From the IMG/VR virus record IMGVR_UViG_3300045929_000088, positions 1 to 39,761 of that record: a stretch of 39,761 bases of DNA, one strand, 5' to 3'. Below the pieces are notes generated by a model. It had not been told where the DNA came from. It did no database searches and saw only the letters and a list, made by a program, of their open reading frames with translations. This document shows positions 1-39,761 of the stretch, piece by piece. This DNA comes from a virus. Numbering within the stretch: position 1 is the stretch's first letter; each line of letters opens with the position of its first letter. The translations under genes were made by a program, and so were the position numbers.

Positions 1-414
1 CTCTGCTCCGCACAGCAGGTCACTGCTGATGCCGCCTCCGAGAACACCCTCGACCTGGGCAACGTCACGCCGAAGCGCCACATCGGCGACGGCGAGCCGA
101 TGGTCGTGTCCGTCTCCATCACCGCCGTGGGCACCAATTCGGGCTCCGCGGACATTCAGGTGATCGAGTCGGCCAACGCCGACCTGAGCTCGCCCACGGT
201 CCTGGCGATTCGCCGCCTGGCGACCGCCGACCTGGCCGCGGGCAAGGTCCACCTCGCCAACGTGCCGAAGGGTAAGCCGAACGCGCGCTACTTCGGGATC
301 TACTTCGACATCACCGGCACGGTCGATTTCACCGTCGATGCGTACGTGATGCCGGCGTCGATGGCCGCTCCCGAGAAACCGGAGAGCTACGCCGACGCGA
401 TAACCATTTCGTAG
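1..414 (+). CDS. Capsid cement/decoration protein, Bbp16-like (3' part)
   Basis: The reading frame is open from the first base, so the start lies off-window. The visible ~137 residues begin with a stretch reading AQQVTADAASENTLDLG and continue with the pattern 'TPKR.IG.GEP..V.V' and a C-terminal beta-rich part ending near YVMPASM. From memory this matches the Bbp16 family of capsid cement proteins, small beta-barrel proteins that bind between capsomers of BPP-1-like podoviruses and stabilise the shell after DNA filling. The family normally lies just downstream of the major capsid gene, which would place that gene immediately left of the window. The first in-window ATG, at position 100, is internal to the conserved part and should not be taken as the start. 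Confidence 0.8.
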   Translation, partial: LCSAQQVTADAASENTLDLGNVTPKRHIGDGEPMVVSVSITAVGTNSGSADIQVIESANADLSSPTVLAIRRLATADLAAGKVHLANVPKGKPNARYFGIYFDITGTVDFTVDAYVMPASMAAPEKPESYADAITIS

Positions 415-510
415 GACTCGCTACGAAGACAGGGGCGTCGCGCGGGCCTCCGAGCTCGCGCGGCGGTCCCTGCCACGACACACGACCCAACGCAAGGAGA
501 CACGACTGCT

Positions 511-822
511 ATGGCTGTGAAAAAGAAGGCGGCGCCGACGGCGCACAAAGCGAAGACCCCGGGCAAGACCCAGGCGGTGCGCGTGCGCGCGACCGCGCTC
601 GGCTACTACGACCACAAGCGCCGGCGTGCCGGCGACGTCTTCCTCTACCAGGCACCCGTCGATCGCGACGGCGATGCCCTGCTCCCGTCCTGGCTCGAGG
701 AGGCCTCGAGCGCGTCCCTCAAGGAAACCGGCGCCCAAGCGGCGCTCAACGAAAACAGCGCCGTGCTGCGCGACGGGGCGGCCGCCGCGCCGACCGCGAG
801 CGGCGACGACCTGGGCATCTAG
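511..822 (+). CDS. Small basic/acidic phage structural-region protein
   Basis: A 103-residue protein with a Lys-rich N-terminus, a central motif around residues 28-45 (ATALGYYDHKRRRAGDVF) and an acidic, Ala-rich C-terminus. The central 'RATALGYYDH.RR..GDVF' block recurs in short proteins encoded in head gene clusters of tailed phages, but I know no assigned function. The start is supported by an AAGGAGA Shine-Dalgarno about 12 bases upstream of ATG 511. It lies between the cement gene and a secreted-looking protein, so a minor head or head-completion role is plausible. That is inference from position only. Confidence 0.75.
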   Translation: MAVKKKAAPTAHKAKTPGKTQAVRVRATALGYYDHKRRRAGDVFLYQAPVDRDGDALLPSWLEEASSASLKETGAQAALNENSAVLRDGAAAAPTASGDDLGI

Positions 823-846
823 CCCACGCCACGCAAAGGACATTCG

Positions 847-1308
847 ATGACACGTTTTCTGTTCGCCCTGCTCGTCACCCTGGCGGCGCTCACGCCCGCG
901 ATCGCGCAGACCCCGCCGCCGGTCCCGACCGTCGTCCCCGGCGTGCGCTTCTCAGTGCAGGCCGACCACGACGGCACCAACACCACCCACTACCGGCTGT
1001 TTATCGACGGCGCGCAGGTCGGCAGCGATGTGACCCGGGCGACCGCGCTGGTCGGCACGGTCGTGACGTTACAGAGCGCCGTCAACGGTGTGGCCCGCGG
1101 CGCGCACACGGTGCAGATCGAAGCGGTCAACCCGGATGGCGCCACGCGCTCCCTCCCGCTGGCCTTCGACGCCAAGTTCCCGGCGCCGAGCGCGCCAGGC
1201 GGGATCCGGTTCGTCGTCGTGACGACGACCGCCGACGGCACGCCCGTCATGCAGTTGCTCGACCTGGCCGCCGCGCGCCAGGTGCTGGAGCTCCCGCCGC
1301 TCGAGTAG
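847..1308 (+). CDS. Secreted-looking Ig/FN3-like protein with signal peptide
   Basis: 153 residues. The N-terminus is a textbook Sec signal: MTR, a hydrophobic core FLFALLVTLAALTPAIA, and a likely signal peptidase I site after AIA/Q near residue 20. The remainder is beta-rich with Ig/FN3-like spacing ('THYRLFIDGAQVG', 'AHTVQIEAVNPDG'), as in many phage decoration or adhesion domains. An AAAGGA Shine-Dalgarno precedes ATG 847. A signal peptide is unusual in a gene placed among virion genes, because virion components normally assemble in the cytoplasm. It may be a periplasmic or surface moron, or the hydrophobic start may serve another purpose. I do not recognise a named family. Confidence 0.75.
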   Translation: MTRFLFALLVTLAALTPAIAQTPPPVPTVVPGVRFSVQADHDGTNTTHYRLFIDGAQVGSDVTRATALVGTVVTLQSAVNGVARGAHTVQIEAVNPDGATRSLPLAFDAKFPAPSAPGGIRFVVVTTTADGTPVMQLLDLAAARQVLELPPLE

Positions 1309-1314
1309 CGCCCG

Positions 1315-2802
1315 ATGCCGGTCCCGACGAATACGAGCGCCACGACGGCGATCGAGATCGCCGAGCTCCCCTACAGCGGGGCACAGCAGGCGGATTTCGA
1401 AGGGACCACGTACGACCTCTGGTATCGCTGGACCGCGCCCGAGTGCGTCGAACTGATCGGCATCGCGGTGTACGGCGATGCCAGCGTCTACACGCCGCGG
1501 GTCCAGGTGTACATCGGGCCGGCGGCGTCCCCGGTCCTGCACTACGGCGACTCTGGCAACAACCAGCCGGCGCAGATCCCCGTCGACGCGGGGACCGAGT
1601 ACTTCATCAAGTTTCGCACGAACGTCGGCAACCCGGCGCCGGCGAACCTGACGTTCGCGGTCTACGTCGGCCCGAACGAATCGGCCGCCGCCGGCGCGAT
1701 CGTCGTGTCCGACGACACGCCGGGTTATCCCGCGATGGTCGTCGATGCGTCGACCGGGTTGGTGCTGCGCTCGGCGCGCATCCCCGCTGGCGAAGAGGGC
1801 GACTCGTTGCCGAGCGGCGTGATGCTGATCGCCGACGAGTACGACACCGACACCTACAAGCTCTATAGCAGCCAGTTCGTCGAGCTCGGCTCGGTTCCCT
1901 TCCTCGCGGACAACTACGCGGGGGTGCGCGCCGTGCCCGGCGCCAACGCCTTCGTCATTGCCGACTATGGTCGCAGTGGCGCGATTCATCAGCCGACCGT
2001 GGGCACCGTCAGTGCGGCCGGCGCGCTCGGCGCCACGACGTGGACGCTCTCGCGCGCGACCGACCGCGCGCTCACCGCGATCGGCGCCAACAACGCGTTG
2101 ACGGTTCTCTACTACGTCGACTACGAGATCGGCGCCCCGACCGTCCCCGACTCCACGCTGCGCCGCTGGGATCTGGTCAACGACGTGGGGCTGAGCGATC
2201 TGGTCGCGCCCGTCGCCGACTACCACATTTACGACATTCTCACGCTCGAGGACGACTCGATCGTCGTCTCGTACTTCCGCAAGTACGTCTACCCGTGGGC
2301 GCTCGTGGTGCGGCGCTACAGCGCCGCGGGCGCGCTGCTCAACACCTACGACCTGGGCACCGACCACAAGCAACTGGCCCCGCGGCTGGGCTACTCGTCG
2401 ACCGCCGGCGCGTTCTGGGTCTACGTGCATCCGTTCGGCGTCGACACCGTCGAACTGCTGCACCTCCGCGCCAGCGACGGCCTGACGCTCGCCACGCTGA
2501 CCGTGCCATCGGCGAGCACGGGCGGCTACGAGCCGCCGGTCACGTCGGCCGATCCGGTGCCCTTCGGCATCAGCCCCTCGTGCCCCATCTTCCCGCTGCG
2601 CCAGCAGTTCTACGCCTGCGGCGAGAGCCCCGAACCTGAACCCGAGTCGCCCGAGTGCGTCTTGCTGACGCCGCTCACCTGTTGGGCGCCAGGCACCACC
2701 CCGCTCGGCTGCGGCCCGCGCACCAAGAGTGCGCTCGGTTGCTGGTCGGGCTCATCTCCCGCCGACCGGCAGGTCGGCCTGCTCCGAGGCACCGCTGAAT
2801 AA
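1315..2802 (+). CDS. Beta-rich virion decoration/adhesion protein (hypothetical)
   Basis: 495 residues starting six bases after the previous stop. Residues ~1-125 look like a jelly-roll or pre-peptidase-C-like domain (YDLWYRWTAP; 'VDAGTEYFIKF'). Residues ~130-430 form repeated short beta blades, in the style of a beta-propeller, with recurring 'LR.W/LR.SDG' turns. The C-terminal ~60 residues are Cys/Pro rich, with several CxxG/CW pairs after an EPEPES linker. No catalytic motif is visible. In this slot, between head genes and the head-tail adaptor, it is probably a capsid or tail surface decoration that binds carbohydrate or host surface. That function is inferred from fold hints and position; no named family is recognised. 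Confidence 0.7.
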   Translation: MPVPTNTSATTAIEIAELPYSGAQQADFEGTTYDLWYRWTAPECVELIGIAVYGDASVYTPRVQVYIGPAASPVLHYGDSGNNQPAQIPVDAGTEYFIKFRTNVGNPAPANLTFAVYVGPNESAAAGAIVVSDDTPGYPAMVVDASTGLVLRSARIPAGEEGDSLPSGVMLIADEYDTDTYKLYSSQFVELGSVPFLADNYAGVRAVPGANAFVIADYGRSGAIHQPTVGTVSAAGALGATTWTLSRATDRALTAIGANNALTVLYYVDYEIGAPTVPDSTLRRWDLVNDVGLSDLVAPVADYHIYDILTLEDDSIVVSYFRKYVYPWALVVRRYSAAGALLNTYDLGTDHKQLAPRLGYSSTAGAFWVYVHPFGVDTVELLHLRASDGLTLATLTVPSASTGGYEPPVTSADPVPFGISPSCPIFPLRQQFYACGESPEPEPESPECVLLTPLTCWAPGTTPLGCGPRTKSALGCWSGSSPADRQVGLLRGTAE

Positions 2803-3588
2803 ATGACGTCACTCGAACTGTGCAACCTGGGGCTCCAGAAGATCGGAGTCTCGCAGGGGATCGCTGCGCTCGATGAAGCGACCCGCGAGGCCTACACCGC
2901 GGGCGCGCAATACGACCATCTCCTGCGCGCGACGCTCCGCGCGTGGAACTGGCCCTTTGCCACGGCCTACGTGTCGCTGACGCTCGTCGCCGGCCCGGTG
3001 TGGGACGACGACTGGGCCGACTACGTGCAGGCCTGGGACCCCGACGCGACCTACGACGAGGCCGACGTCGTGCAGCACGACGGCGCCCTCTACTACGCCG
3101 TCGCGAGCTCGACGAACCAGGAGCCGCCGAACACCACGTACTGGGCCGCGGCCGACGACGCCGACACCGAGGTGCCGACCGACGCGCGCACCGGCGGCGA
3201 CTGGACCTACGCCTACCGCTGGCCGGATGACTGCCTGCGCCTGCGCCGCCTGGTCGATGAGGGCACGGGCCGCAAGCACGCGCGCGAACCGATTCCCTTC
3301 CGCAGTGGGCGCGACGTCAACGGGCAACTGGTCTACACCGACCGTCAGGCCGCGTTCCTCGAGTACACGACGCTCGACTGCTCGAACCTGTGGGCTGACG
3401 ACCTGTTCCTCGATGCGTTCACCTGGCGGCTGGCGGCCGCCTTCGCGCCGTCGCTCTCGCGCAACAAGCTGACCGCGGCCGATTGCCTCAACGCCTTTGC
3501 CGGCACGCTGCGGATCGCCGCGGCGGTCCACATGGACGAGCAGCAGCAGGAGCGCCCCGGCGACTGCGAATGGCTCGAGGTGCGCTAG
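2803..3588 (+). CDS. Head-tail adaptor (T7 gp11-like) with inserted CBM-like domain
   Basis: 261 residues. The N-terminal SLELCNLGLQKIGV, followed by a helical segment ending RAWNWPFA, is the signature of the T7 gp11-type adaptor/tail tubular protein A, which forms a dodecameric ring under the portal. Residues ~66-120 are an insertion rich in W, Y and D with the spacing W..D..Y...DVV...G.LYYA......PP.T..W, like family 5/12 carbohydrate-binding modules. The adaptor sequence resumes at TYAYRWPDDCLRLRRL, typical of the second half of gp11-like proteins. Its position immediately before the nozzle gene agrees. The role is well supported; the CBM assignment of the insert is by pattern only. Confidence 0.82.
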   Translation: MTSLELCNLGLQKIGVSQGIAALDEATREAYTAGAQYDHLLRATLRAWNWPFATAYVSLTLVAGPVWDDDWADYVQAWDPDATYDEADVVQHDGALYYAVASSTNQEPPNTTYWAAADDADTEVPTDARTGGDWTYAYRWPDDCLRLRRLVDEGTGRKHAREPIPFRSGRDVNGQLVYTDRQAAFLEYTTLDCSNLWADDLFLDAFTWRLAAAFAPSLSRNKLTAADCLNAFAGTLRIAAAVHMDEQQQERPGDCEWLEVR

Positions 3589-3591
3589 GCC

Positions 3592-5673
3592 ATGTGGGGC
3601 GCACAGTCGCAGACCATCCAGCGCGCGTTCGCGCAGGGCGAGCTCGCGCCGAGCGTCACCGCGCGCGCGGACCTCGCGCTCTATCACGCCGGCCTCGCCA
3701 CCTGTCGGAACTTCCTGGTGCGCCGCCAGGGCGGGATCGTCAACCGCCCCGGCACGACCTATTGCGGCACCGCCAAGGTGAGCGACGGGCGCGCGTTCCT
3801 GTTCCCCTTCGTCTTCCCCGCGGCCGATGCGTCGTACGTGATTGAGGCCGGCGAGTTCTACTTCCGGTTCTATAAGGACGGCGCGCTCGTCATGGACGGC
3901 GACGAGCCGTTCGAGCTCGCGCACACCTGGGTCGAGGGCCGCTTCATGGACCCGGCCGCCGCGGGCTGGTCGCAGTCCGGCCTGACCGTCACCATCACGC
4001 ACCTCGAGGAAGCGCCGCTCGAGCTCACCTACGGCTTCACCGACACGGCCTGGACGCTCGAGACGGTCACGACCGAGCCGAGCATCGGCATTCCCGAGGG
4101 CACGCTCGGCGCGAGCGGCTCGACGGCCGGCGAGGGCTACCGCGGCTACGTCGTGACGTCGGTGTCGTCGGACACGCCGCCCGACGAGTCCATCTACACC
4201 GCGGTGCTGCGGTGCGAGAACACGATCGCGCCGACCCCCGAGGCGCCCATCGCGCTGACGTGGGGCGCGGTCGACGGCGCCCAGGAATACAAGGTGTACA
4301 TGGACGCCGCCGACAACGGCGTCTTCGGGTTCATCGGCCGCACCACGACGACCAGCTTCAACGACACGGGCCTGGCGCCCGACTACTTCCACGGGCCGCC
4401 CCAGGCCCGCGTGCTGTTCAACGAGGCCAACGCCTACCCCGCGGTCGCCTGCACCTATCAGCAGCGCCGCTGGTTCGGCGGCACACACAACGCCAGGGAC
4501 ATCGTCTACGGCTCGCGCACCGGGTTCCCCAGCAACTTCTCGATCCGCTCGCCGTTGCAGGACGACGACGCGGTCACCTTTCGGATCGCCTCGCAGTTCT
4601 GCCAGCCGGTCATGCACCTGGTCGGCCTCGATCGACTCATCCTCTTCACCGACACCGGCATCTGGCTCGCCTACGGCGACAGCGACGGCGCCATCATCCC
4701 GACGCGCATCAACACCGACCAGAAGGGCTATCTCGGCGCGAGCTTCGTGCAGCCGGTCGTCGTCGGCGACCGCGTGATCTACATCCAGGCGCGCGCCACG
4801 CGGGTGCGCGACCTGATGTACCAGCGCGAGGTGAGCGGCTACGAGGGCATGGGGTCACGCGACCTGACGTTCCTCGCGGGGCATCTCTTCACGGGGCACA
4901 CGCTCGTCGACCTCGCCTACGCGCACGAGCCGTACTCGATCATCTGGGCCGTCCGCGACGACGGCGTGCTGCTCGGATGCACCTACATCCCCGAGGACGA
5001 CACCTGGGGCTGGCACCAGCACGACACCGGCGCGAGCGGCGCCTTCGAGCAGGTCGTCTCGATTCCCGAGGGCAACGAGGACGCGGTCTACGTCGTCGTG
5101 CGCCGGCAGATCGACGGCAACGACCAGGTCACGATCGAACGCTTCACCTCGCGCCAGTACACCGACCACGTCGACGCGATCCACCTCGATGCGTCGATCA
5201 CCTACGAGGGCGCGAGCACGACGGCGATCACCGGGCTCGACCACCTCGAGGGCGAGACGGTCTACGCCTGGACGAACGGCACGACCTACCAGGGGCCGTT
5301 CACGGTCAGCGGCGGCGCCATCACGCTGACGACGGCGGCGACGACCGCGCACGTCGGCCTCGAGATTGTCGCCGACGCCGAGCTGCTCGACCTCGACGCC
5401 AACGGCACCGACCTGCGCGGCAAGCGCAAGCGGGTGCAGACGGTCGCGTTCCTGCTCGAGGACAGCCGCCGCGGCTTTCAGGTGGGCAAGGACGAGGACT
5501 CACTGCTCGCGCACCGCGCGGAAACCTGGGACACGTCGACGGTCGTCGACGGCCTCGAGGAGATCACCATCACGTCGGCCTTCACCCCTGGCGGCCGCGT
5601 CTTCATTCGACTGACCCGACCGACGCCGCTCGCCATCAACGCCGTGCTGCCGGTCTTCGAGAACGGGAGTTAG
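3592..5673 (+). CDS. Tail nozzle / tail tubular protein B-like (T7 gp12-like)
   Basis: 693 residues beginning with QSQTIQRAFAQGELAPSV.AR.D, the conserved opening of podoviral nozzle/'phage stabilisation' proteins ('F..GELsP.l.gR.Dl..Y..gl....N....p.GG...RpGt'). An FN3-like domain, ending near SFNDTGLAP, occupies about residues 165-265. The core continues with 'CTYQQRRWFGGT' and 'FRIASQFCQPVMHLVGLDRLILFTDTG', also typical of these proteins. The C-terminal part is beta-rich with a 'LEGETVYAW.NG' module. It should form the hexameric tail tip through which DNA leaves. It follows the adaptor by three bases, the same order as T7 genes 11-12. Confidence 0.85.
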   Translation: MWGAQSQTIQRAFAQGELAPSVTARADLALYHAGLATCRNFLVRRQGGIVNRPGTTYCGTAKVSDGRAFLFPFVFPAADASYVIEAGEFYFRFYKDGALVMDGDEPFELAHTWVEGRFMDPAAAGWSQSGLTVTITHLEEAPLELTYGFTDTAWTLETVTTEPSIGIPEGTLGASGSTAGEGYRGYVVTSVSSDTPPDESIYTAVLRCENTIAPTPEAPIALTWGAVDGAQEYKVYMDAADNGVFGFIGRTTTTSFNDTGLAPDYFHGPPQARVLFNEANAYPAVACTYQQRRWFGGTHNARDIVYGSRTGFPSNFSIRSPLQDDDAVTFRIASQFCQPVMHLVGLDRLILFTDTGIWLAYGDSDGAIIPTRINTDQKGYLGASFVQPVVVGDRVIYIQARATRVRDLMYQREVSGYEGMGSRDLTFLAGHLFTGHTLVDLAYAHEPYSIIWAVRDDGVLLGCTYIPEDDTWGWHQHDTGASGAFEQVVSIPEGNEDAVYVVVRRQIDGNDQVTIERFTSRQYTDHVDAIHLDASITYEGASTTAITGLDHLEGETVYAWTNGTTYQGPFTVSGGAITLTTAATTAHVGLEIVADAELLDLDANGTDLRGKRKRVQTVAFLLEDSRRGFQVGKDEDSLLAHRAETWDTSTVVDGLEEITITSAFTPGGRVFIRLTRPTPLAINAVLPVFENGS

Positions 5674-5677
5674 CACG

Positions 5678-6220
5678 GTGCTACCACTGATTCTGTTGGG
5701 CGCCGGCCTGGGCATGCAGGCCGTCGGCGGCATCCTGGCCGGCCGCGCCGCCAAGCGCGCCGGCACGGCCGAGGCCGAACGCCTCGAGTACAACGCCGAG
5801 ATCGCCGACCTCCAGGCGGCCGATGCGCTCCAGCGCGGCGTCGACGCCGCCGGCAAGCAGCGCGCGGTCACGCGCCAGGTGATCGGCACGGCGCGCGCCG
5901 GGTTCGCGGCCCAGAACGTCGCCGTCGACGTCGGCTCGGCCGTCGACGTGCAGGCCGACGCCGCCCTGCTCGGCGAGCTCGACGCGCAACAGATCACCGC
6001 CAACGCCGAGCGCGAGGCCTGGGGCTACCGGGTCGAGGCCGTCGACCGCCGGCTCTCCGCACGCAACGCGCGCCAGAACGGCAACGCCGCCGGCAATGCC
6101 GCCTACGTCCAGACCGCAGGAACCCTGATGACGGGCACCGGGTTATTGGCCGACAAGTACGGCTGGGGCAAGCCCTCGACCCCCACCCCCAGCACGCCCC
6201 GCTACACGGTGAATTGGTAA
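5678..6220 (+). CDS. Internal virion (ejection) protein, T7 gp14-like
   Basis: 180 residues from a GTG start, four bases after the previous stop. The N-terminus is a short hydrophobic, Gly-rich segment (LLGAGLGMQAVGGILAG). A long Ala/Glu helical region follows (residues ~25-140) with the motif GTARAGFAAQNVAVDVGSA, typical of the smallest podoviral core protein, in which a membrane-active N-terminus precedes a coiled coil. In T7, gp14 inserts in the outer membrane during DNA ejection. The order nozzle - gp14-like - gp15-like - giant gp16-like matches. The homology call rests on motif memory and synteny. Confidence 0.78.
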   Translation: MLPLILLGAGLGMQAVGGILAGRAAKRAGTAEAERLEYNAEIADLQAADALQRGVDAAGKQRAVTRQVIGTARAGFAAQNVAVDVGSAVDVQADAALLGELDAQQITANAEREAWGYRVEAVDRRLSARNARQNGNAAGNAAYVQTAGTLMTGTGLLADKYGWGKPSTPTPSTPRYTVNW

Positions 6221-6227
6221 CGCTCCC

Positions 6228-8189
6228 ATGCCACAAGTTCCGAAGTACGGCCAGCCACAGGTAGACCCGACGCCGCTCCCCAATGTGGGTCTGTCGCCGA
6301 TGGACACGACGGCCGGCGCCCGCGCGTGGAGCGCGGCGCTCGACCAGGTCGGGCAGGCCGCCGCGCGGCTCGGCGAGGCGAAGCTCGACGAAGCGGTGCG
6401 CCGGCGTCAGCAGATTTTCGAGACGGAGACGACCGCGCGCCTGTACGACCTCTCGAACCAGGTGCTCACCTCCGAGGACCGCGGGCCGATCGGCCCCGAC
6501 GGGAAAGAGACGGGCGTCAAAGGGATCCTGAATCAGACGGGCAAGGCGCCGCACGAGAACCTGCAACGCGCGATGGAGGACGCCGACCTCCAGGCGAACG
6601 AGCTCGCGAAAGGCGCGCAGACCCCCGCGCAGCGCGAGTGGTTCTCGGCGACGTGGACCCGCGTGCGGCAGGACATCTTCAACCGCGCGACCACCCACGC
6701 GAGCAACGAGCTCACCAAGTACGAGCAGGCCACGATGCTCGCGGCGCTCGAGCGGTCGAAGGACCGCGCCGCCCTGCACGCGCCCAGCGGCCCGCTCGGC
6801 CGCCAGGTGATCGCCGACGAGGTCAAGACCACCCTCGAGATTCTCGACAAGCACGGGCCGCGCTTCGGGCTGACGGGCGACCTGCTGAAAGACGAGAAGG
6901 CGAAGCGCGCCGAGGCGATCTACGCCGCCGCGGTCAAAGGGATGCTCGTCGCGCGCCAGCACGGCGAAGCGAACGCCTACTGGCAGAGCGTGCGCGACCA
7001 GGTCACCGATGCCGACCTGGTCAACGACATTGACGACCTGCTCCGCGTGCGGACGACCGATGCGGTCGCGATGACGCTCGCCGGCGAAACGTGGGCGACC
7101 ATCGGCCCCAAGAAAGACACCGACACCGTCGAACGCGACAAGCTCGAGAACGACCTCCGTCGCCGCACCACCGATACCGACGTCTTGAAGGCGGCGCTCG
7201 TCGACCTGCACGCGCGGATGCAAGCCTGGGACGACGGCGTCACCGCGCGCCAGCAGCGGTTCATGCAGCCGCTCTACGACGGCATCATTGCCGGCAAGCG
7301 CACCGGCGACGTGATGAAGATGCCCGAGTGGGCCGAGCTCTCCCAGCCGATGCGGAACCAGGTGTGGGACGACGCGCAGGCCGCCGATGCGAAGGTTGAC
7401 GCCGATCGCGAGCGGCGGCTCGATCGCGACTGGCAGAACCGGCAGCGGTCGATCGCGCTCGCCGACCAGGTGCTCTATGCCGATTACGCGCGGCTCTCGG
7501 ATCCCGCGCGGCTGAAAGGGCAATCGTTCCAGGACCATCTGCGCGACCAGGCCTCGCTCGCCCCGTCCACCGAGCTCCAGAACCGACTGCGTACCGCGTA
7601 CAACGCGCAGAACAATCCCGACGGTACGCCCGCCGCGGTCACGCTCCCTGAAGACCTGGTCAAGGCGGTGTTCGGCGAACAGAACCAGGGCTGGGCGCTG
7701 CGCGGCACGCGCACCTCGTGGAGCCCGCCGCGGCAGGCGTTCTTCGGCCGCGTCGACGCCGCGGCGCAGGCGCTCATCGACGCCGAGCAGCGCGCCAAGG
7801 GCAACATCACGCTGCCCGTCGAGCGCAAGCGCGAGATCGTGCGCCAGGTCCTGACGACCACGGTCATGGTCGGCAGTCAGTGGGGCAGCTTCCTCTTCAA
7901 TCCCGAGGAGCGGCCGGCACTCGACATTGACCCGAACAGCACCGAGGCCAACCGCGCGCGTGTGCCCCTGGCCGTGATTCGCCAGCGGTACGACGAGCTC
8001 GAGCTCGCCGGCCTGCCGGCGATGCTCCGCACCTACGGCCGCGACGAAATGAACCGGCCGATCCGCGGCAGTGACGCCGCCATCTTCGAGCAGTACCGCG
8101 ACCGCATCGAGTTCGCCTACGCGCTGCGCGAGATGAAAGCGCCGGCCGAGGAGATCCAGAACGTCCTGCTCACCGGACGGAGGCGCTAG
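6228..8189 (+). CDS. Internal virion protein, T7 gp15-like
   Basis: 653 residues, predominantly helical and highly charged with no membrane segment, starting PQVPKYGQPQVDPTPLPNV. The block 'ARAWSAALDQVGQAAARLGEAKL.EA' and the long alternation of Glu/Arg/Gln helices are typical of the middle ejection protein of podoviruses, which lines the periplasmic conduit with gp16. Its last base overlaps the GTG of the next gene at 8189, indicating translational coupling. No enzymatic motif is evident. Assignment is by size, composition and position between gp14-like and gp16-like genes. Confidence 0.78.
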   Translation: MPQVPKYGQPQVDPTPLPNVGLSPMDTTAGARAWSAALDQVGQAAARLGEAKLDEAVRRRQQIFETETTARLYDLSNQVLTSEDRGPIGPDGKETGVKGILNQTGKAPHENLQRAMEDADLQANELAKGAQTPAQREWFSATWTRVRQDIFNRATTHASNELTKYEQATMLAALERSKDRAALHAPSGPLGRQVIADEVKTTLEILDKHGPRFGLTGDLLKDEKAKRAEAIYAAAVKGMLVARQHGEANAYWQSVRDQVTDADLVNDIDDLLRVRTTDAVAMTLAGETWATIGPKKDTDTVERDKLENDLRRRTTDTDVLKAALVDLHARMQAWDDGVTARQQRFMQPLYDGIIAGKRTGDVMKMPEWAELSQPMRNQVWDDAQAADAKVDADRERRLDRDWQNRQRSIALADQVLYADYARLSDPARLKGQSFQDHLRDQASLAPSTELQNRLRTAYNAQNNPDGTPAAVTLPEDLVKAVFGEQNQGWALRGTRTSWSPPRQAFFGRVDAAAQALIDAEQRAKGNITLPVERKREIVRQVLTTTVMVGSQWGSFLFNPEERPALDIDPNSTEANRARVPLAVIRQRYDELELAGLPAMLRTYGRDEMNRPIRGSDAAIFEQYRDRIEFAYALREMKAPAEEIQNVLLTGRRR

Positions 8190-11100
8190 TGGCGGGCCAA
8201 GCACGCCCCCGACTGTTCGACGACCCGGTGCCGGCGCCGAGCTCGCCGATGACGACACCGGACACGCCGGCGGCGGTGCCCCCGCCCGCGCGCGAACGCC
8301 TGTTCGAAGAGCCCGTGCTGGGCCAGCCGGCGCCCGATCCGCTCGGTCAGCACCTGACGACGCAGGCGCCCGACCGCGCCGCGCGCGTGCTCGAGCTCAA
8401 TCGCAAGACGGGCATCCCGGTGCCCTACATCACGCAGAACTTCGACGCGCTCGACAAACGCGATCGCGGCGAGAGCTACGACGTCGAGACGGTGCGCCGG
8501 CGCGCGCCCGAGGTGTACCGCTGGCTGCGCGCCAACGGCGATGCCGCGGCCCTGGCGGCCGATGACCTGCCGTCGCTCGTGCAGGCCGAGCAGTCGATTC
8601 AGATCCTGGGCACGCTGCGCCAGTCGTGGGACCAGGTCCAGGCGCTGACCGGCGCGAGCGTCGAAGGGTTCGGGTCGTGGTTCGGGGCCGAGGGGCTCGA
8701 GGACTACGGGCGCGAGGTCCGCTTACGGAACCTCCAGGAAGCGGCCGGCTACGGGCCGCGGCTCTCGCTCACCAAGGGCGAGGTGACCGACGCCCACGCG
8801 ATCGCGAAGTGGGCCACCGAAGGCCTCGTCTCCCAGGCGCCCCAGATCGGCATCTCGTGGGGCGGCGCGATCGCCGGCGCCGCGGCCGGCGCCGCGATCG
8901 GCAACGTGCCCGGTGCGGTGCTCGGCGCCCTCATCGGCGCGATCCCCGGATTCGCGCTCGGCTACGGCGAGGTCGTGTCCGACATTCGCGAGGTCGACCC
9001 GGAGGCCGAGATTGGCCTGGGCGCGTTCCTGGGCGGCTCGGCGATCGCCGCGCTCGACACCAAGGTGCCCTTCGGCATCGGCAAGCGGCTCTCGAGCCTG
9101 CTGGGCCACCAGGTCGCCGAGCGCGTCGTCGCGAAGGCGCTCGTGCAGCCGGTGCGATCGACCTGGCTCACCGGCACGCTCAAAGAGGGCGTCAAGGAGA
9201 TGCGCTCGGAAGCGATCACCGAGGCGCTCCAGAAAGCGATCGCCGACGTCACCACCACCGCGACGACCGGCAAAGCGTTCGATGCCAAGCAGACCGCGCT
9301 CGACATGCTCGAGGAAGGCCTGCTCGGTGGGCTCGTCGGCGGCACCGTCGCCGGCGGCATCCACGCCACCGTGGGCCACCGCGCCCACGAACGCCTCGTC
9401 GCGATCGCCGAGCAGCGCCAGCAGGCCATGCAGACGCTGGCCGCGTCGGTCGCGCAGAGCAAGACCGCGCAACGCTCGGAGCAGGCCGCCGGCGAGATTC
9501 TCTCGCAGGCCGGCGCCGCCAACGGCGTCGACACCATCTACCTGCCGATCGAGACGTTCACCGAGTACTGGCAGAACGAAGGGCTCCAGCCCGACGTCGT
9601 CGCCGCCGAGCTCACCGGCAACCCCACGGCGCTCGCCGAGGCGCAGCAGCAGGAACTGCCGAACCTGGCGGTGCCCTTCGCCACCTTCGTCACCAAGATT
9701 GCCGGCGCCGCCGAGGGCAAACACTTCCAGTTTTTCCAGAACGAGTTCCGCCTGTCTCCAGAACAGCAGAACGTGCGGGAGTCGAAGGCCGAGGTCGCGA
9801 CCCTCGAGCGCGAGCTCGAGGCGCTCGTCGACCAGGGCACGACCGCGAGCGAGGCCGATGCGCCCGCCGTCCAGATCGCCGCCGACGTGCTCGAGAAGAT
9901 TGTCAGCGCCGGCGAGTCGCCGCAGATCGCCAAGACCCTGGCGACCTACATCGCCACGCGCGAGGTGCACCGCGCGCAGGCCCGCGGCGTCGACCCGCTC
10001 GAGCTCTATCGCGCGCAGCCGTTCACGTTCTCGTACACCGATCGCCAAGGCCGCCCGATCGTCACGCGCGTGGGTGGGCCGCCGGCCGCCGCGCGTGCCG
10101 CCGACATTCCCCCGTCGCGCGGCGTCGAGGGCGAGACGCGCGAGGGGCGTCAGACACGCGAGACGGCCCACACCGCCGCGATCGCCAAGCACATCGTCGA
10201 CGCCGCGCAGGCGCTCGACCCCGACGTCGACGGCGCCCTGCTCGCGCGCGAGGTCGCCGAGCGGATGCGCGTCCGCGCCGAGGACATTGCCGCGCGCCGC
10301 GAAGCGGAAGACGACCCGCGCGTGCTGCTCTCGGCGATCGCCGACGCCGGCGGCATTCGCACCGACCAGGCCGGCGACCTGATCGACGGCATCCCCCCGC
10401 GCACCGTGCGCGGCGTGCACCACTACGACGTCAACGGCGTGAAGAGCGTCGTGCGGGACGACGGCCGCACCTGGGACGACCTGACCCGCTCGCTGATGCA
10501 GGAGGGCGGCTACGCCTGGCTCGAGGACGACCTCAACACACTGGTCGAGGCCGTCAACGTCGCGAGCCGGCCGCACACCGCCGGCGGCACCAGCGTCGAC
10601 GACGAGCTCCCCGGCACGCAGGAGCTCCGCGACGAGCTCGACATCGACACCAGCGAGAAGTGGTGGGAACACGGCTTGTGGCTCGCCGACCCGTCCCTGC
10701 GCGAGTCTGAAGGAAACATCGACGAGTCTGAAGGAAACATTCCCGAGGGCGCCGACGATTCGTTCAACGTTGACGAGCTCGAGCAGCGCGACAACGACAA
10801 CGAATTCTTCCAACCCGACGAGCGCAACACGCCAGACGGGTTCGACGTCCTCGCGCCGCACCTGACGCCCGCCGAGCAGACCAAGCTCCGCGCCGATACC
10901 GCGCAGGCACTTGTCGACACGTTCCTCGAGATTCCGCGTGACGCCGATTGGGAAGCAGTCGCGGTCGCCGGCCGCGCCAAGAAAGGCTGGTACGCGCGAT
11001 CGACCACCGCGATCCGCGCCATGTTCGGGATGGTCGACAGCGTGCGCTTCTCGGCGCTCCTCGCGGCGCTCTCGCCGCGCACCGAGGTCGACACCAACCT

Positions 11101-14100
11101 CGCGAACACGCTCCGCATGTGGAAGCACTGGCTCGAGGCCGGGCGTCCCACCGACCGCGAGGCGATCCTCGCGCTCCTAGCGCGCAGCGTGTCGGGCCAA
11201 CGCGACGAGGCCTCCGTGCTGGACTCGTGGCGCAACAACGCGGTCACCGCGCTCGCCACCGAGGACCCGCTCCGCATCGTGCTCTCTGGACCGAAAGTTC
11301 ACAGCTTCGCCATGAACCTGTGGGGCTACGTCCACGAAGTCACGACCGATTCGTGGATGGTCACGTTCGCCGCGCTCGAGGAAGGCGTGCTCGGCAGCGG
11401 CGCGCGCAACGTCGCCGGTACCGACCCTGGGAAGACACCCGGCTATCTCGCGTTCAGTGCGAAGGTGCGCCGTGTCGCGAAGACGCTCACGCGCCGGACC
11501 GGCGAGCCGTGGACTGCGGCCAACGTGCAGGAGACGGTGTGGTCCTGGGCAAAGACTTTGTATGAGCTCTCGGAGACCGAGGGCGTCAGCGCCGAAGCGT
11601 TCCTGAAATCGGGCAAACTGACCGACCAGGCGATCGCCGGCGCGCCGGATTTCGCAACTTTGTTCACCGCGGACGCGGATGTCCGCTCGTTGCTGGAGGC
11701 TGCAGGCTATGGCGAAGAACTCCGCACGTTTGCGCGATCAGATGCTCGCCGACGCCGACGCGATTCTGATCGCGCGGCAGCAGGCGGAACGGGATCGCGT
11801 GGCCCGCATCGTGTCACGCCGGCGCTCCTCCGCAGCGCCCGCCGGCTCGACGCCGTCCGGCAGCGCCGACGCGACGGCGCCGCGGCGCGGAAGCGCGCGC
11901 AACAGAACGCCGCGCGCGAAAAGCTAAAGGCCGCCAAGGCTCGCGCGCGCGCCAAGCGCGGCGAGTTCGAACAGCGCGACTGGAACCTCGCCGAGCGACC
12001 CCGGCGGGCCGCGCTCACCAAAGACGACGCGCGCGCGGCCGCCCGGGCGCTGCAGGGCAAGCCGCTTGTCAATGCCGCTTCCGGGCGCCGAGGCACACTC
12101 ACGCGCGACGGCATCAACAAGATGCTCGATGACCGGGACTCTGTCGCCGAGTCGTCCTCACCCGAGGATCATTTCCTCGCCGTCGCCAACGTCGACCAGT
12201 TGTTTGAGCGTGCGCTGTGGAACCAGACCGAGTCAGAAGCGCCCCGCGACGCCGTCGACAACACCATCGTCGCGTACCACCGGTTCTATGCGCCGCTGCG
12301 CGTGCCCGACGGCAGCGTGCGGTTGGTGAAGATCACAGCCAAGGAAGTCGGGCCAGGCCAACGGCCGGAGTTGGGCGATCGCTTGTACGCGATCGAATCG
12401 ATCGAGGTGGAGCAGGCCAGCCCTGCGTCCGAGATAGGAGAGGTGCGGGCCACGGTCGGCGCCGACGAAGGCCGTACCCCGTCCTGGTCCGCAGGGCCAC
12501 TCCAGAGTCTAACGGATCGCGTGTCCGGGATCGAGGCGATCGAGGTCGAGAGGACGGGCTCCGCGGCCGTTCGGGATGACGCCGCATCAGTGCCTGCAGA
12601 CGCCGATCTGGCATCACCCAGCCCGCGCGAGTCCGTCTCAGGATCTGCGCCCCCCGATGTCGGGAAGCGAGAGGGTACGCTGCAGCGGCCCCCGTCGCGA
12701 TTCGCAGAACCGATCCACAGTTTAGTCGAAGCAATCCGCGCGTTCAACGCACGCCGTGGCGAGTTCGAACAGCGCGAGCGCGCGCCACGCGCGTGGCCGA
12801 CGGGTGCCGAGCGCGACGCGCTCAACGAGGAGCTCGACGCCCTCACGCAGCAGATCCGCGACGGCGCCGGCGCGCCTGGCGTCTTCCTCGACGCGCACAT
12901 CAGCCAGGGCGGCGACCTGTCGCTCGATGCGATCGCGGTGCCGCAGTCACGCCAGAACGACGGCGTCGGCAGCGCCATGCTCGAGCAGTTGCTCGCGTGG
13001 GCCGACGCGCACAACCTGGCGGTGTCGCTCGACGCGGCGCCGGCGCCGCGCAAGAAAGGCGCGCTCGCGCGCTTCTACGCTCGCCACGGGTTCATTAAGA
13101 ACGGCACGGCACGCTACTACGACGGCGCGATCGCGGGCTCGCTGGTGCGGCCGGCAAAGAGTGAGCGTGGCACCGACGAGTTCTCTCACGCCGACACCAA
13201 CGAGGGCATTCTCCGCGGCGGCTTCAGCAAGTACTCGCGCACGATCCGGTTGATCGCCGGCCAGGCGAACCTCTCCACGTTCCTGCATGAGAGCGCGCAC
13301 CTGTTCCTCGAGGAGCTCGTCGAGGATGCGGTGTCCGTGCCCGAGGGCCACGCGCTCCGCGCCGACGCGGCGACGGCGCTCGCCTTCATTGGATTCACGG
13401 GCACGCTCGAGGAGTTCCGCGCGCTCGAGGTGACTGACGACGCGCGCCGGATGCACGAAGCGTGGGCCGAGGCGTTCGTCGAGTACCTGCACCAGGGTAA
13501 AGCACCGACGCCCGAGCTTCAGCCGCTGTTCTCAAAATTCCGCGGTTGGTTGATTGCCGTCTACCGCACGCTCACGGGCCGCGGCATCGAGGTGCCCGAG
13601 GACGTGCGCGGCGTCATGGATCGGTTGTTCGCGAGCGAGCAGGCGATCGCGGCCGCCGAGCGCGAGCGGTCGTTCACGCCGCTCTTCTCGAACGCGGCCA
13701 CGGCCGGCGTCAGCGAGCTCGAGTTCGCGGCGCACGAAGCCGCGATGCGCCAGGCCTCCGAGGAAGCGCGCGCGGCGCTTAACGCGGTCGTCATGGCCGA
13801 TTGGCGCAAGACGCAGACGGCCGACTGGAAAGCCAAACGCGACGTGGTCGAGCGCGAGGTGCGCGGCGAGTTCAATGCGCAGCCGGCCTTTGTCGCGCAG
13901 TCGGTCATTCGGACGGGCAAGATGCCCGATGGCTCCGATCCGTCGTTTGCTGACGGCACACCCATCAAGCTCTCGAAGGACGCGATCGTCCAGCAGTTCG
14001 GGCGCGAGATGCTCGACCGCCTGCCGCGGCCGTATCTCTACACGCGCGCCGGCGGCAGCGACCCGGCCATCGTCGCTACGCTCACTGGCTTCCCCGACGC

Positions 14101-17047
14101 GGAGACGTTGCTCGAGGCGCTCGCCGTAACGCCGGCGCTCAACGCCGTCGTCGCCGCGGAGACGGACAAGCGGATGCTCGAGCGGCACGGCGAGCAGATG
14201 CTCGACAAGATGTCGTTGGCCGAGGCCGCGAAAGCCGCGGTGACCGACCAGCGGCGCAAGGTCATTTCCGCCGAGCTCGCCATGCTCACCAAGGGCATGG
14301 CGGCCGCGGCGATTCCCAACCCGCGGGTCGTGCGCCTGGCGGCGCAGCAGGCCGTCGCGAAGACGCGCGTGCGCGACCTGCATCCCGGCCAGTACCGCGC
14401 GGCCGCGGCGCGCGCCAGTCAGCAGGCCTTCGAGGCCTGGGGCCGCAACGACCGCAGCACGGCGATCGAGGCGAAGCGGCGCGAGCTCTTCGCGCTCGAG
14501 CTCGCGCGCGCGGCGCAGGAGGCCGTCGCCGTCGGCGAGCGCATCGAGCGGCAGATGCGGCAACTCGATTCGTCGACGAAGCTGCGCGGCCGCATGGGCA
14601 AGGCCGGCGTGCTCGACCAGATCGACCAGATCCTCGAGCGGTACGAGTTCCGGCCCGTCTCGAACAAGGCGCTCGATCGGCGGAAGACCCTGCGCGCGTA
14701 CCTCGCCGAGCTCGAGGCGCAGGGCGTGCCCACCGAGCACATCCCCGACGACGTGAAGGACGACGCGCGCCGCGTCAACTGGCGCGAGCTCACCGTCGAG
14801 GAGCTCGCCGGTGTGGCCGACGGCATCCAGATGCTGCTCCACCTGGGGCGGCTGAAGGACAAGCTGCTCACCGCGCAGGCCCAGCGCGAGCTCGAGGCGA
14901 TTCAGGGCGACCTCGCCACGCACGTCGAGCAGGTCGGGCCACTACCGAAGACGCGCCCGATCGAAGTACGGCTCCCCGCCGAGCAGGGGAAGCGGAAGCG
15001 CAAGGGCTGGGTGCTCGACCACCGCACGCTCTCGTCGCTCATCTTCGAGATGGACGGCTATCAGCACGGGCCGCTGTGGCAGTTCCTCATGCGGCCGCTG
15101 AACGAGGCGCTCGAGCAGAAGGCCGAGTTGATGGGGGTCGCGACGAAGTTCTTTGTCGACCACCTGGGCACGCACTACAGCAACAGCGAGCAACTGGCGA
15201 TGGACCGGGCCGAGCTCGTGCCAGGCACCGGGCTGCGCCTGTCGAAGATGGCGCGGCTCATGGTCGCGTTGAACTACGGCAACAGCACGAACAAGCAGCG
15301 GATGCGCGACGGCTACGGCTGGAGCGAGGCCACGCAGACGGCGATCATCGAGTCGCTCGACGACCGGGACTGGAATTGGGTCGAGGGCGTCTGGGAGCAC
15401 ATCGACAGCTATTGGCCGGCGACCGCGGAGAAGATGAAACGGATCAGTGGGGTCGCGGCCGAGAAGGTCGAGGCCGAACCGTTCACCGTGGAGGTCGGCA
15501 AGGCGGCGAACGGCATTGGGACGCCCCGCACGCTGCGCGGCGGCTACTTCCCCATCAAGTTCGAGCACCAGTACGACGTGCTCGCCGCCGCGCATGAAGA
15601 GGCCGGCGTCGGGTTGCTCCACCAGAACACCGCGTACATGGCAACGACGGTGCGCCGCGGCCATGAGAAGCAGCGCGCCGAGGGCAACGTGTCGCGCGCG
15701 GTGCGGCTCGACTTCGGCGTGATTGCCGAACACCTGAACGACGTCATCCACGCGATCGCCATGCACGAAGCGATCATCGACGTCGGCCGGATTCTCAACC
15801 CGCGCGGCGAGCTCGCGCAGGCGATCGTGAACGTCCACGGCGACAAGACCTACGACACGATCAAACGGGCGCTCCGCTTTATCGCCGTCGGCCAGCAGGA
15901 GGAGTACCGCGACATTTCCGGGTTCGTCGACCGGATGCGCCGCGGGAGCCAGGTCGTCGGCCTGGGCTGGAACTTCGTCACGCCGCTCTTGCAGCTCGCC
16001 GGCCTGGGCAACGTGATGGCGCGCGTCGGCGTCGTGCCGACCGTGGCCGCGGCGCTGCGGATCGCGGGCGACCTCTCACGCGGCGGCACGACGCTGCGCG
16101 CGATCCGCGCCGAATCGTCGTTCCTCAAGACGCGGCCCCAGACCATCAATCGCGAGATTCACGAGTTCACGCAGCGCGTGGGCCTGAACCGCAATCAGTT
16201 CGAGAACCACGCCGACGCGATCGTGCGGAAGGTCTTCCGCGACCGGGCCACCTACGCGGCCCTCCAGCGGTCGTTCTTCTCGATGATTACCGGCATGCAG
16301 TCGGTCGTCGACGCCGTGGCCTACACGGCTGCACGCGACCAGGCGCTGCGCGCCGGCAAGGACCGCGAGACGGCGATCGCGATCGGCAACCAGGTCGTGC
16401 GCGACACGCAGGCCTCTGGCGAGTCGGCCTACCAGGCGGAAGTGCTCCGGGGCTCGACGTTCCAGAAACTGTTCACGACGTTCTTCGGGCCGATGCTCGC
16501 CACCTACAACCTGTGGACCGAGCAGATGCACAAGGCCAAGCGCGACGTCGGCAAGGGCGGCTCGCGCCTGAAGGCCAGCGGCGAGCTCGCCGCGGAGTTC
16601 GCGTTCCTGTTCCTGGTCGGCCCCGCCATCATCACGCTGGCGCGCGAAGTGTCGCGCGGCGACTTCGGCGACGACGACGACTTCGATCGGTTCCTGGTGG
16701 AGATCGGCCTGGCGATCGCCGGCACCACCTTCCTCGTGCGCGACGTCGCGCAGGCGACGGCGAGCGGCTACGGCTACGAAGGCCCGCCAGGGATGCGACC
16801 GGCCGCGACGATCGCCGACACGGGCCGGCGGATCGGGCGCGCGTGGACCGACGAGGACTACGCCGCGATCGCCGGCGAAGCGGCGGCCGCCGTGGGCTCG
16901 GTGGGCGGCGCCTACCTGCACATGCCGACGGGCGCCGTGCTCCGCGCGCGCCGCGCCTACCTGGCGTGGCTCGAGGGCGAGCTCGACGTCAACGTCCTGC
17001 AAGCGATGTTCTTCGGCTACGACCGCGAGGGGTTCGATGAAGAGTAA
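8189..17047 (+). CDS. Giant polyvalent virion protein (gp16-position, 2952 residues)
   Basis: One uninterrupted frame from GTG 8189, with GGAGG five bases upstream. Domains I can see, by residue: ~225-260 a glycine zipper (GAIAGAAAGAAIGN); ~885-1105 a helical domain with LAALSPRT and SGPKV.SFAMNLWG, as in the DUF7178 domain of polyvalent proteins; ~1327-1411 an LPD3-like domain (FLAVANVDQLFE...AYHRFYAP); ~1562-1640 a GNAT-like acetyltransferase (LDAIAVP...GVGSAMLEQ...RFYARHGF); ~1690-1800 a zincin-like metallopeptidase with H1700-E-S-A-H1704 and a downstream EAWAEAF; ~2680-2785 a C-terminal LPD region, followed by two hydrophobic segments. In the gp16 position it is expected to be packaged and ejected with the DNA, delivering its enzymes to the host. 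No lysozyme-like catalytic motif was identified. Domain names are from motif memory. Confidence 0.85.
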   Translation: MAGQARPRLFDDPVPAPSSPMTTPDTPAAVPPPARERLFEEPVLGQPAPDPLGQHLTTQAPDRAARVLELNRKTGIPVPYITQNFDALDKRDRGESYDVETVRRRAPEVYRWLRANGDAAALAADDLPSLVQAEQSIQILGTLRQSWDQVQALTGASVEGFGSWFGAEGLEDYGREVRLRNLQEAAGYGPRLSLTKGEVTDAHAIAKWATEGLVSQAPQIGISWGGAIAGAAAGAAIGNVPGAVLGALIGAIPGFALGYGEVVSDIREVDPEAEIGLGAFLGGSAIAALDTKVPFGIGKRLSSLLGHQVAERVVAKALVQPVRSTWLTGTLKEGVKEMRSEAITEALQKAIADVTTTATTGKAFDAKQTALDMLEEGLLGGLVGGTVAGGIHATVGHRAHERLVAIAEQRQQAMQTLAASVAQSKTAQRSEQAAGEILSQAGAANGVDTIYLPIETFTEYWQNEGLQPDVVAAELTGNPTALAEAQQQELPNLAVPFATFVTKIAGAAEGKHFQFFQNEFRLSPEQQNVRESKAEVATLERELEALVDQGTTASEADAPAVQIAADVLEKIVSAGESPQIAKTLATYIATREVHRAQARGVDPLELYRAQPFTFSYTDRQGRPIVTRVGGPPAAARAADIPPSRGVEGETREGRQTRETAHTAAIAKHIVDAAQALDPDVDGALLAREVAERMRVRAEDIAARREAEDDPRVLLSAIADAGGIRTDQAGDLIDGIPPRTVRGVHHYDVNGVKSVVRDDGRTWDDLTRSLMQEGGYAWLEDDLNTLVEAVNVASRPHTAGGTSVDDELPGTQELRDELDIDTSEKWWEHGLWLADPSLRESEGNIDESEGNIPEGADDSFNVDELEQRDNDNEFFQPDERNTPDGFDVLAPHLTPAEQTKLRADTAQALVDTFLEIPRDADWEAVAVAGRAKKGWYARSTTAIRAMFGMVDSVRFSALLAALSPRTEVDTNLANTLRMWKHWLEAGRPTDREAILALLARSVSGQRDEASVLDSWRNNAVTALATEDPLRIVLSGPKVHSFAMNLWGYVHEVTTDSWMVTFAALEEGVLGSGARNVAGTDPGKTPGYLAFSAKVRRVAKTLTRRTGEPWTAANVQETVWSWAKTLYELSETEGVSAEAFLKSGKLTDQAIAGAPDFATLFTADADVRSLLEAAGYGEELRTFARSDARRRRRDSDRAAAGGTGSRGPHRVTPALLRSARRLDAVRQRRRDGAAARKRAQQNAAREKLKAAKARARAKRGEFEQRDWNLAERPRRAALTKDDARAAARALQGKPLVNAASGRRGTLTRDGINKMLDDRDSVAESSSPEDHFLAVANVDQLFERALWNQTESEAPRDAVDNTIVAYHRFYAPLRVPDGSVRLVKITAKEVGPGQRPELGDRLYAIESIEVEQASPASEIGEVRATVGADEGRTPSWSAGPLQSLTDRVSGIEAIEVERTGSAAVRDDAASVPADADLASPSPRESVSGSAPPDVGKREGTLQRPPSRFAEPIHSLVEAIRAFNARRGEFEQRERAPRAWPTGAERDALNEELDALTQQIRDGAGAPGVFLDAHISQGGDLSLDAIAVPQSRQNDGVGSAMLEQLLAWADAHNLAVSLDAAPAPRKKGALARFYARHGFIKNGTARYYDGAIAGSLVRPAKSERGTDEFSHADTNEGILRGGFSKYSRTIRLIAGQANLSTFLHESAHLFLEELVEDAVSVPEGHALRADAATALAFIGFTGTLEEFRALEVTDDARRMHEAWAEAFVEYLHQGKAPTPELQPLFSKFRGWLIAVYRTLTGRGIEVPEDVRGVMDRLFASEQAIAAAERERSFTPLFSNAATAGVSELEFAAHEAAMRQASEEARAALNAVVMADWRKTQTADWKAKRDVVEREVRGEFNAQPAFVAQSVIRTGKMPDGSDPSFADGTPIKLSKDAIVQQFGREMLDRLPRPYLYTRAGGSDPAIVATLTGFPDAETLLEALAVTPALNAVVAAETDKRMLERHGEQMLDKMSLAEAAKAAVTDQRRKVISAELAMLTKGMAAAAIPNPRVVRLAAQQAVAKTRVRDLHPGQYRAAAARASQQAFEAWGRNDRSTAIEAKRRELFALELARAAQEAVAVGERIERQMRQLDSSTKLRGRMGKAGVLDQIDQILERYEFRPVSNKALDRRKTLRAYLAELEAQGVPTEHIPDDVKDDARRVNWRELTVEELAGVADGIQMLLHLGRLKDKLLTAQAQRELEAIQGDLATHVEQVGPLPKTRPIEVRLPAEQGKRKRKGWVLDHRTLSSLIFEMDGYQHGPLWQFLMRPLNEALEQKAELMGVATKFFVDHLGTHYSNSEQLAMDRAELVPGTGLRLSKMARLMVALNYGNSTNKQRMRDGYGWSEATQTAIIESLDDRDWNWVEGVWEHIDSYWPATAEKMKRISGVAAEKVEAEPFTVEVGKAANGIGTPRTLRGGYFPIKFEHQYDVLAAAHEEAGVGLLHQNTAYMATTVRRGHEKQRAEGNVSRAVRLDFGVIAEHLNDVIHAIAMHEAIIDVGRILNPRGELAQAIVNVHGDKTYDTIKRALRFIAVGQQEEYRDISGFVDRMRRGSQVVGLGWNFVTPLLQLAGLGNVMARVGVVPTVAAALRIAGDLSRGGTTLRAIRAESSFLKTRPQTINREIHEFTQRVGLNRNQFENHADAIVRKVFRDRATYAALQRSFFSMITGMQSVVDAVAYTAARDQALRAGKDRETAIAIGNQVVRDTQASGESAYQAEVLRGSTFQKLFTTFFGPMLATYNLWTEQMHKAKRDVGKGGSRLKASGELAAEFAFLFLVGPAIITLAREVSRGDFGDDDDFDRFLVEIGLAIAGTTFLVRDVAQATASGYGYEGPPGMRPAATIADTGRRIGRAWTDEDYAAIAGEAAAAVGSVGGAYLHMPTGAVLRARRAYLAWLEGELDVNVLQAMFFGYDREGFDEE
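10703..10740 (+). repeat. 17-bp tandem direct repeat inside the polyvalent gene
   Basis: GAGTCTGAAGGAAACAT occurs at 10703-10719 and again at 10724-10740, a 21-base period that keeps the reading frame and encodes two copies of ESEGNI in an acidic linker between domains. Probably a small slippage duplication in a flexible linker. Confidence 0.9.
11960..12777 (+). repeat. Direct repeat pair bounding the LPD3-like module
   Basis: The 20-mer GGCGAGTTCGAACAGCGCGA is identical at 11960-11979 and 12758-12777 and encodes RGEFEQR (residues 1257-1263 and 1523-1529). A related ELEQRD lies at residues 863-868, just before the DUF7178-like domain. The motif sits in linkers that precede domains, so the copies mark module boundaries. 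They may be recombination joints or conserved protein-level spacer/processing motifs. Confidence 0.85.
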
Positions 17048-17270
17048 CGCCTTCCTCCCCCTCCGCGGCCCGCGCCGGCCGCGCGCCGTGCTCCTGAGCG
17101 ATGAGGGCGGCCAGCCGTACTGGGGCCGAATCGGCGCCAACGTGGAAGTGGTCGACGGCGAGCTGCGCGCGGCCGCGACCGGCTCGTCGCTCGTCCCGCT
17201 CTCCACCGGCGAGGAGCCGCTCGTGTTCGTCAGCGACGGCGACGGGCATCCGATCTTTGTTTCTCTCTAA
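17037..17270 (+). CDS. Small hypothetical protein, overlaps end of polyvalent gene
   Basis: 77 residues starting MKSNAFLPLRG, with ATG 17037 inside the last codons of the giant gene (11-base overlap), implying coupled translation. The sequence is beta-like and ends in 'EPLVFVSDGDGHPIFVSL'. No family is recognised. Its position between the ejection protein and the fibre gene suggests a small tail or fibre-attachment component, by inference. Confidence 0.65.
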   Translation: MKSNAFLPLRGPRRPRAVLLSDEGGQPYWGRIGANVEVVDGELRAAATGSSLVPLSTGEEPLVFVSDGDGHPIFVSL

Positions 17271-17285
17271 GGACTCCCCTGCACC

Positions 17286-19082
17286 ATGAGCGACGTCACC
17301 CTCAATCGGTATCTCAGTAGCGGCACCGCCGCCGAACGCCTCGCCTTCACGCCGAATCCGCCGACGCCAGCCTCTGGCCCCGACCCGCTCTACGTGTGGC
17401 AGGAGACGGACACCGGCAACACCTACGTCTGGACGCCTGGGGCGGCGACGTGGACCCCGGTCAACGGCGAACCGGCGCTGCCGCCGGCGGCCGGCTCCAC
17501 CTTCAACACCTACGTGGTCGACGGCGGCCAGGTGACGTGGGAGAGCGGCCTCACGTTCCGCGTGAGTGCCGCGACCTATCGGATCGACGGCGTCGTCTAC
17601 ACCAGCACCGAACAGACGATCACGCTCGACGCCGCCGACGGCACGCACCCGCGGCTCGACGTGATTGCGCTCGACACGGGCGGTGACGTGCAGAAGATCA
17701 CCGGCACCGCCGCGGCCGCCGCGAGCGAGCCGACGACCGACCCGGCCGCCTACGTCAAGCTCGCGCTCGTCTCGGTCCCGGCCGGCGCGACCGAGCCCGA
17801 CGGCGCCACGACGCTGACGCTCTACGCCGAGAACGCCGGCGACCCGACCGAGTGGGTGTGGAGCGCCAGCGGCGGGTCGATCGTCGTGAGCTCGACGACC
17901 AACCCGCACACCGGCGCGACCACGATCGAGGGCACCGCGGTCGTCGCCGGCGTCTACGCGCGCGGCACCAAGGGGTCGGGCGCGATCGACCCGAACGACT
18001 ACGACCATCTCATGTGCTTTCTTCGGAGCAAGGCCGCGTGGACCTCTGGCCGCGGGCTGCTCGTGTCGTTCCGCGCGAGCGGCGTGCTGGTCGGCGCCGG
18101 CGTGCAGATTCGCCGCACGGGCACCTTCGGGTTTGACTCCACGGTGACGGCCGCCTACCAGCAGGTCGCGATCCCGATCAGCGCCTTTGCGATTCCGGCG
18201 GGCACGACCGTCAACCAGGTGCAGTTCGAAGACTTCGGCGGCTCGATCGGGTTCTACCTGGATAACATCTCGCTGCAAACGGGCGCCTCGACGCCGGCGG
18301 CCGTCGGCATCACCGAAGCGCAGGCCGACGCGCGCTACGCGCCGCTCGTCCACGCCACGCGCCACGCGAGCGGCGGCGCCGATGCGCTGAAGCTCGATGA
18401 CCTCGCCGCGCCCGATGACAATACCGACCTGAACGCCTCGACGAGCGCGCACGGGCTGCTCAAAAAGCTGGACAACGACAGCACGCACTTCCTGAACGGG
18501 CAGGGCAACTGGGCGGCGCCGTCGTCCACGCCGAGCGCGCACGCGACCTCGCACCAGAGCGGCGGCGGCGATGCGATCAAGCTCGATGACCTCGCCGCGC
18601 CCGATGACAACACCGACCTGAACGCCTCGACGAGCGCGCACGGCTTGCTGCCGAAGCTCTCCAACGTCGCCACGCAGTACATGAACGGCACGGGCGGGTG
18701 GAGCGTGCCCGCCGGCGCCACGCGCATCGGGTCGGTCGGCATCACGATCGACGGCGGCGGCTCGGCGATCACGACGGGCACCAAGGGCTTTCTCGAGGTG
18801 CCGTTCGCCGGCACGATTACCGCCGTGCGGATGTTCGCCGACCAGAGCGGGTCCGCGGTCGTGGATGTGTGGAAAGACACCTACGCGAACTACCCGCCAA
18901 CGGTGGCCGATACCATCACGGCGAGCGCGAAGCCGACGATTTCAAGTACGGTGAAGAGCCAGGATACGACGCTCACGGGCTGGACAACCGCGGTCAGCGC
19001 AGGCGATATTCTCGGCTTCAACGTCGACAGCGCGTCCACGATCACGCGCCTGACAGTGCAGTTGACCATTCAGGCAACCTAG
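17286..19082 (+). CDS. Tail fibre/appendage protein with tandem repeats
   Basis: 598 residues. The N-terminal ~75 residues (LYVWQETDTGNTYVWTPG) look like a short virion-anchoring domain. Residues ~80-180 hold a beta region (FRVSAATYRIDG...DGTHPRLDVIALD) widespread in phage fibres. Residues ~220-350 resemble a carbohydrate-binding jelly roll ('LMCFLRSKAAWTSGRGLLVSF'...'FYLDNISLQ'). Residues 356-480 contain two copies of a 63-residue fibre repeat (HA..H.SGG.DA.KLDDLAAPDDNTDLNASTSAHGLL.KL), and the C-terminal ~115 residues form a beta tip domain. It is likely a trimeric adhesin that recognises the host surface. No reverse transcriptase or template repeat is seen, so there is no sign of diversity generation as in BPP-1. 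Confidence 0.8.
   Translation: MSDVTLNRYLSSGTAAERLAFTPNPPTPASGPDPLYVWQETDTGNTYVWTPGAATWTPVNGEPALPPAAGSTFNTYVVDGGQVTWESGLTFRVSAATYRIDGVVYTSTEQTITLDAADGTHPRLDVIALDTGGDVQKITGTAAAAASEPTTDPAAYVKLALVSVPAGATEPDGATTLTLYAENAGDPTEWVWSASGGSIVVSSTTNPHTGATTIEGTAVVAGVYARGTKGSGAIDPNDYDHLMCFLRSKAAWTSGRGLLVSFRASGVLVGAGVQIRRTGTFGFDSTVTAAYQQVAIPISAFAIPAGTTVNQVQFEDFGGSIGFYLDNISLQTGASTPAAVGITEAQADARYAPLVHATRHASGGADALKLDDLAAPDDNTDLNASTSAHGLLKKLDNDSTHFLNGQGNWAAPSSTPSAHATSHQSGGGDAIKLDDLAAPDDNTDLNASTSAHGLLPKLSNVATQYMNGTGGWSVPAGATRIGSVGITIDGGGSAITTGTKGFLEVPFAGTITAVRMFADQSGSAVVDVWKDTYANYPPTVADTITASAKPTISSTVKSQDTTLTGWTTAVSAGDILGFNVDSASTITRLTVQLTIQAT
18351..18722 (+). repeat. Two-copy fibre repeat (189-bp period)
   Basis: Two in-frame units begin at 18351 and 18540. 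A core of about 80 bases in each is nearly identical, with mostly synonymous differences (aataccg/aacaccg, gggctgct/ggcttgct), while the 3' part has diverged (KKLDNDSTHFLNGQGNW versus PKLSNVATQYMNGTGGW). This looks like tandem duplication of a fibre segment with purifying selection on the core. Confidence 0.9.
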
Positions 19083-19118
19083 CGGCCGGCGCGGTTGCCG
19101 ATGTGGAGGGTTCCGCAG

Positions 19119-19610
19119 ATGGCAACCGTGAAGCTCGCCTACGGGTCGGTCACCACGATGACGGTGACCAACCTGCACAGCCTCGCCTCGAGCGCCACGG
19201 CAGGCTGGCAGAGTGCCGTGGTCGACAATACGAGCGACCTCTACCTCGATGCCGTCGTACAGATCGTGCTCGACTTCGCCAACACCGCGCCGGCGAACAG
19301 CAAGGGCGTCTACGTGTTGGCCTACGGCGGCCTCGAGTCGGGCACCTACAACAACCCGGCGTCCGGCTCCCAGGGGACGATCACCCTGCTCGACGTCACG
19401 ACCACGGCGCAGAACCTCCGGTCGCTCGGCTTCATCCCCTACACCACGCAGGACGAAGTGGCCGAAAGCTCGCCCCTGTCCGTGGCCGCCGCGTTTGGCG
19501 GCGTGCTCCCGCCCTATTGGGGGATCGTGCTGATGAATCACTCCGGGGCGGCGCTCGCGGCGAGCGGCAACACGGTGAAGTGGCGCGGCATCACCAACAC
19601 GGTAGCCTAG
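19119..19610 (+). CDS. Tail appendage protein, beta-rich (hypothetical)
   Basis: 163 residues from ATG 19119, chosen because GGAGGG at 19105-19110 lies eight bases upstream; in-frame TTG 19095 and ATG 19101 are less likely. The protein starts MATVKLAYGS and is beta-rich and Ser/Thr/Gly-rich, with 'YLDAVVQIVLDFANTAPANSKGVYVLAYGG' and 'PPYWGIVLMNHSG', resembling small phage surface or fibre-associated proteins. No enzymatic motif is visible. It lies between the fibre and a LamG-like protein, so it likely forms part of the receptor-binding apparatus (inference). Confidence 0.75.
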   Translation: MATVKLAYGSVTTMTVTNLHSLASSATAGWQSAVVDNTSDLYLDAVVQIVLDFANTAPANSKGVYVLAYGGLESGTYNNPASGSQGTITLLDVTTTAQNLRSLGFIPYTTQDEVAESSPLSVAAAFGGVLPPYWGIVLMNHSGAALAASGNTVKWRGITNTVA

Positions 19611-19614
19611 GCCT

Positions 19615-20430
19615 GTGCAACGGTTCTCGCCCCCCGCCCAGCCGCGCCTCACCACGCGCCATCCGCTCACCGACCGGGTGATCGGGGCGTGGGCGTTCAC
19701 GGCCGCCGCCGGGGCGTCGTCGGGGCTCGCGGCGGTCGATCTGTGGTCCGGCCAGGATCGCTTTCGCACCAATTCGCCGGGGGCCTCGCGCCTCTCGGCG
19801 GCCGGCCCCGGCTGGTACGGCTCGGCCGAGATCCTGAGTTCGGCGCTCTCGCCGCGGTTCTCGCGCAGCGAAAACGTGAGCCTGTTCTGGTACGGGACGG
19901 TCGCCAGTAGCGGCGGCGCCACCAACCCGCCGCTCGTCGCGCATTACCACAACGCCTCGAACAACGCGCCGTACATCAGCTACGGCCTGCACCGCCCCAA
20001 CAGCACCGACCTGTGGGTCGCCTACAACAACGCCGGGACGTTCGGCAACCTCACTGCGAGCAACGCCTTCGTGTCGGCCGATTACGATCGCCCGCTCGCG
20101 TTCGGGGCGACGTTCGGCACCGGGAGCGTGCGCGGCTACAAAAACGGGCGCGAGATTGTCTCCGGGAGCGGCATCAGCGGGATCACCTACGACACGACCC
20201 ACTGCTTGGCGACGTATAACGTGCCGCAAGGGGCGGCCTTTCATGGGCAGCAGACGACGGTGCTGGTCTACATCTTCGGCACCGCGCTCTCGCCGACCGA
20301 CCACGCGCGGCTGGCCGACAATCCGTGGGGGCTGCTCGACACAGGTCCGCAGCAGGCGGCGGGCTTCACGGCCGGCGGCGGCGGCGGCGCGAGCGAACAG
20401 GCGCGCCCCTTCGTGATCCTGCCCGCGTGA
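19615..20430 (+). CDS. LamG/concanavalin A-like tail protein
   Basis: 271 residues from GTG 19615, four bases after the previous stop. The centre shows the jelly-roll pattern of LamG-like domains: SLFWYGTVAS, 'ISYGLHRPNSTDLWVAYNN', 'RPLAFGATFGTGSVRGYKNG', then 'TVLVYIFGTALSP.DHARLADNPWGLL'. The last motif (ALS...A.L..NPW.L) is a recurrent ending of phage LamG proteins. A Gly/Ala tail GFTAGGGGGASEQARPFVILPA follows. Such domains bind glycans, so a role in host attachment is likely. No hydrolase residues are evident. Confidence 0.78.
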   Translation: MQRFSPPAQPRLTTRHPLTDRVIGAWAFTAAAGASSGLAAVDLWSGQDRFRTNSPGASRLSAAGPGWYGSAEILSSALSPRFSRSENVSLFWYGTVASSGGATNPPLVAHYHNASNNAPYISYGLHRPNSTDLWVAYNNAGTFGNLTASNAFVSADYDRPLAFGATFGTGSVRGYKNGREIVSGSGISGITYDTTHCLATYNVPQGAAFHGQQTTVLVYIFGTALSPTDHARLADNPWGLLDTGPQQAAGFTAGGGGGASEQARPFVILPA

Positions 20431-20525
20431 GGCATTAGTAGCCCGGTCGTCACTTCTGCGCGGAGGATTTCGGCGAGGGGCATCCTTGCGCTGGGGCGAT
20501 CGCCGCGACGGCCGACGATGAGATC

Positions 20526-20861
20526 ATGGCCGAGCAGCCCGCCCCAGCCTCGTCGTGGGGTCCGTCGTCTCCTTCGGACCCGCGGGTCGCGGCGCTGCTC
20601 GGCCTCATCTGGCGTCACGGGCTCTTCCCCACGATTGTCGCCGGGGCGTTTCTCTTCCTGCTCTGGTCCCTCGCCGGCAACTTCACCCGGTCGCTCGAGG
20701 CGCTCGAGCGCAAGGTCGACGTCCACCAGGCGGCGATGGAAGCGGCCGACGCGGCGACCGCGGCGGCGATCGCGCGGCAGGGGCAGCGGCTCAAAGGCAT
20801 CTGCTACGGCGTGACCGAGGAAGGCTCGCGCGCCCGCGCCTTCTGCGACGAGGCCGAGTGA
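20526..20861 (+). CDS. One-TM coiled-coil membrane protein (holin/spanin-like candidate)
   Basis: 111 residues with a Pro/Ser-rich N-terminus, one clear membrane segment at residues ~31-51 (HGLFPTIVAGAFLFLLWSLAG), then an amphipathic Ala/Glu-rich helix (~54-90) likely to form a coiled coil, and a short Cys-containing tail. Its stop overlaps the GTG of the endolysin gene (GTGA, 20858-20861), as expected for a lysis cassette. The topology would fit a small holin or an inner-membrane spanin. The sequence alone does not decide between them, and no outer-membrane spanin with a lipobox is visible nearby. Confidence 0.68.
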   Translation: MAEQPAPASSWGPSSPSDPRVAALLGLIWRHGLFPTIVAGAFLFLLWSLAGNFTRSLEALERKVDVHQAAMEAADAATAAAIARQGQRLKGICYGVTEEGSRARAFCDEAE

Positions 20862-21337
20862 GCGCCGGCGTCGAGTACCACGCCCGCTATACCCTGCCGG
20901 CCGCCTGCTCGCTGCTGGCGCCCGACACCGACAGTGACGCCGCGCGTGCGCTGGTCCTGGCGATCGGGCTGCAAGAGTCCGACTTCCTGGCGCGGCGCCA
21001 GCACGGCGACGGGCCGGCGCGCGGCTACTGGCAGTTCGAGCTCGTCGCGATCACCGACCTGCTCCAGCGGCCGACGACCGGGCCGGCGCTCAGGCGCGTC
21101 GTCCAGGCGCTGCACTATCCCGAGCTCGACGCCCGCGGCATCCACGCGCTGCTCGAGCACCACGACGTGCTGGCCGCCGCGTGTGCGCGCCTGAAGCTCT
21201 GGACGCTCCCCTTCCCGCTCCCGCCGCGCAACGATGCCGACCTGGGCTGGCAGCAGTACGAGGCCGCGTGGAAACCCGGCCGCCCGCGGCGCGCGAAGTG
21301 GGCGAGCTCCTATGCGACCGCCTGGTCCCGCTACTAG
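20858..21337 (+). CDS. Lysozyme-like endolysin / transglycosylase-like protein
   Basis: 159 residues from GTG 20858, overlapping the upstream stop; an upstream extension of this frame would only shadow the membrane-protein gene. The motif LAIGLQES (E40), followed by 'DFLARRQHGDGPARGYWQFE', resembles the catalytic-Glu helix and following beta turn of lysozyme-superfamily and lytic transglycosylase proteins. No signal peptide is present, so release would depend on a holin, consistent with the coupled upstream membrane protein. The C-terminus ends WASSYATAWSRY. The catalytic assignment is by motif and context. It is divergent from the common phage lysozymes I know. Confidence 0.72.
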   Translation: MSAGVEYHARYTLPAACSLLAPDTDSDAARALVLAIGLQESDFLARRQHGDGPARGYWQFELVAITDLLQRPTTGPALRRVVQALHYPELDARGIHALLEHHDVLAAACARLKLWTLPFPLPPRNDADLGWQQYEAAWKPGRPRRAKWASSYATAWSRY

Positions 21338-21357
21338 CGTCTGAGACGTCTCAGACG
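21338..21357. repeat. Perfect 20-bp palindrome just after the endolysin stop
   Basis: CGTCTGAGACGTCTCAGACG reads the same on both strands and begins one base after the endolysin TAG. There is no loop or T-tract, so it is a better candidate for a dimeric protein binding site than for an intrinsic terminator. The sub-motif GTCTCAGACGTCT recurs at 26360-26372 within the early operon. Confidence 0.9.
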
Positions 21358-21504
21358 TCTGCGACACCCCCATGCTGGACGACCTCGAGAACGCCGAGCC
21401 GGCGAGTTACTCCGATCACCTGGACCCCTTGCCTGACCGGGCCGCCTTGCGCTGGGCTACGATGCCGAGGCCGTGTCGCTTGTCAGGGGGGAACGGCCTA
21501 CCAT

Positions 21505-21561
21505 CCGGCCGGCGGGCACGCGGCCAAGCGTGGCACCACCGTGTCGCGCCCCGCCGGCCGG
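21505..21561. repeat. 12-bp inverted repeat, 33-base loop
   Basis: CCGGCCGGCGGG at 21505-21516 pairs perfectly with CCCGCCGGCCGG at 21550-21561. No U-tract follows. It lies in the ~260-base gap between the endolysin and the next gene. It could be a transcription-attenuating hairpin or a late-operon end. The short frame at 21372-21575 in this gap is not convincing as a gene. Confidence 0.8.
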
Positions 21562-21600
21562 CCTCCTCGTCGTAAGATGCCCGGTTGGGAGGGAAGCCTT

Positions 21601-21978
21601 ATGCCCGACACCAACTGGTACCTGAACATGCACGTCGACGCCGACACGATGACCGACTCACGGGTCCGCAGCGGGCTCGAGCAGGTCGGCAGCTTTCTGC
21701 GCGGCGAGGACGCGACCGAGTGGAACCGCCTGCTTACCAACTACAAAGGCACCGGGCCGCTCGCGCTGCGGCTGCCGGCGCGCGTGTTGAGTGAGAACAC
21801 CCAAGTGATTACGGCGCTCCAGACTATCGGCACGACCCTCCGGGGGGACGCGCAGAAGCGGTGGATCAACGAGATCGGCGAGCAGTTGTCGAGCCACGGC
21901 ATGAGCGCCATGTTGAACCAGGGCGCGCACCAGTCGGGCGGCGCGCGCAGCACGCCGGGGGAAACGACCACGCGCTAG
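21601..21978 (+). CDS. Hypothetical protein in accessory zone
   Basis: 125 residues from ATG 21601, with GGGAGGG about seven bases upstream; the longer in-frame extension lacks this signal. The sequence starts MPDTNWYLNMHVDADTM and has two helical stretches ('VRSGLEQVGSFLRGEDATEWNRLL' style) and a Ser/Gly/Thr-rich tail. No membrane segment, Cys cluster or enzymatic motif is visible, and I do not recognise a family. It follows a palindrome and hairpin that may end the late operon, so it may be expressed separately, for example from the prophage. Confidence 0.65.
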   Translation: MPDTNWYLNMHVDADTMTDSRVRSGLEQVGSFLRGEDATEWNRLLTNYKGTGPLALRLPARVLSENTQVITALQTIGTTLRGDAQKRWINEIGEQLSSHGMSAMLNQGAHQSGGARSTPGETTTR

Positions 21979-21984
21979 AGCGTC

Positions 21985-22014
21985 TTGTACGCGTTGCAGC
22001 GCCCTTGCTAGAAT
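21985..22014 (+). promoter_or_regulatory. Weak promoter candidate reading right into a gene-free zone
   Basis: TTGTAC at 21985-21990 and TAGAAT at 22009-22014 are separated by 18 bases. No sense-strand gene follows, because the next gene (22228-22719) is on the minus strand. If active it would make a short non-coding or antisense transcript containing the hairpin at 22106-22151. Confidence 0.35.
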
Positions 22015-22105
22015 GGTCGCGGAGGGGGGCGTCCACGGTCGGGTGCTCTTCGTGAGTCGGTACGCCGATCCGTTCGCGACATTGGGACCAGCTGATCCGG
22101 CTTAC

Positions 22106-22151
22106 GGCGCGTTCCCGGTTGCAGCCGTTGGCGTTCGACAAGGAACGCGCC
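22106..22151. repeat. 10-bp inverted repeat in gene-free gap 21979-22227
   Basis: GGCGCGTTCC (22106-22115) pairs with GGAACGCGCC (22142-22151) across 26 bases. Overlapping the stem end and loop is CCGGTTGCAGCCG (22115-22127), which resembles the core of the palindrome found in the ParA gene. The rest of the 249-base gap shows no further recognisable feature apart from the weak promoter candidate. Confidence 0.75.
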
Positions 22152-22227
22152 CTGTCGGTGCGGCGTGATGCTCCGCTCCGTTCGGGTCGCGCGTTCCTGC
22201 CTCCAAACTTCTCCCGGCGCTCCGGCC

Positions 22228-22719
22228 TCAGTGCGAGAGATTGAGCTCGAACATCGAGAGTACGCGCGGGCCGATCGCCGGCGTCACCCACACCCCGACG
22301 TAGAAGACCGCAAAGCAGGCCAAGCCTACGACCAACGTCGTGGCGACGCCAAGCACCATGGCGACTCGCCGTTCCCAGCACTGGGAGGGCGCACGTTCGA
22401 TCCGCCACACGCGGTTGTACAGGCGGTCGAGCACGAACTTGAAGATCGCCTCTCCGGTCGTCACCGAGAGGGCACCAAAGAACATCGCCGCCATGATCTG
22501 AGACAACCAAATCGAGGCGGCCAGAACGGTCCAGGGCCATTCGTGCAGGGGATCGTCTCGTCGGTACGCAACAAACAACCCGAAGGCACTTGCGCACGCC
22601 GGCCAGACGCAGCGCGCAGCGAACTGTGTCGTGTCACTCTTTAGGAAATGGATCAGGTCCTTGAACAGCTCGATCCACATCGCCTCCCGCAGCGAGGCGT
22701 ATTTGTAGCGGGGGCCCAT
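22228..22719 (-). CDS. Multi-pass membrane protein, probable moron
   Basis: 163 residues on the minus strand with three hydrophobic segments at about residues 33-52, 63-87 and 118-148 (the last long enough for a hairpin), separated by charged loops (YRRDDPLHEWPW; LDRLYNRVWRIERAPS). An alternative start at Met14 (22680) has a GGAGG only two bases upstream, so the start is uncertain. The gene is isolated, opposite to the late operon, next to the integrase, and visibly less GC-rich than its surroundings, the usual profile of a lysogenic-conversion gene. A superinfection-exclusion role is possible but only inferred. Confidence 0.62.
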   Translation of the reverse strand: MGPRYKYASLREAMWIELFKDLIHFLKSDTTQFAARCVWPACASAFGLFVAYRRDDPLHEWPWTVLAASIWLSQIMAAMFFGALSVTTGEAIFKFVLDRLYNRVWRIERAPSQCWERRVAMVLGVATTLVVGLACFAVFYVGVWVTPAIGPRVLSMFELNLSH

Positions 22720-22930
22720 GCGTGTGACGCAGTTGCAATTGGGGTGACACGGCAGCGGCGCGCAGGCCTGCGCACCTTTGGCGGGAAGTTCGAAGCGACG
22801 CGGATTCTAGTCTGGCCGCGGGCTCTTCTGTTCAGACCTCAGCGGCGCACACCCGCCGCGTCGATCCCAGGGGCGAAAGTGAGGGTTCAGCGGTAACCGG
22901 TACCCTTTTCATGCGCTGGTACCCCTTCCG
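22720..22930. other. Gap downstream of integrase; attP candidate region
   Basis: No gene is seen. The part next to the integrase 3' end contains a direct repeat GGTACCCYTT (22899-22908 and 22918-22927) and the partly palindromic GGTAACCGGTACC (22893-22905). Short repeats beside a tyrosine integrase often belong to attP, but no tRNA-like end sequence is recognised here, so the assignment is tentative. Confidence 0.35.
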
Positions 22931-24163
22931 TCAGCCACGCGTGCCTGTGGATCGGTCGCGCGCCTTCCCGCGACGGCGCGGCGCTTTCTTCTTCGTCGAC
23001 ACCTCGAACTTCGCCATCGCTTCCGCGAGCACGACCGGCACGGCGCCGATCTGATAGCGGCGCGTGGTGCGCTTGTCCCGGTGCCCGAGCATCTCGCCGA
23101 CCAGGCCCAGGTTCCCCGCCGTCTGAATCGACAACTCGGTGCCGAACGAATGCCGGATGTCCTTCAGCCGTCGAATGCGTGACAACGAGAGGCTCTTGTC
23201 GCGGCGCGTCTTGCGCAACTGGCGCTCGACCTTCGTGACCGCGCGCTGCCAGGTGTGTCGGAGGGCGTCGGTGCTGAAGGGCGTGCCCCACTCCTTGAAC
23301 GCGATCCACCGTTCGAACGCGGCCATCGCCTCGTCAGTCATCGGCTTGCGCACAAGTGGTTCAGGGAAGCGCGGCGGCGTGCCCTTCCGACGGTGCGGGA
23401 CCGTGTACCAACGTTCGACGACACTCACATTCTCCGGACCCAGGCGGCGCAGCTCCGCGGGGTCCATCCCCGTCCACACCAGGACCTCGAGCCGCGCCTT
23501 CGACACCGAGCCGCGGTCGCGCGAGCCTGTGACGCCTGCGATCGGGCGGCTGCGATCGGAGACGGCCGCGAGAATTTTGCGCAAGATGTCGTACGACGCC
23601 CCGCGCGCTTCGATCGGCGCTTCGGGATAGAGCTTGGTGTCCTTCACCGGGTTCGGGGCGCTGCGCCCGTCGAGCCGCGTCCAGAGGGACATGAGCGCGT
23701 TGCGGATCTTGTTGACGTAGGACCCGGAGTAGCCACGGTTGATGAAGCCCTGGAGCAGCTCGTTGAGATCACGGGTCGTGATGTCCGCGCGGCCGCGGCG
23801 ACGAAGCAGCGTGGCGCATTTGGTCAACTGAATCTCGCGCGAGCGAAAACTTGGCATCGCCTTGACCTGCTTCAGGGCAAGGTAGGTGTCGACGTCGGCG
23901 GGAAACGTGCGCGCGTACTCGGCGTCGGTGAGGCCGCGCGCGGTGCGCAACTTCTGCGTCTCCTCGTGGTAGCTGGTGATCCAGGTCTGCACGTGCTCGA
24001 GCGTGTAGGTCTGCCGGAAGCGCTTCGTCCGCTTCCGGCCATCGCGCCGCACGTAGACCCGCCAGCGGCCGAGCGGGTGTTCCGCACTCCCCTGGCCGAC
24101 GGCCCGATAGATGTTGGGGGCAACCAGGACCTCGCGATCGGGGCCAGTGGTCATCGGTGTCAC
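22931..24163 (-). CDS. int: Tyrosine recombinase / phage integrase
   Basis: 410 residues from GTG 24163 (or ATG 24154; neither has a clear Shine-Dalgarno). The N-terminal ~75 residues contain an arm-binding-like region (WRVYVRRDGRKRTKRFRQTYTLE), then a core-binding SAM-like domain (~85-180: 'ITTRDLNELLQGFINRGYSGSYVNKIRNALMSLW'), then the catalytic domain. Visible catalytic elements are the beta2-3 HRRKG lysine, K-D-I-R337-H-S-F, L-G-H361 and the nucleophile Y370 in RRYQ. At the usual first catalytic Arg (TG-x-R) the sequence reads TGMD (D234), so Arg I appears absent or displaced. The basic C-terminus ends GTRG. It should integrate and excise the phage DNA, with attP probably in the adjacent gap. 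Confidence 0.88.
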   Translation of the reverse strand: MTPMTTGPDREVLVAPNIYRAVGQGSAEHPLGRWRVYVRRDGRKRTKRFRQTYTLEHVQTWITSYHEETQKLRTARGLTDAEYARTFPADVDTYLALKQVKAMPSFRSREIQLTKCATLLRRRGRADITTRDLNELLQGFINRGYSGSYVNKIRNALMSLWTRLDGRSAPNPVKDTKLYPEAPIEARGASYDILRKILAAVSDRSRPIAGVTGSRDRGSVSKARLEVLVWTGMDPAELRRLGPENVSVVERWYTVPHRRKGTPPRFPEPLVRKPMTDEAMAAFERWIAFKEWGTPFSTDALRHTWQRAVTKVERQLRKTRRDKSLSLSRIRRLKDIRHSFGTELSIQTAGNLGLVGEMLGHRDKRTTRRYQIGAVPVVLAEAMAKFEVSTKKKAPRRRGKARDRSTGTRG

Positions 24164-24302
24164 GACTCGCTCGGCGGCCGCCCAAGGCAGTCGCGCGGGT
24201 CACACCGGAGGCGCGCCAACGCACACGTACACCGTGCCCAGAACGGAACGTACTCACTGAGTCGCACGACGCGTCCGCCCATCGATCGTTTGGTGGTGGA
24301 CG
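24164..24302. other. Short gap between repressor and integrase
   Basis: 139 bases with no gene, hairpin or clear promoter that I can see. Integrase is probably transcribed with the repressor from the right, but this is not shown directly. Confidence 0.5.
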
Positions 24303-24722
24303 CTACCGAGGGGGAGACGCACGTCGTGGCGGTCGTGCCTCTGGCACATTCAGTGTGGAGAAAATAGCGCGCCGCCGATCCTCCGCTTGGTCGTCGAACC
24401 AGCGCGCGAGGTGCAGCGCCTCATCGCTCGGGGGCGGTTGTTCGGGCAATCGCGGGTTCTGCGCAGTCAGTCCCAACTCGTTCGCGATGCGATCGATCAC
24501 GTCGCCGGCGCTGACGCCGTGCGCGCGCGCAAGTTCGTAGAGGACGACGGCATGCGGGACCAACCCCTGCTCCTCGATTTTCAACAACTGTGATCGGTTG
24601 AACTTGACGCCGAGACGGGCAAGCCGTGTACGGACGCGACTCGCCACCGCTTCAAGGCTCTTCTTCCCACGTCGCGCTTTCAGCCATCGGCCGAATCCTG
24701 GGGCGCGAAGTGTTGGCTTCAC
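24303..24722 (-). CDS. HTH (XRE-family) transcriptional repressor, CI-like
   Basis: 139 residues from GTG 24722 on the minus strand. Residues ~20-80 form an XRE-type helix-turn-helix region (SLEAVASRVRTRL...FNRSQLLKIEEQG), then 'VVLYELARAHGVSAGDVIDRIA'. The Pro-rich linker (LPEQPPPSDEAL) leads to a short helical C-terminus, with no LexA/CI-type autoprotease Ser/Lys. It is divergent from the Cro-like gene at 24818 across an AT-rich 95-base switch region, the classic immunity arrangement. It is therefore the likely lysogeny repressor, though not inducible by RecA-stimulated self-cleavage if the protease is truly missing. Confidence 0.8.
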   Translation of the reverse strand: MKPTLRAPGFGRWLKARRGKKSLEAVASRVRTRLARLGVKFNRSQLLKIEEQGLVPHAVVLYELARAHGVSAGDVIDRIANELGLTAQNPRLPEQPPPSDEALHLARWFDDQAEDRRRAIFSTLNVPEARPPRRASPPR

Positions 24723-24776
24723 TGCATCACCAGCGTAACCGCGTGTCGTTGCTTTTGATAAACATGGTTAAAAAAT

Positions 24777-24795
24777 GTTGTTGACGTGCAGCAAC
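24777..24795. promoter_or_regulatory. Imperfect palindromic operator overlapping the early -35 box
   Basis: GTTGTTGACGTGCAGCAAC has inverted arms GTTGnTG / CAnCAAC and covers the -35 of the rightward promoter. An additional CGTTGC half-site lies upstream around 24747-24752, opposite the GCAACG at 24791-24796. Likely binding site of the repressor and/or the Cro-like protein. Confidence 0.55.
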
Positions 24796-24809
24796 GCACG
24801 ATCTATTTT
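24781..24809 (+). promoter_or_regulatory. Rightward early promoter (PR-like)
   Basis: TTGACG at 24781-24786 and TATTTT at 24804-24809 are separated by exactly 17 bases in the most AT-rich stretch of the window. The start codon at 24818 is only eight bases after the -10, so transcription should begin at or next to the ATG, giving a leaderless or nearly leaderless message. Confidence 0.7.
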
Positions 24810-24817
24810 GTCTGCAT

Positions 24818-25057
24818 ATGGAAACAACGGGAATGCGACCGAAGCCCCGTTACGACACCGTCCGCATCGTGGCCGACATGGCGCTCAAGGGTTGGCTCCC
24901 GACTGACCTCGCCCGCGCAGCGAAGGTGTCGGACATGACCGTCAGCCGCTTTTTGAGGGGCGACACACAAACCGAGCGCACCGCCGACAAGTTGTCGCGC
25001 GCGCTCGGGTACTCACCGCGTCGCTACCTGTTGTCCGTCGCGCGACTCGCGTCATGA
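24818..25057 (+). CDS. Small HTH protein, Cro-like
   Basis: 79 residues with an almost complete XRE helix-turn-helix: 'GWLPTDLARAAKVSDMTVSRFLRGDTQTERTADKLSRALG' (the DLA..A.VS..TVSRFL helix pair is plain). It is the first gene after the putative PR promoter and divergent from the repressor, the position of Cro. Start ATG 24818 lies directly downstream of the -10; an alternative at 24833 is preceded by CGGGA. Its stop overlaps the next start (ATGA, 25054-25057). It probably represses the repressor promoter and tunes early transcription. Confidence 0.8.
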   Translation: METTGMRPKPRYDTVRIVADMALKGWLPTDLARAAKVSDMTVSRFLRGDTQTERTADKLSRALGYSPRRYLLSVARLAS

Positions 25058-25302
25058 AAGCGGCGTTGACGGCGACTGAAGCGGCGGCGCTACTCAAGCT
25101 GCCAAGTGCGAAAGCGTTCCGAGAGTTCCGGATCCGACACCGGATTCCGAACCGGAGTCTTCCGGGTTCGAACCGCGTGCTGGTCTGGGAAGAGGACTTG
25201 TTGCGCGCCGTCCCCGCCTCGACGTCTCTGCCGTCCCTTGAAGAGATCGAGATGGATGGACGACGCGCCGCGCGCGAAGACCGGTACCGATGGCGGCGCT
25301 AG
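25054..25302 (+). CDS. MerR/excisionase-like small DNA-binding protein
   Basis: 82 residues, translationally coupled to the Cro-like gene. The N-terminus has the pattern of an excisionase or MerR-type winged helix: 'LTATEAAALLKLPSAKAFREFRIRHRIPNRSLPGSNRVLVWEEDLLRAV', with the first helix pair followed by a wing. The basic C-terminus ends REDRYRWRR. It could be the directionality factor (Xis) for the integrase or an early activator. Sequence alone does not separate these. Confidence 0.68.
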   Translation: MKAALTATEAAALLKLPSAKAFREFRIRHRIPNRSLPGSNRVLVWEEDLLRAVPASTSLPSLEEIEMDGRRAAREDRYRWRR

Positions 25303-25395
25303 GCGCCTGACGCGCGTCGTCGTCGGTTCGTTCCTTGACCCCGTGACGCGGACTGCAACCCGCGTTCTTCAGGACCACAGGAGGTTCCCCGCATC

Positions 25396-26229
25396 ATGCC
25401 CCCACTGCCCGACGTCGTCAGTTCCCTGGCGTATAGCCTGACCGATCGCACGCTCCGCTTCGACTTCGACGGCCCTGCCCCGCTCACCCGGCAACCGCCG
25501 CCTCTCGTCCATCACGTCGCCCAACGCTCGGCGGCGTGGCACGACCTGCGCGTCGGCCGGGTGACGGGAACCGGCGCCTACTTCCTCCTGCCGCGCAAGC
25601 GGCTGGGGCTCTTTCAGTCCACCGCCCGTCGCGACTACCTGTGGCAACTGGTGCGCGAGTCCCTCACCGGCCGCCCGCACGGCTCGCGCTTCGAGAGCGG
25701 CGCGATGCGCCGCGGCCGTCTGCTCGAGGCACCGGCGCTCGACGCCTACGCGGCGCGCACCGGCTACACCGTGCAGACCACCGGCTTTGTGGCGCACGCG
25801 ACGTTGCCGGCCGGCGCGTCGCTCGACGGGCACGTCGGCGAGTTTGAAGGCGTCGTCGAAGTCAAAGCGCCCAACACCCTGGCGCACCTCGCCTACGGGC
25901 TCGGCCACAAGCGCATCCCGCGGGACTACCGCGCCCAGATCACGCACGCGCTCTGGTTGACCAACGCGTCGTGGTGCGACTTCGTCAGCTTCGACGATCG
26001 TTTGCCGGCGAGTCAGCGGCTCCACGTCCTGCGCGTCGTGCGCGACGAGCGCCACATCGCGTGGTACGACCGGTTGATTCGCGCCTTCTGCGCCGAGCTC
26101 GCGCCGGTCACCGCGATCGTCGCCTACTACCAGACGGCCGACCTCATGCTCGTGCGCGAGGTGCACGCCGCCGGCGCGCGCATCCTCGAAGGGCGCGGCG
26201 GGTTGTCGCCGATGCGGAGGGCCGCATGA
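25396..26229 (+). CDS. YqaJ-like / lambda-Exo-type viral recombinase exonuclease
   Basis: 277 residues with AGGAGG upstream of ATG 25396. The PD-(D/E)XK nuclease core is visible: 'RSAAWHDLRVGRVTGTGAYFLL' at the start of the domain (~45-65), 'RRGRLLEAPALDAYAARTG' helix, D144 in SLDGHV, E155-V-K157 in VVEVKAP, then Y..QITHALWLT. This family degrades dsDNA 5' to 3' to create ends for recombination, usually with a ssDNA-annealing partner. No recognisable RecT, Beta or Erf is seen downstream, so the partner may be one of the unknown early genes or may be supplied by the host. The start of the next gene overlaps its stop (ATGA). Confidence 0.85.
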   Translation: MPPLPDVVSSLAYSLTDRTLRFDFDGPAPLTRQPPPLVHHVAQRSAAWHDLRVGRVTGTGAYFLLPRKRLGLFQSTARRDYLWQLVRESLTGRPHGSRFESGAMRRGRLLEAPALDAYAARTGYTVQTTGFVAHATLPAGASLDGHVGEFEGVVEVKAPNTLAHLAYGLGHKRIPRDYRAQITHALWLTNASWCDFVSFDDRLPASQRLHVLRVVRDERHIAWYDRLIRAFCAELAPVTAIVAYYQTADLMLVREVHAAGARILEGRGGLSPMRRAA

Positions 26230-26573
26230 ATCGCGCCGACGCCGACCGTCGCCTCTCGCGTCTCGAGGAGATGGCGAAGCGCCTCGTGCAGGAGATCGCG
26301 GACCTGCGGAACGACTTGTGCCAGCCGCCACCCCCCACGCCGACCCCGACGACGGATAAGTCTCAGACGTCTCAGACACGGCCGTCGTCGACACCCAACA
26401 CACGCGCGCCGCGGCTCCCAGGCGCGCGGCCGGCGCGTCGTCCGCAAGCCGCGTGGCGGCCGCCGCAGCGGCGCAGCGCGGTCCAACAACGCGTCGAGGC
26501 GAGCGGCCTCTGTCGCGCGTGCAAGGAACCCGTCCAAGCCTGTGACTGCGGGAGCCTTGGAGGGCGCGCCTGA
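26226..26573 (+). CDS. Coiled-coil protein with C-terminal zinc-binding motif
   Basis: 115 residues from ATG 26226, overlapping the exonuclease stop. Residues 1-36 are a charged helix likely to form a coiled coil (RADADRRLSRLEEMAKRLV); 37-85 are a Pro/Thr/Arg-rich disordered linker including SQTSQT; the end carries C-x2-C...C-x-C (CRACKEPVQACDC), a small zinc knuckle. The linker's SQTSQT is encoded by GTCTCAGACGTCTCAGAC, a sequence related to the palindrome at 21338. Function unknown; likely early nucleic-acid metabolism by context. Confidence 0.7.
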   Translation: MNRADADRRLSRLEEMAKRLVQEIADLRNDLCQPPPPTPTPTTDKSQTSQTRPSSTPNTRAPRLPGARPARRPQAAWRPPQRRSAVQQRVEASGLCRACKEPVQACDCGSLGGRA

Positions 26574-26869
26574 TGGCGGGTGCCTTCTGTCCGTCGTGTC
26601 GGCGGCGGCAGCAGATCAACCTGCACCGCGGCAACCGGGTCGCGGACCATCGCTGCGCACAGTGCGCGGGGCCGCTCGTCGGCGGCGCCGCGCGCGCCGC
26701 GCGTCTGTTTGACCTCGAGGCCGACCTCGCATGTTTCCTCGCCGACTGGCAGCGACTCCTCCGCGGCGAGGCTAACTGGCTCGCCTACGGGGACACCGTT
26801 AAGCGCGTGGCCCAAGGGTTAGCCACGCGCGCCATGCGGCTTTACCCAGAGCATCGGGTGCCGCGATGA
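26573..26869 (+). CDS. Zinc-ribbon protein (hypothetical)
   Basis: 98 residues starting at the overlap TGATG. The N-terminal CPSCRRRQ...HRCAQCAGPL is a four-Cys zinc ribbon (residues ~6-38), followed by a helical region (ARLFDLEADLACFLADWQRLL) without other motifs. The GCGATGA overlap couples it to the initiator gene downstream. Probably a small DNA- or protein-binding accessory for the exonuclease/replication genes around it. Confidence 0.7.
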   Translation: MAGAFCPSCRRRQQINLHRGNRVADHRCAQCAGPLVGGAARAARLFDLEADLACFLADWQRLLRGEANWLAYGDTVKRVAQGLATRAMRLYPEHRVPR

Positions 26870-27966
26870 GCGACTACGTTCGCACCCCCTACGGGACGAT
26901 CGAATCGACGTTCTGGGACGGCGATGAGGGTGCTGCGCTGCAACGGGTCGGGTGGGAGGCCACCGTCCTATTCGTGTACCTGCGAACCAATCGGCACGCC
27001 AACATGTGGGGGCTCTACCGGCTCCTGCAGTCGCAGGTCCTCCTCGACCTACCGGTGCTCAAAACCCCGAAGGCGGTGACGGCCGCCTTCGACGCACTAC
27101 AGCGCCTGCGCCTCGCCTACTACGACGACGACACGCAGTTTGTGTGGGTGGTACGAATGGCAGGCGACCGGGTGTACCCGACGGGCGCCGACCGGCCCCT
27201 GAAACGCGGCGACAACAAGTGGCTCGGCCTGATGCGGACGTACGCGGCGATGCCGGCCAACCCGTTCCTCGGCGTCGCCTTCGATCATTACCGCGAGCAG
27301 TTCAACCTGCTCGCCGCCGATCGCCGCGAGGGACTCCCGTGGCAAAAACACCACGGTCAAAATTTCACGATCGGGGTAAGCCCCTTGGTAAGCCCCTTGG
27401 TAAGCCCCTTGGTAAGCCCCTTGGTAAGCCCCTTGGTAAGCCCCTTGGTAAGCCCCTTGGTAAGCCCCTTACCCCACGATCAGAAGAACAGAAGAACAGA
27501 AGAACAGAAAGATCAGGAGAACAGGGCTGTGGAAATTGCGGACGCTGTGGACGCGCCCGCACCGTCCTCTGGTGAGGTCACACACAACCGAGCCAGCGCG
27601 CCCACAGCCCCCGACAATTTCCACGAGCCCCCACTCGTCGTCCCCCCTGCAGAACCCCAACCTCTCCCACTGGGTCCCCGGGGGATTGTGTCGCGACCAC
27701 TAGTGGCCGTCGACGCCGCGCACCCCGATGTCGTCGCCGTCTCGTTGGGGGTGCAGAAGAACCTCCTGCGCCTGCGACGGTGGGCTTCGTATGACGAGCT
27801 CCTGGCGAACGCGCGGGAGTTCTTCGCGGACCTCCCAGCGTGGACGGTGAGCCGCGGCGTGTTTCACGCAGTGACCGAGGCGCGGCGACTGGCGCCGGAG
27901 GATGAGCGGATCGGCACCTTGTGGCGGCAATCGATCGAGCGCGATCAGGAAGGCGACGCGACATGA
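26866..27966 (+). CDS. Replication initiator / replisome-organiser-like protein with iterons
   Basis: 366 residues. The N-terminal ~125 residues look like a winged-helix replisome organiser domain ('FWDGDEGAALQRVGWEATVLFVYLRTNRHANMWGLYRLL'...'KAVTAAFDALQRLRLAYYDDD'), a pattern common in phage replication initiators. The middle is a repetitive, disordered segment containing eight VSPL units, encoded by the iteron array at 27376-27471, followed by a basic/acidic stretch and a Pro-rich linker. The C-terminal ~95 residues form a small helical domain (SLGVQKNLLRLRRWASYDELL). As with lambda O, the origin probably lies inside the gene. No helicase or polymerase follows, so the phage would recruit the host replisome. 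Confidence 0.72.
   Translation: MSDYVRTPYGTIESTFWDGDEGAALQRVGWEATVLFVYLRTNRHANMWGLYRLLQSQVLLDLPVLKTPKAVTAAFDALQRLRLAYYDDDTQFVWVVRMAGDRVYPTGADRPLKRGDNKWLGLMRTYAAMPANPFLGVAFDHYREQFNLLAADRREGLPWQKHHGQNFTIGVSPLVSPLVSPLVSPLVSPLVSPLVSPLVSPLPHDQKNRRTEEQKDQENRAVEIADAVDAPAPSSGEVTHNRASAPTAPDNFHEPPLVVPPAEPQPLPLGPRGIVSRPLVAVDAAHPDVVAVSLGVQKNLLRLRRWASYDELLANAREFFADLPAWTVSRGVFHAVTEARRLAPEDERIGTLWRQSIERDQEGDAT
27376..27471 (+). repeat. Iteron array: eight 12-bp repeats, candidate replication origin
   Basis: GTAAGCCCCTTG is repeated head to tail at 27376, 27388, 27400, 27412, 27424, 27436, 27448 and 27460; the eighth copy ends CTTA instead of CTTG. The array is bounded by inverted GGGGTAAG (27373-27380) and CTTACCCC (27468-27475). 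The 12-base period keeps the frame (VSPL x8). Identical iterons inside an initiator gene are the hallmark of lambdoid and iteron-type origins. Confidence 0.9.
27481..27508 (+). repeat. 8-bp purine-rich tandem repeat beside the iterons
   Basis: CAGAAGAA is repeated three times from 27481 to 27504, with a partial fourth copy (CAGA). The 8-base period does not preserve the reading frame, so the repetition is at DNA level rather than for the protein. It sits a few bases from the iterons on the side where a duplex-unwinding element would be expected. Confidence 0.85.
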
Positions 27967-28487
27967 GCGACGACCTTCCCGTCTCCCCGCCGCCGCGAGA
28001 ACCCAAACGCCGGCAGAAAGTGATCTGTCCGCGGTGCGAGAAGACCGTGGGCTTGATTCCTGAACAGTCGCGCACCTACGTGCATGACTGTGAGCCCGCC
28101 AACAACGTCGGACCGTACGACGCCTACGGTTTTGCCGTGCTCGCCGCCATCGACCTGGGCACCGGCGAGCCGATCCTCCCCGACACCCGCCGGCGGCAAC
28201 TCCGCTTCGACGGCGCACACTTCTCCCACCGCAACGACTGGCCGCCGCATCTCGACATCGCCGAGGCCCTCCACGTCCTGTTCTTTGCCTACGACCAGGC
28301 GATCCCGTTTACCGAGGCGCTCGCCTACCAGCAGGTCGTCTCGGTGGCGCTCGCTGATCGGCTGGATGCGGTCTTCGAGTCGCTGTTGGCGCGCTACCCG
28401 CGCCTGCCGACGCGCGAGGAGCTCGAGGCCGAGCTCGAGGCGGCGTTCCCGAAACCACCGACGGAGGTGCGGCACACCATGCCCTGA
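27963..28487 (+). CDS. Early protein with N-terminal zinc ribbon half (hypothetical)
   Basis: 174 residues from ATG 27963, overlapping the initiator stop. Residues ~20-45 contain CPRCEKTVG...YVHDC, a probable metal site; the rest is a globular domain of unknown family ('YDAYGFAVLAAIDLGTGEPILPD', 'LDIAEALHVLFFAYDQAIPF') ending in an acidic helix (REELEAELEAAF). Placement directly after the initiator suggests a replication or recombination accessory, possibly a helicase loader or the missing annealing partner, but nothing in the sequence proves either. Confidence 0.65.
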   Translation: MSDDLPVSPPPREPKRRQKVICPRCEKTVGLIPEQSRTYVHDCEPANNVGPYDAYGFAVLAAIDLGTGEPILPDTRRRQLRFDGAHFSHRNDWPPHLDIAEALHVLFFAYDQAIPFTEALAYQQVVSVALADRLDAVFESLLARYPRLPTREELEAELEAAFPKPPTEVRHTMP

Positions 28488-28566
28488 TCGAACAGGCACT
28501 ACGTCGACGTGACCAGGTGAAAGACGCGCGCGTCGGGACCAGGCAACTTGTGAAGGGGTGGCTGGG

Positions 28567-29019
28567 GTGTCGGAGCAGCTGGCGTTGTTCGCCGACGCCG
28601 AGCTCCAACGACCACTCTCGACGCGCGCAGCTGATCGTCGCACGGCGCGCGCCTATGTGGACACCGAGCTGGCGCGGCGGGTCTGTGTGCAGTGCGGGGC
28701 CCGGCTGGCCGATCGGGCGCTGCGGTTCGTCCATCGCGACGCGTTCCGCGGGTGGGCGTCGAACGTGCCGATCTGTCGCCTGGTAGGGGCCGGCGCGCAT
28801 CCGGCGCGTCTCGCGTGCGAGCTCGCCCGCTGCGAGGCCCGGTGCCGCGTCTGCCACCCAGTGATCGAACGGTCGTGCAGGATGCTGGGGGCCGAGCGAA
28901 AGCGGATTGATGGAATAGACGGCGAAGGCGAAAGCGCGATTCGTAGTGGGGCGAAAGATGTCAAACGATTGGCAGCGAAGCATCGCGCGTTTCTGTGGAA
29001 AGTGCGCGAGATCGCATAG
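28567..29019 (+). CDS. HNH-type nuclease-like protein
   Basis: 150 residues from GTG 28567 (AAGGGG nine bases upstream; GTG 28558 is an in-frame alternative). Cys pairs and histidines follow an HNH pattern: CVQCGARLADRALRFVHRD, then a helix, and ELARCEARCRVCH, which matches the common ending 'EL.KC...C..CH' of HNH domains. The zinc-binding Cys are complete; the central H-D is shifted relative to the usual 'DH.D', so catalytic competence is uncertain. It may be a homing or packaging-type endonuclease, or an early nicking enzyme. Confidence 0.65.
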   Translation: MSEQLALFADAELQRPLSTRAADRRTARAYVDTELARRVCVQCGARLADRALRFVHRDAFRGWASNVPICRLVGAGAHPARLACELARCEARCRVCHPVIERSCRMLGAERKRIDGIDGEGESAIRSGAKDVKRLAAKHRAFLWKVREIA

Positions 29020-29051
29020 CCGATCTTCTGTTAACGAGAAAGGACGGATCG

Positions 29052-29432
29052 ATGGCAGGCAGGGAGAGCAGCGACGAGGGCCGCACGATAGCACAAACGA
29101 CCGACGCTGTGCTGCGCGAGTTGGACACCTACCGCGCCGCGATCGGCGACGCGTTTCGGGAAGGGTTCGATTGGGGGGCCAGTGACCGAGCGCGCCTGTT
29201 GAACGTGACGGTCGAAGCCGCGTGGCAGCAGAGCGAGGCGCGCCAACGCGAGTGGGAGTTCGCGCACACCCGGATGTCGGTCGGCGCGATAGCGCGCGCG
29301 GACGCTGGCGCCGTCTACGTCGTGCGCGACTGCCCGACGTGTGGAGGCGAGGGGGAGATCACGGTGGCGAGCGGCCCGCCTGACCGCACGGTGCTGGTGC
29401 CGTGCCCCGACTGCACGGGAAACCGATCATGA
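29052..29432 (+). CDS. DnaJ-type zinc-finger early protein
   Basis: 126 residues from ATG 29052, with AAAGGA upstream. The N-terminal two thirds are helical (LRELDTYRAAIGDAFREGFDW...EAAWQQSEARQREWEF). The C-terminus has CPTCGGEGEI...CPDCTG, the paired CxxCxGxG-type motif of DnaJ central domains and small tetrathiolate zinc fingers. There is no J domain, so it is not a DnaJ homologue as such. Possibly a nucleic-acid or protein interaction factor. Next start overlaps the stop (ATGA). Confidence 0.68.
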   Translation: MAGRESSDEGRTIAQTTDAVLRELDTYRAAIGDAFREGFDWGASDRARLLNVTVEAAWQQSEARQREWEFAHTRMSVGAIARADAGAVYVVRDCPTCGGEGEITVASGPPDRTVLVPCPDCTGNRS

Positions 29433-29647
29433 GCCGGCGGGAACACGGCGCGTCCGCCGACTTCGTCGATGTTTGCCTGGATCGGCGCTTCCGCGAGCCG
29501 ATCCTGATCGACGCGGTGCTGCGATGGGACAACAGCCTGGTGTGTGTCCAACTCACGCTCGAGGAGGCGCGCCAACTGCTGGCCGCGCGCCTCTCGGCCG
29601 GCGAGATGGGCGTGGGCGCCGGGGGCAACAACGACGGGAGGACATGA
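29429..29647 (+). CDS. Small hypothetical early protein
   Basis: 72 residues beginning MSRREHGASADFVDVCLD and ending in a Gly-rich tail. Its start overlaps the preceding stop and its stop overlaps the following start, so it is plainly part of the translationally coupled early operon. A beta-strand/helix pattern is visible, 'ILIDAVLRWDNSLVCVQLTLEEARQLLAARL'. No family is recognised. Confidence 0.65.
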   Translation: MSRREHGASADFVDVCLDRRFREPILIDAVLRWDNSLVCVQLTLEEARQLLAARLSAGEMGVGAGGNNDGRT

Positions 29648-29973
29648 GCATGGACACCAAGACCAACAAGGCCGAGAGTGACACCCCGCGGATTCTGCTC
29701 CACCAACGGCCCGAGCGGCTGCTCGAGGCGCTCGAGAGCGAAGTGCTCGCCGGGTTCGACGCGATTCGCGCGTATCGGACCTATCGCGGCAACGACCCCG
29801 ACTACCACCGGCGCGCGAAGTTCGAGCTCGGCCTGATGGGCAACTACGTGCGCCTGCGCGCCACGCTTGCCAACGAGGAGAGCAACCGGCTGATCGCGAT
29901 CCGCATGGCCGGCGGCGGCGAGCTCCCGCCCGCGGCCGAACGCAAGGCGCTCCCCCAAGGCAAGCGGCGATGA
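29644..29973 (+). CDS. Hypothetical helical early protein
   Basis: 109 residues (ATG 29644 or 29650), soluble and helical, with 'ERLLEALESEVLAGFDAIRAYRTYRG' followed by 'RRAKFELGLMGNYVRLRATLANEESNRL'. No metal sites, membrane segments or known motifs. Overlaps both neighbours (ATGA at each end). It may be a structural or adaptor component in early DNA metabolism; no function is assigned. Confidence 0.65.
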   Translation: MSMDTKTNKAESDTPRILLHQRPERLLEALESEVLAGFDAIRAYRTYRGNDPDYHRRAKFELGLMGNYVRLRATLANEESNRLIAIRMAGGGELPPAAERKALPQGKRR

Positions 29974-30437
29974 CCGCGGCCGAGCGCGAGTGGAAGCGCG
30001 CGTACCAGGCCGCCTACTACGCCAAACATCGGGATCGGCTGCGGCTGGCCGCGCGCACGCGACAGCGGCACCGCCGCGCCGACCCCGTGGTCTACGCGCA
30101 GGATCTCGCCAGGAAACGCGCGCGGGGGCGCAGCCCGCAGGGGTTGGCGCTCGAGCGCGCGCGGCGCGCGGATCCACAGCGGTGGGCACACCGGATGGCG
30201 CGTCACCGCGTGCGCTGCGCTGAACGTCGCGCGACCGATCCGCAGTTTCGCGCGGAGCGGCTGGCGGCGAACCGGAAGCACCGACAGCGACACAAGGCTA
30301 AGTGGCTGGCCTATTCCCGCGAGCGCGCGTTGCGAAAACAGTTCAGGGGTCGCGTGCCGGCCGACGTGCTCGCGATCGCGCGGCGGATGTGGGCGTTGGC
30401 CGACAAGTTAAAGATCCCGCTTCGGAACGTAAGGTGA
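29970..30437 (+). CDS. Highly basic putative nucleic-acid-binding protein
   Basis: 155 residues with extreme Arg/Lys content. The first ~130 residues repeat the pattern 'Y...YYAKHR.R.R..AR.R..R' (residues ~10-35, 55-80, 90-110), the arrangement seen as a DNA-binding leader before some phage HNH endonuclease domains. Here no HNH domain follows, only 'VPADVLAIARRMWALADKLKIPLRNVR'. It may be a nucleic-acid-binding remnant of such an enzyme or a separate basic protein. Confidence 0.62.
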   Translation: MTAAEREWKRAYQAAYYAKHRDRLRLAARTRQRHRRADPVVYAQDLARKRARGRSPQGLALERARRADPQRWAHRMARHRVRCAERRATDPQFRAERLAANRKHRQRHKAKWLAYSRERALRKQFRGRVPADVLAIARRMWALADKLKIPLRNVR

Positions 30438-30463
30438 CCCACGCCAAAAAAGAGGGACCACCC

Positions 30464-30724
30464 ATGACGCTCAACGCGACGACCCCGTGCCAGGCCTGCC
30501 CCGAGCTCCCGCGCACCGAGCACATGCACGCGCTCGTCGTGCGCGCCGAGCTCCTGGCCGGCCATCTCAGTCTCGAGGCGTTCACCGCCTGGAGTCAGGC
30601 GATCGACAACTTCAACCCGGTGTTCGAAGCGCACTGCCTACACCAGGTCCACCGCACCAGCGCGCTGCTCGCCGATGCGCGCGGCGAGGAACCGATGCTG
30701 CCGCTGGTGTTCGTCGAATGCTGA
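30464..30724 (+). CDS. Small hypothetical early protein with paired Cys
   Basis: 86 residues from ATG 30464, with GAGGG seven bases upstream. Starts MTLNATTPCQACPEL (CxxC), then a helical region with His/Cys (NPVFEAHCLHQVH), which could bind a metal. No recognised family. ATG of the next gene overlaps its end (ATGCTGA). Confidence 0.62.
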   Translation: MTLNATTPCQACPELPRTEHMHALVVRAELLAGHLSLEAFTAWSQAIDNFNPVFEAHCLHQVHRTSALLADARGEEPMLPLVFVEC

Positions 30725-31119
30725 CGACGGTCGGCGACACGGTGCGGCGCTACCTGCACCGGCGCGCGAACGACGAAGGCCCGCAGGCGCTGCCGACGCT
30801 GCGCGACGAGCTCCTGGGCGACCTCGAGGAGGCGGCGCTCGGCGAGGCCGCGGCGCGGGCGACCCATGAGGCGGTGCTGGCGAGCTACCGCGACATTGAG
30901 GCGGAACTGGCGGCGCTGCGCGCGACCGACCCCCCGCTCTCGCCCGAGAACGCCGCGGTGCGCGCGCAGTACCGCATCGACCTCGAGGCGATCGGCCGGG
31001 AGATGACCCGCACCGGGGAGGCACTCGTCACGGCAACCGGCAAGCGCAACGGCGTGGCCTTCCTGCTCGACCAGGTGCGTGTCGTGCTCGAGGAGCGCGC
31101 GCGCGGCGTGCGGGCATGA
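30718..31119 (+). CDS. Coiled-coil early protein (hypothetical)
   Basis: 133 residues from ATG 30718, overlapping the previous stop. Long amphipathic helices with Ala/Glu/Arg heptads (DELLGDLEEAALGEAAARAT; DLEAIGREMTRTGEALV). No Cys clusters or membrane segments. Its stop overlaps the next start (ATGA at 31116). May act as a chaperone or regulator in the early operon; no specific function is supported. Confidence 0.65.
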   Translation: MLTTVGDTVRRYLHRRANDEGPQALPTLRDELLGDLEEAALGEAAARATHEAVLASYRDIEAELAALRATDPPLSPENAAVRAQYRIDLEAIGREMTRTGEALVTATGKRNGVAFLLDQVRVVLEERARGVRA

Positions 31120-31352
31120 CCTGCGGCGACACGCGGCCGGTCAACGGGAGCGACCCGCTGGTCTGCACGCGGCCTCGCGGCCACGACGGCCGCCACGCCA
31201 TGCTGAATGCCGTCGGCGAGGCGATCGCCGCGTGGCCGACCCCGTGGACCGCCGACGATGAACGCGCGCGCCAGGCCCGCCTGGCGTGGCACAAGCCGCA
31301 TGTGCGGCGCGAGTACGTGACGCTGGCGACCTGGGTGCCGCCGGCGTCGTGA
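31116..31352 (+). CDS. Small hypothetical early protein
   Basis: 78 residues starting MTCGDTRPVNGSDPLVCTRPRGHDGRH, a Cys/His spacing (C...C...H...H) that may bind one zinc. The remainder is Trp-rich (WPTPWTADDERARQARLAWHKP). It is the last gene of the coupled early operon before a 155-base gap leading to the ParA gene. No family recognised. Confidence 0.62.
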   Translation: MTCGDTRPVNGSDPLVCTRPRGHDGRHAMLNAVGEAIAAWPTPWTADDERARQARLAWHKPHVRREYVTLATWVPPAS

Positions 31353-31466
31353 GGGGGTTCGGGAGGGGACGCGGCCGGCAAGGCTGACCGGCGGCGCGCG
31401 CCGTCGGCGGCGATTGCGTGTAGGAGCGGTCGCGTCCGTCCCGACGTTCCACGGCGAACACCGCAG

Positions 31467-31486
31467 TGCAAACCGGTTGCAAACGG
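31467..31486. promoter_or_regulatory. Partial copy of the ParA-gene palindrome, upstream of its start
   Basis: TGCAAACCGGTTGCAAACGG shares AAACCGGTTGCAA with the large palindrome at 31592-31620 and lies 22 bases before the ParA start codon, where an autoregulatory operator would be expected. The rest of gap 31353-31507 shows no clear promoter. Confidence 0.6.
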
Positions 31487-31507
31487 AGTCAAGTCAAGGA
31501 GGACCGC

Positions 31508-32422
31508 ATGGAAGATGAGGTAGAGGCATTTGTGCGCCGCGGCGTGGCCGCGTCGCGAGCGGTCGCGGCGCTGGGCGTCGGCCCGAGCGCCCCGACAAAC
31601 CGGTTGCAACCGGTTGTCGGTGACGATCGCCCGCACGACCAGGGGTCAGCACGGGTCGTGGCGATCGCCGCGCACAAGGGCGGCGTGGGTAAGACGACGA
31701 CGGCGATCGTGCTCGCCGCCGGCCTGGCGCGCTGGCTGGGCCACCGTGTGCTGCTCGTCGACCTGGACCCGCAAGGGTGTGCGACGCGCGGGCTCATCAC
31801 GACCGACGTCACCTACCACGAGCTCGGCACCGCCGACCTGTTCACCGACTCGCCTCGCAGCGTCGGGGCCGTGGCGCGCGACACCCAGGTGCCAGGGCTC
31901 GTGATGGTCCCGAGCTCGTTGCGGCTCGAGCGCCACGCGCAGTGGCTGGCGTCGGCGACCGACCGCGGCTACTACCTACAGCACGCCCTGGCGCCCGAGC
32001 TCGCGTGCTTCGAGTGGATCGTGCTCGATTGCCAACCCTCACTGGGTCCACTTGTCGAGAATGCGTGCCGCGCCGCCACCGACATCATCGTGCCGGTGCG
32101 GATGGAAGCGCGATCGCCGGAGTCGATCGTCGACCTCGAGGGCTCACTGCGGCAGTGGCGCCGCGACTTCGACGCCTGGTGGTTGCTCCGCACGCTGTTT
32201 CACCCACGACGCAAGGTGACGCAGGCGGTGAGCGAGACGCTCGATCGATTCGAGCGGCGCGTGCTCCACACCACGATCCGCCAAAGCGAGAGCGTCAACC
32301 AGGCGCAACTCGTCGGCGAGGACCTACTCTCGTACGACCCCGAGTGCAACGCGGCGATCGACTACCAGGCCTTGGTGCGGGAGGTGAGCGCATGGCGCGA
32401 AAGCTCTCAACCGCGGATCTGA
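31508..32422 (+). CDS. parA: ParA-family partitioning ATPase
   Basis: 304 residues from ATG 31508, preceded by AAGGAGG; an upstream in-frame start at 31466 lacks such a signal. Residues 56-64 are the deviant Walker A (HKGGVGKTT, K57 and K62), followed by VLLVDLDPQG (Walker A') and a Walker B region VLDCQPSLGPL, the order of ParA/Soj ATPases. A ~45-residue N-terminal extension precedes the ATPase. These proteins bind DNA non-specifically and move plasmid or chromosome cargo with a ParB-type partner. No ParB is recognised; the overlapping small protein at 32392 is the best positional candidate. In a phage it suggests stable inheritance of an extrachromosomal form or a regulatory use. Confidence 0.88.
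   Translation: MEDEVEAFVRRGVAASRAVAALGVGPSAPTNRLQPVVGDDRPHDQGSARVVAIAAHKGGVGKTTTAIVLAAGLARWLGHRVLLVDLDPQGCATRGLITTDVTYHELGTADLFTDSPRSVGAVARDTQVPGLVMVPSSLRLERHAQWLASATDRGYYLQHALAPELACFEWIVLDCQPSLGPLVENACRAATDIIVPVRMEARSPESIVDLEGSLRQWRRDFDAWWLLRTLFHPRRKVTQAVSETLDRFERRVLHTTIRQSESVNQAQLVGEDLLSYDPECNAAIDYQALVREVSAWRESSQPRI
31592..31620. promoter_or_regulatory. Near-perfect 28-bp palindrome inside parA (operator/centromere candidate)
   Basis: Two 14-base arms match perfectly (CCGACAACCGGTTG and its inverse) around a GCAA core; the only deviation is one extra A in the left arm at 31597-31599. It lies in the parA N-terminal extension, codons for PTNRLQPVVG. A related half-site occurs at 31467-31486. 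Such sites serve as parS-like centromeres or ParA/ParB operators in partition loci. Confidence 0.8.
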
Positions 32423-32676
32423 CGGCGCGCGCGCGGGCGCGGCTGCGCCAGGTCGTCGTGCCCGAGCCGATGCGGCGCCGGCCGCACCTGGTCAAGTGCG
32501 AGTACGGCCCGTGCGACGTGCTCGTCGATCGGTCGGCGCCGCGCGCGAAGCACAAGAAGTACTGCTCGAGCGGCCACAAGTGGCTCGCCTGGCGCGCCCG
32601 CGATCGCGAGCACGCGCGCGAAGAGGGGCGCCACGAGGAACGCGCGCGAACCGCCCGTCGCGGGGGACTCAGATGA
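32392..32676 (+). CDS. Small basic zinc-finger protein, possible ParA partner
   Basis: 94 residues from ATG 32392, overlapping the end of parA by 31 bases. The basic N-terminus (ARKLSTADLTARARARLRQV) is followed by C-x4-C...C-x3-H (CEYGPCDVL...KYCSSGHKW), a treble-clef-like metal site, and a very Arg-rich tail (WRARDREHAREEGRHEERAR). Basic zinc-binding proteins placed like this can be site-specific DNA binders. By position it could replace ParB and bind the palindrome at 31592, but it has no ParB motif, so this is a hypothesis. Confidence 0.65.
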   Translation: MARKLSTADLTARARARLRQVVVPEPMRRRPHLVKCEYGPCDVLVDRSAPRAKHKKYCSSGHKWLAWRARDREHAREEGRHEERARTARRGGLR

Positions 32677-32822
32677 CCGAGCGGATCCGGAGCGTCTCGC
32701 CGTTCGATCGCGAGCGGCGCCGCCGGCGCGCGCATGATGGGTGGATGGTGCTCTTGGCGCTCGGCCTCGTGATCGGGTTCGCGCTCGGTCGGATCCTCTG
32801 CGCGGTCGGCGGCTGCGCGTGA
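32673..32822 (+). CDS. Single-pass small membrane protein
   Basis: 49 residues from ATG 32673, overlapping the preceding stop (ATGA). A basic N-terminus (FDRERRRRRAHDG) precedes one hydrophobic segment (WMVLLALGLVIGFALG) and a Cys-containing end (CAVGGCA), giving a cytoplasmic N-terminus by the positive-inside rule. No function is recognised. Length and overlap argue for a real small gene co-transcribed with parA. Confidence 0.6.
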   Translation: MTERIRSVSPFDRERRRRRAHDGWMVLLALGLVIGFALGRILCAVGGCA

Positions 32823-32857
32823 CCTGACCTGTCACACCCCGGGACGAGTCTGGCGGG

Positions 32858-33349
32858 ATGCGCTGCTGGCGTCCCCTCCCGGATTCAAACTGCCTCGAGG
32901 TGAGCGACGACGGCGTCGTGCGCGTCATCGGCGGCGACGAGCTCGCGCAGTGGGTCAGCGGCGCCGGCTACCTGCAGGTCGACGTCGGCGGGCCCGCGCC
33001 GCTCGCCGTGCACCGGCTGGTGCTCGAGGTCTTCGTCGGCCCCGCCCCGCCCGGGCACGTCGCCCACCACGCCGACCACAACAAGGTCAACAACCGGGTC
33101 GGCAACCTGGCCTGGGTCACTCGCAGTGAGAACGGCAAACGCGCGTGGGCCGCCGGCCGGCAGTCGGCCGTTCGACCCATCCGGACGACCTGCCATCAGG
33201 GGCATCCGCTCGATCAGACCTATCGGCAACGGGATCGGCGGGGGGTCCAGCGGGAGTGGCGGCGGTGTTCGGCGTGTCGCCGGCTCGGCGATCGCCGGCG
33301 CCGGGAGGCGGCCAAGCACGCGGGCGTGCTCGCCCTGCCGGGGCTCTAA
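32858..33349 (+). CDS. HNH homing-type endonuclease with NUMOD4-like N-terminus
   Basis: 163 residues. Residues ~1-55 resemble NUMOD4 (WRPLPDSNCLEVSDDGVV..., then G-Y-L-Q-V). Residues ~55-95 carry the HNH_3 core: HRLVLEVFVG, HHADHNKVNNRVGNLAWVT, with the H-N-N pattern of intron-type homing nucleases. A C-terminal Cys/His cluster (CHQGHPLDQTY...RRCSACRR) may form an extra zinc ribbon for target binding. Freestanding copies are common selfish genes in phages, though HNH proteins near terminase can also take part in packaging. Confidence 0.83.
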   Translation: MRCWRPLPDSNCLEVSDDGVVRVIGGDELAQWVSGAGYLQVDVGGPAPLAVHRLVLEVFVGPAPPGHVAHHADHNKVNNRVGNLAWVTRSENGKRAWAAGRQSAVRPIRTTCHQGHPLDQTYRQRDRRGVQREWRRCSACRRLGDRRRREAAKHAGVLALPGL

Positions 33350-33379
33350 GCCTCCGCAAGCTGTAAACGACAGGTTGAC

Positions 33380-33398
33380 GTTAAGGGATTCCCCTAAC
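33380..33398. promoter_or_regulatory. 19-bp imperfect palindrome
   Basis: GTTAAGGGATTCCCCTAAC has arms GTTA.GGGa / tCCC.TAAC around a central base, preceded by TTGACG (33375-33380). It lies just after the HNH gene in the 290-base gap 33350-33639 and could be a regulator binding site. No -10 is visible at the expected distance. Confidence 0.6.
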
Positions 33399-33401
33399 GG
33401 G

Positions 33402-33432
33402 GTTCCGGCGGCGGTCGAGACGCCGCCGGAAC
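33402..33432 (+). terminator. Strong GC hairpin, terminator-like without U-tract
   Basis: GTTCCGGCGGCG (33402-33413) pairs perfectly with CGCCGCCGGAAC (33421-33432) around a 7-base loop. The 12-bp GC-rich stem follows the HNH gene and would be very stable in RNA. There is no run of T, so it may be a pause or processing element instead of an intrinsic terminator. Confidence 0.5.
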
Positions 33433-33580
33433 GATCCGGTCGTCCCCAACCGGTGGAGCGCAGAGGCGCGGCGCCGACGTAGCGGGGGGCGCCGCGCTCC
33501 GTTCACCGTGGCGGAATTGCCAGGGGACCAACCGAAACGCGAACGGTCACAACGTCACAACCCCAATGAAACCGGGGTCG

Positions 33581-33619
33581 TAGTACGAATGCCCCGTGCG
33601 TCGGCGGCGATTCGTACTA
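33581..33619. terminator. Hairpin between converging transcripts, T-rich flank on + side
   Basis: TAGTACGAAT (33581-33590) pairs with ATTCGTACTA (33610-33619) around a 19-base GC-rich loop and is followed by TTTCTAATTCT on the plus strand. It lies between rightward genes and the end of the minus-strand gene at 33640, so it may act as a bidirectional transcript end. Confidence 0.5.
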
Positions 33620-33639
33620 TTTCTAATTCTCATCCCAGC

Positions 33640-34086
33640 TCAGGCCGCCGGTTTCAGGCTGGCCCGCAACAAGGTCTTCGCTTCCCGCCGCTTTCGCACC
33701 AGGGCGCCGCGCATCGGTTTGACGCTCGCGTAGTAGACGGTCGGCGCCTGCTCGAAGCTGGCCGCGATCGAGCTCGCGGCGAGGTCGGCGTCGACGCCGC
33801 CGGCGACCAACTGCGCCTGGCACGTCGCGTCGTTGAAGCTGGTCTGACCGGCGCGCGATTCGCGCCGCACCTGGTAGCCGTTGACCGTCGTCCAGTCCTT
33901 CGGCTGAAACCCGGCCTGGAGCAAGAGTTCGTGGATCCGCTTGCGCGTCTCCTTCCCGAGCTCCTCGAGCTCGGCGAGCGGCGCGAGCTTGGCGGCGATC
34001 GTCCGCTCCCGCTTGACCAAGAGGGGGAGGTCGGTGTGCTTCAGACTGGGGTGGGTCAAATATGCGTCGGGGTCTTGCATACCCAT
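33640..34086 (-). CDS. Minus-strand coiled-coil phage protein (hypothetical)
   Basis: 148 residues from ATG 34086 (ATG 34080 equally possible). A longer frame would run into the oppositely oriented zinc-ribbon gene, so the short form is chosen. N-terminal helix 'LLVKRERTIAAKLAPLAELEELGKETRKRIHELLL' likely forms a coiled coil, followed by 'VNGYQVRRESRAGQTSF' and a C-terminal SVKPMRG. This architecture recalls small phage proteins found with YqaJ-type exonucleases, where a coiled coil is followed by a beta segment and 'kP.k..vr', but I cannot name the family. Its opposite orientation inside the rightward block points to separate, perhaps lysogenic, expression. Confidence 0.6.
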   Translation of the reverse strand: MGMQDPDAYLTHPSLKHTDLPLLVKRERTIAAKLAPLAELEELGKETRKRIHELLLQAGFQPKDWTTVNGYQVRRESRAGQTSFNDATCQAQLVAGGVDADLAASSIAASFEQAPTVYYASVKPMRGALVRKRREAKTLLRASLKPAA

Positions 34087-34152
34087 CTGTTTCGGCTCGA
34101 GCCCAGGTTTTCCCCGCCTGTTCGCCTCTCGCGCCGAAGGAGTTGGCCCCCC

Positions 34153-34449
34153 GTGATTCTCCCGTTCCCCGGCCCCCGGCCGGCGCCCTCGACCCCCCGG
34201 AGCGACGTCCCGAAACCAACCTGCCCGTACTGCGGCTCGCAGCGATCGCGGGTCTATCGGTCCAAGGGCGCCATGCAATCAGACCTGTACCGCCGGCGCC
34301 GCCGGTGCCTCGAGTGCGTCGGCCCGAACGGCGAGCGGCGCACCTGGCCGACCGTCGAGGGGCTCGACCTGCCGCGCTTCCTGCGCGAGCTCGAGGCCGA
34401 GGGCGTCAACCCGGCCGACCTGGGCCTGGTCCCCGCCGCCGCGGCGTAA
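34153..34449 (+). CDS. Zinc-ribbon regulator-like protein
   Basis: 98 residues from GTG 34153 (GGAG about ten bases upstream), divergent from the gene at 33640-34086. After a Pro-rich start (ILPFPGPRPAPSTPRSD), residues ~24-57 hold CPYCGS...RRRCLEC, a four-Cys ribbon resembling NrdR/transcription-factor ribbons in spacing, then a helix 'LDLPRFLRELEAEGVNPADLG'. Possibly a late-gene regulator, given its location before the TA/terminase region; this is inferred only. Confidence 0.66.
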   Translation: MILPFPGPRPAPSTPRSDVPKPTCPYCGSQRSRVYRSKGAMQSDLYRRRRRCLECVGPNGERRTWPTVEGLDLPRFLRELEAEGVNPADLGLVPAAAA

Positions 34450-34472
34450 GGGACAGCAACGAAGGACCCCCC

Positions 34473-34664
34473 GTGGCGTGTCCGTGCCACCGGCGGTGCC
34501 CGTCGTGCCGGCAGAACATCCTGGCGGTCGGGCGCGAGGCGCCCCCCGAGCGGGGCCGGCCGGTCAAAGTGTGCCGCTGTGGGTGGGAGCGGGTCGGGCC
34601 CGGCCGCGATGGCCGGGTGGTCTGGCGGGATCCGACGAAGACTCGGACGACACCTTCACGATAA
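34473..34664 (+). CDS. Very small Cys-rich zinc-binding protein
   Basis: 63 residues from GTG 34473, with AAGGA and a six-base spacer, in a different frame from the longer overlapping frame at 34478. The Cys array is C-P-C-H-x2-C-P-S-C then C-R-C-G-W, typical of a compact treble-clef or rubredoxin-like metal site. The remainder is Arg-rich (RVGPGRDGRVVWRDPTKTRTTPSR). No family is recognised. Confidence 0.55.
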   Translation: MACPCHRRCPSCRQNILAVGREAPPERGRPVKVCRCGWERVGPGRDGRVVWRDPTKTRTTPSR

Positions 34665-34682
34665 TTTGCGCAGGAGTGCGCA

Positions 34683-35108
34683 ATGGGGACACAGCTCGAG
34701 TGGTGCCGGCTGATCGAGGTGCGGTGCTGTTGTCAGCCGGTGAAGCAGTACGGCTGGTTGCACGTGCACGAGTCGCTCGTGGTGAAAGGCCGGCGCGTGA
34801 CGTTCGCCGGCGCGAACGATCTCCGCGTCACGCTGGAGGTGCGCGAGCTCCAGGAGGATCGCGCCGAGCTCGTGCGGCTCGAGGGCGATCCGGTGGACGT
34901 TACCGTGGTGCGGTGCTCACGCCTGGCGTTGAGCAGCGAGCACGTGCCGCTCGAGACGATCGCGCAGCTGGATGGGTTCGTGCCGTGGCGGCCAGCGTTC
35001 ACCTGTCTGCGGTGCCACGCGGTGAGCTTCAACGTGCACGACATCGCGCAGCGCTACTGCGGCCGGTGCCATCGATTCCTCGAGGACGATGCCGGCCTTG
35101 AGACGTGA
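34683..35108 (+). CDS. Zinc-finger-containing hypothetical protein
   Basis: 141 residues from ATG 34683 with AGGAG upstream. The N-terminal half is beta-rich with EVRCCCQP near residue 12. The C-terminal CLRCHAVSFNVHDIAQRYCGRCHRFLED (C-x2-C...C-x2-C) is a clear zinc ribbon at residues ~107-132. Last of three consecutive zinc-ribbon genes before the toxin-antitoxin pair. Function unknown. Confidence 0.68.
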   Translation: MGTQLEWCRLIEVRCCCQPVKQYGWLHVHESLVVKGRRVTFAGANDLRVTLEVRELQEDRAELVRLEGDPVDVTVVRCSRLALSSEHVPLETIAQLDGFVPWRPAFTCLRCHAVSFNVHDIAQRYCGRCHRFLEDDAGLET

Positions 35109-35127
35109 GTCGCCGACAACACGCCGT

Positions 35128-35154
35128 CTGCATGACGATATATACTTGATGCAG
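35128..35154. promoter_or_regulatory. vapBC promoter/operator candidate
   Basis: CTGCAT (35128-35133) and ATGCAG (35149-35154) form an inverted repeat that flanks the -10-like TATACT (35141-35146). The VapB start codon follows at 35155, so the transcript would be nearly leaderless, and the repeat would let the VapB/VapC complex block it. No good -35 is seen. Confidence 0.55.
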
Positions 35155-35358
35155 ATGCGCACAACGCTCAATCTCGACGACGACAAGATCGCTCGCGCGA
35201 AAGCGCTCACGGGCGAGACGGAGAAGACGGCCCTGATCCACGCCGGCCTGGATGCCTTGATTGCCAGGGAGAGCGCGAAGCGCCTGGCGGATCTGGGTGG
35301 GCACTTCCCCATCAGGACGCCACCGCGTCGCCGGCGCGCCCCGCGGTCCCGCCGATGA
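35155..35358 (+). CDS. vapB: VapB-type antitoxin
   Basis: 67 residues from ATG 35155 (ATG 35149 is an alternative). 'MRTTLNLDDDKIARAKALTG' followed by ETEKTALIHAGLDALIARES is the ribbon-helix-helix/VapB pattern widespread in bacterial VapBC modules: an N-terminal beta strand and two helices for operator binding. The C-terminal tail is very basic (PPRRRRAPRSRR) where the toxin-neutralising segment is usual. Its stop overlaps the toxin start (ATGA, 35355-35358). Should neutralise the adjacent PIN toxin and autoregulate the operon. Confidence 0.88.
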   Translation: MRTTLNLDDDKIARAKALTGETEKTALIHAGLDALIARESAKRLADLGGHFPIRTPPRRRRAPRSRR

Positions 35359-35714
35359 TCCTGGTCGACACCTCGATCTGGATCGATCACGGTCGGCGCC
35401 GTGATACGCAGTTGGCGGACTGGCTCATCGAAGGCCTGGTGCTAGGACATCCGTTCGTGCAGGGAGAGCTCGCGTGCGGGCAGATGCCGCGACGTACGGA
35501 CGTGCTCGCGTTGTTCGATCAGTTGCCGGTGGCACCCCTCGTCGCCCACGACGACGTGCTGCAGTTTGTCGAGCGACACGGGTTGATGGGCCGCGGCCTG
35601 GGGTGGATCGATCTCCATCTCTTGGCGTCCGCCGTGGTCAGCCGGGCCACCCTCGCGACGCGCGATCGCCCGCTCGCGCACGCCGCACGCGCGCTCGGCG
35701 TCGGTGAAAAGTAG
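35355..35714 (+). CDS. vapC: VapC-type PIN-domain ribonuclease toxin
   Basis: 119 residues beginning MILVDTSIWIDH. The PIN acidic residues are present: D5 in VDTS, E38 in GELACG, D86 in GWIDLHLLAS, and D104 in TRDRPLAHAA, so the nuclease looks intact. VapC toxins cut specific tRNA or rRNA loops and arrest growth when VapB is lost. Here the pair sits between early/middle genes and the terminase and could stabilise the prophage, act as an abortive defence against competing phages, or be a passenger. Confidence 0.9.
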   Translation: MILVDTSIWIDHGRRRDTQLADWLIEGLVLGHPFVQGELACGQMPRRTDVLALFDQLPVAPLVAHDDVLQFVERHGLMGRGLGWIDLHLLASAVVSRATLATRDRPLAHAARALGVGEK

Positions 35715-35927
35715 ACCCGGAGTAGAGGCCCGAGGGGCAGATGTGGCCGTCGCAGGGGCGCGCGCGAGCCCCATACCCCATCAAGCCCGAGCTCGCCCCG
35801 CTCCGACCGCGCTGTTCCCAGCAGCCCGCCAGGACGTGGCGAGACACTCAGCGCGAGGCACGCAGCCTAACACGGGGCGCTACCAGTAGCGCGGGCACGT
35901 CGGCGCCGCCTGCCACGCTCGGATCGA
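35715..35927. other. Gap before small terminase; possible packaging-site region
   Basis: No convincing gene. It holds a short hairpin GCGCTA-ccag-TAGCGC (35877-35892), with stop-like sequence and GC-rich DNA elsewhere. In many phages cos or pac lies just upstream of or within the small terminase gene, so this gap is a reasonable place to look, but no diagnostic sequence is visible. Confidence 0.4.
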
Positions 35928-36224
35928 GTGGCATTCGCAGACGGCTCCAAGAGTGGCGGCCGGGTCAAGGGCACCCCGAACCGCGCAACCAAAACCCTCA
36001 AGACCTTTCTCGACGGCATCTTCAGCGATGCGATCGCGGACCCGGAGTTCCGCGAGCGGCTGTTGATGCGGATCAAGACGTTCGAGCTCGACCCCTCCCT
36101 GCTCCGCTTGCTGCTGGCGTATTGGGCCGGCGTGCCGACCAAGTCGGTCGAGCACACGGGCACGGTGAGCCTGGCGGCCATCATTGCCGGCACCGCCCAG
36201 GACGACGGCGAGGACGACGCGTGA
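35928..36224 (+). CDS. Putative small terminase subunit
   Basis: 98 residues from GTG 35928. N-terminal 'GRVKGTPNRATKTLKTFLDGIF' matches the basic 'GRPKGtpNk.T.elr.f' opening of many small terminase and related DNA-packaging proteins. A short helical region and 'LLLAYWAGVPTKSVEHTGTV' follow. The position a few genes before the large terminase supports a role in recognising the packaging site. It is short for a complete small terminase, so the call is tentative. Confidence 0.62.
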   Translation: MAFADGSKSGGRVKGTPNRATKTLKTFLDGIFSDAIADPEFRERLLMRIKTFELDPSLLRLLLAYWAGVPTKSVEHTGTVSLAAIIAGTAQDDGEDDA

Positions 36225-36358
36225 GTCGGGCGCTGCTCCTGGTGCTCGTCGGGTTCGTCGTGATCGGCACGGTGGGGGCGCTCGTCGAGCGCGTCCAGCG
36301 ATACGGCGTGTGCCGGCGCAGCGGCGCGACCGCGCTCTACTGCATGTTCGTCGACTGA
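36221..36358 (+). CDS. Small single-TM membrane protein
   Basis: 45 residues from GTG 36221, overlapping the small-terminase stop (GTGA). One hydrophobic segment (ALLLVLVGFVVIGTVGALV) is followed by a Cys-containing tail (YGVCRRSGATALYCMFVD). Too short for most gene finders, but the overlap and tight spacing with neighbours favour a real gene. Possibly a lysis or membrane accessory gene. Confidence 0.55.
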   Translation: MSRALLLVLVGFVVIGTVGALVERVQRYGVCRRSGATALYCMFVD

Positions 36359-36360
36359 CC

Positions 36361-36609
36361 ATGCGCGACCTGCTCCTGATGGCGGTCGTGCAGTTCGTCA
36401 GCTACGCGAACCTCACCGTCAACTTCCGCGCGATCGCCGCCGGCAACGTGTGGTGGGCGATGGTGACCGACGCGATCGCCGCGGCGTTCGCCTACTTCAT
36501 CGTCCGCAAGGTCGTGAAGACCGAGGGCGGCTGGGTGCTGGCCGGCATGATGATCGGCGGCTCGCTGGCGGCCTGGTTCGGGATCTGGCTGACGCAGGCC
36601 TGGTCGTAA
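36361..36609 (+). CDS. Small multi-TM membrane protein
   Basis: 82 residues from ATG 36361, two bases after the previous stop, with three hydrophobic segments (RDLLLMAVVQFVSYANLTV; WWAMVTDAIAAAFAYFIV; WVLAGMMIGGSLAAWFGIWL). Its terminal A is shared with the large-terminase ATG (TAATG). Class I holins have three TM helices in this size range, so a holin is conceivable, but phages also encode similar-sized membrane proteins of other function next to terminase. Confidence 0.65.
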   Translation: MRDLLLMAVVQFVSYANLTVNFRAIAAGNVWWAMVTDAIAAAFAYFIVRKVVKTEGGWVLAGMMIGGSLAAWFGIWLTQAWS

Positions 36610-38081
36610 TGGCGAGCGACATCGAGCTCGCGAAGGCGAAGCTCGCCGAGTATCGGGAGTGGCCGCACGGGGCCAAGAAGTTCGTCGTCGAGCAGTTCGG
36701 CGCCGAGCCCGACGTCTTTCAAGAGGAGCTGCTCGAGGCCTGGGTGAATCCCCAGACGCCGCGCATCTCCCTGCAAGCGGCCGCGGGGGTTGGCAAGTCC
36801 GCAGGCATGGCCTGGTGTGCCTGGCACTTTCTCTCGTGCTGCTGCCTCGACCCCTACTCCCCGCCCAAAGGCCTCGTGACGGGTGTCACCGATGCCAACC
36901 TCAAAGATAACTTCTGGGCCGAGCTCGCGACCTGGCAGGCGCGGTCACACTATCTGACGGCCGCCTTCGAGCATACCGACACGCGGGTCACCGCGCGCGA
37001 GAACCCGAAGCAATGGTTCTTGGGGCGGCGCAACTGGCCGAAGTCAGGCACCGCCGACGAACAGGGCTCGACGCTCTCCGGGCTGCACGCGCGTTCGGTG
37101 GCGTGTTTCATCGACGAGAGCGGGTCGATCCCGCCGACCGTGTTGCGCGCCGCCGAGCAGGCACTGGCCGACAAGCCGCTCTGGGGCAAGATCGTCCAGG
37201 CCGGCAACCCGATCTCCCTCGACGGGATGCTCTACTTCGCCGCCAACCAGGCGCGGAGTCAGTGGTTCATCATCATCGTCACCAACGATCCCGATGACCC
37301 GCGGCGCGCCAAGCGCGGCGACATCGAGTGGGCCAAGACCCAAATCGCGCTCTACGGTCGCGATAACCCCTGGGTCATGTCGTACATCCTGGGCAAGTTC
37401 CCTCCGAGCTCCATCAACACGCTGCTCGGCATCGAGGATGTGCACGCGGCGCAGCGGCGGACCATCACGCCCGCCGAGTACCAGCACATGCAACGTCGGC
37501 TCGGAGTCGACGTCGCGCGCTTCGGCGACGACCGAACGGTGATGTTCCCGCGCCAGGGCCGGCGCGTCTTCAAACCGATTGTGCTCCGCGGCGCCGACAC
37601 CGCGCAGGTCGCCGCGCGCCTCTACGCCGCGAAAACGGCCTGGCAGAGCGACCTCGAGATTGTCGATAGCGGCGCGATGGGCGCCGGCGTGATCGACCAA
37701 CTGCGCGTGAGCGGCGTCTACGTCCTACCGGTCGCCTTCGGCGGCAAAGCCATCTCACCCAAGTTCAAGAACAAGCGCACCGAGATGTGGTGGCTGATGG
37801 CCGAGGGCATCAAGCGTGACTGGCAGCTACCCATGAACGTCGACGGCGACTTCGTCGCCGAGCTCACGACGCCGACCTACACCTTCCACCAGGGCACGTT
37901 GCTGCTCGAGGAGAAGGACCAGATCAAGAAGCGCCTGGGCCGCTCCCCCGACCTGGGCGACGGCCTCGCCGCGACCTGCGCCCTCCCTGACATGCCCCGC
38001 GAGCTCGTCGAGGCCATGCGCGGCGTGCAGCGCGCGGCGCACGCGGAAACCGAGTTCGACCCATTGAGGAGTACAGCGTGA
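36609..38081 (+). CDS. terL: Large terminase subunit (packaging ATPase-nuclease)
   Basis: 490 residues. ATPase: Walker A AAAGVGKS (K63), Walker B CFIDESG (D169/E170 in FIDES). Nuclease: RNase H-like fold with D301 in GVDVARFGDD, D353 in IVDSGAMG, and D448/D451 in DLGDGLA. 'NPWVMSYILGKFP' and 'ETLLG'-like linker (INTLLGIEDV) are typical between the two domains. It pumps DNA into the procapsid and cuts it. It starts on the A of the preceding stop and overlaps the following gene by a GTGA, as part of the packaging operon leading to portal. Confidence 0.93.
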   Translation: MASDIELAKAKLAEYREWPHGAKKFVVEQFGAEPDVFQEELLEAWVNPQTPRISLQAAAGVGKSAGMAWCAWHFLSCCCLDPYSPPKGLVTGVTDANLKDNFWAELATWQARSHYLTAAFEHTDTRVTARENPKQWFLGRRNWPKSGTADEQGSTLSGLHARSVACFIDESGSIPPTVLRAAEQALADKPLWGKIVQAGNPISLDGMLYFAANQARSQWFIIIVTNDPDDPRRAKRGDIEWAKTQIALYGRDNPWVMSYILGKFPPSSINTLLGIEDVHAAQRRTITPAEYQHMQRRLGVDVARFGDDRTVMFPRQGRRVFKPIVLRGADTAQVAARLYAAKTAWQSDLEIVDSGAMGAGVIDQLRVSGVYVLPVAFGGKAISPKFKNKRTEMWWLMAEGIKRDWQLPMNVDGDFVAELTTPTYTFHQGTLLLEEKDQIKKRLGRSPDLGDGLAATCALPDMPRELVEAMRGVQRAAHAETEFDPLRSTA

Positions 38082-38557
38082 GCACCAACAACGAACACGT
38101 CAAGCAACTGGTCGAGACGCTCTCGGCCGAGAGTTCACAGTTCATCACGGGAACGACGGCGCAAGTCGCCAGGGCTACAGGTGACCTCCTGCCGGCCGTC
38201 GACGAGGCCGACACATCGGTGGAGCCGGCGCTTCGTCCAGTCGCGCGTGATCTCCACGCCCACCAGCAGCACGCGATTGTCGACGGCGTCCGGCTCTCCG
38301 CAGAGTGTGGCCGCCAGTACGTGGTGAGCAACCTGCGGTCTGTGCCGCTTGCGATCGATCGCGACGGCACACGCGAGGTTGTCCTCGAGCCCTTTGCGCT
38401 GACGCTCCGACGCGCCATCCCAAAGGTGAGAGGCAAGGCCGCCCGCAAAGCTGAGAAGCGCGCGAGGGCGGCCCTGCGACGGTCCCAGGCCCACGCCACG
38501 CGCGTAGCGGCTCTCGAGTCACGGCTCGAGCGGGAGGCGCCGCAAGTCGACTGGTAA
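38078..38557 (+). CDS. Hypothetical protein between terminase and portal
   Basis: 159 residues from GTG 38078, overlapping the terminase stop. The first half is mixed helix/strand (VKQLVETLSAESSQFITG; DGVRLSAECGRQYVVSNL); the C-terminal ~50 residues are a strongly basic helix (KVRGKAARKAEKRARAALR). No metal site or membrane segment. It may bind DNA or the portal during packaging, by position only. Confidence 0.65.
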   Translation: MSTNNEHVKQLVETLSAESSQFITGTTAQVARATGDLLPAVDEADTSVEPALRPVARDLHAHQQHAIVDGVRLSAECGRQYVVSNLRSVPLAIDRDGTREVVLEPFALTLRRAIPKVRGKAARKAEKRARAALRRSQAHATRVAALESRLEREAPQVDW

Positions 38558-38559
38558 CG

Positions 38560-38910
38560 ATGTGTAGATGCACGCCCACAATCCGAGCGCCCTTCTGCGG
38601 TGAAGGCGACTGCATCTCTCCCCTGACCGAGCGCGAGGCGGGTATCGCGTCCGCGCTCAACTACGAGCCAGGCCCGGTGGAACCCGCCGGCCTGCGTCTC
38701 GTGCATTCCCGCACTGACGTCGACGACCTGGTGCGGACCCTGGCGCGCACCCGTCGTGAGATTCAAACGACGTCCCGCGCGCGCACCACGGCGCAGGCCA
38801 CGGTCACGCAGTGTGAGCACGCGATCGCCGAGCTCCGCGCGAAGGACCAGGAGCTCACGCACCGGCTCAACGCCCACATCAATCGCCTCTCGGAACTGGA
38901 GTCGGCGTGA
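38560..38910 (+). CDS. Coiled-coil protein with conserved Cys-rich start
   Basis: 116 residues. The N-terminus MCRCTPTIRAPFCGEGDC is close to the 'MC.C.P.IRTPFCGk.gC' opening found in short proteins near phage head or early genes, likely a zinc site. The C-terminal half is a heptad-rich helix (LVRTLARTRREIQ; IAELRAKDQELTHRLNAH). Function unknown. The next gene overlaps its stop (GTGA). Confidence 0.68.
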   Translation: MCRCTPTIRAPFCGEGDCISPLTEREAGIASALNYEPGPVEPAGLRLVHSRTDVDDLVRTLARTRREIQTTSRARTTAQATVTQCEHAIAELRAKDQELTHRLNAHINRLSELESA

Positions 38911-39020
38911 TCGCACGCCTGCTCGCCTGGTTCCGCACCCCCTCACTTCGCCGCCTGCGCCTCACGCGCGAGCGGCGCCGGATGCTCGTCGTCTATCGGC
39001 GCATTCAGGAAGGTTCGTAG
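38907..39020 (+). CDS. Very short basic protein
   Basis: 37 residues from GTG 38907: a short hydrophobic start (IARLLAWFRTPS) and an Arg-rich remainder (LRRLRLTRERRRMLVV). It fills the gap exactly between overlapping neighbours, with GTGA at its start and a TAGTG overlap at its end, supporting a translated gene or a coupling leader. No function is recognised. Confidence 0.5.
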   Translation: MIARLLAWFRTPSLRRLRLTRERRRMLVVYRRIQEGS

Positions 39021-39304
39021 TGGTTCTCTCCCCCACCGCGTACAACACAGGCCGCACGGCGGTCACACGTCCGGCCGTGCCGACCGTGAAGGCCCAGGAC
39101 GTCGAGAAGTTCGGCGCCGTGGGCCGGCGCGCGCTGAAGCGCCTCGAGCAGCGCGGCACGCTCCAGATCCGCGGCCTGACGCTCGACCAGCAGAAAGAAC
39201 AACTGCTCGCCCACGCCCCCATCACCACCAACGTCTCCCGCTCGCGTGCGATGGCCGCGGCGATCACCGCGGCGCAGCGCGTCCGCGCTGGCGCCGGCTA
39301 CTAG
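39020..39304 (+). CDS. Small protein preceding portal (hypothetical)
   Basis: 94 residues from GTG 39020. Contains 'VEKFGAVGRRALKRLEQRGTLQIRGLTLDQQKEQLL', a mix of basic helix and strand, and an Ala-rich end (SRAMAAAITAAQRVRAGAGY). It shares a base with the portal start (TAGTG). May be a head-assembly accessory; no family recognised. Confidence 0.66.
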   Translation: MVLSPTAYNTGRTAVTRPAVPTVKAQDVEKFGAVGRRALKRLEQRGTLQIRGLTLDQQKEQLLAHAPITTNVSRSRAMAAAITAAQRVRAGAGY

Positions 39305-39761
39305 TGGCGATCGGCACGGCAACCGGGATGGCGGGGCACCCGTCTGGGCTGACCCCACGGCAGCGGCACGAAGCGATCTACGCCGCGCTCAAGACCGAGC
39401 GGAGCTCGTTCGACCCGCACTGGTCCGAGCTCGCGGAGTTCATTCTCCCGCGGCGATCGCGCTTCTCCCTGAGCGACCGCAACCGCGGTGAGCGCCGGTC
39501 GCAGGCCATCATCGACTCTGCCCCGACGTTCGCCGCGCGCACGTTGCAGCACGGGCTGCACGCGGGGCTGACCTCGCCGGCGCGTCCCTGGTTCAAGCTC
39601 ACCACGCCCGACCCCGACCTCGCCGAGTTCCAGCGCGTCAAGGAATGGCTGCACACCGTGACCCAACGGATGCAGACGATCTTCCTCAAGTCGAATCTCT
39701 ACCAGGCGCTGCCCACGATGTACGCCGACCTGGGCACGTTCGGCACCGCCGCGTTCGGCTG
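39304..39761 (+). CDS. Portal (head-tail connector) protein, N-terminal part
   Basis: The frame is open from GTG 39304 to the window end (152 codons plus two bases). It shows the opening of podoviral connector proteins: LTPRQRHEAIYAALKTERSSFDPHWSELAEFILPRRSRF, where '.R......R..f...W.el..Yi.P' is the usual pattern, followed by 'RGERRSQAIIDSAPTFAARTLQHGLHAGLTSPARPWF' and 'SNLYQALPTMYADLGTFGTAAF'. The portal is the dodecameric ring through which terminase packages DNA and to which the adaptor at 2803 binds. The rest, expected to be several hundred residues, is off-window. Confidence 0.87.
   Translation, partial: MAIGTATGMAGHPSGLTPRQRHEAIYAALKTERSSFDPHWSELAEFILPRRSRFSLSDRNRGERRSQAIIDSAPTFAARTLQHGLHAGLTSPARPWFKLTTPDPDLAEFQRVKEWLHTVTQRMQTIFLKSNLYQALPTMYADLGTFGTAAFG

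Follow-up and report, generated by a model that had tools for sequence, protein, structure and literature searches.

A phage parA gene with an overlapping zinc-finger gene and a palindrome in its coding start: a putative type Ib-like cassette

The reading we propose for this locus is that of a type Ib-like ParA cassette in which a CGNR-like treble-clef zinc finger would replace the RHH partner, and in which a palindrome lying inside parA would be the operator or centromere; we give this reading a probability of about 0.55. The gene pair, a conserved cis site under constraint at the DNA level, and the occupation of that slot by an RHH-like protein in related loci are read from the sequence; DNA binding by the zinc finger, stimulation of ParA, autoregulation and partition are what we infer. 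The window, that is, the whole stretch of DNA analysed, is a virus record of 39.8 kb with 69% GC that encodes a tyrosine integrase, a YqaJ-type recombinase and VapBC.

Results

The parA gene and its relatives

The features of the locus are the following:

31469..31486, no strand: upstream copy of the palindrome core, CAAACCGGTTGCAAACGG, 17/18 bases, found by repeat search; proposed second binding site
31496..31503, + strand: ribosome-binding site AAGGAGGA for ATG 31508, from sequence
31508..32422, + strand: parA, intact deviant Walker-A ATPase
31592..31620, no strand: near-perfect 28-bp palindrome CCGACAAACCGGTTGCAACCGGTTGTCGG in parA codons 29-38; proposed operator/centromere
32392..32676, + strand: small basic zinc-finger protein of 94 aa (C-x4-C-x16-C-x3-H), overlapping the parA end by 31 bp; proposed centromere- or operator-binding partner
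32858..33349, + strand: HNH endonuclease gene, downstream (Pfam HNH_3, 2.1e-14)

The parA gene starts at ATG 31508, with AAGGAGG directly 5' of it, and its product carries the motifs KGGVGKTT, VDLDPQG and LDCQPSLG. The KGGxGKT signature, the Walker A' and B motifs seen in alignments and the family profile matches (Pfam AAA_31, 7.6e-30; PHROG 164 ParA-like, 2.2e-43; PDB ParA/Soj, 8.8e-27) place it among the ParA / Walker-A cytoskeletal ATPases. Pfam detected no domain in its N-terminal extension of 48 residues. A scan of the window ParA against genomes returned relatives at about 30-42% identity only.

Four IMG/VR contigs belong to the window's own family. They are not independent of one another, because the window, L003 and L004 are identical across the parA module, and L006 and L016 do not differ in the part common to both. 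A profile search found two further relatives, G001 (contig L106, ParA 48% identical) and G002 (contig L107, ParA 37%), so that the evidence comes from three independent lineages, the contigs of G001 and G002 being perhaps incomplete. G001 has a terminase and a giant virion protein in common with the window; when 27 mostly non-structural window genes were searched, homologues in G001 were detectable only for ParA, the zinc finger, the HNH protein (41% identical), terL and the gene after terL. The HNH gene, common to both, is not taken as part of the mechanism. The capsid genes of G002 differ from those of the window and, by our reading of the ORFs, appear to form an HK97-like portal-protease-capsid set; the pair of parA and zinc-finger gene therefore occurs in different phage types.

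The surroundings of parA vary. Directly upstream of it, a mosaic boundary separates strongly different genes (window 30462-31300 compared with L004 and L006) from a parA and promoter region that is identical or nearly so, and the parA module therefore seems to have been exchanged as a block. A gene for a HerA/FtsK-like ATPase, so identified by reading (GFEVG...GQTQLSGKTT), lies directly upstream of parA in G001 (L106:494-2401) and close upstream in G002 (L107:1601-3265), and by eye is absent from the window; its products gave no meaningful match in Pfam or NCBIfam.

The zinc-finger protein is conserved with ParA

The pairing of ParA with a zinc-finger protein, which the initial annotation had pointed out, is real and is conserved in three phage lineages. 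Homologues of the zinc-finger protein are encoded at the same place in G001 (42% identity) and G002 (32%), each ORF overlapping the end of parA, and despite these identities the zinc-ligand positions are retained with C/H swaps: C-x4-C ... C-x3-H in the window, C-x3-C in G001 and H-x3-C in G002, after a basic N-terminus. Among 214 ParA-bearing loci scanned, the window family, G001 and G002 were the only ones in which parA is overlapped by a zinc-finger ORF. A zinc-finger-like match in L186 was rejected, no ParA being found among its neighbouring ORFs listed.

Neither the zinc-finger proteins nor their profile gave a significant match in Pfam, NCBIfam or PDB. The G002 protein has a weak match to zf-CGNR (E 0.083, below the cut-off); the window protein does not match CGNR (PF11706) even at E 10, and only its ligand spacing is similar. 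Its AlphaFold model is weak (pLDDT 61), and Foldseek found nothing with this weak model. The profile found nothing in G007-G010, G007 being an actinomycete, or in 396 genomes from the phylum to which G007 belongs, in a search that had no positive control. A literature search for ParA with a zinc finger returned no relevant paper; to our knowledge no zinc-finger partner of ParA has been described, and the fold is not known in ParA systems.

The partner slot holds RHH-like proteins in related loci

The initial annotation had remarked that the usual ParB is missing. Neither ParB_N (PF02195) nor HTH_ParB (PF17762) was found in seven contigs, perhaps incomplete, in which control domains were detected. 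The locus thus does not appear to be a canonical parABS with a ParB. In L110, L195, L138, L145, L154 and L097 the same slot, overlapping parA, is occupied by a small basic protein that is of RHH type by eye. Because related ParAs have their small RHH-like partner there, this is most likely where the centromere-binding protein is encoded, and at least one exchange of partner has most likely taken place. In the ParA tree the three zinc-finger lineages and L110 form one clade (100/98), within which L107 pairs with L110 (100/94); L110 stands inside the zinc-finger clade yet has an RHH-like partner, and the pairing is therefore not fixed by ParA descent. A repeat search upstream of the L110 parA gave nothing convincing.

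The palindrome in parA is conserved as DNA

The palindrome at 31592-31620 was confirmed as first described, with 14-base arms and one extra A. Its core AACCGGTTGCAACCGGTT at 31598-31615 is a perfect 18-bp palindrome, and the whole is built of two identical 8-bp palindromes, AACCGGTT, with centres 10 bp apart. What had been called a half-site before the start codon does exist as a copy of this core, located after the preceding genes and before the ribosome-binding site, and is not a half: it matches 17 of the 18 bases and comprises one intact AACCGGTT and one degenerate unit. Taken alone, the palindrome is only moderately rare, as a shuffled window is expected to contain 0.17 bulged palindromes whose arms reach 13 or more, and one is seen. 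Four further observations lift it above chance: the clustering of AACCGGTT, the codons used, the lack of change in relatives and the same architecture in G001. Within the 39.8 kb, AACCGGTT occurs exactly three times (31471, 31598 and 31608), always at parA and within 145 bp. The palindrome is made of codons that are rare in this GC-rich phage (ACA 3%, TTG 8%, CAA 13%, GTT 2%). When this peptide was recoded according to the codon usage of the phage, 143 of 200,000 trials yielded a perfect palindrome whose arms had 9 or more bases. The diverged relatives L016 and L006 show no change in either site. Between the window and L016 there are 7 differences in 336 bp at 31365-31700, four of them in one cluster, compared with 40 in 691 at 31701-32391, the remainder of parA up to the overlap; of the synonymous changes, 1 falls in the first 50 parA codons and 31 in the other 254.

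In G001, a perfect 22-bp palindrome, GGAACGCGTTCGAACGCGTTCC, lies within the first part of the parA coding sequence (2435-2456), some 52-55 bp ahead of GTG/CTG GCGATCGCC, the latter being conserved in the window and G001. The architecture is the same in both, two AACNNGTT units 10 bp apart with an altered centre, and so is the codon register (AAC NNN TTN NAA CNN GTT). Both half-sites have changed together from CCGG to GCGC, giving AACCGGTT in the window and AACGCGTT in G001. The peptide encoded across the site is not conserved (NRLQPV versus NAFERV) and the architecture is kept, so that it is the DNA that is under selection. G001 has a second exact copy 24 kb away, at 26338-26359, in a variable linker of a giant gene and in another reading frame; the homologous giant virion gene of the window (8189-17047, 2952 residues) has no site there.

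The initial annotation had made its proposal depend on the palindrome recurring in homologous loci. It recurs at the same place in G001; what G002 has is no more than a degenerate motif at another place; the conserved double palindrome is thus present in two of the three lineages. G002 shows, instead of a bipartite palindrome, AACGCGTT with degenerate neighbours at 10-bp spacing, 3' of the zinc-finger gene. This AACGCGTT, taken alone, could be a chance occurrence: such an 8-mer is also present in 2 of 84 other GC-rich ParA loci, and none of the 84 has the bipartite motif.

Other motifs and features

A search with AACGCGTTNNAACGCGTT returned 15 stretches in 14 contigs, and this ParA was found only in G001 (two stretches). 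Exact 18-mer matches in IMG/VR led to L009, L012 and L013, which were rejected as kin: these AT-rich phage contigs have no ParA match, and their repeated AACCGGTT (L009:1390, L012:12203, L013:507; spaced by 10 bp in L009 and L012) lies close to a glucosaminidase-like gene. A repeated GTCTCAGAC/GTCTGAGAC motif is found at window 21338-21357, as another long and perfect palindrome of 20 bp, and at 26360-26377, as a tandem pair retained in L004 and L006. At 27375-27470, eight perfect 12-bp tandem repeats (GGTAAGCCCCTT) within gene 26866-27966 encode a repeated SPLV and look like iterons, as if a replication origin lay within an initiator gene; the protein of this gene has no Pfam match. The genes for the VapB antitoxin and its PIN-domain (VapC-type) toxin form a pair at 35089-35714.

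Discussion

Proposed mechanism

In the mechanism we propose, the zinc finger would bind the helically phased AACNNGTT units and, from the promoter-side and in-gene sites, would repress the parA and zinc-finger genes. The bound zinc finger would form a complex in which its basic N-terminal tail would stimulate the ParA ATPase, and ParA, located on the nucleoid, would move or tether the phage genome while it is extrachromosomal. Such a partition could be of use while the phage replicates as a circle, as is reported for the SXT/R391 ICEs (PMC4489591). Binding of the palindrome by the zinc finger is plausible, and so is a role of the system in DNA partition that would go beyond self-regulation. 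The fuller proposal, in which a treble-clef zinc finger would act as centromere binder, would have traded places with an RHH protein inside a single ParA clade, and would co-evolve with a centromere inside the parA coding sequence, is more tentative, and we place it somewhat short of even odds.

Counted against partition by the zinc finger is the number of sites, one or two per genome, which is few for a centromere. An integrase is present in G003, G004 and G006 as in the window; a prophage of this kind would normally have no need of partition, and the integrase argues against a permanently extrachromosomal prophage. Together, the integrase and the few sites allow for pure autoregulation, in which the palindrome is an operator through which the zinc finger, or ParA, represses its own operon, ParA having a non-partition role such as positioning or interference with resident plasmids; ParI, an orphan ParA that interferes with resident plasmids, and other orphan ParAs with other roles have been reviewed (PMC9178275). 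The position of the sites, which flank the ribosome-binding site and the early coding region, suits such an operator. Autoregulation would however need no second exact copy, and in G001 there is one at a distance of 24 kb, within a late structural gene; nor was a sigma-70-type promoter recognised near the sites, a result of little weight in a GC-rich host. We consider autoregulation alone unlikely, and still the strongest competitor of the type Ib-like cassette.

It is less probable again that an unrelated phage or host regulator binds the palindrome, whose position would then merely link parA to that regulator. The candidate in the window is the HTH protein 24818-25057, which narrowly passes the Pfam LacI cut-off; AACCGGTT and AACGCGTT presumably resemble LacI-type operators, and they form tandem arrays in phage contigs without this ParA. 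Yet such a motif is absent from the intergenic region of the 24818 regulator, and a search of G001, whose contig may be incomplete, found no homologue of its protein; a host protein might still be the binder. As for a chance palindrome in parA beside an unrelated small zinc-finger gene, the moderate rarity of the palindrome alone and the 20-bp palindrome elsewhere in the window would speak for it, but the rare codons, the confinement of all three AACCGGTT to parA, the G001 counterpart at the same place with its concerted change and the repetition of the 22-bp palindrome in G001 bring coincidence close to refutation.

ParA systems combine one conserved motor with interchangeable adaptors, of which the ParB-type and RHH adaptors are well studied. 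If the type Ib-like cassette is real, a zinc-finger adaptor would show that the DNA-binding part of these systems can be replaced by another fold, and a function would be offered for those 'orphan' phage ParA genes whose partner, not being a ParB, is missed. The difference between AACCGGTT in the window and AACGCGTT in G001 is natural material for a specificity swap.

Comparison with known systems

The type Ib plasmid partition systems (ParF/ParG of TP228, delta/omega of pSM19035; reviewed in PMC5016525) resemble the locus in their short ParA without an N-terminal DNA-binding domain or HTH extension, in the small basic partner gene directly downstream, and in having a cis site where the operon begins. 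In type Ib systems such a site is repeated or palindromic and is bound by the partner; the one in our locus is present and conserved, and is a candidate for that role. The nearest plasmid relative examined, Skermanella pSM-4 (ParA 36% identical), has this layout with a small partner that we read as RHH-type. Unlike type Ib systems, the window has as partner a zinc-finger protein with conserved C/H ligands, a bipartite palindrome inside parA with a further copy upstream, a ParA with the 48-residue extension, and a phage integrase.

The parABS loci of the cluster A mycobacteriophages (RedRock, Miko; PMC7157519) are likewise phage-encoded ParA genes with a cis site and diverse partners, at least four ParB families being known there (PMC7157519). 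They stand in place of the integration cassette, and the RedRock parS loci are 8-bp direct repeats (PMC7157519). The window phage differs from them by its integrase and its palindromic site.

We know of no CGNR zinc finger working with a ParA. The CGNR fingers (PF11706; Jann_2411), treble-clef and thought to bind DNA, have C-x4-C and C-x3-C ligands at similar spacing, basic residues and an Asp near the second Cys (PMC2954205). Unlike CGNR proteins, the window zinc finger has no ABATE domain and no significant Pfam match.

N15 and RK2 use ParB-type proteins (SopB/KorB) and have more sites than G001. The two identical inverted repeats of G001, widely separated and located in parA and in a late gene, are reminiscent of these replicons, plasmids or phage-plasmids whose centromeres are scattered (cited in PMC5016525). 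The SXT/R391 ICEs likewise combine integration with partition, the latter by a different, ParM-type system (PMC4489591).
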